41,467 nucleotides of DNA, taken from a virus. The translations under genes were made by a program, and so were the position numbers. Of this stretch, positions 1-41,467 are shown piece by piece (position 1 is the stretch's first letter; every line of letters begins with the position of its first letter). The notes under the pieces are model-generated. The model did not search any database, was not told where the DNA came from, and was given only the letters and a program-made list of their open reading frames with translations. Where the stretch lies: positions 1-41,467 of IMG/VR virus record IMGVR_UViG_3300042406_000242; one strand, 5' to 3'.

Positions 1-291
1 AGTAAATTGCCAAGTGGTGTTTATGCAAGAGTTAACGTAAAGAGTCTAGAAAATGCATTTAGATGGTTCTTTGAAACATTTGACTATTCTTGGGAGACAG
101 TTATTCAAGCTACTGAAAAGTATGTAGAAGAGTATTCTATTAATAGGTACAACTACATGCGTAACTCACAGTATTTTATTAGAAAACAGAATACAGATAA
201 AACCTGGGATTCTACTCTAGCAACTTACTGTGATATGATTACACAAGATGATTATGAAGCACCTGTATTCTTTAAAGAAAAGATAGTATGA
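1..291 (+). CDS. Unknown phage protein, C-terminal part (5' end outside window)
   Basis: The reading frame is open from the first base, so the 96 codons seen are the C-terminal end of a longer gene. A TTG near position 7 could be read as a start, but nothing supports it and the frame continues upstream. The fragment is rich in aromatic residues (several Trp, Phe and Tyr) and has no Cys pair, P-loop or other motif I recognise. Its TGA stop overlaps the ATG of the next small gene (ATGA at 288-291), which suggests translational coupling and membership of the same operon as the replication genes downstream. No function can be assigned. Confidence 0.7.
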   Translation, partial: SKLPSGVYARVNVKSLENAFRWFFETFDYSWETVIQATEKYVEEYSINRYNYMRNSQYFIRKQNTDKTWDSTLATYCDMITQDDYEAPVFFKEKIV

Positions 292-458
292 TTAGATTTA
301 AATTGTTCTTTGTTGCATTAACAGGAAGTCTTGTTTCCTGGCTGTTAGTTTATACTCTACTTATAGAAATGAACTTTGTACAGTTTTTAGCAATAGAGTT
401 TATAGTGGGACTATCTCACTACATCTATAATGATGTAAAAGGTAAATTAACAACATAA
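288..458 (+). CDS. Small single-pass membrane protein (56 aa)
   Basis: A 56-codon frame starts inside the stop codon of the preceding gene (ATGA) and ends with TAA ten bases before the helicase gene. It begins MIRFKLFFVALTGSL, continues as a hydrophobic stretch over roughly residues 5-26, then a second moderately hydrophobic stretch (about 30-44), and ends in a short basic polar tail (DVKGKLTT). This looks like one or two membrane helices. The tight coupling on the left and close spacing on the right favour a real gene over a chance frame. Small inner-membrane proteins of this sort are common in phage early regions, but no specific role is visible. Confidence 0.6.
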   Translation: MIRFKLFFVALTGSLVSWLLVYTLLIEMNFVQFLAIEFIVGLSHYIYNDVKGKLTT

Positions 459-467
459 TCCAAATGT

Positions 468-1466
468 ATGGCAGAATTATTTAACGGTGCCCGGGCTCTG
501 AAGCCTGTGAGTGAAAGAGACGCTCTTAGAAAAGCTCTTCTTAAGATGAAGGCTAGAAGATCTGGTGAGCTAAAGTCACTTAAAAGTTCATGGCCCAAAT
601 TTAATGATGCCTTCTGTGATGGATTGGAATGGAGAACTATCACCGTAGTAGGTGCTAGACCGGGAACAGGTAAAACTTTATTTATGGAGCAGTTAATCTC
701 TGATATTATTGAGGAGAATAAAGACCATAAATTTAGAGTACTTAAGTTCCAGTTTGAAATGCTTGATGAGACCAATGGTATCAGAAAGCTGAGTCTGAAT
801 ACAGGTGCTGATTACAATACATTAATGAGTAAAGGTGAACCGGTAGATAAGGATTTATATCTAAGATGTGTCCAGTACTATGAAGATAGTTCTAGAAATG
901 ACATTATTGATGTAGTATATGATCCGTGTACTGTAGATGAGATGTGTGCAACTATACATTATTATATGGAAGCTCACAAAGATGAAGCAGGTAACTACAC
1001 AAATACTCTGGTTACTATTGACCACTCAGCTTTATTTAAAGTAGGTAAAGGTCAGAAGGATAAGTTTGAAGTATTATATGCTCTTGGTGAAGCCATGACA
1101 TATATGAAGAAACATTATCCTGTGGCGTTTCTTATCTTAAGTCAGTTGAATAGGAACATAGATAACCCAGATAGATCTAAAGATGGTGACTATGGAAATT
1201 ATGTATTAGATTCTGATTTATTTGGAGCAGATGCTTTATTGCAACATGCTGATGTAGTGTTGGGTATTAATAAACCTTCTATTAGAAAAATTAGACAGTA
1301 TGGTCCAGAGAGATTTATAATTAGTGATGAAGACACTCTTGTGTTTCACTTTCTTAAATCTAGAAATGGTACCACTAGGATTAGCTTCTTCAAGCTTGAT
1401 AGACACTCCATGAGAATTATTGAAATAGCAACTCCAGCCCAAGCAAGTAAAACAATTAAAATTTAA
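468..1466 (+). CDS. DnaB-like replicative helicase (RecA-fold ATPase)
   Basis: A 332-residue protein with the RecA-like core of the DnaB (SF4) helicase family, which unwinds DNA at the replication fork. Walker A is GARPGTGKT at residues 62-70, preceded by the typical entry W-x-K-F-N-D-A-F-x-D-G-L. Walker B is LVTIDHS with Asp185, and the conserved polar strand LILSQLNR carries Gln226. The N-terminal primase-interacting domain of cellular DnaB (about 150 residues) is missing, so this is a core-only helicase as in many phages. It starts at ATG 468; another ATG at 464 is out of frame. Its neighbours (Sak4-like ATPase, probable SSB, primase) support a role in phage replication. It could alternatively be a DnaC/RadA-like loader ATPase, but the motif set fits DnaB best. 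Confidence 0.85.
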   Translation: MAELFNGARALKPVSERDALRKALLKMKARRSGELKSLKSSWPKFNDAFCDGLEWRTITVVGARPGTGKTLFMEQLISDIIEENKDHKFRVLKFQFEMLDETNGIRKLSLNTGADYNTLMSKGEPVDKDLYLRCVQYYEDSSRNDIIDVVYDPCTVDEMCATIHYYMEAHKDEAGNYTNTLVTIDHSALFKVGKGQKDKFEVLYALGEAMTYMKKHYPVAFLILSQLNRNIDNPDRSKDGDYGNYVLDSDLFGADALLQHADVVLGINKPSIRKIRQYGPERFIISDEDTLVFHFLKSRNGTTRISFFKLDRHSMRIIEIATPAQASKTIKI

Positions 1467-1468
1467 GT

Positions 1469-2050
1469 ATGAGTAGAAAAGAAAAAGAAAAGGAATTCTT
1501 TGCCCATCACATGGACAAATTCCGAAAAGCTCAGGTAACTGATCCCTACTTTACTATCAAAACTGCTTTCTTTCAGAAAGGTAAGTATGGTAGACAAGTG
1601 CAGTTATTTGAAGGTGAACTAAAGAGAGGAGAAGATATCTTCATTGAGTTTATTGATATCAATAGAGATGGTTCTGGAAAAGAAACAGGTATTGAATCTG
1701 CTTTTGAAGATAGACCACTCTTTAGATACAAACACAATCCTTATTTTGCAGAAGAATATGATGTAAAAGAAGGTACAAACTCTAATGGTGAAAATTATTT
1801 TGCCTACACTATTCCATTATCTGAGTTAATGGTTATTATGCCTGATGGTTCTGAGATTACTTATAATCTTTATGAGAAGAGAAAAGCTGAAGCTCCTAAA
1901 GAGCAAGTAACTCTTTCTGTATTTCCAGATTTTGAGGATGAGTTTATTCCAAAGCTCAAAGATGTAAGTTTAGATATTGAAGAATCAGCTTCTGATATTC
2001 TTCTAAGAATTGCATCTGAATTTCAAAAACTAGCAACTAAGATAAAATGA
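1469..2050 (+). CDS. Unknown phage replication-region protein (193 aa)
   Basis: I do not recognise this protein. It follows the helicase after only two bases and overlaps the Sak4-like gene by four bases (ATGA), so it is co-translated with both. The N-terminus is highly charged (MSRKEKEKEFF), the middle is beta-rich with many aromatic residues, and the C-terminal 25 residues look like an amphipathic helix. There are no Cys pairs or nucleotide-binding motifs. Its position between a helicase and a recombinase ATPase makes a DNA-transaction accessory role plausible, such as a helicase loader or ssDNA-binding factor, but this is only inferred from context. Confidence 0.75.
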   Translation: MSRKEKEKEFFAHHMDKFRKAQVTDPYFTIKTAFFQKGKYGRQVQLFEGELKRGEDIFIEFIDINRDGSGKETGIESAFEDRPLFRYKHNPYFAEEYDVKEGTNSNGENYFAYTIPLSELMVIMPDGSEITYNLYEKRKAEAPKEQVTLSVFPDFEDEFIPKLKDVSLDIEESASDILLRIASEFQKLATKIK

Positions 2051-2769
2051 GTATAGTACTTCCAACTAAAAAAGTTAAGGCTGAAAGAGTTAATCCAAAG
2101 AGATTGGTTATCTATTCAAAGCCTAAGACAGGTAAAACAACATCATTTGCAGGTCTAGAAGATAATTTGATTCTAGATTTAGAGAATGGTGCTGATTATG
2201 TAGAAGCTCTTAAAGTAAAAATTAGCACTCTTCAAGAATTACTTGATGCAGGTAAAGCAATTAAAGCTGCAGGCAATCCATACAAATATGTTACAATTGA
2301 TACTGTAACTGCATTAGAAGATATGGTAATGCCTTTAGCTATCAAGCTTTACAAGAATACAAGCATGGGTAAAAACTATGATGGTGACAATGTATTATCT
2401 CTGCCAAATGGTGCAGGATATTTATATTTAAGACAAGCTTTCTTTCAAGTTTTAGATTTTATTGATACTTTAGCTCCCCACATTATTTTGTCTGGTCATA
2501 TTAAAGACAAGCAAGTTGATGATAAGGGAGAGATGGTTCTTGCCGCAAACATAGATTTGACAGGTAAGATTAAGTCTCTAATCTGTGCTAATGCAGATGC
2601 AATTGGCTATATGTATAGAAAAGGTAACAAAACTATTTTGTCTTTTAAGACAAATGAAGAGGTTACTTGTGGTGCAAGACCAGAACATCTAAGAAATGAA
2701 GAGATAGTAGTTACAGAGATGAATGAAAAAGGAGAACTTGAGTTCCACTGGGACAAAGTATTTATTTAA
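2047..2769 (+). CDS. Sak4-like RecA-fold recombination ATPase
   Basis: A 240-residue P-loop protein of the type annotated as phage nucleotide-binding protein / Sak4 (a single-domain RecA/Rad51 relative used in phage recombination with an SSB partner). Walker A is SKPKTGKTTS starting at residue 24, very close to the N-terminus as is typical of the family. Walker B is YVTIDTVTALED with Asp85. A later strand IILSGH near residue 150 occupies the sensor position. It overlaps the previous gene by four bases, and the next gene is a probable ssDNA-binding protein, a pairing that recurs for Sak4. Single-strand annealing stimulated by SSB is known for the family; its activity here is inferred. Confidence 0.78.
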   Translation: MSIVLPTKKVKAERVNPKRLVIYSKPKTGKTTSFAGLEDNLILDLENGADYVEALKVKISTLQELLDAGKAIKAAGNPYKYVTIDTVTALEDMVMPLAIKLYKNTSMGKNYDGDNVLSLPNGAGYLYLRQAFFQVLDFIDTLAPHIILSGHIKDKQVDDKGEMVLAANIDLTGKIKSLICANADAIGYMYRKGNKTILSFKTNEEVTCGARPEHLRNEEIVVTEMNEKGELEFHWDKVFI

Positions 2770-2788
2770 TTATTAAAAACAAAGAAAA

Positions 2789-3472
2789 ATGGCATTAAGC
2801 ACAACTGATTTGGGCACAGCAGGCTCAGGACTACCAAAAACAATTACTCCAGGTAATCATGTATTGAAAATTAATAGCATTGAACTTGAGGAATTCAAGT
2901 TTATTCCTGGTGCTTATCATCTTATGATGCATGTAGAGACTCAACCTATTGAAGGTTTTGAAGGCTTTATGATTGATAAAGATGATGAAAGCAAAGGAAG
3001 ATATGCGGGTCAGATTGGTAGAGTAAAAGCAAGCCAATATGCATTTGCTGACGGTGAGACCAAGTCTGGTGTTAAGATTCAAAGAGATAGATCTATTTTG
3101 ATTTTCTTGAGAACTCTTGCACATACTATGGAATTAGATTCTTGGTTCCTTGAACAAGATGGTCAGCATGAAACAATTGAAGACTTTGTTAAAGCATTCA
3201 ATAAAACAGCAGATTTCAGAGGTAAATATCTTGAGTTCTGTGTTGCTGGTAAAGAGTATGAAGGTAAATCAGGTTATACTAACTATGATATGTGGTTACC
3301 AAAAGCAGAAGGTAAAAAGTATGCATTTGGAGCTGTTGAAGGTGGTGTAGTTATACCTTATGATGAAACCAAGCATCTCAAAAAATTAGAAGTTAAAGAA
3401 GTTAAGTCCTTTGGGGATGATGATGATGTATTTTTGAAACCAAAAACATCTTCTGACTTTAGTTTAGACTAA
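2789..3472 (+). CDS. Probable phage single-stranded DNA-binding protein
   Basis: A 227-residue protein with a beta-rich body and an acidic, flexible C-terminus (a run of Asp near residue 208, ending SSDFSLD). That is the layout of phage ssDNA-binding proteins, whose acidic tails dock partner proteins. The start region G-N-H-V-L-K-I-N-S-I resembles the first strand of phage OB-fold or DUF669-type proteins. It lies directly after the Sak4-like ATPase and before a strong terminator, so it ends the first transcription block. The start is preceded by an A-rich leader (aaaaacaaagaaaa) with no Shine-Dalgarno sequence. No fold-level proof is possible by eye, so the call rests on tail, size and neighbours. 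Confidence 0.55.
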   Translation: MALSTTDLGTAGSGLPKTITPGNHVLKINSIELEEFKFIPGAYHLMMHVETQPIEGFEGFMIDKDDESKGRYAGQIGRVKASQYAFADGETKSGVKIQRDRSILIFLRTLAHTMELDSWFLEQDGQHETIEDFVKAFNKTADFRGKYLEFCVAGKEYEGKSGYTNYDMWLPKAEGKKYAFGAVEGGVVIPYDETKHLKKLEVKEVKSFGDDDDVFLKPKTSSDFSLD

Positions 3473-3489
3473 CTACTACCTAGATAATA

Positions 3490-3565
3490 GGGGGGAGTTA
3501 GTAATAAATTAATGTATAACAGAGATTTCTAACTAAATCAGGAGCCTCCCCCCTTTATTTTTATT
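3490..3565 (+). terminator. Long G/C hairpin terminator after the helicase-SSB block
   Basis: GGGGGGAG at 3490-3497 pairs perfectly with CTCCCCCC at 3546-3553, followed by a T-rich tract (tttatttttatt). Inside the large loop, GTTAG at 3497-3501 can pair with CTAAC at 3529-3533, making a branched or stacked structure. The loop is longer than in a classical intrinsic terminator, so it could also act as a 3' end stabiliser. Confidence 0.65.
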
Positions 3566-3569
3566 GGTT

Positions 3570-4547
3570 ATGATTTCAACAAAGAACTTAGTATCTGATT
3601 TACAGGATGTACCCAGAGAATGGGTATTTGAATATTATCTAAACTTAAAAGAAAAACTCATTGGTCAGGATATAAAAATGCTATCTGCATTTAATGTAAA
3701 GGATAAAGTTCCAAGCATGTTTATCTATCGCAATGGGGATTGCTATAAGTTTAAAGATTTCTCTTCTGGCTTTCAAGGTGATCAAATTGAACTTGTCAAA
3801 TGTTTATTTAACTATGATACAAGATTCAAAGCAGTTAATAGAATACTACATGATTATCAAGAGTATCTAAAGTATAATGCACCTGCAGAAAGAGGACCTA
3901 TACAATTTCATGATAAGTTCAAGGTAACAGATTTCCAAATGAGACATTGGAATTCCCAAGACTCTAAGTTTTGGATGAGTTTTAGGATTTCTTCAGTCAT
4001 ACTGGAGAGATACAATGTTGTTCCATTGGAGTTCTTTACTATGGAAAAGACTGAAGTTGATGGTAGTATAACATCTTATAAGTTTGCAAGACCTTATGTT
4101 TATGGTTATTTTAGACAAGATGGTGAGTTGTATAAGATATATATGCCAAAAGTTCCAGAGAAGAAGTTCATTAAGATCCAAAACTATACACAGGGTATAG
4201 ATCAACTGCAATATGATTCCAAGTATCTACTGATTGTTTCTTCACTTAAAGATCTTATGTCTTTTAAGAAACTTGGTATTGGTAATATAGAATGTATTGC
4301 TCCAGACAGTGAGAATACAATGATTGGAGAATCTGTTATAAATAAACTTAGGGAGAAGTATTCTAAGATTATTGTACTGTTTGATAATGATGAGCCCGGC
4401 ATGAAAGCTGCTCAGAGATATCAGGACAAGTATAATATTCCACATGTAGTACTTGACATGTCTAAGGATTTATCAGACTCTGTTAGAGATCATGGTATTG
4501 AACCTGTGAGAGATCAATTATTATCTTTATTAAAACAAACAGTATGA
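3570..4547 (+). CDS. DNA primase, TOPRIM type without zinc finger
   Basis: A 325-residue DnaG-like primase that would make RNA primers for replication. Residues about 35-75 match the CHC2-like N-terminal fold (VPSMFIYRNGDCYKFKDFSSG) but without zinc-binding Cys/His. The TOPRIM domain carries I-V-S-S-L-K-D (SSLKD at 224-228) and the metal-binding strand IVLFDNDEPG (Asp272, Asp274). The Glu usual in the first TOPRIM motif is Ser here; variants of the form S/K-S-L/M-K-D occur in other phage primases. ATG 3570 is preferred over an in-frame TTG at 3564. The gene follows a terminator and its end overlaps the next gene by four bases. Confidence 0.78.
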   Translation: MISTKNLVSDLQDVPREWVFEYYLNLKEKLIGQDIKMLSAFNVKDKVPSMFIYRNGDCYKFKDFSSGFQGDQIELVKCLFNYDTRFKAVNRILHDYQEYLKYNAPAERGPIQFHDKFKVTDFQMRHWNSQDSKFWMSFRISSVILERYNVVPLEFFTMEKTEVDGSITSYKFARPYVYGYFRQDGELYKIYMPKVPEKKFIKIQNYTQGIDQLQYDSKYLLIVSSLKDLMSFKKLGIGNIECIAPDSENTMIGESVINKLREKYSKIIVLFDNDEPGMKAAQRYQDKYNIPHVVLDMSKDLSDSVRDHGIEPVRDQLLSLLKQTV

Positions 4548-4969
4548 GTTGGTTATACAAAGGTGAAGTATTTAATGACAGCAAAATTCCAGATGGTGCT
4601 GTAGGTTTCATTTATGAAATGGAAGCAATCATTAATGGTAAAGCAGTCCGTTATATTGGCAAAAAGAACTTTTATTCTACAGTTAAAAAGAAACTGGGAA
4701 AGAAAGCTATTGCTGCAATGACAGACAAAAGGGCATCAAAATACACTTTTGTTAGTAAAACTAACTATCAAAACTATTACAGTAGTAATCAAGTGCTACA
4801 GGATGCACATAAAGCAGGAGTACCTATAAAGAGATTTATGGTTAGAATATGTTTCTCAAAGACAGAGTTAACATATCATGAGACCAAATTTCAATTTGTA
4901 AGGGAAGTGCTTGAAAAAGAAGAATATCTAAATGCCAATATTCTTGGCAGGTTTTATAAAATCAAATAG
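4544..4969 (+). CDS. GIY-YIG-type putative endonuclease
   Basis: A 141-residue protein that resembles a phage family of small putative nucleases. It shows G-F-I-Y-E-M near residues 22-27 and V-R-Y-I-G-K-K near 37-43, corresponding to the GIY and YIG halves, then an N-Y-Y-S-S-N-Q segment, and later an E-L-T-Y-H-E-T-K-F-Q-F helix that supplies a Glu and Tyr. It ends in the family-like N-A-N-I-L-G-R-F. The role in phages is not settled: some relatives are homing endonucleases, others may act on host DNA. It overlaps the primase stop by four bases, suggesting an ordinary operon member rather than a recently inserted homing gene. Confidence 0.65.
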   Translation: MSWLYKGEVFNDSKIPDGAVGFIYEMEAIINGKAVRYIGKKNFYSTVKKKLGKKAIAAMTDKRASKYTFVSKTNYQNYYSSNQVLQDAHKAGVPIKRFMVRICFSKTELTYHETKFQFVREVLEKEEYLNANILGRFYKIK

Positions 4970-4970
4970 T

Positions 4971-5387
4971 ATGAATGAAATAAATATGATGGCTACCCTT
5001 GTCAAATTAGCTGACTTGGGAGTAACTGGTATTAAAGTACAATATGAAGGATCTGGTGATTCAGGTGCAATTGAAAATGTAATCTACACTACAGAAAAAA
5101 TGGCTGAAGATGAAGAAGATGCATTTGATGAAATTAATGATATTTATGTATGGAATCAAGATGTATTACATCTTCAAGACTTAGATTCTGGTCTTAGTTC
5201 TGATATAGCAAATTTTGTTGAAGAACAATTACTTAATGATATTGAGGATTGGTGGAACAATGATGGTGGTTATGGTGCAGTATGCATTTTAGTTCCTTCT
5301 GGTAAGTATAAAATCTTTAATGATATTAGAATTACCCAGGTTGAAAGTTATTTTCATGAAGGATCATTAATCCAAAAGACATTGTAA
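4971..5387 (+). CDS. DUF6878-like protein
   Basis: A 138-residue acidic protein (39 upstream bases in the same frame are ignored because they lie in the preceding gene; ATG 4971 comes one base after its TAG). The first third has V-Q-Y-E-G-S-G-D-S-G-A-I-E and the last third D-W-W-N-N-D-G-G-Y-G, the two hallmark segments I associate with DUF6878, a family of unknown function found in phages and bacteria. The C-terminus overlaps the next gene by one base (TAATG). The next gene belongs to another domain of unknown function also common in mobile elements. The biochemical role is unknown. Confidence 0.6.
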   Translation: MNEINMMATLVKLADLGVTGIKVQYEGSGDSGAIENVIYTTEKMAEDEEDAFDEINDIYVWNQDVLHLQDLDSGLSSDIANFVEEQLLNDIEDWWNNDGGYGAVCILVPSGKYKIFNDIRITQVESYFHEGSLIQKTL

Positions 5388-5734
5388 TGGCACATCCGTA
5401 TCAACATGCAGTATCTTCAGCTAGAAAGTTTGGAGGTATACCAGAAGACTATATGCATATTCATAATTGGTTTGATGAAACCAAAGCATGGGTAGGTCAT
5501 AGTAAGCATAGAATGTTCCGTCACCATAGTGAGGGTATATTTGAATGTGAGAGACGTCATGGTTTTTATATTATAAATTCTGATGACAAAAGAGTGTATA
5601 CAAGATATGTTGCAGAACAACATGTTAAGGAAGATTGCAATGGATATATTCCTACTGCAAAAGAATGGATAGATATGATTGCATCGGGTGAAATTAAAGA
5701 TTGGGCTATTAAGACCTTAAAAATTGAAGACTAA
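5387..5734 (+). CDS. DUF6915-like protein
   Basis: A 115-residue protein that fits the DUF6915 family throughout. It begins MAHPYQHAVSSARKFGG, followed by P-E-D-Y-M-x-I-H-N-W-F-D-E-T-K, then a His-rich segment (GHSKHRMFRHHSEGIF) and R-Y-V-A-E-Q-H-V-K-E-D, ending with a helix containing A-K-E-W-I. The conserved His, Asp and Arg residues suggest a metal- or phosphate-binding site, but the family has no known function to my knowledge. It is coupled to both neighbours by one-base TAATG overlaps. Confidence 0.65.
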   Translation: MAHPYQHAVSSARKFGGIPEDYMHIHNWFDETKAWVGHSKHRMFRHHSEGIFECERRHGFYIINSDDKRVYTRYVAEQHVKEDCNGYIPTAKEWIDMIASGEIKDWAIKTLKIED

Positions 5735-6135
5735 TGACAAGAGATGAATTAAAAAATCTGATTAACATGTTTCAATCAAGTGATTATGAGAATCATGTAG
5801 TTGCATTTCATGCAATTGAGAATAGTATACTTGATAATAATGAGCTAGTATTATTGTATAAATTTTCAGGACAACCATTTGCACAATGGAAGAAAGAAAT
5901 TCCAATGACTGCACAGAGGATTGCTAATGTAATTGGTGATGAAGCCATAGCATTATCATCTGCACGTGTACTTGGTATTATTACTAACAATAAAGCTGCT
6001 AAACATGTAATAGAAACATTCCTGGAGTTTTTCATCCGGGACTTAACCAGTATGTTAGGAAGCATAGGGTATCCAATGGACAAAGTAGACATCAATGTAA
6101 AAATAAGAGATGATGGACAAAGCACAGAGCCTTAG
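5734..6135 (+). CDS. Unknown protein sharing a helical module with the 8512-9750 gene product
   Basis: A 133-residue protein of unknown function. Its first 45 residues (L-x-N-L-I-N-M-F-Q-S-S-D-Y-E-N-H, then A-x-x-A-I-E-N and a Leu-rich helix) closely resemble a segment around residues 206-240 of the protein encoded at 8512-9750 (M-F-K-S-S-D-K-D-N-H, M-A-N and a Leu-rich helix). The rest is helical and ends in a short polar tail. The gene overlaps the metallopeptidase/VWA gene by 26 bases and starts within the previous stop codon, so it belongs to the cluster leading into the VWA-MoxR pair. Confidence 0.7.
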   Translation: MTRDELKNLINMFQSSDYENHVVAFHAIENSILDNNELVLLYKFSGQPFAQWKKEIPMTAQRIANVIGDEAIALSSARVLGIITNNKAAKHVIETFLEFFIRDLTSMLGSIGYPMDKVDINVKIRDDGQSTEP

Positions 6136-7291
6136 TAAAATAAGTAAAGACTTAATGTTGAAAGAGCCCTATTACGGGTTTTTTCTCATTATGTTGAATA
6201 AAGTTTGGAGAAAAGATCTCCCAACTGCAGGAGTAAGCAAACAGAATATTAATTATCAATTAGCCATTAATGAGGAATTCTGGACTGGTCTAAGTGATGA
6301 TCATAAAATGGGCTTACTGAAGCATGAATTACTCCATATTGCATTTGGTCACCTTACAAGTTTTAGTTCTTTTAGTAACAAAAAACTTGCAAATGTTGCC
6401 ATGGATATGGAAATTAATCAGTATATTGAAGACTCTTGGCTGCCAGAAGGAGGTATCAGAATTGAAGACTATGCAGATCTCAAACTAGATAAAAGAGCTG
6501 GTTGTAGATATTACTATGACCAGCTTCTCCGCCTTCAAGATGAGAAGGATAAGAATGGTACCACAGGTAATGATGCCATGGATAAACTTCTTGATAATGT
6601 AGCTAGTGGAAATATTCCAGATCATAGCACATGGGAAGAGTTTGAGGACATGACTGATGCTGAGAAAAAGCTAATTGAAAAGCAAGTTCAGAAGATTCTA
6701 CAAGATGCAAAAGAACAGACTGTAAAGAAACGTGGTAATGTACCAGGTGAGATTGAGGGTCTAATTGTAGTTGAAGAGTTTACTGCACCTAAGTTTGATT
6801 GGAAAGGTTATCTCAGAAGGTTTACTGGAGTAAGTACTAAAGTATTTACTAAGAAGATCAGGAGAAAAGAGAACCGTAGATATGAAGATAATCCAGGTCT
6901 GAAGATTAAGATGCGTCAGCACATGCTGCTTGCTATTGATACTTCAGGTTCAGTAAGTGATACAGAACTTGCTGAGTTTATGAATGAGATACATCATATC
7001 TATAAAGTAGGAGTAGATATTACTGTAGTACAGTGTGATACTTCTATTAAATCTATTGAGCCTTACAAAGGCAAGAATGAGATAAGTATATTAGGAAGAG
7101 GTGGGACTGAATTTGATCCCGTCCTAGATTATTACAACGCAAACCTAAAGAAATATACAAGCTTGGTATATTTCACTGATGGTGAATGTTATACATCTGT
7201 AAGACCAAGAGGTAAAGTCCTTTGGGTCTTGTCAGAAAGATCAGGCATGAATGAAGACCTACCAGGTCAAGTAATTAAATTAGAATTATAA
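6110..7291 (+). CDS. DUF2201-like metallopeptidase/VWA protein, partner of a MoxR ATPase
   Basis: A 393-residue two-domain protein. The N-terminal domain has HELLHIAFGH at residues 72-81, a zincin-type zinc site (HExxH plus a third His), as in the putative metallopeptidase domain DUF2201. The C-terminal VWA-like domain has an intact MIDAS: D-T-S-G-S at 277-281, a Thr in G-R-G-G-T-E-F-D (Thr333) and T-D-G-E with Asp357. A charged, helical linker lies between. In bacteria such proteins usually work with a MoxR-type AAA+ ATPase, and one is encoded immediately downstream (11-base gap). MoxR-VWA pairs remodel or mature target proteins; the phage target is unknown. Confidence 0.82.
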   Translation: MMDKAQSLSKISKDLMLKEPYYGFFLIMLNKVWRKDLPTAGVSKQNINYQLAINEEFWTGLSDDHKMGLLKHELLHIAFGHLTSFSSFSNKKLANVAMDMEINQYIEDSWLPEGGIRIEDYADLKLDKRAGCRYYYDQLLRLQDEKDKNGTTGNDAMDKLLDNVASGNIPDHSTWEEFEDMTDAEKKLIEKQVQKILQDAKEQTVKKRGNVPGEIEGLIVVEEFTAPKFDWKGYLRRFTGVSTKVFTKKIRRKENRRYEDNPGLKIKMRQHMLLAIDTSGSVSDTELAEFMNEIHHIYKVGVDITVVQCDTSIKSIEPYKGKNEISILGRGGTEFDPVLDYYNANLKKYTSLVYFTDGECYTSVRPRGKVLWVLSERSGMNEDLPGQVIKLEL

Positions 7292-7302
7292 AAACAAACA
7301 TT

Positions 7303-8472
7303 ATGAACACAGTACAATTGAATGCAGAAGAGTTAAAAGGTTTTATCAAGCACATGGTAAATAATAATCAGCACATCCAAGCTCAGGGTAAAGTTCCTGT
7401 AGCTGTTAATATTGAGGGTGATGCTGGTCTTGGTAAGACTTCAACTATTTTACAATTGGGCAAAGAGCTTGGAATGGATGTTGTAAAACTTAATCTATCT
7501 CAGATTGAGGAGTTAGGTGACCTTGTTGGTTTTCCTGTTAAAGAATTTCTTGTAAAGAACCAAGAGGGTAAACAAAGATGGATTACTGAAGCTCAAGTAA
7601 ATGGTGCTCTTAAAGCAGGCTATACTGTAGCTGATAAAAGAATGTCTCATGCTGCTCCAGAATGGATTCAAGGTAAAGCTGAGGGTGGTTTTCTAATCTT
7701 GGATGACTATACTCGTGCTGACCACAGATTTATGCAAGCTACTATGGAGATTCTTGACCGTCAAGAATATGTATCATGGAAGCTTCCTAAGAACTGGCAT
7801 GTTATCTTGACTTCAAATCCAGACAATGGTGACTATAATGTAACTAGTCTTGACGTAGCTCAGAAGACCAGATTTATTTCTGTTGAGATGAAGTATGATG
7901 TAGCTGTATGGGCTAAGTGGGCTGAGACTGCAGGTATTGACGGCAGATGTATCAACTTCATGTTGATGCACCCAGAGCTTGTAACTCAACGTGTCAATCC
8001 AAGAGCTATTACTACATTCTTCAATGCTATTAGTTCTATTCCTAAGTTTGAAGAACAGCTACCATTGATTCAGATGATTGGTGAGGGTTCTGTTGGTGCA
8101 GACTTCTCTAGCATGTTTACTATGTTTATTAATAATAAACTAGATAAGATTATTTCTCCTGAAGATATCCTTACTAAGGATGAAGCATATGTAAAAGGTG
8201 CTATTGTATCTTCAGTAGGACAAGGTGATGATTTCCGTGCAGACTTATCCAGTGTCATTGCAACACGTGTAATTAACTATGCACTTACTGTTGCTGACAA
8301 AGGTGGAGTTCCACAAGCTATGATTGACAGATTGGCTAAACTAACTACAGAGTTTGATGGCTTTACAAATGACTTAAGATACTATATGGTCAAAGAGATT
8401 GTAAATGGTAACAAGGTTAAGTTTGCAAAGCTTATGCAAGATACTAACGTAGTTAAGATGGCAATTCAATAA
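7303..8472 (+). CDS. MoxR-like AAA+ ATPase
   Basis: A 389-residue AAA+ ATPase of the MoxR type. Walker A is GDAGLGKT at residues 39-46, Walker B is GGFLILDDY with Asp134-Asp135 (Asp replacing the usual Glu), and the sensor-1 strand is ILTSNP near residue 170. It continues with V-A-Q-K-T-R-F, in the arginine-finger region. The C-terminal 180 residues are helical. It follows the VWA/metallopeptidase gene after an A-rich spacer and is closed by a terminator hairpin, so the pair forms the end of a transcription unit. Its inferred role is ATP-driven remodelling of a client delivered by the VWA partner. Confidence 0.82.
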   Translation: MNTVQLNAEELKGFIKHMVNNNQHIQAQGKVPVAVNIEGDAGLGKTSTILQLGKELGMDVVKLNLSQIEELGDLVGFPVKEFLVKNQEGKQRWITEAQVNGALKAGYTVADKRMSHAAPEWIQGKAEGGFLILDDYTRADHRFMQATMEILDRQEYVSWKLPKNWHVILTSNPDNGDYNVTSLDVAQKTRFISVEMKYDVAVWAKWAETAGIDGRCINFMLMHPELVTQRVNPRAITTFFNAISSIPKFEEQLPLIQMIGEGSVGADFSSMFTMFINNKLDKIISPEDILTKDEAYVKGAIVSSVGQGDDFRADLSSVIATRVINYALTVADKGGVPQAMIDRLAKLTTEFDGFTNDLRYYMVKEIVNGNKVKFAKLMQDTNVVKMAIQ

Positions 8473-8477
8473 TAACT

Positions 8478-8505
8478 AAGGGGGTGTAACAGCCCCCTTT
8501 AATTT
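8478..8505 (+). terminator. Intrinsic terminator after the MoxR gene
   Basis: AAGGGGG at 8478-8484 pairs with CCCCCTT at 8493-8499 around an eight-base loop (TGTAACAG), followed by TAATTTAT. It lies six bases after the MoxR stop codon. Confidence 0.75.
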
Positions 8506-8511
8506 ATAATT

Positions 8512-9750
8512 ATGAAAAGAGCAGTATTTTTTGATAAGGAAGATGAAGTATTCAATGTAGATATAAAATATGTACTTGAAGACTCTTCAAAATTTGAAGT
8601 ATTTAACATGAGTAAAGGTTATATTCCTACACAAGGAGATACTATTTATCTTATGCCGGGTGTTAATATCCCAAGAGCAAAACTGAAAGACTTAGCCCTT
8701 AATCAAGGTATTAAGATTGTAAGAGATTCTGATAAAGCAAATGTTATAATTACAGGTAAAGCTACTCCTGGTAAAGTGTTACACGGTAATTGGTATTATA
8801 CAGCACCTATTGCTAAGATTGAAGAGTACCTTGATAAAGTAGACGTAGATGAGTATTATAAAGATAACTTACGCACAGCTTTATTGTCTTCAGAATCAGA
8901 CAATGTATATTTTAATTACAGTACTAAGGTTAGTATTACGAAACATGTAGTTACTAGTGTATTTACTGGAGCTTCTCATCACTATTATTATATAGATGAT
9001 GAGTGGAAACAGTTAATTGATAGCTGCCAAAACAAAGCAGTTTATGAAGAGGCTGAGTTGCTTGCCATGATTAATGGTGATGATGCTGTAACAATTACTA
9101 ATGAGGTATATACTCAGTTGCGTGAGATGTTTAAGAGCTCAGACAAGGACAATCATATCATGGCAATGGAGATTATGGCAAACTCTAACTATGTAGAGAG
9201 TGCATTGTATCTACTCATGCTTCTTGAAGAATATGGTTATAGAATTGCAGACTGTAATACTAAGAACCATGTTAATTTCAAATCTATGGTTAGTTACTTT
9301 GGTCTCAGGGTCAGAGACGTAGATTGTTTAGATCCAGATGATGTTTCTAAGAAATTAGTTTCACTTAATCTTCTTACCACAGAGTGGTTAAATATTCTTT
9401 TAAAATCTAGACTTGATTGGTTTATTACAAATATTGCTAGAAGTTCTACTTTTAATGTAGCAAGTATAGTTCCTACACTAGATGTTGCATCAGTAATTCA
9501 GTCGGAGTATAGAGCAGAGATTAGCTTTGATGATAAGAATCCAGTTTTAAACTTTTCTATTGGTGCTAATGAAGTTCCTGAAAAAATAGAAGAAATAAAT
9601 CAGGATGATTTAAGTACACCAGTTCTAGAAGAATTAAATGAAGAAGAAGCTGAAACAGATGCAATAGCTGAAGAATTAGTTCTTGAACCTATATCAAATA
9701 ACAATCAAATAGAAAAAACAAATGAGTCTACCGGCATTGACTGGTTCTGA
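8512..9750 (+). CDS. Unknown phage protein with acidic tail and terminal aromatic tip
   Basis: A 412-residue protein I do not recognise. The N-terminal half is mixed alpha/beta and includes V-I-I-T-G-K-A-T-P-G-K, which is not a true P-loop. Around residues 206-240 it carries the M-F-K-S-S-D-K-D-N-H helical module also found in the 5734-6135 product. The last 70 residues are strongly acidic and probably disordered (E-E-L-N-E-E-E-A-E-T-D), ending G-I-D-W-F. Such tails recall the protein-docking tips of ssDNA-binding proteins. It is the first gene after a terminator and overlaps the exonuclease gene by 29 bases. Confidence 0.75.
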   Translation: MKRAVFFDKEDEVFNVDIKYVLEDSSKFEVFNMSKGYIPTQGDTIYLMPGVNIPRAKLKDLALNQGIKIVRDSDKANVIITGKATPGKVLHGNWYYTAPIAKIEEYLDKVDVDEYYKDNLRTALLSSESDNVYFNYSTKVSITKHVVTSVFTGASHHYYYIDDEWKQLIDSCQNKAVYEEAELLAMINGDDAVTITNEVYTQLREMFKSSDKDNHIMAMEIMANSNYVESALYLLMLLEEYGYRIADCNTKNHVNFKSMVSYFGLRVRDVDCLDPDDVSKKLVSLNLLTTEWLNILLKSRLDWFITNIARSSTFNVASIVPTLDVASVIQSEYRAEISFDDKNPVLNFSIGANEVPEKIEEINQDDLSTPVLEELNEEEAETDAIAEELVLEPISNNNQIEKTNESTGIDWF

Positions 9751-10741
9751 TGAACTAGAATTATTTTACAAGAAACCATTCTGGTTTAGCTACAGTAGTA
9801 TTAATAAGCTATTGTTCTCACCTAGAATGTTTTACAGTCATTATGTTTTGAATCAGAGAGAAGATAGTACGGACGCGCACCTGGTAGCAGGGCGTGTCCT
9901 ACACTGTCTTTTATTTGAGCCAGACAGTTATGATAAACAATTTATTAGCATGCCAGGCAAATATCCTACGGATAGCCAAAGAAAGATTATTGATAATATT
10001 TTCAAGTATCATTGTACTGTTGGAAATGATTCATTATCTTTGGATGATTACTCTCAAGAAATACTCTCAGAATTAGTTACAGCAAATCTTTACCAGTCTC
10101 TTAAAACAGATACTCAAAGACTAGACAAAGTTCTCACAGAAGAAAATAAATCCTACTTTGATTTCTTAAAAGAAAGTCTTGATAAGACTATAGTAGATGA
10201 GGTTACTTTGAATAACTGCAAAGAATCTCTTATAGAACTAAAGTCTAATCAAGCAGTAAGATCTCTTTTGCAATTGGATAGAACTCCTAATGATGTTCAC
10301 ATAAAGACATTTAGTGAGCATATGATTAGTGTTAATCAGGAGCATTTACCGTTTGGTTATAAAGGTATCTTAGATAATGTGGTAATGGATTATGATTCCA
10401 AGACTTTATTTATTAATGACTTGAAGACTACAGGTAAAGACATTGCATCTTTTCCAGAGTCTGTAAGCTATTATAAGTATTGGATTCAAGCTGCTATTTA
10501 TCACAAGCTTGCCTGGGAGAATTTTATTAGACCGCTTCCAGATGCTGTTGAATGGAATATAGTAATTACATTCATAGTAATTGATAAGTATAATCAAGTG
10601 TATCCTTACCAGGTAAGCAAAGAAACATTAGAAATGTGGTTAGCTGATTTTGAAGACATAGAAGATAAATTAAAATATCACTATGAAAACAGAGAGTATA
10701 AGCTACCATATGAATTAGCTTTAGGTAATGTAACACTTTAA
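9722..10741 (+). CDS. PD-(D/E)XK exonuclease (RecE/Cas4-like)
   Basis: A 339-residue nuclease of the PD-(D/E)XK superfamily, related to phage RecE/exodeoxyribonuclease VIII-like proteins. The N-terminus has the family-like S-Y-S-S-I-N-K-L-L-F-S-P and A-G-R-V-L-H-C-L-L-F-E-P (His of the bridge motif). The catalytic core shows G-I-L-D-N with Asp218 and F-I-N-D-L-K-T with Asp233 and Lys235, followed by Y-W-I-Q-A-A-I-Y (Gln256, Tyr260), the QxxxY motif of RecB-type nucleases. It would resect DNA ends for recombination with the Sak4-like ATPase and SSB encoded upstream. The start at 9722 lies within the previous gene, which is usual in this tightly packed genome. Confidence 0.82.
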   Translation: MSLPALTGSDELELFYKKPFWFSYSSINKLLFSPRMFYSHYVLNQREDSTDAHLVAGRVLHCLLFEPDSYDKQFISMPGKYPTDSQRKIIDNIFKYHCTVGNDSLSLDDYSQEILSELVTANLYQSLKTDTQRLDKVLTEENKSYFDFLKESLDKTIVDEVTLNNCKESLIELKSNQAVRSLLQLDRTPNDVHIKTFSEHMISVNQEHLPFGYKGILDNVVMDYDSKTLFINDLKTTGKDIASFPESVSYYKYWIQAAIYHKLAWENFIRPLPDAVEWNIVITFIVIDKYNQVYPYQVSKETLEMWLADFEDIEDKLKYHYENREYKLPYELALGNVTL

Positions 10742-10743
10742 TT

Positions 10744-11310
10744 ATGGTAATAAATACGCTTTATAGGAAATACTTTCAAAAGTCCAAGATATTTTTATAT
10801 CCGCTCTTGGGAATTAAAAGAGGTACAAGTGTTGTTCCATCTGAGACTTATCTTGGATGGAATGATACATATACTTCTGAGGATATGAAACTAATATGTT
10901 TGTATGAAACTAGAACTGATTCAGAATATAAGAAGTTTGAGTCTAGTGTTTTATTAAAACATACTAGATTACATGATTATGTGGTTATTAATAAAGAGCA
11001 AAGTGTATTTATATTTGACTTTTCTGATTTAAAAGAAGATTGGAATCATTTAATTAATGGTAGATATAGTAAACTATCTAAACAAACTAAAGAAACTATA
11101 CTTAATTTCTTTGAGCAGTACAGTGGTAACTATGTTTATATTAATAGCTACTTAAATCCAGAAAATTGGTTTGAGAGATATGCAGAGATTCTAGGAGTTG
11201 ATAAAAAACTAATAGAAGAGGTAGGAGAATTATGTGATAAACCAGATCTTGATAAAGAATGTTTACTAATTGCAGTTGCAAATTTGGAAAACATAAAAAT
11301 TCTAGATTAA
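10744..11310 (+). CDS. Unknown phage protein (188 aa)
   Basis: A 188-residue protein of unknown function that follows the exonuclease after two bases. It begins with a basic, aromatic segment (NTLYRKYFQKSKIFLYPLLG), followed by W-N-D-T-Y-T and a beta-alpha body rich in Tyr, Phe and Asp. The C-terminus is a helical acidic segment. There are no Cys pairs and no nucleotide-binding loop. Neighbours suggest a role in DNA metabolism or host takeover, but nothing in the sequence is diagnostic. Confidence 0.7.
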   Translation: MVINTLYRKYFQKSKIFLYPLLGIKRGTSVVPSETYLGWNDTYTSEDMKLICLYETRTDSEYKKFESSVLLKHTRLHDYVVINKEQSVFIFDFSDLKEDWNHLINGRYSKLSKQTKETILNFFEQYSGNYVYINSYLNPENWFERYAEILGVDKKLIEEVGELCDKPDLDKECLLIAVANLENIKILD

Positions 11311-11331
11311 TTTGTAAAAAAATAAACCAAT

Positions 11332-11673
11332 ATGGAAAATAGTATGATGCTTATTAACTCTGAGTGGAGTGGTAAGCCAAGTTTTAGAGCCATTCCAGTG
11401 TCGGAAGGTTCCCCTTATGTAGAATGTATCTTTGACCCAGAGAGCAAAGTATTTGTAGTTATTTCTAAAACAAAGAGAAATACATTGCAGATGCTTCCTA
11501 AACTTGATGAGTATGGAGTACCTGTTACAGGTACAAAAGGAAACAAACAAGAACGTCACAAGCTTGAAGTATTTCAAGAGTATTACATTAGTGATGCAGA
11601 ATCTATTAAAGATTTAATTAATTTAATTGCAGTTAATAAAGATTTTGACTATCTTAGCTTTATTAATTCATAG
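11332..11673 (+). CDS. Unknown small phage protein (113 aa)
   Basis: A 113-residue protein preceded by an A-rich leader (tttgtaaaaaaataaaccaat) without a Shine-Dalgarno sequence. The first 60 residues look like a small beta-sheet (E-C-I-F-D-P-E-S-K-V-F-V-V-I-S-K), followed by a Lys-rich loop and a C-terminal helix. No known motif is visible. It ends with TAG and is followed by a strong terminator, so it closes the third transcription block. Confidence 0.7.
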   Translation: MENSMMLINSEWSGKPSFRAIPVSEGSPYVECIFDPESKVFVVISKTKRNTLQMLPKLDEYGVPVTGTKGNKQERHKLEVFQEYYISDAESIKDLINLIAVNKDFDYLSFINS

Positions 11674-11698
11674 CGAATTGTTTTAAAGGTGTAACAGT

Positions 11699-11731
11699 AA
11701 AAAAGGGTAAATTTATAGTTTACCTTTTTTT
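11699..11731 (+). terminator. Intrinsic terminator before the DNA polymerase gene
   Basis: AAAAAAGGGTAAA at 11699-11711 pairs with TTTACCTTTTTTT at 11719-11731 (13 base pairs with one G-U) around the loop TTTATAG. The A-rich foot and U-rich 3' arm are typical; it may work on both strands. Confidence 0.8.
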
Positions 11732-11769
11732 ATGCGGTAACGGGGGGACAGCTTAACTGAACAAATAGT

Positions 11770-13668
11770 ATGAGAACACATTGGGTAATGGACTATGAAA
11801 CTCTTAGTAATTGTTTCATAGCAGTATTTGAAGACATTAAGTCTGAACAAAGAGAAATCTTTGTAGTACATGAATCACAGAATGATATCTTAGAGCTTGT
11901 AGAATTCTTGCAGGGTAATATTGCAAGAGAAGAATGGCATGTATCTTTTAATGGTCTTGGATTTGACAGTCAGATTACTGAGTATATTCTCAGAAATAAA
12001 GACACTGTTATTCATAACACAGGAGAGTCAATTGCTAAATGGCTTTATGGTAAAGCTCAGGATATTATTGGAAGACAAAACCGCGGGGAGTTTTTAGAAT
12101 TTTCTCCAAGAGATCTTCAGATTAACCAGGTAGATGTGTTTAAACTAAATCACTGGGATAATAATGCCAAGAGAAGTTCTTTAAAGTGGATTCAGTATAC
12201 CATGGATTGGCATAACATAATGGACATGCCTATTCATCATACTAGTAAAATCACTGCAGAACAGATTCCAGAAGTTATTAGATATTGTATTAATGATGTT
12301 AAGTCTACCAAGCAAATTATGCAACTCAGTAAGAGCCAGATTGAATTGCGTAGACAACTAACAGAAGAGTATGGTATCAATCTCTTCAGTGCTTCTGAGC
12401 CAAGAATTTCTAAGGAGTTATTCCTGATGTTCCTGAGTGAACAGACTGGTATCAAAAGATGGGATCTTAGACAAATGAGAACCCATAGAAGTATGATTAA
12501 AGTAGATGAAATCATTCTACCATATATTGAATTCAAGACAGCTACATTTCAGAATCTTCTTAAAAAGTTTAAGGAAGTAGTAATCTTCCCGGGTCAGACT
12601 AAAGGAGGCTTTAAGTATTCTGTACAGTACAAAGGAGTCAAGACTGATTATGGTCTTGGTGGTATCCATGGTGCTAGAAGAAGCAAAGTCTATAAGTCTG
12701 ATGAGGATATGGTAATAATGACGTCTGACGTTACTAGTTTCTATCCCAATCTGGCTATTAGAAACAAGTGGGCTCCAGCACATTTACCACAAGATGAATT
12801 CTGCAGTCTGTATGAATGGTTTTTTGAAGAAAGAAAGAAGATTCCTAAATCTGATCCTAAGAATTATGTATATAAGATTATCTTAAACTCAACCTATGGG
12901 TTAAGTAATGATGAGAATAGCTTCCTGTATGATCCTGAATTTACAATGAGGATTACTATTAATGGTCAGCTGAGTCTATCAATGCTATATGAAATGATCT
13001 GTGAAGAGATTCCTAATGCAATTCCACTAATGCAGAATACAGATGGTCTTGAGACAATGATCCCAAGACAACATGTAGATAAGTATATGGAAATTTGTAA
13101 GAGATGGGAAGATCTAACTAATCTACAGTTAGAACATGATACTTATAGTAAGATTGTTCTCGGTGATGTAAATAATTACATTGCTGTTACTGAAGATGGT
13201 AAGTCTAAATGCAAGGGTAGATTTGAGTACAAAGATTTGGCCATGCATAAGAACAAAAGCTTTTTGATTATTCCTAAAGCTTTACATGCATATTTTGTAG
13301 ATGGAATAGATCCTGAAGACTTTATGAAAGCTAACACAGATATATTTGATTATTGTGGTGGCGTTAAGATTAAAGGAGACTGGTCATTCCATTTTCATAA
13401 AGTAGTAAATGGAGAGTATCAAGATATTCCTTTACAACATACTATTAGATATTATGTATCTAATAGTGGTGGTAAAATTGTTAAGAAAAACAATGAGGAC
13501 ATGCGGGCTATACAAGTAGAAGCTGGCAAATGGATGCAGACCCTTATGATTGATTATGAAAAGAAAGAGTTTGAGGAGTATGATATTAATCTCAAGTATT
13601 ACCTAGAGAAAGTAAGAAAAGAAATTGAGAACCTTGAACCAAGTACAAACCAACTAAGTTTATTTTAA
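11770..13668 (+). CDS. Family B DNA polymerase with 3'-5' exonuclease
   Basis: A 632-residue replicative polymerase. Exonuclease motifs are M-D-Y-E (Asp8, Glu10), F-N-G-L-G-F-D (Asn61, Asp66) and Y-C-I-N-D (Tyr172, Asp176). Polymerase motif A is S-D-V-T-S-F-Y-P (Asp320), motif B is K-I-I-L-N-S-T-Y-G (Lys369, Asn373, Tyr376, Gly377), and motif C is L-M-Q-N-T-D-G (Asp425) with Asn in place of the first Asp of the usual D-T-D. It is shorter than T4-like PolB. The last residues are N-Q-L-S-L-F, matching the bacterial beta-clamp-binding consensus. The gene follows a terminator and a 38-base leader, and is followed after one base by the DUF932-like gene. Confidence 0.9.
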   Translation: MRTHWVMDYETLSNCFIAVFEDIKSEQREIFVVHESQNDILELVEFLQGNIAREEWHVSFNGLGFDSQITEYILRNKDTVIHNTGESIAKWLYGKAQDIIGRQNRGEFLEFSPRDLQINQVDVFKLNHWDNNAKRSSLKWIQYTMDWHNIMDMPIHHTSKITAEQIPEVIRYCINDVKSTKQIMQLSKSQIELRRQLTEEYGINLFSASEPRISKELFLMFLSEQTGIKRWDLRQMRTHRSMIKVDEIILPYIEFKTATFQNLLKKFKEVVIFPGQTKGGFKYSVQYKGVKTDYGLGGIHGARRSKVYKSDEDMVIMTSDVTSFYPNLAIRNKWAPAHLPQDEFCSLYEWFFEERKKIPKSDPKNYVYKIILNSTYGLSNDENSFLYDPEFTMRITINGQLSLSMLYEMICEEIPNAIPLMQNTDGLETMIPRQHVDKYMEICKRWEDLTNLQLEHDTYSKIVLGDVNNYIAVTEDGKSKCKGRFEYKDLAMHKNKSFLIIPKALHAYFVDGIDPEDFMKANTDIFDYCGGVKIKGDWSFHFHKVVNGEYQDIPLQHTIRYYVSNSGGKIVKKNNEDMRAIQVEAGKWMQTLMIDYEKKEFEEYDINLKYYLEKVRKEIENLEPSTNQLSLF

Positions 13669-13669
13669 A

Positions 13670-14854
13670 ATGCCAAAGAAAATTAAAGAATGCAGCAAGG
13701 CACATTTGATTAGTGTGCCACTACCAGATCATGGAGATACTTATACAGTAATTAGCCATGAATCAGTTATTGATCACGTATATACAGAACTTGCTCAAGC
13801 AGGTTTTGGAATTGTATCTGAAGAGTATAGAGCTACTGCAGATGGTAATATTGCACAAGGTATCCACGTACTACAATATAACTCTGATCCTGAGTTATCT
13901 ATGATGTTTGCTTGGACTAATAGTTACAACAAACAAGTAAGATTTAAATGTGGTGTTGGTGCATATGTGAACCAGATTGGCACCACTATGGTCTGTGGCG
14001 ATATGGGTAGCTGGGCCAGAAAACATACTGGTACAGCAGATGAAGAGACTGTAGCTACAATTAAAGAACAAGTTGCAAATGCTCAGATGTATTATTCTCA
14101 GTTAGTAGCTGATAAGAATTTAATGAAAGATATCAAGATGAATAAGAGAAAGCAAGCTCAACTTCTTGGTATTTTGTTTGCTGAATATCAGATACTTACA
14201 ACTGAACAGGCTAGTATTGTAAGATCACAGATGGATAAACCAACACATGTGTTTGAAGACTCTAGCAGTCTATGGGCTTTCTATAACTATGTGACTACAG
14301 CTTTGCAGTCTTCTCACCCAAAAACATGGATGGAAGATCAAAGAGTTCTTCACTACTTTATCTCTAGTGTAAACAACTTTTCTAAACCACTTCCAATTCA
14401 ACCAGAATCTACAGTTAATGATGAGGAAGAAAAAGTTACTGATCCATTATTGACTAACTATGGTCAGCCTGAAAATCAGACTAATCTTTTAGTTCAAATT
14501 GCAGAAGCTGAAGAAATTGAAGCTGAGATTGTTCAGGCAGCATTAGCTATTGAAGCTTTTGAAGAAACAGTAACTTATACCGACCCAATGGGTAATACTT
14601 TTGAGGCACCAGTATTTGATACAATTGATCTTAACAAAGATACCAAGATGTCAGTTATGGTAAGTCCTTGTGCTGCACATGATGCTGAAAGTGAATTTAT
14701 GGATGGTATAGATGAGTCTATTGAACCTGTAGTAGTTTCATTAGAACCTACACCAGAAGATCATTTAGTATTTGAAACACAGCAAATAGAAACTGAAGAT
14801 GATTTTGCATTTGATTTCTCAGATGAGGAAGATGATGACTCAACATTCTTCTAA
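13670..14854 (+). CDS. DUF932-like phage protein with acidic C-terminal tail
   Basis: A 394-residue protein. The N-terminal 240 residues resemble the DUF932 family (phage/plasmid-like protein): a central W-T-N-S-Y-N-K-Q strand, then C-G-V-G-A-Y-V-N and R-K-H-T-G, matching the family's N-S-H-D, C-x-N and R-H-T positions. The family is widespread on mobile elements and suspected to act in DNA replication or repair. From about residue 245 the chain is very acidic and low in complexity, ending D-E-E-D-D-D-S-T-F-F, which looks like the docking tip of an ssDNA-binding protein. It directly follows the DNA polymerase (one-base gap) and precedes a terminator. Confidence 0.68.
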   Translation: MPKKIKECSKAHLISVPLPDHGDTYTVISHESVIDHVYTELAQAGFGIVSEEYRATADGNIAQGIHVLQYNSDPELSMMFAWTNSYNKQVRFKCGVGAYVNQIGTTMVCGDMGSWARKHTGTADEETVATIKEQVANAQMYYSQLVADKNLMKDIKMNKRKQAQLLGILFAEYQILTTEQASIVRSQMDKPTHVFEDSSSLWAFYNYVTTALQSSHPKTWMEDQRVLHYFISSVNNFSKPLPIQPESTVNDEEEKVTDPLLTNYGQPENQTNLLVQIAEAEEIEAEIVQAALAIEAFEETVTYTDPMGNTFEAPVFDTIDLNKDTKMSVMVSPCAAHDAESEFMDGIDESIEPVVVSLEPTPEDHLVFETQQIETEDDFAFDFSDEEDDDSTFF

Positions 14855-14887
14855 AAGCCTATAGTTAGGAACAATAAATATCAAAAG

Positions 14888-14930
14888 AAGAAAGGGGATG
14901 GCTTTTTAGTCATCTCCTTTTTTTTTAACT
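14888..14930 (+). terminator. Intrinsic terminator after the DUF932-like gene
   Basis: AAAGGGGATGGCT at 14891-14903 pairs with AGTCATCTCCTTT at 14908-14920 (13 pairs including two G-U) around a TTTT loop, followed by six more T residues. The A-rich bases upstream can extend the stem. Confidence 0.85.
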
Positions 14931-14937
14931 TTGATTC

Positions 14938-15324
14938 ATGAAAGAACAATTAAAAGCCGTAGAGCAATTCCATAATGCATTTGGACAAGAAAATGGTAAA
15001 TGGCCACAACCTTTATCAGAACATGAGTTTAATCTTAGACACTCATTAATGAAAGAAGAGAATGATGAATACTTAGAAGCTTGTTTTAAGAATTCACTAG
15101 TAGAAATTGCAGATGCATTGGGTGATCAATTATACATCCTCTGCGGGACTATTCTTAAGCATGGTATGCAACATATCATAGAAGATGTATTTAATGAAAT
15201 ACAAGCCAGCAATATGAGTAAATTAGGGGATGATGGCAAGCCTGTACTCCGTGAAGATGGTAAAATTCTAAAAGGACCTGGTTATTTTAGACCAGACCTA
15301 TCTAAATTCATTGAAGTAAAATGA
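14938..15324 (+). CDS. MazG-like nucleotide pyrophosphohydrolase
   Basis: A 128-residue all-alpha NTP pyrophosphohydrolase of the MazG/PRA-PH-like type. The metal-binding motif is visible as E-E-N-D-E-Y-L-E-A (about residues 39-47) followed by E-I-A-D-A-L-G-D-Q-L-Y (about 57-67), the E-x-x-E and E-x-x-D pair. The C-terminal part resembles the phosphoribosyl-ATP pyrophosphohydrolase-like phage proteins, with A-S-N-M-S-K and G-P-G-Y-F-R-P. Such enzymes clean or reshape nucleotide pools, or reduce host alarmone or non-canonical nucleotides during infection. It starts just after a terminator and shares ATGA with the thioesterase gene. Confidence 0.8.
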   Translation: MKEQLKAVEQFHNAFGQENGKWPQPLSEHEFNLRHSLMKEENDEYLEACFKNSLVEIADALGDQLYILCGTILKHGMQHIIEDVFNEIQASNMSKLGDDGKPVLREDGKILKGPGYFRPDLSKFIEVK

Positions 15325-15737
15325 CTTTCCTTAATTCTCATCCAATTAAAAAATCTGATCTTGGTTTTCACGGTAACTTGTTTGGAGGCAAACTTCTAGC
15401 ATGGATTGATGCAGCTGCTGCTGGTTATGCAATGCAGTTATGTGACACTCCAAGAATGGTTACTGTAAGTATAGACCAATGTAATTTTGAAAGAGCTGCA
15501 AAAGAAAGCCAACTTTTAAAAATTTATGGTTATCCAGTTAAAGTTGGTAACTCTTCAGTTACTCTCTATATGGAAGCAAGATCCCACAATGTATATACAG
15601 GAACACAAACTCTAGTTCTAAAGACTAACATAACTTTTGTACATATTGATGAAGGAGGAAGTCCTATTCCTATAGCAGGAAAAGGTAAGAAAAGAATTAA
15701 AACTTTAATAGATCAAAATGAGTCCACAACAGTTTAA
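15321..15737 (+). CDS. Hotdog-fold acyl-CoA thioesterase
   Basis: A 138-residue single-hotdog protein of the YciA/acyl-CoA hydrolase type, which cleaves acyl-CoA thioesters. The signature helix is D-L-G-F-H-G-N-L-F-G-G-K-L-L-A-W-I-D (about residues 13-30), with the conserved N-x-F-G-G and the catalytic-type Asp. It is followed by a V-T-V-S-I-D strand and the F-E-R-A-A-K segment, then R-S-H-N-V-Y-T-G, all in family order. Length is normal for one domain. The start lies in the MazG stop codon (ATGA), so it is co-expressed. A lipid or CoA metabolic enzyme is unusual in a phage; it could alter host membrane lipids or a metabolite signal, but the substrate is unknown. Confidence 0.82.
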   Translation: MTFLNSHPIKKSDLGFHGNLFGGKLLAWIDAAAAGYAMQLCDTPRMVTVSIDQCNFERAAKESQLLKIYGYPVKVGNSSVTLYMEARSHNVYTGTQTLVLKTNITFVHIDEGGSPIPIAGKGKKRIKTLIDQNESTTV

Positions 15738-15891
15738 GAAATTAATGGTAGAGGCTTACTTAGCGGGAGCAGAAAGTATGATATGTGGATGTCTACCTAT
15801 GCAAACAAAAAAAGAAGCTAGAGAATGGTTTGAAGAAAACCATCAATTATTTGATGAAACTGATGAAGATGGAGACACTAAAGTGCTTTGA
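15718..15891 (+). CDS. Small unknown protein (57 aa), nested between neighbours
   Basis: A 57-codon frame starts within the last seven codons of the thioesterase gene and runs into the next small gene. It reads MSPQQFKKLMVEAYLAGAES, then a C-x-C pair (M-I-C-G-C), a Lys-rich turn and an amphipathic helix (A-R-E-W-F-E-E-N-H), ending acidic. The well-formed helical pattern, absence of other good frames across this gap and overlap style shared with the rest of the operon support it as a gene. No function is recognisable. Confidence 0.55.
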   Translation: MSPQQFKKLMVEAYLAGAESMICGCLPMQTKKEAREWFEENHQLFDETDEDGDTKVL

Positions 15892-16120
15892 GTGTAAAAT
15901 AGAAAAGCCTTTATCAAAGTATGCTCCTAACCGTAGAAAGTATCAGATTAAATCTAATAAAGGAATGTGCATGGTATGTAAAAAGTGTTGTTTACATAAT
16001 GCAATTACAAAACTACAAGTAGTTAGATATAACTTTGATGAAAGTAAATTTGAAATCATCAAGTTTAAAGATGCTAATGAAGCTGTAGAATTTATCAATA
16101 AAGAAGAGGGGGAGTATTAA
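15869..16120 (+). CDS. Small putative zinc-binding protein (83 aa)
   Basis: The frame is open from further upstream, but ATG 15869 is the best start: it avoids a low-complexity Lys-rich stretch lying in the preceding small gene and leaves a 23-base overlap. The product has C-F-E-C near the N-terminus and C-M-V-C-K-K-C-C about 30 residues later, a four-Cys arrangement typical of a zinc ribbon or knuckle, then a short alpha/beta C-terminus. Its stop codon lies in the loop of the terminator hairpin. Possible roles include nucleic-acid or protein binding; none is proven. Confidence 0.65.
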   Translation: METLKCFECKIEKPLSKYAPNRRKYQIKSNKGMCMVCKKCCLHNAITKLQVVRYNFDESKFEIIKFKDANEAVEFINKEEGEY

Positions 16121-16140
16121 GCTCCCCCTTTTTTTATTTA
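16104..16140. terminator. Bidirectional terminator between converging operons
   Basis: GGGGGAG at 16108-16114 pairs with CTCCCCC at 16122-16128 around TATTAAG, and flanking A and T runs extend the stem. On the + strand it ends in T7 and on the - strand in T-rich sequence, so it can stop both the early operon and the 25-kb late operon. It contains the stop codon of the + gene in its loop, and the - strand gene's TAA lies in its T tract (16134-16136). Confidence 0.85.
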
Positions 16141-19100
16141 TTCAGTACCATTTGGAAATTCTTAACTGCCTGTTCAGGAGTAATATTATTTCCAGTGTAT
16201 CCAATTAATTTTAAGAAATAAGCCCAAGATTTATTATCTCCTTTTTCCCATACACCAGCTCTTCTTTGATAAGATAATTTCTCTTCATCCCATGTAAATA
16301 AAAACTGATCAATAAACTTAATAAAGTGGTCAACTGTATTAGTCATTGCTGTAGGGGATTTTACAATCCTGTACGCATCTTTAAAACCAAAACCAGGTAA
16401 GTACTGTTGTGTTTCACTTCGTAACCTGATAGCCTGATAGAACATAAAGTTATATGCATAACTCTTTTTTATTTCTTCTTCATCATCTTCATCAACCATG
16501 AGAAGTAATCCCCAAATTAATGCTGACAAAGCTAAAATAAATCCTAACTCAGTTAATGTTCTTCTTACTTGTGCTTTTTCAAAATCTGAAAGAGTACTCC
16601 ATTGAGACATGATACCTGATTTAAATGTAAGGATATCTTTAGCAAATGCATTCCAGAATGTTCTATAGAATCCTTCAGTCATTGAACCAAGTTCTTGGTC
16701 CATACCTAACTTCTTAAATCTTCTAGTGTAAGAAGGGATTAAGAATTTTCTATACATAAAGCCCAATCTACCAAGAGTATACTTTTGCGCCACAGACTTA
16801 TCAAAGTTATTATAGATACCGTGGAGTCTTTTATTTAGTGCATGAATTTTATTCTGCACATCCAATCTCATTTCTTCAGTAAAACTAGTCTTGCTTTTTA
16901 TCTGATCAACACCATATTTTTTATAGGCATCCATTAAAGAAATCTCTTCACCTGATTCATTATCAGTTACCATTCTACTGTTAAGCATAGCAAACAAAGT
17001 TGATACTTGAATCTCATGTTCACCAAAGTGAAGGTTAAAGAATATAGTATCTGTTGAGAATAGTTTATTAGCAACACTTGCTGTAACTACTTTACCAAAC
17101 TGGTCTTTGTATTCTCCCTGCATAGGGTCGTATTGTTCTACAATTTGACCGAATAAACTTTCAGGAGTAAATTTACTAAAGTCAGAAAGCATGCCTGGAA
17201 TATTTGCCCAGTAATCTTTCTTTCCTTTTCCCCAATCTTTTATATCAAAGAATTCACCTGAGGCAGCTTCAATTAATAATTGAATGTTACCCTGTAGGTT
17301 GTTATTCATACCTTTTAGTAAGTCTAAAGAAAGTGTAGATATAGATGAGAAGTTCATCAACTTGTCTATTACTTTATCAATTGCAATGCCGGCAATCTCC
17401 CATCTTGCTTTTGATTCTCCAAAGACTACCATGTCTATAAAGTCATTAACTCTTTTTGCAGAATAGTTGGTACCATGAGTTTTTAAGTATCTATCATAAC
17501 CTAGTCTATTAGCAATAGAGTCAATGATTGGAATACCTTTAGCATTAGTTTCAGCAATTTCTCTTTCACCAATAATCTCTTTAAATAAACTTATCTCAGA
17601 GTAAATATTATTAAGAGCATTATAGTTATTTGACATAGACCCAAACATTAATACAGAGCGCATTAAGTTAAGACTTACATCATCCGGATTCATTGGTTGC
17701 ACAAAATATACAGGTAAGAATTTATTACCTTCTTCTCCAAGTCCTAAGTCAACACCATACTCAATATCATATGCTTTAACATTAAATGTTTCACTTAATG
17801 TATTCTTAGTAAGATCAACAATACCTTTAGCAAACAAACGTTCTCCATTTGTCTTTTCAATAGATGGAAGAATGTATCCTAATTTTTGAATATCAGGTAA
17901 ATTTTCTTGGGACTTTAAATATTCAGTTACAAGAAACTCATGATACTTACCTTTAGGATTAAGTGGTTTACCATTCTTATCATAGAGAGCAGACCATTTA
18001 GCATTGATATATTTTTCAGATGGTTGTACAAGTTCACCAGATTTACCATATCTATAACCTATAATTCTATCTGACTCATCAAGTTTTAGATTTTCTTTTC
18101 TCCACTGTTGATACTCATCTTCAGTTAAAAGACCTCTGTTTCTCTCAAGTTCTTTTTGTTTAAGTACCTCATCAATCTGTTCCTGGGGTTTTGCTACCGT
18201 ATTAGCATCAAACCACTGATTAATTTTTATATACCACTCACGTGCATCAGTAGGATTGGTTGGTCTTTTACCAATAGATTCAAAGAATCTTGCTTTCTCT
18301 TTATGGAATAAAGACTGGTCATACTTTTGTACAAAAGCCATTCTCTTATCTAAGATAATTCTACCGTCTTTAGTTCTAATATATTCTCCGGTCTCGGGAT
18401 CTGTTCTTGGAACACTAATCTCCTCATACAAACCTTCATTAAATTTAGCAGGGTTATCTCTAAGCATAGAACCAACACTTGCTTTATATTCATTAAAGGC
18501 TTTTGCAGCACGTTTTCTGAAGTCAATATCTTCTAACCTTGCCGTTTCCATTTCTGTCTTTACAGCACGTGCAAATAAGCCTAGAGCACTATCAGGAGAA
18601 CTAATTAATGGAGCTGTTAAGTAATCAAATACTCCAGTATCTTTATTGGCTTTTTCAAGAACTTCAATCATGGATTTTTTATCCAGGGTAAAGTTTAGAA
18701 TAGTATCAATTCTTTCTTGAAGTTCATTAGTTTTCTTTTCAATAAACTCTTGAGAATTTTTTGGATTATTTTTAATTGTTTCAATTTTTTGTTGGAGCTG
18801 ATAAACTTCCTTTTTAATTTTCTCATCAACATCCATTGGTTTATAATCCAATAAGAAATCTGCCATTAATGGAATACCTTCAGCAACAAACTTAGTCTTA
18901 ATGTTATCCCTTACTGTCTTAGTAAATGATAACATTTCTTGTGGAGTAAGTTCATTTTCATCCTGGTTAATCATTTGATCAACATTTACAGGAGTAGAAA
19001 AGAACTTAAGTACATCAGACTTTTGAATCTCATCAATGATACTATATCTATTTGCAAAATCTTGCATAGCTATAAGTTCTTGAATAGCTTCTTTTCTAGT

Positions 19101-19550
19101 TAACTCATCATTCTGGATTTTGTTAATCACAAAATTAAAGTGCTTATGAGCTTGCTTGGATTTATTAAATGCATCTTTGACAAACTCATTAATGCTGTTA
19201 ATACCATCCAGGTTCTCTAAGATATTAATCAAATCTTTAGTCTCTTTGATTTTCTCTTTCTGTTTAAAAACTTTACTTCTCTCAAGAACTTTAATTTTCT
19301 TTTCTAGATAGATGCGTATATTTTCAACAAGTCTTGTGACTTTGTCGTCTTCCATTTCAGCTCTGGTAGGCTCAGCTTTAGTTACCGCAGCACCAGACTC
19401 TTCAATTTCTTTATACTCATTTCTCTTGTCATCTTTATCAAATTCTTCAGCCTCCCATCTTTTGCGGGCTTCTACTCTGTCACCACCGGTTTCAGAGAGA
19501 ATTCTTTGCCATTCTGAATCTGTTTCTATAGGACATCTATCTATTCTCAT
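16134..19550 (-). CDS. Large crAss-like cargo/ejection protein with C-terminal membrane helix
   Basis: An 1,138-residue protein, the last gene of the late operon. It begins MRIDRCPIETDSEWQRIL and a Trp/Arg-rich helix, then has long charged helical stretches (about residues 60-330). A mixed middle region follows, and one clear membrane segment lies at about 1001-1019 (L-G-F-I-L-A-L-S-A-L-I-W-G-L-L-L-M-V) before a very acidic stretch. The C-terminal 110 residues are rich in aromatic residues. It has no catalytic motif I can see. It overlaps the giant polymerase gene by four bases (ATGA). In crAss-like phages, large proteins encoded beside the RNA polymerase travel in the virion; co-ejection or a membrane channel role is inferred from this context. 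Confidence 0.7.
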   Translation of the reverse strand: MRIDRCPIETDSEWQRILSETGGDRVEARKRWEAEEFDKDDKRNEYKEIEESGAAVTKAEPTRAEMEDDKVTRLVENIRIYLEKKIKVLERSKVFKQKEKIKETKDLINILENLDGINSINEFVKDAFNKSKQAHKHFNFVINKIQNDELTRKEAIQELIAMQDFANRYSIIDEIQKSDVLKFFSTPVNVDQMINQDENELTPQEMLSFTKTVRDNIKTKFVAEGIPLMADFLLDYKPMDVDEKIKKEVYQLQQKIETIKNNPKNSQEFIEKKTNELQERIDTILNFTLDKKSMIEVLEKANKDTGVFDYLTAPLISSPDSALGLFARAVKTEMETARLEDIDFRKRAAKAFNEYKASVGSMLRDNPAKFNEGLYEEISVPRTDPETGEYIRTKDGRIILDKRMAFVQKYDQSLFHKEKARFFESIGKRPTNPTDAREWYIKINQWFDANTVAKPQEQIDEVLKQKELERNRGLLTEDEYQQWRKENLKLDESDRIIGYRYGKSGELVQPSEKYINAKWSALYDKNGKPLNPKGKYHEFLVTEYLKSQENLPDIQKLGYILPSIEKTNGERLFAKGIVDLTKNTLSETFNVKAYDIEYGVDLGLGEEGNKFLPVYFVQPMNPDDVSLNLMRSVLMFGSMSNNYNALNNIYSEISLFKEIIGEREIAETNAKGIPIIDSIANRLGYDRYLKTHGTNYSAKRVNDFIDMVVFGESKARWEIAGIAIDKVIDKLMNFSSISTLSLDLLKGMNNNLQGNIQLLIEAASGEFFDIKDWGKGKKDYWANIPGMLSDFSKFTPESLFGQIVEQYDPMQGEYKDQFGKVVTASVANKLFSTDTIFFNLHFGEHEIQVSTLFAMLNSRMVTDNESGEEISLMDAYKKYGVDQIKSKTSFTEEMRLDVQNKIHALNKRLHGIYNNFDKSVAQKYTLGRLGFMYRKFLIPSYTRRFKKLGMDQELGSMTEGFYRTFWNAFAKDILTFKSGIMSQWSTLSDFEKAQVRRTLTELGFILALSALIWGLLLMVDEDDEEEIKKSYAYNFMFYQAIRLRSETQQYLPGFGFKDAYRIVKSPTAMTNTVDHFIKFIDQFLFTWDEEKLSYQRRAGVWEKGDNKSWAYFLKLIGYTGNNITPEQAVKNFQMVLNK

Positions 19551-22500
19551 GATTTACAAATCTTTTCATTTATTAATGCAGCAACTTCATCTACTTGATC
19601 TTGGGTCTCAGCATTTTGTACTTTCTCAATCAAGTCTTTGACATCATAACCATATTGGCCTAATATCTCTTCTAAGTTAAAATCTTTTATGTAGGTTTGA
19701 ATCTGTTTTAGTAACTCATTTTTGTAAGCATTAGTTGCTGGAACATTTACATTACTTGGAACACCCATCTCACCTGTAGTCAAATCAATGTTCTTCATTA
19801 ATGTAGTACCACTTAATGGGTCTACTAAGTTATATAATCCATCTGAGTTAAGGACATAAACTCTACCTGCAGCTGAAGTAAATTTAGCTGGGAAGATGTT
19901 ATTGTTTTTTGCAACAGCATCTCTGAAGTCTTGTAAGTCTGTACTTGTCTCAGGATTAATTCTACCCATTGCAGCCTCAGCATCTGCAGATACCGCAAAT
20001 ACTGGAGTTATTTGATAAAGATATCTACTCTGAGTACCGTTAAGATAATTAGTGCTAAACTTATTGTTAGCTTTAAAATCTGCAGCATCTTTGAAACCTT
20101 CAGCTTTTGCTAATTGATCTAGAGTTCTTGTAGATACCTTACCAGTTTTCTCATTAGTGATCGTAACTTGATTACCGTTGATTGTTGATTTACCTATATA
20201 TTTAATTTCTACAACATCAGTAGAACCTTTAATGGAATATTTACCATCATTAATCAAGCTAGTTCTGTTTGTAATAGTTTTATTACCACTAAATACTTTA
20301 TCTACATTATCAGATCTTAATTCAATCTCTCCCTTAGTTGGTACTGCAGGAGTAGGTTTCTCTTCTACCGTAGCAAATGAAAATGTTGCCACAGCTGCTG
20401 TGTCATAGTCTTCTTCAGTAATAGGCTGTGGTGTTTCACCTCTGAAATCATATCCCCCTACCGCAGTGTCTTTTGGATTGTACACATATGCATACTCACT
20501 AGCTCTTGAAATTGCGACATATTTCAATTGATCTTTGATTGATTTTTGACCGTCCATTCCAAGTTTTCTTTTGTCAGCTAGATTAGATGCAAGGCTTGAG
20601 ATGCTATCGTCAAATATGAGTACTTTGTTATACGTTCCTCCTTGAGATTTGTGAATGGTATGAGCATAACCGTAATCAAGTGCTTTCTTAGCAAGGAATC
20701 TTCCATTGTCTTTAATGTCTCTATTAAATACAATATCTTCACTTACTGCTGAAATAGCACCGAATAGTCTACCTCTTGCTCTTCCATTTACTCTTGAATA
20801 GAAACCTTTGAGTTCAAGTAATCTAGTAGCAATTTCAACAAGTTCTGCATCATTACCTTCTGATGGTACATTGATCGAGAATATATTATCCGGATTAAGA
20901 ATATCTTTAATAGTTACTCTATAACCTTTAACTATAACATCTTTTCCTGGATCAAGAACAAGATCACCGTATTGATTTAAACTAGCTTTTGGAACATTTA
21001 CTACAAGATCTTTTTCTTCAGATACATCTTCAACAACATAGTCACCTGAATTAATCAGCATGTCTTCTCCAATATTATCATATCCCATTAAGATGTCTCC
21101 TTTGATATATGGAGATTTATTAGCTTCCTCACCAAATAGAATTTGTCTAGCCTGTACATTAATTTTAGCTACATCTTTATTCAATGAAGAAAGGATTCTA
21201 AAGTAAAGCATGTTGCCAGACTCCATCATCTCTTTTAGATTTTGACCAATGATTTGGTTTAATCTATCAGGAGTATCAAAGAACTCTACACCATTACCAT
21301 CTATTTCATCAGTAATGTAAGTAAAGTCTTGTCCTTCTCTTGCTCTTGTAGAGTTTAATAGAATAGGATTGTCTCCGGTTCTTTCAACTTTAGTAAGCTG
21401 TGCTTGATTCTGTGGATTGTCAAATACTTTAGATTGTAGTTTAGTATCATTCTGCACTGGACCAAGTTGACCTCTGTCTCCTGCAAAAATGATTCTAAGA
21501 TTCATAGTATCTTTAAACTCTTGAATTAAATCATAGAGCTCATTAGTTACCATAGAAGATTCATCTACAATGATTGTATCTCCTCTTTTAATCTTAGGTT
21601 CTTTAACTGATTCAGTTTTAACATCTCTGATATCTAACTGATCACTTTCAAGATTAAGCATTGGGTTAAGACCAAATAACTTATGTAGAGTAAGTACATT
21701 AGCTTTTGGATTCTTCATCTTAGTCACAGCATTTGCACGGTGAGTAGGTGAAGTGTAAATAGGTTTTACATAAGTTTTATTCTTAAGGTACTTATCAAAT
21801 ACACCTAAGATAGTAGTCTTACCTGTACCAGCATAACCAGATAATGTAATCTCATTTTGATACTTAGCAGGGTTGTTATAAAAATCTTCCAGTTTGTACA
21901 ATGCGGCTTGTTGTTCTGCATTAAGTGTAAATGGAACATCAATTGCTATACCATCTGCAAATACAAATTTATTTCCTGAGTTTTGAGCTTGTACTTCTAA
22001 CTGAGTAGGAGTTTCTCTAAATGGTCTACCATTCTGAGGGTCCACATTTGGATTAGTATTATAAGCATCAAGAAGTTTTTGTTTAGCAGCAGCTTTACCT
22101 TTGTAACCTTCAACATCTACACCAACACCATCCTGTAACTTAATGGTATACATGCTACCAAAGTATCTGTAATCATCAGTTGTTTTAGCTTGTGTAGATT
22201 GATTAACTACAGGAAGATTTTTTACAAAGTTTCTAAACCCTTCTATATCTTGTATAGAGCCTAGGAATAGAACATTTTTAGGATTAAAAACACCATAGAA
22301 ATCTTCTGGATCACCATCAGCTCTAGTTATAAAAGAATCAATAGGTCTTCCAGCTTCTATCTCACTAATTCTATTTTCTAAAAATTTAATAAATTTAGTT
22401 AAGTCTTCCCCAGTAAGTGCTTCAAATCTTTGATTGTTTCTATTAGAATAAGCATCTTTAGTTAAATAATATTCAATATCTTGTTCCCCAAGTACAATAT

Positions 22501-25500
22501 CATCCACTCTAAACATACCTCTATTAACAGCAAAAACTCCCTTATTTTGTTCTGCAAGTTTTGCATTTTTTAATTGTTCTTTTCTTAAAGTAAGGGTTTC
22601 TGGTAATTCTCCAATAAGCTCTGGAGAATTTATTAAAACTTGAGAGTTTATTATTACCGGTAATAATACACCTGTCTTTCCAGCATAATCTTTGGCCATA
22701 CTTTTATTAGCCAGATATAAGGCACGATTTTGAAAATCAGATATAGTATCTCCTAATTTATAAGCTGAAGTACCATGATAAAGTATATCTTTTATTTGGC
22801 TATTAGGGAATCTATTATTTAAATATTGAGAGTATTGTTCTTGAGACCCTATAGCAGATAGCTCAGGATTAGATTCAAATATTTCTTGTACACCACTTTT
22901 AACTTCAGCGGGTTTAGTAGTAGGTTTCTGTTGCTCAAGTGTTTTAGCATAGACATCTCTGATAGCTTTTTTACCTGCTTCATTAATTTCTCTTGTACCT
23001 ATACCTGCAAAGTTTTGTGTAAGTGTTGGAACTTCAGACTCTGACCATTTACCATCAATATTTTTAAACCATGCGTTACGTACTTGATCAAAAACATAAA
23101 CTGGTTTACCAGCTTGTATAGCCATTTCAATAGCATAACCTGTACCACCTTTACCTTGTCTAATCTTAGCCTTCTTACCGTAGTTCATTTCAGCACCAAC
23201 ATTTAACATTGTTGTTACTGCAAATACAGCATCAGAATATTTAACTTGTGACCAGTTTCTGATAAGTCTTTCGTCTCTTACTTGATGAGTAGGTTCAATT
23301 CTACCCATTGCTCTAGCGGCTTGGGTTACTTTTTCTTGACCTTCAATTGCATCATCGGCAGTAATTTCTGTATTTCCATTTGGTGTTTTGTTATTCATCC
23401 AATAATGCTTATTGTCTGTCATACCAAATTTTTTACCAATTACATCCCACTCAGTATCTGCACCAAGTGCACCACCAGAATGATTTGTATAATTAGTTAA
23501 AGTTATTTTTACTGGTTGAGGAGCAACTGGTGCATTCTCAATAGCCTCAAATGGATCTTCTTCAGCTGCTACTGCACGGATCTCAGGCATTGCATTGAAT
23601 TGATCTTCTGTTACTACAAAGTTTTTAAACTGTCTTTGTTCACTACTTACTGTACCATAAAATACATGTATTAATCCTAAGAAATTCCAATAGTTTAACT
23701 TAAATAAGTTAGATGCATTTTGCATTGCAGACTGCACCATGTCCTGTGGAAGTACTTGATCAAATCCATATAGAGTAGAACCTACACCATGTTGATAAAT
23801 TGCAACCAATGGAAGCATGTGGAATAATCTACTGATTCTTAAGTTTTCTTTAGTGTCTTCAACTTTTTGTACACTTTCATTGCCTAGAGCTCTAATGTTT
23901 CTAGCATAAGTATCTTTAGTAGCTGCATCAATTACATCTCTGTCAGTAAGAGTAAGTACATTAAACTCTGTAGACTTAGAAGTAGAGTGAATACTGATTT
24001 GCTCTAAGATAGGATAATCAATTGCAAGATTAGGATACTTCTGGATTACATCCATTACCTCATTAGTATAGGAGTAATCATTGTTTCTCATAAGTGCATT
24101 GTAATTAAATGAGTTTAACAATGCAATCTTATTTAATTCAAGTCCTGTATATCCTTTAGTTTGCATGTAACTTCTAAATATAGCATACTTGATATATGCC
24201 TCTTCAGATGCAAATGGATCTTGCTCTGTTTTAAATGGTTCAAGTCCTGGTCTTTGTGCATAGCTTCTTGGACCTTCTGCTATATCTAAATAGGATTTAT
24301 TTGCAAAGTCTTCTCTTAAGTTTTGAGAGTTCACATATACTACACCATCTTTAATTTCAACATCAGTTGAAAGATTCTTAGATAGCTTAACAGGCATCTC
24401 CTTAAACTCAGTAGGTATTTTTACAATACTACCATTAGCATCTATAAAGTTAGACAAGTAGTTTTGTAAAATAAAGTTAGTAATGTCATTCTTAAATGCA
24501 TTAACAAAGTTTACTAATCCGTCATTACTAGCACCAAATTTATTTATGATAGCAGTTTTATACTGTTCATCTGATAAAGCCGTTTTTATAAACTTATCTG
24601 TTGGTTCACCATTTCTAAGTGGAAGCATCTGTGAAACAACATCAACTATAAGTTTTTTATCTCCTAATGAACTTGTAATACTTTCATATAAGATTCTATC
24701 TTTTGATGCTTTATCAACTTTACTAAGCGTGTCTAATGAGTCAATGTCTAAGTCTCTTAGAGCAATCTCTTGAATATTTCTAAATAATGTAGTATCTGGT
24801 TTTGACCTTCTTTTCATTCTTCCAATACCCTGGATTTGCTTTTGAATTTCACTAAAGTGTAAAAGCATACCCATTGCAGGAATAATTTGATTTTGATCAA
24901 TAGTGCCTGTTTTAGCATATGAATCAATAAGATTATTCATTAACTCTAATGGGTAACCAGATGTTTCATATCTTTCATTAGCTTTAGATGATGCGTTGTA
25001 GAATAGTTTATTGTCAACAGAAGGTTTTACATAAACTTCTCTCTCTTTACCATCAAAATTAATTGTTACAGATGAGACATTATTTAGATCATAAATCAAA
25101 CCATTAATATTATCTCTAAGTTCTGAATACTTCATCTTTGTAGGAATGTCAATCCATCCTTGATTTGGAACAAATGTTTTATAGTATACAGTTACGTCAT
25201 CATTAGGCTGAAGTACAGAAATACTGGCATTATAATACTCCCGCATGTGTCTGTCAATAACTCTTTTTGTAGCTTCATATCTTTCAAATGCTTTTTCCTT
25301 AGCAGCAATACCCATAGCACCTGCAAATGGACCACTAATTTTTCTTAGTTCCTCTGCAAATTCTCTAATTAAAGGAGATGATACAAACTTAACTGCATAC
25401 TCTCTAGGTACACCAGATCTAATTAAATAGAGCATGGTCGGTGCAAGTTCATAGTTACCCTGAATATAAAATATCCATTCATTTGCTTCTACATCTACCC

Positions 25501-28500
25501 AACCATTCATACCTTGTGAAACTACATCAGCAATTCTATCTATTCCAGCTTCATCATATATTTTTGAAAGTGAGATGTTTCCTGATTTTGTTTTATTATG
25601 AGGTAAGAATAATCTCATATCATAAATAGGTTCACCAAACTCTACATACTTACTTAATGACCTATTAAATTCTGATGCTTTATATTTTTTAGGTAAAATA
25701 ACACCAGCTTGATTAAAGACAGGGTTCATAGCATTTTCACTAGCAGCAATACCAAGTACTGCTTTACCGACAATATTATGTCCATGTTTAGCCACATTGT
25801 ATCTTTGTTCAAGTACAGTAGTTGGGCTAATCATCTTTGTACCTTTACCACTTATATTTACCTCTTCACCATTTACTTTTTCATATTTATCAAAGTCACT
25901 TACTTTATCTTCAAGTTCTTCTGAAAGTCCTTGTAATAAAGCAGTATCATTTGGTTTAACTAGAGTTGCGTAATTCTCAGGAATCTCAAGAATAGATCTT
26001 ATGTTCTCAATAAAACTATTCTCTACAACTTTCTTTTGTTGCTTAAGCATCTGTTTCTTTTCAGCATCAGTTGCTTTATTGTATGCAGCAAAGAATTCTT
26101 CTCTACTTAAGTTAGATGTAATTAATTCACCCGTTTCAGAATTGATGTTAGGCATGAATGTAGTTAACTTATCTACGTCAAAGTCACCACCTGATTTTGC
26201 AACAAGTTCTGTTGGTACAATAATAATAGAACTTGCTGATGGATCTAAAAATTCATAGACCTCCATGAACTCCATAGAGTTAAGACCTTGTACTGGGATA
26301 CGTACAGCAGTCATTGTAATTGACTTTCTATTATTATCTGTATCTAACCACTTATCATCCTTAATCATTTCGTTAAGTCTCTGGATTGTACCAATAACTT
26401 CACCATCTAGATGCTTAAGTTTAAGTAAGTGATAGAAGTCTCCTTGTAAAGCAATAGCAACTTTCATTGCATTTGTTTTACCGTCTTTACCTGGATGATA
26501 GAATGGAAGTGTATTACTACCCATATGCTTTTTGATATCAGCATCAGTAGGAGCAGTCCACATGTTATTTGTAAATGAGCTTGCAACTTGTACAAGTGCT
26601 TCACCTTTTACTTTTTGACGGACAAACTTCTTCTCTACAATTGACATTATAGTATCTTCAATTGCTTGAGCATCTAAGAAATATGATAAGTCATATTTTA
26701 ATGATCCATCACTGTTTGTTTTAAGAGCTCTAAGTAAATGCTCTGGATAATCTTTTCTTTGTAGATTATCCTTAATTACTTTTAAAAACTTCTCAGGATT
26801 AGTTATACCCTTAGTTTCATCATAACCAATCTCTTGTTTAAGTTCTTCTTTAAGTAACTCAGTATTGAATTTTACACTTTCCTCATAAGCTTTAACTAGT
26901 CCAGAATATTTAGGAAGCGTTAAAGCACCTTCTTCATATAAACCATCAAGAATTAACTTTCTTAACTGTGTAGAGAAAACTACTTTACCCTTATACTTAT
27001 TAGGTACATTGGTAACTTCTTTTAAGAAACCTGCATTAAATGTATTTTTAGTAAATACAACAGAGTCATTAAATCTACCATCTTCAGTAATAGCTTTATC
27101 TGGTTTACCATTTGAAGTAACTGCACCAACTTTAGAGCCTGACTCAAATGTAACATACTGAATGTTTTGCTCTAACATTTTTTTATGCAACTTATCAAAG
27201 TCACTTCCTTCTTTAATTACACTTGGAATTAATGGGAATAGTGCAAACTTATGAAATGCTGTTACAGGTAATACAGTATCTTCTAAGAATCCAAAGTTTT
27301 GTAATTTATATACTGGGAAGAATTCATCAAGTGGTCCTTCAATAGGTTCACCTTTTATAATTTTTTGAAATAAATCTTCTTGTTTAATGCTCCATTTATT
27401 CTGAAGTCGCTTTAAAGTTCTATATGCATCAAATGTAATATAACCTTGACCATCACCTTCTTTAATTTCTTCTTTGGTATATTTTTTTACCTCACGATCT
27501 ACTGTCTTCTTGATTTCATCAGCAGACATTTTAGTATTTTCTGTATAGAATTTTGTAAGACCATCTCTGATGTCAGGGATATAAACACTATCTCTTTTAA
27601 TTTCCTCAATTACAGCAGTGTTTAATGAGCCATCATAAATAAAATTATTATACTTTGGAGGAAGTGTTGAGGCATAGGTTTTACCTAAGTTGAATTGTTC
27701 ATTGATATATCTAATAGCAGCAACATCTGTTCTAACTCTACGACCATTAGAAATTAAACCAGAAGTTCTTTTATGGAAGCCTTGTTTAGGATGATCATAC
27801 TGTGCAATGTCACCATAGAATATAACTGATGTTTCAAGATTATGAATCCATGAGTTATACATATAGGTTTTTGTCAATAGCCTTTCTTTCTGTGAACCTG
27901 TAAATCCAGGAATATTATATTTATTTAATAACTTAGGATCTATGTACTTAGCTTCATTTAAATAATCATAAAGTTTATTACTTTTTTTCTCAAAATAACT
28001 TTGTATTTCTTTAATGATTGTTTCTTTAAGTTTAGGATCTGAAGAAAGATAGTTTAATAAAGTTACCTCAGTGGTATTTACTTTAGATAGAATCTCCTGT
28101 TTAGTTTCTTTTGATAATACACCATCAAAATAATTAAACTGTTCTCCTGAAGGTTTACCATCTTTACCTGGTTTATTATAGCCAATATAGTTTTTAGCTT
28201 CAGGATTAGTTTTGAAAATATTAATCCTAGCTGTTTCAGAAGATACATATGGTAAGATAATCTTTTCAATAGCATCCAATTCATTATTCATTGAAAGGAA
28301 GGTATCAAAGTCTATGTAAAGATGTTTATCTTCTTTAGTACCAATACCTGGAAATTCAATACCACCATCTATTCTCCAAGCAAATGAAGATGACTTAGAT
28401 CCCGGTCTAAGAACTTCTTGCATACCTGCTTTTAACATAGTATGGAACTCTTGAATAAATTTACTTCTAGGATCTAAATCTGTAGTAGTAGAACCATCTT

Positions 28501-31500
28501 TACCAAGAATCTGAGTACCTGATGCCATTTCAATTACAATGGATCTACCAACTCTCTTTTTATTACTTGCATCAAACAAGCTATTAAAAGTCTGAAGGTT
28601 ATTAGTCCAAGGATTTCTTGAAGGATCAAGGTAGCTTGTAATACTTCCTTTTCTAAATAGATCTGTTTTTTCTTCAGCTGTATTTAATGCGTCAGCAATT
28701 ACAGTTAAAGTATTATCTGTAGTGTGCTCATTAACTCTTTTCTTAGCTGCATTAAGTACACTAAAGTTAGAACTTGTAGCTCCGTATTTATTCTGCAGTT
28801 CAATAAGTTTGTTTACAGCAGTGGATAATTTTAAACCATTAAGATAAATTGCACTACCTGGTGCACCAATAATACCTTTATTAAAACCTTTAGATAAAGC
28901 ATCAATAGGATTAGATCTAAATCTGTTGATGATTTCCCATCCTTCATCACTTAGATTTCCTGCAACCTGTGCATCTCTAAGTTCTTTAAAAGCAGTAAAG
29001 ATATAACCAAGAGCATAATCTTTACGAATAATCTTATTACTTAGGGTTTGTTTAATTTTACCTAAGTCATCATAATTAAAACCAATTGCTTTTAAGAATC
29101 TATATTCTGCATTATCCCCAGTTTTTAATTGACCATCTGTACCGATAAATTCTTGAACAATAGCATTAAGATTTAAAATGTTATTGTTGAACTTATCTTT
29201 GCTGATAAACTTGTTAGGCTTCTGAGCTTTAAACTGACTTGTAAACTTTCTTTTAGTACTACCAATGTCCATTGACGTACCAACTACTTCAGTTGTTGTC
29301 CCATCTTTTTCAGGAACTACTAATAACTGGATATACTTGATTCTTGGAAGACTGAATGCATTCCAGAAAGAAGTTGTAATACTAAAGCTTGTACCATTAA
29401 TTGGATCTTCAACTGATGGGTTAGGTAACTTATATTCTACAAGTTGTTTTAATTCAGGATATATTGCAGAAGCTGCTACAATCTTATCATATATTTCTTG
29501 AGGATCTTTAGTGCTACCTGTAGATCTTACAAGCGCATTCCAAACTTTCTTAAAGCTTGCTCTCTTTTTAAATCCAAGTCTATCATACTGATGATTACCA
29601 TCTTTATCAAGAGCAAATAAACTCTTAAGCATGTAGATAACTTCATTATCAGCTAACTGTTGCAATGTAACATCACCTACAGAGTCTTTTAACTTTTCTC
29701 CTCCTGCAGCATCTTCAATATCATTTGTAGCTTCTTCAGGATCCAATGCTGGATCTGATTCTTGAAGTCTTACTTTTTTATTAATGATATTAAAATCTGA
29801 ATGTTCTTTGTGGAACTTAATTGTTTTATTCCAGTTTTTAAGAGCTGTTTGGAAGATTCTTAATCTTTCAAGATCAAGTTTCTGATCAAAGTCAAGTACT
29901 GCTTGAGTAGCAGAAGCATTTGGATTTTCTACAATCTCAGTATAATCTGTTTCTTTAGCTTTTACATAAGCTTCAAATTGAGCTTTTGCTTCTTCTAAAC
30001 TGTTTACAATTACTATGTTAGCAGGAGTCTTGTCGGTTCCTTTGATTTTATTGTGAGTATAAAAGTCTCCGATTACATCAATTGTACCTTTATATAATTC
30101 TCCTTTAATTCTTTCACCTTCTTTATTATCTAATGTAAGATTATCAAAGTCTTCAATTTGATCTCTAAGGAAGAAGTATTCATTATCCCCTTTAGAATTC
30201 TTAATTACTGCTACAGCATTTGTAGAAAGATCTACAAGAGTATTGATGTCATTAAATGGTTTAACTGGGGCTACAGTAAGTCTGTCTTTAATTTCAGCTA
30301 CTCTATCTTGTAAGTTTTCTTTTAAGAATTCATAAAGCTGAGCCTCATTTTCTTTTCTAAGAATGATGTTTACAGTACCACTCTTATTAGCTGTTGCTCC
30401 ATTACTTTCTTTTTGATATGCATAGGCATTATCAATCTCTTCAGAGATCATTGAGTCCATTGCATTTACAAGATCTAATGAATCTCTTTCATTAAGTGCA
30501 TCTTCTCTATAAGCTCTTTGTTGTCTTACACCACGATTAAGCATGTCCCATTGAACATTATCAATTAGTGGCACATAGTCATTTAATAGTTCAGGTTTGT
30601 TAGAAGCAAAATATAGTTTATTAAATAACTCTCCTGCTACACCATATGTAGAGATTTCTTCTGGTTGAATTTGATCAGCCAAAGATTGTTTACGGCTAAA
30701 TAATTTCTTTAAGAAGTTTAAGATTCTTCTAAATAAAGTATTTCTAACAGGTGCTCCTTTTTTAGTTTTTGGAGAAAGAGCATAAGTTCTAAAGTCTTCA
30801 GCTAAAACTTCTTCAATTGCACGAGCAGAAAGATTCTTAAACTTAGGGTCAGAGTTTCTTACCTCATTATATAATTTTAATTTTTCTTCTCTGGTCAAGA
30901 ATAATTGTGAGAATACGTGCCAAGCTTCATGGTATGTATCTACCATTGAACCTTTAGTAGCTTGATTAATTAAAATCTTACCAAGTTTACCATCTAGATT
31001 TTGCTCAGCAAGAAGTGAAGAACCTGCAGCAATAAATCTTGCATATACATTAGAGTTAACAATGTTTGCTACTTGCTCTAATGATATAAATTTAGAAAGT
31101 GGGGAGTTATTCCACCAAATAGTAGCAGCATCAATTTGCTCTTGAGTAACATCATTAGAAAGATCTGCACTTCTATCTAACTTAAACTTACCGTAATTTC
31201 TTTTCAATCTTCTAGAGATAGGTGTACTATCTGAAGGTTGGATTGTATTATCTGGATTAAGTAATTCTTTTTGGTCTCCTTCTATATCTTCATCAGGAAC
31301 AGTATTAGGTTCTGGCTTAAGTTCATCTAAAGCTTCAGCCTCTTCTGTTTCTGCAGCAGTAATAGTTTCAATTGGAATACCTCTTGAATCCTCATTTTTA
31401 AAGTCTCTTTCTCCAAGAGATCCCATATTAAGGGTGCCACTTTTTTGTGTATCAGCTTTAGCTTTAACAGCATCTTTAAAAAGAAAACCACCATCTATAA

Positions 31501-33649
31501 TATCTTCTACAACTAAATAAAAAGTATCACCTACATGTACTACTGATTGTGCATTATAAAATCTATGGGTTCCTTCTTGACCCTCTATAGTAGCATCATA
31601 GTTATATGTGCTAGGTCTTTTATCAGGGTATTGTTTTTCAGTTACGTTAGTTACTTTTATTTTAATTGATTTAGCTGGGGTATTGTTAACAACCTCAACC
31701 ATATTATCTTTAAACTTACGTATTTCAGATCTTGAATCTTCAGTCACTCTTTGTTGTGCTTTAGCTGCTTTATTAGAGTAAGCATCTGGAATAGCAAACT
31801 TAAGATAAGAGTTGTATAATGGAAGACCTTGAGATTTTGAAAGAAGAATCTTTGGATTTAAACCAACAATAAATTCTTTGTAAGTACCTGACTTAACTAG
31901 TTTATCAGTAGTCTCATCATAAGTAAAAAAGTCACTATTTAAAATGCCATTCATGTAATTCATCTTGGCACCATACTTAGTTACTTTACCTTCTTTTACA
32001 GAAGCTTTACCACCATTTAAAACTTCTTGAATCTTATCAGTACTTTGTTTACTACCATCAAGCGGCACATATCTTAAAGTATTAACAAGACTTGGATTAG
32101 CTTTAAGTTCTGCTGCAGTATAATCTGCATAAATAAAATAAAGCTTGTTATTTTTCTGGATTAATTTATGTCTTCTTGTATCAGTAACAAATGAAAAGTC
32201 CTTATTATTTATTTTGCTTTGTAAGTTAACTATCTTATCATTAAAGAATTGATTGTAAAATGCAACTTTTTCTTTTGTCTTTAATGTTTTTGATTGTAAT
32301 GCTTGAGCAATTTGTTTAGAAATATCTTTAGGGATATCTGTTCTATCTACTTGGAAACTTTGATCATCTACTGTAATAATAGAAGCTCCAGATCTAAAAC
32401 CATACTCATCTTTATTTAAGACTAAGAATGTATCAATTGTATTAGGAGCTAATCCTTCAAGATCAGATAGTTTTACATCTTGCTTAATTACATCATTTAA
32501 TATACCTGTACTAGCTCCTGTTACAAACAATAAAGGTGCTTTACCTTTTAGTGCTTGTTGCTTGAGGTCATATAGTTTTTTAAATTCCTCTTGTTGCTGT
32601 TTACCTAAATCTTTAACAAGATCAGCAAAAGATGCATTTTCATTTTTCTCATATGCAGATACAGAACCATAACCCATAAATCTTAGCATTTCATATGCTA
32701 GATCAATAGGTTTCATAATTTGATCCTCTTTATTGTAGATATCTCTTACAGTATATTTACCATTTTGGAGACGTACATCTCTCATCATTTGGTAAACAGG
32801 TTTGCCTCCTTTTTCTTTAGTAGTTACATCACCCTGCTGATTAAAGTAAATAGTGTTACCACTCTCATCAGTAAGCATTAAAGCAAATAACTGGCTAATT
32901 GGAGTAACATCATTTTTGATACTTTCTTCTTCTCCAATACCAATCATTTTTCCAATTAAATCATCAGTCTGTTTAGTTCTTTCGTCTCTTGGAAAATCTT
33001 TTAGATTGACAACCTTTAGTCTTAAGAATTTACCCTGGTAATTAATTGTAGCATTAATATCAAGATTTCTAGCTAAGTTTCTAATTTTTGCTAAAGCTAA
33101 TCTGATATATGTTTTACTTGGGTCTGTAGTTTCTACAACACCTTCAAACTTATCATTAGGATTCATTGTGATGAACTGTTCTAATGTACCTGATAAAGCT
33201 GTACTAGCTTTCAGTCTATCATCAGAAACTTTTGCAATAGGAGTTGGTACTTCATCCTCATAGTCTTCTTGAGTTGGAGTATTAGCTTCATAGTCTGATA
33301 CTGCATCAAGTACTTCTGGAGTAAGCTCTCTATTAAATCTAGCATTTACTTCTTGCCATCCAGTATCCGGATTTCTAAAAGCTTTAGCCATAGCAGCTAA
33401 ATTCACACTTGGGTCAATGTCAACAACATCAATAAGCTTAGCTGCAATAATATTAGCTAAGTATGGAAACTGTTGCATATATTGTAATGCACTATCTACG
33501 CCTTGCTTCTCAGCAAGTTTAGTATAGAGGTAATCCATATACCCATTAATGTCAAAAACTTCCCCTTGAGGAAGCGTTGACATTTTTTTATAAATTACTT
33601 TAGCTAGTGCTTCAATATGTTTAGTTCCAAGTGCGCAAGTAATTGCCAT
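19547..33649 (-). CDS. Giant polyvalent virion RNA polymerase with protease, SLOG, ART, SF1 helicase and ASCH-like domains
   Basis: A 4,700-residue uninterrupted frame. Visible modules in order: helical N-terminus; HEAWH (907-911), a zincin-type zinc motif; RNA polymerase core with M-K-V-A-I-A-L-Q-G (about 2395), R-I-P-V-Q-G-L-N-S and the catalytic D-F-D-V-D-K (2489-2494), equivalent to the DFDGD loop of cellular beta-prime and to crAss-like phage RNA polymerases; SLOG-type domain with S-G-G-A-L-G-A-D (3391-3398) and later F-A-G-I-G-T-R-E; ADP-ribosyltransferase-like Y-H-G-T (3624-3627) with A-L-Y-L-A; SF1B helicase with GYAGTGKT (3938-3945), D-E-S-S (4029), G-D-R-G-Q-L-G-P (4056), H-K-S-Q-G-G (4333) and an arginine motif at 4382; probable ASCH domain (about 4438-4546). 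It is coupled to its neighbours by TAATG and ATGA overlaps. Virion packaging and early transcription are inferred from relatives. Confidence 0.88.
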   Translation of the reverse strand: MAITCALGTKHIEALAKVIYKKMSTLPQGEVFDINGYMDYLYTKLAEKQGVDSALQYMQQFPYLANIIAAKLIDVVDIDPSVNLAAMAKAFRNPDTGWQEVNARFNRELTPEVLDAVSDYEANTPTQEDYEDEVPTPIAKVSDDRLKASTALSGTLEQFITMNPNDKFEGVVETTDPSKTYIRLALAKIRNLARNLDINATINYQGKFLRLKVVNLKDFPRDERTKQTDDLIGKMIGIGEEESIKNDVTPISQLFALMLTDESGNTIYFNQQGDVTTKEKGGKPVYQMMRDVRLQNGKYTVRDIYNKEDQIMKPIDLAYEMLRFMGYGSVSAYEKNENASFADLVKDLGKQQQEEFKKLYDLKQQALKGKAPLLFVTGASTGILNDVIKQDVKLSDLEGLAPNTIDTFLVLNKDEYGFRSGASIITVDDQSFQVDRTDIPKDISKQIAQALQSKTLKTKEKVAFYNQFFNDKIVNLQSKINNKDFSFVTDTRRHKLIQKNNKLYFIYADYTAAELKANPSLVNTLRYVPLDGSKQSTDKIQEVLNGGKASVKEGKVTKYGAKMNYMNGILNSDFFTYDETTDKLVKSGTYKEFIVGLNPKILLSKSQGLPLYNSYLKFAIPDAYSNKAAKAQQRVTEDSRSEIRKFKDNMVEVVNNTPAKSIKIKVTNVTEKQYPDKRPSTYNYDATIEGQEGTHRFYNAQSVVHVGDTFYLVVEDIIDGGFLFKDAVKAKADTQKSGTLNMGSLGERDFKNEDSRGIPIETITAAETEEAEALDELKPEPNTVPDEDIEGDQKELLNPDNTIQPSDSTPISRRLKRNYGKFKLDRSADLSNDVTQEQIDAATIWWNNSPLSKFISLEQVANIVNSNVYARFIAAGSSLLAEQNLDGKLGKILINQATKGSMVDTYHEAWHVFSQLFLTREEKLKLYNEVRNSDPKFKNLSARAIEEVLAEDFRTYALSPKTKKGAPVRNTLFRRILNFLKKLFSRKQSLADQIQPEEISTYGVAGELFNKLYFASNKPELLNDYVPLIDNVQWDMLNRGVRQQRAYREDALNERDSLDLVNAMDSMISEEIDNAYAYQKESNGATANKSGTVNIILRKENEAQLYEFLKENLQDRVAEIKDRLTVAPVKPFNDINTLVDLSTNAVAVIKNSKGDNEYFFLRDQIEDFDNLTLDNKEGERIKGELYKGTIDVIGDFYTHNKIKGTDKTPANIVIVNSLEEAKAQFEAYVKAKETDYTEIVENPNASATQAVLDFDQKLDLERLRIFQTALKNWNKTIKFHKEHSDFNIINKKVRLQESDPALDPEEATNDIEDAAGGEKLKDSVGDVTLQQLADNEVIYMLKSLFALDKDGNHQYDRLGFKKRASFKKVWNALVRSTGSTKDPQEIYDKIVAASAIYPELKQLVEYKLPNPSVEDPINGTSFSITTSFWNAFSLPRIKYIQLLVVPEKDGTTTEVVGTSMDIGSTKRKFTSQFKAQKPNKFISKDKFNNNILNLNAIVQEFIGTDGQLKTGDNAEYRFLKAIGFNYDDLGKIKQTLSNKIIRKDYALGYIFTAFKELRDAQVAGNLSDEGWEIINRFRSNPIDALSKGFNKGIIGAPGSAIYLNGLKLSTAVNKLIELQNKYGATSSNFSVLNAAKKRVNEHTTDNTLTVIADALNTAEEKTDLFRKGSITSYLDPSRNPWTNNLQTFNSLFDASNKKRVGRSIVIEMASGTQILGKDGSTTTDLDPRSKFIQEFHTMLKAGMQEVLRPGSKSSSFAWRIDGGIEFPGIGTKEDKHLYIDFDTFLSMNNELDAIEKIILPYVSSETARINIFKTNPEAKNYIGYNKPGKDGKPSGEQFNYFDGVLSKETKQEILSKVNTTEVTLLNYLSSDPKLKETIIKEIQSYFEKKSNKLYDYLNEAKYIDPKLLNKYNIPGFTGSQKERLLTKTYMYNSWIHNLETSVIFYGDIAQYDHPKQGFHKRTSGLISNGRRVRTDVAAIRYINEQFNLGKTYASTLPPKYNNFIYDGSLNTAVIEEIKRDSVYIPDIRDGLTKFYTENTKMSADEIKKTVDREVKKYTKEEIKEGDGQGYITFDAYRTLKRLQNKWSIKQEDLFQKIIKGEPIEGPLDEFFPVYKLQNFGFLEDTVLPVTAFHKFALFPLIPSVIKEGSDFDKLHKKMLEQNIQYVTFESGSKVGAVTSNGKPDKAITEDGRFNDSVVFTKNTFNAGFLKEVTNVPNKYKGKVVFSTQLRKLILDGLYEEGALTLPKYSGLVKAYEESVKFNTELLKEELKQEIGYDETKGITNPEKFLKVIKDNLQRKDYPEHLLRALKTNSDGSLKYDLSYFLDAQAIEDTIMSIVEKKFVRQKVKGEALVQVASSFTNNMWTAPTDADIKKHMGSNTLPFYHPGKDGKTNAMKVAIALQGDFYHLLKLKHLDGEVIGTIQRLNEMIKDDKWLDTDNNRKSITMTAVRIPVQGLNSMEFMEVYEFLDPSASSIIIVPTELVAKSGGDFDVDKLTTFMPNINSETGELITSNLSREEFFAAYNKATDAEKKQMLKQQKKVVENSFIENIRSILEIPENYATLVKPNDTALLQGLSEELEDKVSDFDKYEKVNGEEVNISGKGTKMISPTTVLEQRYNVAKHGHNIVGKAVLGIAASENAMNPVFNQAGVILPKKYKASEFNRSLSKYVEFGEPIYDMRLFLPHNKTKSGNISLSKIYDEAGIDRIADVVSQGMNGWVDVEANEWIFYIQGNYELAPTMLYLIRSGVPREYAVKFVSSPLIREFAEELRKISGPFAGAMGIAAKEKAFERYEATKRVIDRHMREYYNASISVLQPNDDVTVYYKTFVPNQGWIDIPTKMKYSELRDNINGLIYDLNNVSSVTINFDGKEREVYVKPSVDNKLFYNASSKANERYETSGYPLELMNNLIDSYAKTGTIDQNQIIPAMGMLLHFSEIQKQIQGIGRMKRRSKPDTTLFRNIQEIALRDLDIDSLDTLSKVDKASKDRILYESITSSLGDKKLIVDVVSQMLPLRNGEPTDKFIKTALSDEQYKTAIINKFGASNDGLVNFVNAFKNDITNFILQNYLSNFIDANGSIVKIPTEFKEMPVKLSKNLSTDVEIKDGVVYVNSQNLREDFANKSYLDIAEGPRSYAQRPGLEPFKTEQDPFASEEAYIKYAIFRSYMQTKGYTGLELNKIALLNSFNYNALMRNNDYSYTNEVMDVIQKYPNLAIDYPILEQISIHSTSKSTEFNVLTLTDRDVIDAATKDTYARNIRALGNESVQKVEDTKENLRISRLFHMLPLVAIYQHGVGSTLYGFDQVLPQDMVQSAMQNASNLFKLNYWNFLGLIHVFYGTVSSEQRQFKNFVVTEDQFNAMPEIRAVAAEEDPFEAIENAPVAPQPVKITLTNYTNHSGGALGADTEWDVIGKKFGMTDNKHYWMNNKTPNGNTEITADDAIEGQEKVTQAARAMGRIEPTHQVRDERLIRNWSQVKYSDAVFAVTTMLNVGAEMNYGKKAKIRQGKGGTGYAIEMAIQAGKPVYVFDQVRNAWFKNIDGKWSESEVPTLTQNFAGIGTREINEAGKKAIRDVYAKTLEQQKPTTKPAEVKSGVQEIFESNPELSAIGSQEQYSQYLNNRFPNSQIKDILYHGTSAYKLGDTISDFQNRALYLANKSMAKDYAGKTGVLLPVIINSQVLINSPELIGELPETLTLRKEQLKNAKLAEQNKGVFAVNRGMFRVDDIVLGEQDIEYYLTKDAYSNRNNQRFEALTGEDLTKFIKFLENRISEIEAGRPIDSFITRADGDPEDFYGVFNPKNVLFLGSIQDIEGFRNFVKNLPVVNQSTQAKTTDDYRYFGSMYTIKLQDGVGVDVEGYKGKAAAKQKLLDAYNTNPNVDPQNGRPFRETPTQLEVQAQNSGNKFVFADGIAIDVPFTLNAEQQAALYKLEDFYNNPAKYQNEITLSGYAGTGKTTILGVFDKYLKNKTYVKPIYTSPTHRANAVTKMKNPKANVLTLHKLFGLNPMLNLESDQLDIRDVKTESVKEPKIKRGDTIIVDESSMVTNELYDLIQEFKDTMNLRIIFAGDRGQLGPVQNDTKLQSKVFDNPQNQAQLTKVERTGDNPILLNSTRAREGQDFTYITDEIDGNGVEFFDTPDRLNQIIGQNLKEMMESGNMLYFRILSSLNKDVAKINVQARQILFGEEANKSPYIKGDILMGYDNIGEDMLINSGDYVVEDVSEEKDLVVNVPKASLNQYGDLVLDPGKDVIVKGYRVTIKDILNPDNIFSINVPSEGNDAELVEIATRLLELKGFYSRVNGRARGRLFGAISAVSEDIVFNRDIKDNGRFLAKKALDYGYAHTIHKSQGGTYNKVLIFDDSISSLASNLADKRKLGMDGQKSIKDQLKYVAISRASEYAYVYNPKDTAVGGYDFRGETPQPITEEDYDTAAVATFSFATVEEKPTPAVPTKGEIELRSDNVDKVFSGNKTITNRTSLINDGKYSIKGSTDVVEIKYIGKSTINGNQVTITNEKTGKVSTRTLDQLAKAEGFKDAADFKANNKFSTNYLNGTQSRYLYQITPVFAVSADAEAAMGRINPETSTDLQDFRDAVAKNNNIFPAKFTSAAGRVYVLNSDGLYNLVDPLSGTTLMKNIDLTTGEMGVPSNVNVPATNAYKNELLKQIQTYIKDFNLEEILGQYGYDVKDLIEKVQNAETQDQVDEVAALINEKICKS

Positions 33650-36600
33650 TATTCACAAATTTCTAGGTTAAATAATTCATCTTCTAAACCATCAAGTTTA
33701 GAATCTTTGACTGTGTCTGCTATGTTGTCAATGTCTTTGGCACCATATTGAGATGCAACATCTGTTCCTTTAGATAAAACTGTTTTAATTTCTGGAGTAA
33801 CTTCGGCAACTTCTTGTGTTGGTTTCATAGTAGGTAGTTTTTGTTTTTCTACAGTGCTAGTTTCTAGCTTATCAAAGGTAACGAAAATAGTATCATTTCC
33901 ATTAACTTTTTGTAGCGTAACTCCATCTTTTTCAATTGATTTTACTGTAACTGGAGTACCTTCAGTTGCCCATGCAGACTCAGCTGCAAGAGACTTAGTT
34001 ATAACTCTTGAACCATATTCTTCAGATGGAATTCCTTCTTTAACAATGCGTTCAAGAATTGACTTAGGAAGGGCATCAATAGTCTTATTTTTATAACCCA
34101 TTTGGTTAAGCATTTGTCTTAACTCAGGATTAATTTCAGTTACTACTTGGATACCTTCTTGTGTTGGTTCTTCAGTTACTGGAGGACCTACAATATCTTC
34201 TAAGTCTGCAACTTCAGCGTCTACAAAACTATATGTAGCTACTGGAGGAGTTTTATCTGTTTCATTAGTTATGTCAGCAAACTCTTCTGCAGTTTCAGCT
34301 GTAGCCTCTGCTTTAGGGGAAGCTGGTGTAGCACCCTCAAGTTTATTCTTTACTGTAATATCTTCAGCTACATCATCCAATAGATCATATAGATATCTAA
34401 TTTGATCATAGTATCTGTCAGCGGCAGCTTCAAGCTGGCTTAATCTAGTACGTTCCTCATCTTGTACTTGTTCTAGGAATTCTACATCATCCATAGTATC
34501 AAGTACTAATTTCTCAAGTTGATCAAACTGATTTTTTAATCCAGCATATCCATTAGCTTTTGCTATAGAAGCAGCATTAGTAGACTTAATTAATTTACCA
34601 AGTTCGTCTTTAGATAAAACTTTAAAGCCAGTTTTCTTTTGGAAATCTGTCATTGTCTTATATCTTGAGTTCCAAACATTTAGATACTCTTTTAAATAAG
34701 CAACAGATTTAGCAATTGCATTCTTAAGAATAGAAATTAATTTCTCTACTGTAGTAAGTTTCTTTTCAAGCTTAGTAATCTTTTCACGGATATCAGCTCT
34801 TGATAAAATATTAAGATTAGGATCAGCTATCATATTTTTATAATAGTTGATCTGATTAGTAATATCTTTTTTATTTGCTTCTACAGTTTTTAAATCTGCT
34901 TTAAGTTCAGCAATTTTTGCCAATGTAGTTTTTGCAACTTCAAATTCTCTTTCTACTTGAGCTTTAATATCTCTTTTTCTAATTTTAGTCTTAGGTCTAT
35001 TCTTATACTTAAAGTCTACAATAGCTTTAATCATTTCACTAATCTGATTTGCATCAGCCATTGCAGTTTCTAATTGTACACCAGTAAGCTCTAAACTAGT
35101 ATCAAGTAACTCTTGCAAATGCTTGAGAGTATCCTTAATGTTAGCAGCATCAGTAGCTAGTTTATTTCTTTTTTGCTCTAATAAAGCAACTCTTTTAGCA
35201 AGTGCTTTCTTAGCTTGTTCTCTTTTCTTTTTAATATCTCTATTGATATCATTCACATTCTTGGCAGGTTCTGCTTCTTTAGGTTCTTCCTCTGGAGTTT
35301 CCTCTGAAGAAGTGTCTTCCTTAGATAATGCTTCAGCATTTTCTGTTTTAATAAGATATCTATTTACAAGATCAAAATCAAACTTAGCCATTAATGCAGC
35401 TTCCTTCTCTTCATTTGTTTTTTCAGAGTCAGGTTTTTTATTTAATCTATTATATTGACTTTCTAATTTTTTAGCCAAAGCTTTAATTTCAGAAAGATCC
35501 ATTGCTGAAAGATCATACACTTCTCCCTCAAATGTTACTTCAGGAGCATCATTAGCTTCAATTGCTTTTTGTGTAGCTTCATCAAGTTTTTCTTTATTGT
35601 AGTCTTCAATAATCTTTGCAGCAGTTGGGTTATCCTTTATAAACTCATCCAACATATTTAATATCTCTATCTCTTCCATCTCAGAAACTTCATCAATAAG
35701 TTTCTCATCTGTTTCAATATAGTCATTAAATGCATTATTTAATCTTTGTTGTAGTTCAGCATCCATGGATTCCCATGAACTATTAACTGTAAACTGTACA
35801 TAATCAGCTTGTTGAATTTGTACATCATCCTCAAGTTTCTGAATATTGAGTCTAATTACATCTTGCTTTCTTTCTGAGTATTGATTCTCTAGTTTTCTTA
35901 CTTCAATTGGATCAGGTTTAAGTTCTACTCTATAGATATCTCCAGAGGTAAAGCCTCCATCAAATTCATCTATAGTAATTTCTTCACCATTTTTATCTCC
36001 AAGTTTAAGCACATTACCGTCTTTATAGATAGTAATTTCAGATACATCTTTACCCTGTACAAGTTTTGCATCAATGTAATCACCATCAGCAAGTTGCTCA
36101 GATAGTTCTTCTAGAGTAGCCAGGTTATTCTTTAATTGAAGTTTACCTTTCTTTGTAACTCTTTCAGTTTTTGGCAATGCATTAATCTCTCTTTGCAATT
36201 CAACATCAAGATTAGCTAACTCAGCATTAAGCATCTGATCTAATGTCTTAGCATAACTAGTACGGTCCATCATTTTGAGTCTAAGAGCTCTTTCAAATAA
36301 CTCTACATACTCATCATAATCTGGATGACCTTCTTTAATTACTGCTTTTCTAGTTGCATCAAAGAATTCATTTGGAAGTTTATTATTTCTTTGAAATTCA
36401 TATGCATCATCTGCACTGATAAATACATTTTTGTCAGCTAGTTTATTTAGTAAAGTATTTAGTTCAAGATTTGTAATCTCTTGATTTACTAATCCTTCAT
36501 AGTATTCTTTTCTATTATCATAAAGTCTTTGCATCCATGTGTAGTTTCTCTCCACATGTTCTGTAAAACTTTTTGGATTATGAAGCATATTCACATAAGA

Positions 36601-39549
36601 AGATAAAGTACTTGCTTCTCTTCCTAATCTATAGTTATCCATTAGAAGCTCAAATGCTTCTTCTGCTTTACTATCAAAATAATCTTCATCATTGATACCA
36701 GCAATAGATCTTAAATATTCTTTATATGCAAGTTCAAGATCAGCTTCTGCTCTAGTTGTGTTTTCTTCAGATTTAGATTTAACTCTCAGTTGTCTATCAA
36801 GTTCTTGTCTTGCTTCTGCTTCAAGTTCAGCTGGATCAATTGGATTGCCCTCATCATCTACTTGATTTTCAAATAAACCTGCACTGCGCATCTTTTCAAT
36901 CTGAGCTTCTTTATCTAATACATTGTATTTAAAATAATACTCATATGCTTTATTGAGACCTTTGACAGCTTCAATTTTTCTTTGTCTTTTAGATATCTCA
37001 TCTGGTGTAAGAGTATCTTTTTGAGCATCTAATTCACTTTGTAAAAGTTCAGCTTCATTCTTAAGTTTAGATGGATTGAATAGAACTTGAACTTCAGAAT
37101 CAGTCATCTTAGATAAAGGCTTCTGGCTTCTGATAGTCTTTTCAATACTATCCATTCTTTTACGTGCATTATCATAACTTTCATTCATGAATATAGCATT
37201 TGCTTTTGCTACATCCCATGCAGATGAAAATATTGCAGCTTTCTTATATGCATCAGAACCTTTTTCATATCCACTTAAATCCACAGGATTTGGATATCTA
37301 GATTCCATTTGATCATACCTTTCAGATATTTTATCTACTCTAGAAAGAATCTCATCAACTCTTTGTTGGTATTCTGCACCTTTACCCTTTTCTAAGTTAA
37401 ATTCAATTTCAACTTCTTCTGGTGTCATTTCTTTAACCGCAGCAATATTCTCTTTAAAATATTCAATACTGTTTGTTTGCAATGCAGACGTTACTGCACT
37501 TACCAATGCATGATCTTCAGAGTCAAGTGTTTCTTTTCTATTACCAGAGTTTCTAATATCAGCTATCTTATTTTGAGTAGCATAATTAAATATCTTTGAA
37601 TCAAAGAATTGTTTAGGGTCAGAATATAGAGCATTTAATTGTGCAGCTACTTGTTTACCATAATTAGCTCTTTTATTTTTATAGTCTTCAAATGCTTCTG
37701 TATCGAAGATTTTATTATAACCTAAACTAATCCACTCAATACTTTTATTAAGAGGTGAAGCAAACATACCCATTACAAAACCAGATGAGAATGTTTCAAA
37801 ACCTTTTTCTGTAAATGGATTTTCTTCAGCCCACTTATCTGCAAAGTAAGAGTACTTGTCTCTCATTGCATTAGTAGTACTACCCTGAGCATATAGATAT
37901 GATCTTACAGCTGGATTATTAAATGCATCTGTATAGTATCCTTCCATTGCTCCTGCAATAGTTTCTTGTAAGTTTTCTTGAATACCTTCGGTTATGTTAG
38001 CTTTAAAATAACCTACAGATCCTTTAGTCGCTCTTATAGCTAAATCTTTAGTAGCTCCTTTAAATCCTAAACCTTTAATGTTTTCAAGATAAGTTTTAAA
38101 ACTACCATCAATATATTTAAATTCTCCTTTTGCTAATTTACCAGTAGCATCTTTAGCTCTTTGAAAAACTACTTTACCTGCATTTTTAAAATTTACAATA
38201 TCATCCGTAGCACCTTTTAAGAATTTAGATGGACCACCTTTCATAATATTAGGGAAAGTAATTTTATTACTTCCATATATTAATGCAGAGTTCCAAGCAA
38301 TTGTTTCTGCAGATGCTGCTTTGGCTTGTTGCTCAAATGCTTTTTGAATTTCATTAGATGGAGCTTTGCCATTTTTCTCATAATACTTATCATATAGACT
38401 ATCGTACACAGAGTTTTGTACCATGCCTCCTTCAAGTCTTGCTTCAGCTAAAGCAAGGTTGATACCTCTAACATCTCTATAGAATCCTCCTGCTGTTTTT
38501 GATAATGCAGCAAGACCAGATAGGTTATCAAACTTACCAATCTTATATATATCACCTACAGCTTCAAATGTATTTGTAAGTGGGTTAAAGAACTGACCAA
38601 CTTTACTATTTGCAGCTTTATAAAAGCTTCTTGCCGCTTGTGAGTTACCTAATGCTTGTAAACTATTGCGAAACATATCACCACCTTTATCAAGCATTGT
38701 AAACTTAGGAAGACCTTTTCCAATTCTTTGTAAGTTTGCACCTAATCTTGCAGCAAGAACTCCACCACCTGCACCACCAGTAGCACCAGTAATTACAGCT
38801 TCTGCAGCAAATTCTGCCACAGCTTCCATCATGATACCAGCTGTATAGCCAAAGTTCATCATGGTATTATTCATAAAACCTGCAACACCACCTTTAGTAG
38901 ATTGACCTATAGCAGCGGCTTCTTCATATATTCTAGCATCTTCAGTATCACCACTGAAGTCACCTTGTAACATTTTAAAAAGACTTTTAGGAGCAGACTT
39001 AAAACCTTGCCATGCTAATGGGAAGAATGAGTGTTGCATCATTCTAGTAAAGTCATTCCATCCAGTAGTTCTTTCATTAAAGACAGCTTCATTATCTCTT
39101 AATGGAGAGAAGCCAATCTCATCAAACTTAGTCTGACCATATGCGGCATATCTTTTATAAAAAGAATTACCACCAGACCCAGCATTGTAAGAATACATCT
39201 TAGCATACTGATTCTGATCTTGGTTAGCTTGAGCAATAGATTTACCATAGTCATATAGACTACTTTTTATATCTTCAAATCTTGGAGTCTTTTTTGGTCC
39301 CGTGCCACCAGGAGGTTTACCAATTAAGTTTTTTTGTATACTAAGATTTGGTCTATCAATAGAATCAAATGAAGGTATAGGAGAATTATATGCAGCCGGT
39401 GTAGGAAAATTAATTTCAGGCATAGATATTCTATCTCCCTCAAAAGGCTTATAACTTTGAATATCTAAATTAGGTCTGTTGATTCCACCAAACTGTGGTC
39501 CCAAAGAATCTAATGCACTGAAGTTATCAGTATTATTTTCACTGGCCAT
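33649..39549 (-). CDS. Giant coiled-coil virion/cargo protein (1,966 aa)
   Basis: A 1,966-residue protein without a recognisable enzyme motif. The N-terminus is disordered and Pro-rich, with two copies of an I-N/D-R-P-N-L-x-I-Q motif (residues 23-31 and 64-72). Around 235-275 lies a hydrophobic, Gly/Ala-rich segment (A-T-G-G-A-G-G-G-V-L-A-A) that could enter a membrane. Residues about 640-1330 are charged and helical, and about 1430-1730 are strongly coiled coil with Lys/Glu/Leu repeats. The C-terminus is acidic and Pro/Glu-rich with short beta segments. It overlaps the upstream gene by 11 bases and the polymerase start by one base (TAATG). Its position beside the RNA polymerase suggests an ejected cargo protein; this is inference. 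Confidence 0.7.
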   Translation of the reverse strand: MASENNTDNFSALDSLGPQFGGINRPNLDIQSYKPFEGDRISMPEINFPTPAAYNSPIPSFDSIDRPNLSIQKNLIGKPPGGTGPKKTPRFEDIKSSLYDYGKSIAQANQDQNQYAKMYSYNAGSGGNSFYKRYAAYGQTKFDEIGFSPLRDNEAVFNERTTGWNDFTRMMQHSFFPLAWQGFKSAPKSLFKMLQGDFSGDTEDARIYEEAAAIGQSTKGGVAGFMNNTMMNFGYTAGIMMEAVAEFAAEAVITGATGGAGGGVLAARLGANLQRIGKGLPKFTMLDKGGDMFRNSLQALGNSQAARSFYKAANSKVGQFFNPLTNTFEAVGDIYKIGKFDNLSGLAALSKTAGGFYRDVRGINLALAEARLEGGMVQNSVYDSLYDKYYEKNGKAPSNEIQKAFEQQAKAASAETIAWNSALIYGSNKITFPNIMKGGPSKFLKGATDDIVNFKNAGKVVFQRAKDATGKLAKGEFKYIDGSFKTYLENIKGLGFKGATKDLAIRATKGSVGYFKANITEGIQENLQETIAGAMEGYYTDAFNNPAVRSYLYAQGSTTNAMRDKYSYFADKWAEENPFTEKGFETFSSGFVMGMFASPLNKSIEWISLGYNKIFDTEAFEDYKNKRANYGKQVAAQLNALYSDPKQFFDSKIFNYATQNKIADIRNSGNRKETLDSEDHALVSAVTSALQTNSIEYFKENIAAVKEMTPEEVEIEFNLEKGKGAEYQQRVDEILSRVDKISERYDQMESRYPNPVDLSGYEKGSDAYKKAAIFSSAWDVAKANAIFMNESYDNARKRMDSIEKTIRSQKPLSKMTDSEVQVLFNPSKLKNEAELLQSELDAQKDTLTPDEISKRQRKIEAVKGLNKAYEYYFKYNVLDKEAQIEKMRSAGLFENQVDDEGNPIDPAELEAEARQELDRQLRVKSKSEENTTRAEADLELAYKEYLRSIAGINDEDYFDSKAEEAFELLMDNYRLGREASTLSSYVNMLHNPKSFTEHVERNYTWMQRLYDNRKEYYEGLVNQEITNLELNTLLNKLADKNVFISADDAYEFQRNNKLPNEFFDATRKAVIKEGHPDYDEYVELFERALRLKMMDRTSYAKTLDQMLNAELANLDVELQREINALPKTERVTKKGKLQLKNNLATLEELSEQLADGDYIDAKLVQGKDVSEITIYKDGNVLKLGDKNGEEITIDEFDGGFTSGDIYRVELKPDPIEVRKLENQYSERKQDVIRLNIQKLEDDVQIQQADYVQFTVNSSWESMDAELQQRLNNAFNDYIETDEKLIDEVSEMEEIEILNMLDEFIKDNPTAAKIIEDYNKEKLDEATQKAIEANDAPEVTFEGEVYDLSAMDLSEIKALAKKLESQYNRLNKKPDSEKTNEEKEAALMAKFDFDLVNRYLIKTENAEALSKEDTSSEETPEEEPKEAEPAKNVNDINRDIKKKREQAKKALAKRVALLEQKRNKLATDAANIKDTLKHLQELLDTSLELTGVQLETAMADANQISEMIKAIVDFKYKNRPKTKIRKRDIKAQVEREFEVAKTTLAKIAELKADLKTVEANKKDITNQINYYKNMIADPNLNILSRADIREKITKLEKKLTTVEKLISILKNAIAKSVAYLKEYLNVWNSRYKTMTDFQKKTGFKVLSKDELGKLIKSTNAASIAKANGYAGLKNQFDQLEKLVLDTMDDVEFLEQVQDEERTRLSQLEAAADRYYDQIRYLYDLLDDVAEDITVKNKLEGATPASPKAEATAETAEEFADITNETDKTPPVATYSFVDAEVADLEDIVGPPVTEEPTQEGIQVVTEINPELRQMLNQMGYKNKTIDALPKSILERIVKEGIPSEEYGSRVITKSLAAESAWATEGTPVTVKSIEKDGVTLQKVNGNDTIFVTFDKLETSTVEKQKLPTMKPTQEVAEVTPEIKTVLSKGTDVASQYGAKDIDNIADTVKDSKLDGLEDELFNLEICE

Positions 39550-41467
39550 TATAATAATATTGGTTGCTCTGTTTTACTAAATCAAAATAATTAAATGCCA
39601 TCTCATTTCTGTGTGAAGTAAGATTGTTTCCAAATGAAGTTTGATTCTCTGTCATTCTGGCTATTTCATATTTTCCTGTTTCAGGATTCCACAAAGGGTA
39701 CTCTGTAACTACTGTATAATCTCCAGTGCCAAATTCATTTTTACTGATATTAATTTTAAATCTACCATCTAATGGATCAGAATAAGAATACTTTCCTTTT
39801 GAATCTACATAAGCTGAAAGCGGATCTTTGAATGATGCTTTATACATACTATTATTCATAGACTTAGAATCTGTCATAATGTTAATACCATTCTTTAAGA
39901 TTGCCTGTGCTTCAGCTTGTGTAAGTAGATTATTATTCTGTTCTTTATTAGTAGAAACATATTGTTTTAACCACTCATTAGTTGGTTTAATAATTACAGC
40001 AGCTCTTCTAGTACTACCTGTAGCAACAGGAGCAACACCTAAGGTAAATGTTCCTACTTTTGATTTAGGAGAACTCATGTCTGCTTGCAATTGAGATAAT
40101 AATGCAGCTACTTTAGCATTCTTTGCACCACCTGCTTGATCCCAATTTGTTTTAGAATATCCTTGAAAAGATGATCTTACTTTAGTAGTATCACCAAAGT
40201 CTAAGTTTCTTAGGTCATTATAAACTTCACCGTAATATTTTCTACCATATGAACTTCTTGGGTTAATTTGAAGAGCAGTAGCTCCTTCAGAGAAAACACC
40301 AGTCCCTTTAGTATAAAACTCTGATAAACCAACAACAGGTTTTCTTACAACTTTTTCTGATCTCCAAGCTTCATCCGCAGCAGTTAACATTTCTTTGTAA
40401 TCAACATTTGCACTTCTACCAGTTTTTCTATATACTGCAGTTTTAAATTCTTTTTCAGATCTTAATGTACCAGACTCATCATAAAGAAAAGCTGCATCTC
40501 CATAGCCACCTCTCATTAACTGTCTTTCAACAGCTCTACTAGATTCAGTTCTCCAAGCTTTATCTTCTTTTACATAGTTGATATAATCCTGGAACTCAAC
40601 ATTAGATGCAACAATTTTCTTAGCTCTTTCACCTTTAAGTTCTGTTAATTGTGAATTTGATCTAATCCAGTTATCATATCTATCTTTAATATTCTCAAGA
40701 TCTTTTGTTCCAACTTCTCTAGTTAAGAATGCAACAGGATTAGCTTGAAGTTTTTTATTAAATTCAGTAAGACTGATGTTTGGATTTTTATCATAATGTA
40801 AGATCTCATTTAACTTCTGTTTTGAGATTTTACCATTATTATATAATTCAAACAAAGTACTTACAGTATTCTTAGCCCAAGGCATTGCAGCATCAGTAGT
40901 TTTCATCTTAACCATATCACGGCTAAGACCGATTGCATTCTGTTTGTCTGTTGCAGAACCTTTAGCATTTTTAATTACAAAGAAGTTCTTTTGATCTTCA
41001 TAAGGAGTAGCTTGATTATTCTCATCATAATAGTGAGTACCAGCAGCAACTCTTGCTTTGTCAGCTTCAGTTTTAGCTCTTAGGTTTTCTTTGAGCATTG
41101 CAACTTCTTTAGCTCCTTGAATACGCATTTTAGTAAGTGCCGCATTCTGTTGGAACTTCTCTTCATTTACTTTGTAAATATTAGCATCAAGATCTACTTT
41201 AGAGTTTCTATAAGCTAAGGCATGAGCGGCCTCACCTAATGCTTTCTGCATTAATGAAGATGCCACACCACTATCTACTTTAAATCTTAATGATTCAATA
41301 TCACCGTATGGATTTTTAAAACCATTACTACCTGCAGCATTATTAACCTGACCTCCGTTAAGTAAATCATTTTCTTTCTTAGCTCTTTCAAGAACTTGAT
41401 CATTAATACCCTTATTCATTTTAAGGGCTTCTAACTGCATTTTTACATCAGGACCAGCAGTTCCATT
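39539..41467 (-). CDS. Large structural/cargo-like protein, 5' end outside window
   Basis: The frame is open to the right edge of the window (642 codons seen). An internal ATG at 41440 is not a convincing start because the frame continues upstream with ordinary coding sequence (N-G-T-A-G-P-D-V-K). The fragment is hydrophilic: a helical N-terminal third with Ala/Lys-rich amphipathic stretches, a polar middle, and a Tyr/Asn/Ser-rich C-terminal third with beta character that ends Y-Y-Y-N-G-Q. No enzyme motif is seen. Its stop lies 11 bases inside the next gene. By context it is a virion protein of the same ejected set; the exact family is not recognised. Confidence 0.65.
   Translation of the reverse strand, partial: NGTAGPDVKMQLEALKMNKGINDQVLERAKKENDLLNGGQVNNAAGSNGFKNPYGDIESLRFKVDSGVASSLMQKALGEAAHALAYRNSKVDLDANIYKVNEEKFQQNAALTKMRIQGAKEVAMLKENLRAKTEADKARVAAGTHYYDENNQATPYEDQKNFFVIKNAKGSATDKQNAIGLSRDMVKMKTTDAAMPWAKNTVSTLFELYNNGKISKQKLNEILHYDKNPNISLTEFNKKLQANPVAFLTREVGTKDLENIKDRYDNWIRSNSQLTELKGERAKKIVASNVEFQDYINYVKEDKAWRTESSRAVERQLMRGGYGDAAFLYDESGTLRSEKEFKTAVYRKTGRSANVDYKEMLTAADEAWRSEKVVRKPVVGLSEFYTKGTGVFSEGATALQINPRSSYGRKYYGEVYNDLRNLDFGDTTKVRSSFQGYSKTNWDQAGGAKNAKVAALLSQLQADMSSPKSKVGTFTLGVAPVATGSTRRAAVIIKPTNEWLKQYVSTNKEQNNNLLTQAEAQAILKNGINIMTDSKSMNNSMYKASFKDPLSAYVDSKGKYSYSDPLDGRFKINISKNEFGTGDYTVVTEYPLWNPETGKYEIARMTENQTSFGNNLTSHRNEMAFNYFDLVKQSNQYYYNGQ

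Follow-up and report, generated by a model that had tools for sequence, protein, structure and literature searches.

The window analysed here has a length of 41,467 nucleotides and comprises the whole of its virus record, which is probably a fragment of a virus genome. On its left side the genes are located on the plus strand, where a DnaB-like helicase, a Sak4-like annealing protein, a DNA primase, a DNA polymerase and a PD-(D/E)XK nuclease are encoded, and they run towards a block of four large genes that lies on the minus strand. A GIY-YIG homing-type endonuclease (SegE, Pfam E 3e-18; positions 4544-4969) adjoins the primase gene, and within the replication block of the phage a thioesterase-superfamily (4HBT) protein (15321-15737) adjoins a PRA-PH-like pyrophosphohydrolase. 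Within the minus-strand block, one frame runs from an ATG at 33649 to 19547 over 4,700 codons and contains no internal stop, while the plus strand has many stops across the same interval; the uninterrupted chain of 4,700 residues claimed for this interval in the preliminary description therefore exists, and its strand is the minus strand. The modules of this giant chain and its neighbours are given in Table 1. The downstream neighbour P0002 is a homologue of gp49 of crAss001 and gp65 of phi14:2 (hhalign E 2e-51 and 4e-20, respectively). The homology of the upstream neighbour P0003 to crAss001 gp47 is weak (hhalign E 6e-17 over about 150 columns, possibly coiled-coil), so that the chain order at this side rests on synteny and on the cysteine rule described below.

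Table 1. Position of the giant chain, its modules, the neighbouring chains and the terminal cysteine codons in the window.
Feature	Position	Strand	Remarks
Giant virion RNA polymerase chain (assigned by homology)	19547..33649	-	4,700 aa, 529.7 kDa; two cysteines only (C5, C4698)
Conserved N-terminal region, residues 1-673	31631..33649	-	module HMM matches 77 proteins
Zincin-like metallopeptidase segment, residues 824-1107	30329..31180	-	HEAWH at 907-911; HEXXH + EExxAE invariant
Conserved middle region, residues 1263-1900	27950..29863	-	module survey of relatives
RNA polymerase catalytic core, residues 1900-2800	25250..27952	-	DFDVDK at 2489-2494; 6vr4 matches
Post-core conserved region, residues 2888-3346	23612..24988	-	module survey of relatives
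SLOG / DprA-like module, residues 3385-3571	22937..23497	-	PHROG 768; insertion boundary vs L015
ART-PolyVal type ADP-ribosyltransferase-like module, residues 3582-3809	22223..22906	-	PF18760 in 5/9 members
SF1 Dda/RecD-like helicase, residues 3895-4393	20471..21967	-	PHROG 325, Pfam AAA_30
ASCH module (by predicted fold), residues 4430-4575	19925..20362	-	Foldseek 2z0t, 5guq first; Pfam ASCH below cut-off
Conserved C-terminal domain, residues 4579-4698	19556..19915	-	keeps last place behind accessory modules
Upstream cargo chain P0003, 1,966 aa	33649..39549	-	1 nt overlap with giant; one cysteine (C1965)
Downstream cargo chain P0002, 1,138 aa	16134..19550	-	4 nt overlap with giant; one cysteine (C6)
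P0004, next gene upstream, 633 aa	39539..41440	-	no cysteine; outside the coupled series
Junction 1, C-terminal half: P0003 C1965, codon TGT	33655..33657	-	
Junction 1, N-terminal half: giant C5, codon TGC	33635..33637	-	
Junction 2, C-terminal half: giant C4698, codon TGT	19556..19558	-	
Junction 2, N-terminal half: P0002 C6, codon TGT	19533..19535	-	

A profile of ten relatives covering residues 1900-2860 gave a single match in the PDB, namely 6vr4, the structure of phi14:2 gp66 (E 1.2e-35), and the SGGDFDVDKL of the giant chain was aligned with the gp66 motif at D1361. An AlphaFold2 model of the same residues, based on 38 aligned sequences and with a pLDDT of 80, was used for a Foldseek search, in which 6vr4 again ranked first (E 4e-26, prob 1.0, TMq 0.59) and ranks 2 to 10 were multisubunit or phage RNA polymerases, or complexes that include such an enzyme, at low probability. 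From this profile match and the predicted fold, the giant is identified as a crAss-type virion RNA polymerase, of which it forms the catalytic chain, as the preliminary description had proposed. That proposal had been made dependent on two double-psi beta-barrels in the core and withstands this by comparison of sequence and overall fold, because the core is homologous to the solved two-barrel enzyme 6vr4. No cellular RNA polymerase family of Pfam matched in the window, as is expected for so divergent a group. By analogy with its homologues in phi14:2 and crAss001, the giant would be packaged in the virion; the homologue in the relative L022 is annotated as a virion protein. The window yielded no recognisable capsid gene, and a phi14:2-like MCP was found in the contigs of 8 of 10 relatives (E about 1e-9).

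Unusual forms of the polymerase chain were also encountered elsewhere. In L066 (4796-22748) together with L107 (IMGVR_UViG_3300027983_000017), an apparent open chain of 6,381 residues carries two polymerase cores with DFDGDK at 2334 and DFDIDK at 5680, which are about 25% identical, and HEXXH at 842 and 3727; its cysteines are present only at both ends, and the GC content changes along it, from about 0.27 to 0.32, so that the chain is to be regarded as provisional. The giants of several gut crAss phages (L002, L003, L004, L005, L006, L109) contain 38-78 in-frame stops per chain when translated with table 11, in line with the stop-codon reassignment that has been reported in these phages.

The zincin motif noted in the preliminary description is present, and the HEXXH together with the downstream EExxAE is invariant in all 19 aligned relatives of the segment, which was found in 87 proteins and has a homologous segment in the gut crAss giants and in crAss001 gp47. 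A family assignment could not be added to the motif, as no convincing match was obtained among the library profiles or the solved structures; the MPTase-PolyVal profile gave no match and was dropped as the candidate family. The remaining modules named there hold up, on evidence of different kinds. The helicase, with GYAGTGKT at residues 3938-3945 and Walker A and B motifs, is matched by the Dda-like PHROG profile (E 1.5e-67) and by Pfam AAA_30 (E 1.8e-18), followed by a C-terminal UvrD_C_2 match, in agreement with the SF1B claim. The SLOG module is recognised by the DprA-like profile PHROG 768 (E 5.4e-6), with Pfam cpYpsA at just 0.04. The ADP-ribosyltransferase-like assignment is made through relatives, since PF18760 (ART-PolyVal) matches five of the nine members of the module (best E 1.4e-9) and the window copy alone gives no match. 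For the probable ASCH domain, the sequence comparison was weak (ASCH 0.008 at best, DUF669 1.4e-4), and it is the predicted fold that speaks for it, with 2z0t (library name hypothetical protein PH0355) and the Zymomonas ASCH protein 5guq as first Foldseek matches (prob 0.96-1.0, E 5.6e-3 at best). DUF669 was rejected, because it outscores ASCH but stays below its own cut-off and the fold favours ASCH. In sequence searches against solved structures, the ART, SLOG, ASCH and zincin segments gave no meaningful match.

Across some 80 relatives taken from viral contigs, the N-terminal region, the zincin segment, the middle region, the polymerase core and the post-core region occur in constant order in one chain, and the C-terminal domain, with about 120 residues, occupies the final position wherever it is present. 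The accessory modules are absent from most of these relatives, and all four occur together only in the window. L015, at 95% identity, differs by the absence of precisely the 601-nt SLOG segment; L012 contains SLOG, helicase and ASCH without ART, L010 and L011 helicase and ASCH, L023 SLOG and helicase, and L024 ART and ASCH. The C-terminal modules are thus mixed and matched, SLOG, ART, helicase and ASCH being gained and lost independently between close relatives. A complete take-over package, as the set had been called in the preliminary description, is not supported as a fixed unit, since only the N-terminal region, the zincin and the polymerase core are constant; nor is a single giant chain exceptional, given that Suoliviridae and Fpv1 have one chain of 4,300-5,800 residues in the same place. 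Giant multidomain RNA polymerases are a hallmark of crAss-like phages (PMC7886860, PMC10136315), and what is new here is the exchangeability of the modules. According to the module survey, the tail of the polymerase chain can be regarded as a docking site for exchangeable effector domains. In L062, L070 and L078 the ART module belongs to the downstream partner and not to the giant itself, and modules therefore move between chains as well.

The three consecutive chains of the window contain very few cysteines, namely one in the 1,966 residues of P0003, where it is the second last residue, two in the 4,700 of the giant and one in the 1,138 of P0002, with a total of 7,804 residues, and all four are located at chain ends that face a gene break. 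This pattern was followed in 43 environmental relatives dereplicated at 70% identity, in which a cysteine was scored when it was within 10 residues of an end. A cysteine was present at 78 of 78 junction C-termini and 78 of 78 junction N-termini, at none of the 31 outer C-termini, and 157 of the 165 cysteines in 285,990 residues fall within the terminal tens. The sole apparent outer N-terminus with a cysteine belongs to L058, a giant whose upstream gene is cut by the end of the locus. The rule was stated before the annotated genomes were gathered for its confirmation; these comprise 17 + 5 genomes from three Crassvirales families, a relative from lemur faeces and Flavobacterium phage Fpv1, and show a cysteine at 27/27 and 29/29 junction ends as opposed to 0/20 and 0/22 outer ends. 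Two further cases, cr116 and cr108, which are split by introns, were inspected and excluded from the counts. Among control ORFs from these genomes, a terminal cysteine occurs in 8/219 (N-terminus) and 23/219 (C-terminus) cases. At these control rates, six independent breaks correspond to a chance probability of about 3e-15; the value for the full count is far smaller but overstates independence, as the genomes are related, and the fairer number is about five types of break, including the fission in L033/L040 described below. The terminal-cysteine rule is near-exceptionless. The cysteine is mostly found at residues 3 to 6 of the N-terminal end and 0 to 8 residues from the C-terminal end, with no shared context. 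The rule also aids annotation and suggested a corrected start codon: the annotated start of crAss002 gp33 (L100:16088) is probably 32 codons early, as an internal MSC matches the relatives, and for the counts the start was moved 32 codons downstream to fit the rule. No earlier report of terminal cysteines in crAss cargo was found in the literature searched, although a prior mention may exist.

The position of the break differs between clades. It is located before the zincin in the clade of the window and after it in Steigviridae and Intestiviridae, whereas in Suoliviridae the sole break lies before the gp49-like part, and each of these breaks has its cysteine pair. The rule holds for the three chains of Steigviridae, for the two chains of Intestiviridae, including p-crAssphage, in which the RNA polymerase is fused to the gp49-like part, and for the two chains of Suoliviridae, in which the upstream part, the zincin and the RNA polymerase are fused. 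In Fpv1, where the upstream part is fused to the RNA polymerase, a single cysteine is present in 4,401 residues, and it is at the break end. In L033 (14493-15221) and L040 (16788-18755) a separate gene, with 242 or 655 residues, encodes the giant's C-terminal domain; this gene has cysteines at its own N- and C-terminal ends, so that the fission carries an extra pair, whereas the unsplit relatives L038, L039, L041 and L021 (57% identity to the split L033/L040) have the two outer cysteines only. We infer that the split is the derived state. No conserved internal cysteine is present at the fused RNAP-gp49 boundary of Intestiviridae, the sole cysteine column shared by all six being N-terminal. Since the pair moves with the break and an extra fission has an extra pair, the pattern is not mere inheritance, and a single ancestral residue was rejected as its origin.

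In the simplest interpretation, selection acts on the covalent continuity of the cargo, which either a peptide bond or a bond between two cysteines could supply. The giant would be packaged in the capsid together with its partners P0003 and P0002 and ejected into the host for early-gene transcription, with the variable effector modules (SLOG, ART, helicase, ASCH) riding between the polymerase and the fixed C-terminal domain. The cysteine near the end of each chain would form a disulfide with the cysteine near the start of the next, making the cargo one covalent thread of about 7,800 residues in which each join is either a peptide bond, where the parts are fused, or a disulfide, where they are split. 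This thread would pass the portal and tail in order and partly unfolded, and the reducing cytosol would open the disulfides and release the chains. The domain identities, the gain and loss of modules and the terminal-cysteine rule are observed, whereas packaging of the giant in the virion, disulfide bonding, ejection as a train and reductive release are the conjectural steps of this scheme. On balance, we consider it likely that the giant is a packaged, module-bearing polymerase chain that is disulfide-coupled to P0003 and P0002 and ejected with them as a train. The general form, according to which all crAss-like cargo is a covalent thread with interchangeable peptide and disulfide joins, new breaks gain pairs and the cytosol unhooks the chains, appears to us more plausible than otherwise. 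In the crAss001 virion, gp47, gp49 and gp50 are all present, inter-subunit disulfides occur in portal-vertex and tail proteins, and the constrictions of the tail are under 50 Å, for which partial unfolding on exit was proposed (PMC10172136). Thioredoxin-like genes are annotated near the cargo block in several crAss-like genomes; a relation is possible but not certain.

Both the cells that gut phages come from and those they infect are anaerobic, and oxidation there may proceed slowly; this speaks against disulfides. The terminal cysteines could instead clamp a folded polymerase complex, by a disulfide or a shared metal site, in the virion or in the cell and with no role in threading. Such a clamp fits the placement of the pairs exactly at junctions, the fused forms demonstrate that the ends in question can lie side by side, and crAss001 virions are described as stabilising assemblies by disulfides (PMC10172136). 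However, there are two cysteines per junction with no obvious conserved histidine or acidic neighbour, so that a four-ligand zinc site is not evident, and the variable positions without shared context suit a flexible tether better than a metal site; we regard the clamp as unlikely. It could also be argued that the zincin cuts the chains apart instead of their being coupled, although processing and coupling may be compatible and not mutually exclusive. In its full form, this explanation treats the giant as an ordinary polyvalent cargo polyprotein that is cut by the zincin at maturation or after entry, with the cysteines of minor importance. The invariance of HEXXH and EExxAE in the core and the proposal that zincin-like peptidases process polyvalent phage proteins (PMC5512222) are in its favour. 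It is nevertheless quite improbable, as it gives no reason for a cysteine at every break and almost nowhere else, nor for the extra pair at the fission, and free cleavage would render covalent continuity pointless.

Finally, a translational coupling motif (TGY) at the adjacent stop and start could produce the cysteine codons by accident, as junction genes are mostly adjacent (-7 to +36 nt) and 139 of the 157 codons are TGT. However, in crAss001, DAC15 and cr128 the gp47-like partner gene is non-adjacent and on the opposite strand, where a local nucleotide signal cannot link both ends; moreover, the spacing varies, TGC is used as well, and other ORFs of these genomes do not have the pattern. 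A nucleotide-level origin was rejected on these grounds, and we give it hardly any credence.

If the coupled train is real, it would be a previously undescribed principle of "train coupling" for the delivery of giant proteins through a phage tail, and it would preserve both the order and the stoichiometry of the cargo. How proteins of 150-530 kDa exit through constrictions of <50 Å in an ordered manner and in matching numbers is posed as an open question in connection with the crAss001 study (PMC10172136). The preliminary description had likewise asked how the giant passes the portal and tail; it was missed there that the giant is one of three chains related by the cysteine rule, which bears directly on this question. 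The cysteine rule makes protein exit directly testable, and reduced and non-reduced LC-MS/MS data of crAss001 virions exist (PMC10172136). The computed disulfide-linked tryptic peptides of crAss001 are CNS from the C-terminal end of gp47 with CITTNSTIEELAAK of gp50 (M 1812.8234) and ICGANTLYEL from the C-terminal end of gp50 with CAIIPQVR of gp49 (M 1992.0172).

Among the known systems, phi14:2 gp66 (6vr4) is similar to the giant in the sequence and fold of the catalytic core, and its partner gp65 corresponds to P0002. The terminal cysteines are also found there, at the C-terminal end of gp67, at C3 and C2179 of gp66 and at C3 of gp65, as noticed here. However, gp66 has only 2,180 residues and matches neither the zincin nor the SLOG, ART, helicase or ASCH modules. 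In crAss001, gp47, gp50 and gp49 are three virion RNAP-associated chains that keep the cysteine rule, with the zincin in gp47, the RNA polymerase in gp50 and gp49 as the homologue of P0002; in contrast to the window, the break is after the zincin, gp47 is on the opposite strand and the accessory modules are absent. Tail disulfides are reported by Bayfield et al., in the available part of which terminal cargo cysteines are unmentioned (PMC10172136). The Suoliviridae (cr118_1 gp14, cr50_1, cr113_1, cr130_1) have the RNA polymerase in one chain of 4,300-5,800 residues, usually with the zincin. Of the accessory modules, the helicase occurs in cr118 and cr50 and SLOG in cr113, cr109 and cr130, but none of these giants has all four, and with the upstream part fused there is only one break. 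The polyvalent proteins of phages and conjugative elements (PMC5512222) resemble the giant in being long chains of many domains, zincin and ART among them, that are injected; the giant differs by its crAss-type polymerase core, and no cysteine coupling rule was found for them in the available part of this source. The N4 vRNAP and the P23-45 RNAP (PMC10770324) resemble the giant as very large virion polymerases in one chain that enter together with the genome; of these, the N4 enzyme is unsplit and contains no cysteine in its 3,500 residues, and the P23-45 enzyme is fused to a tape measure.
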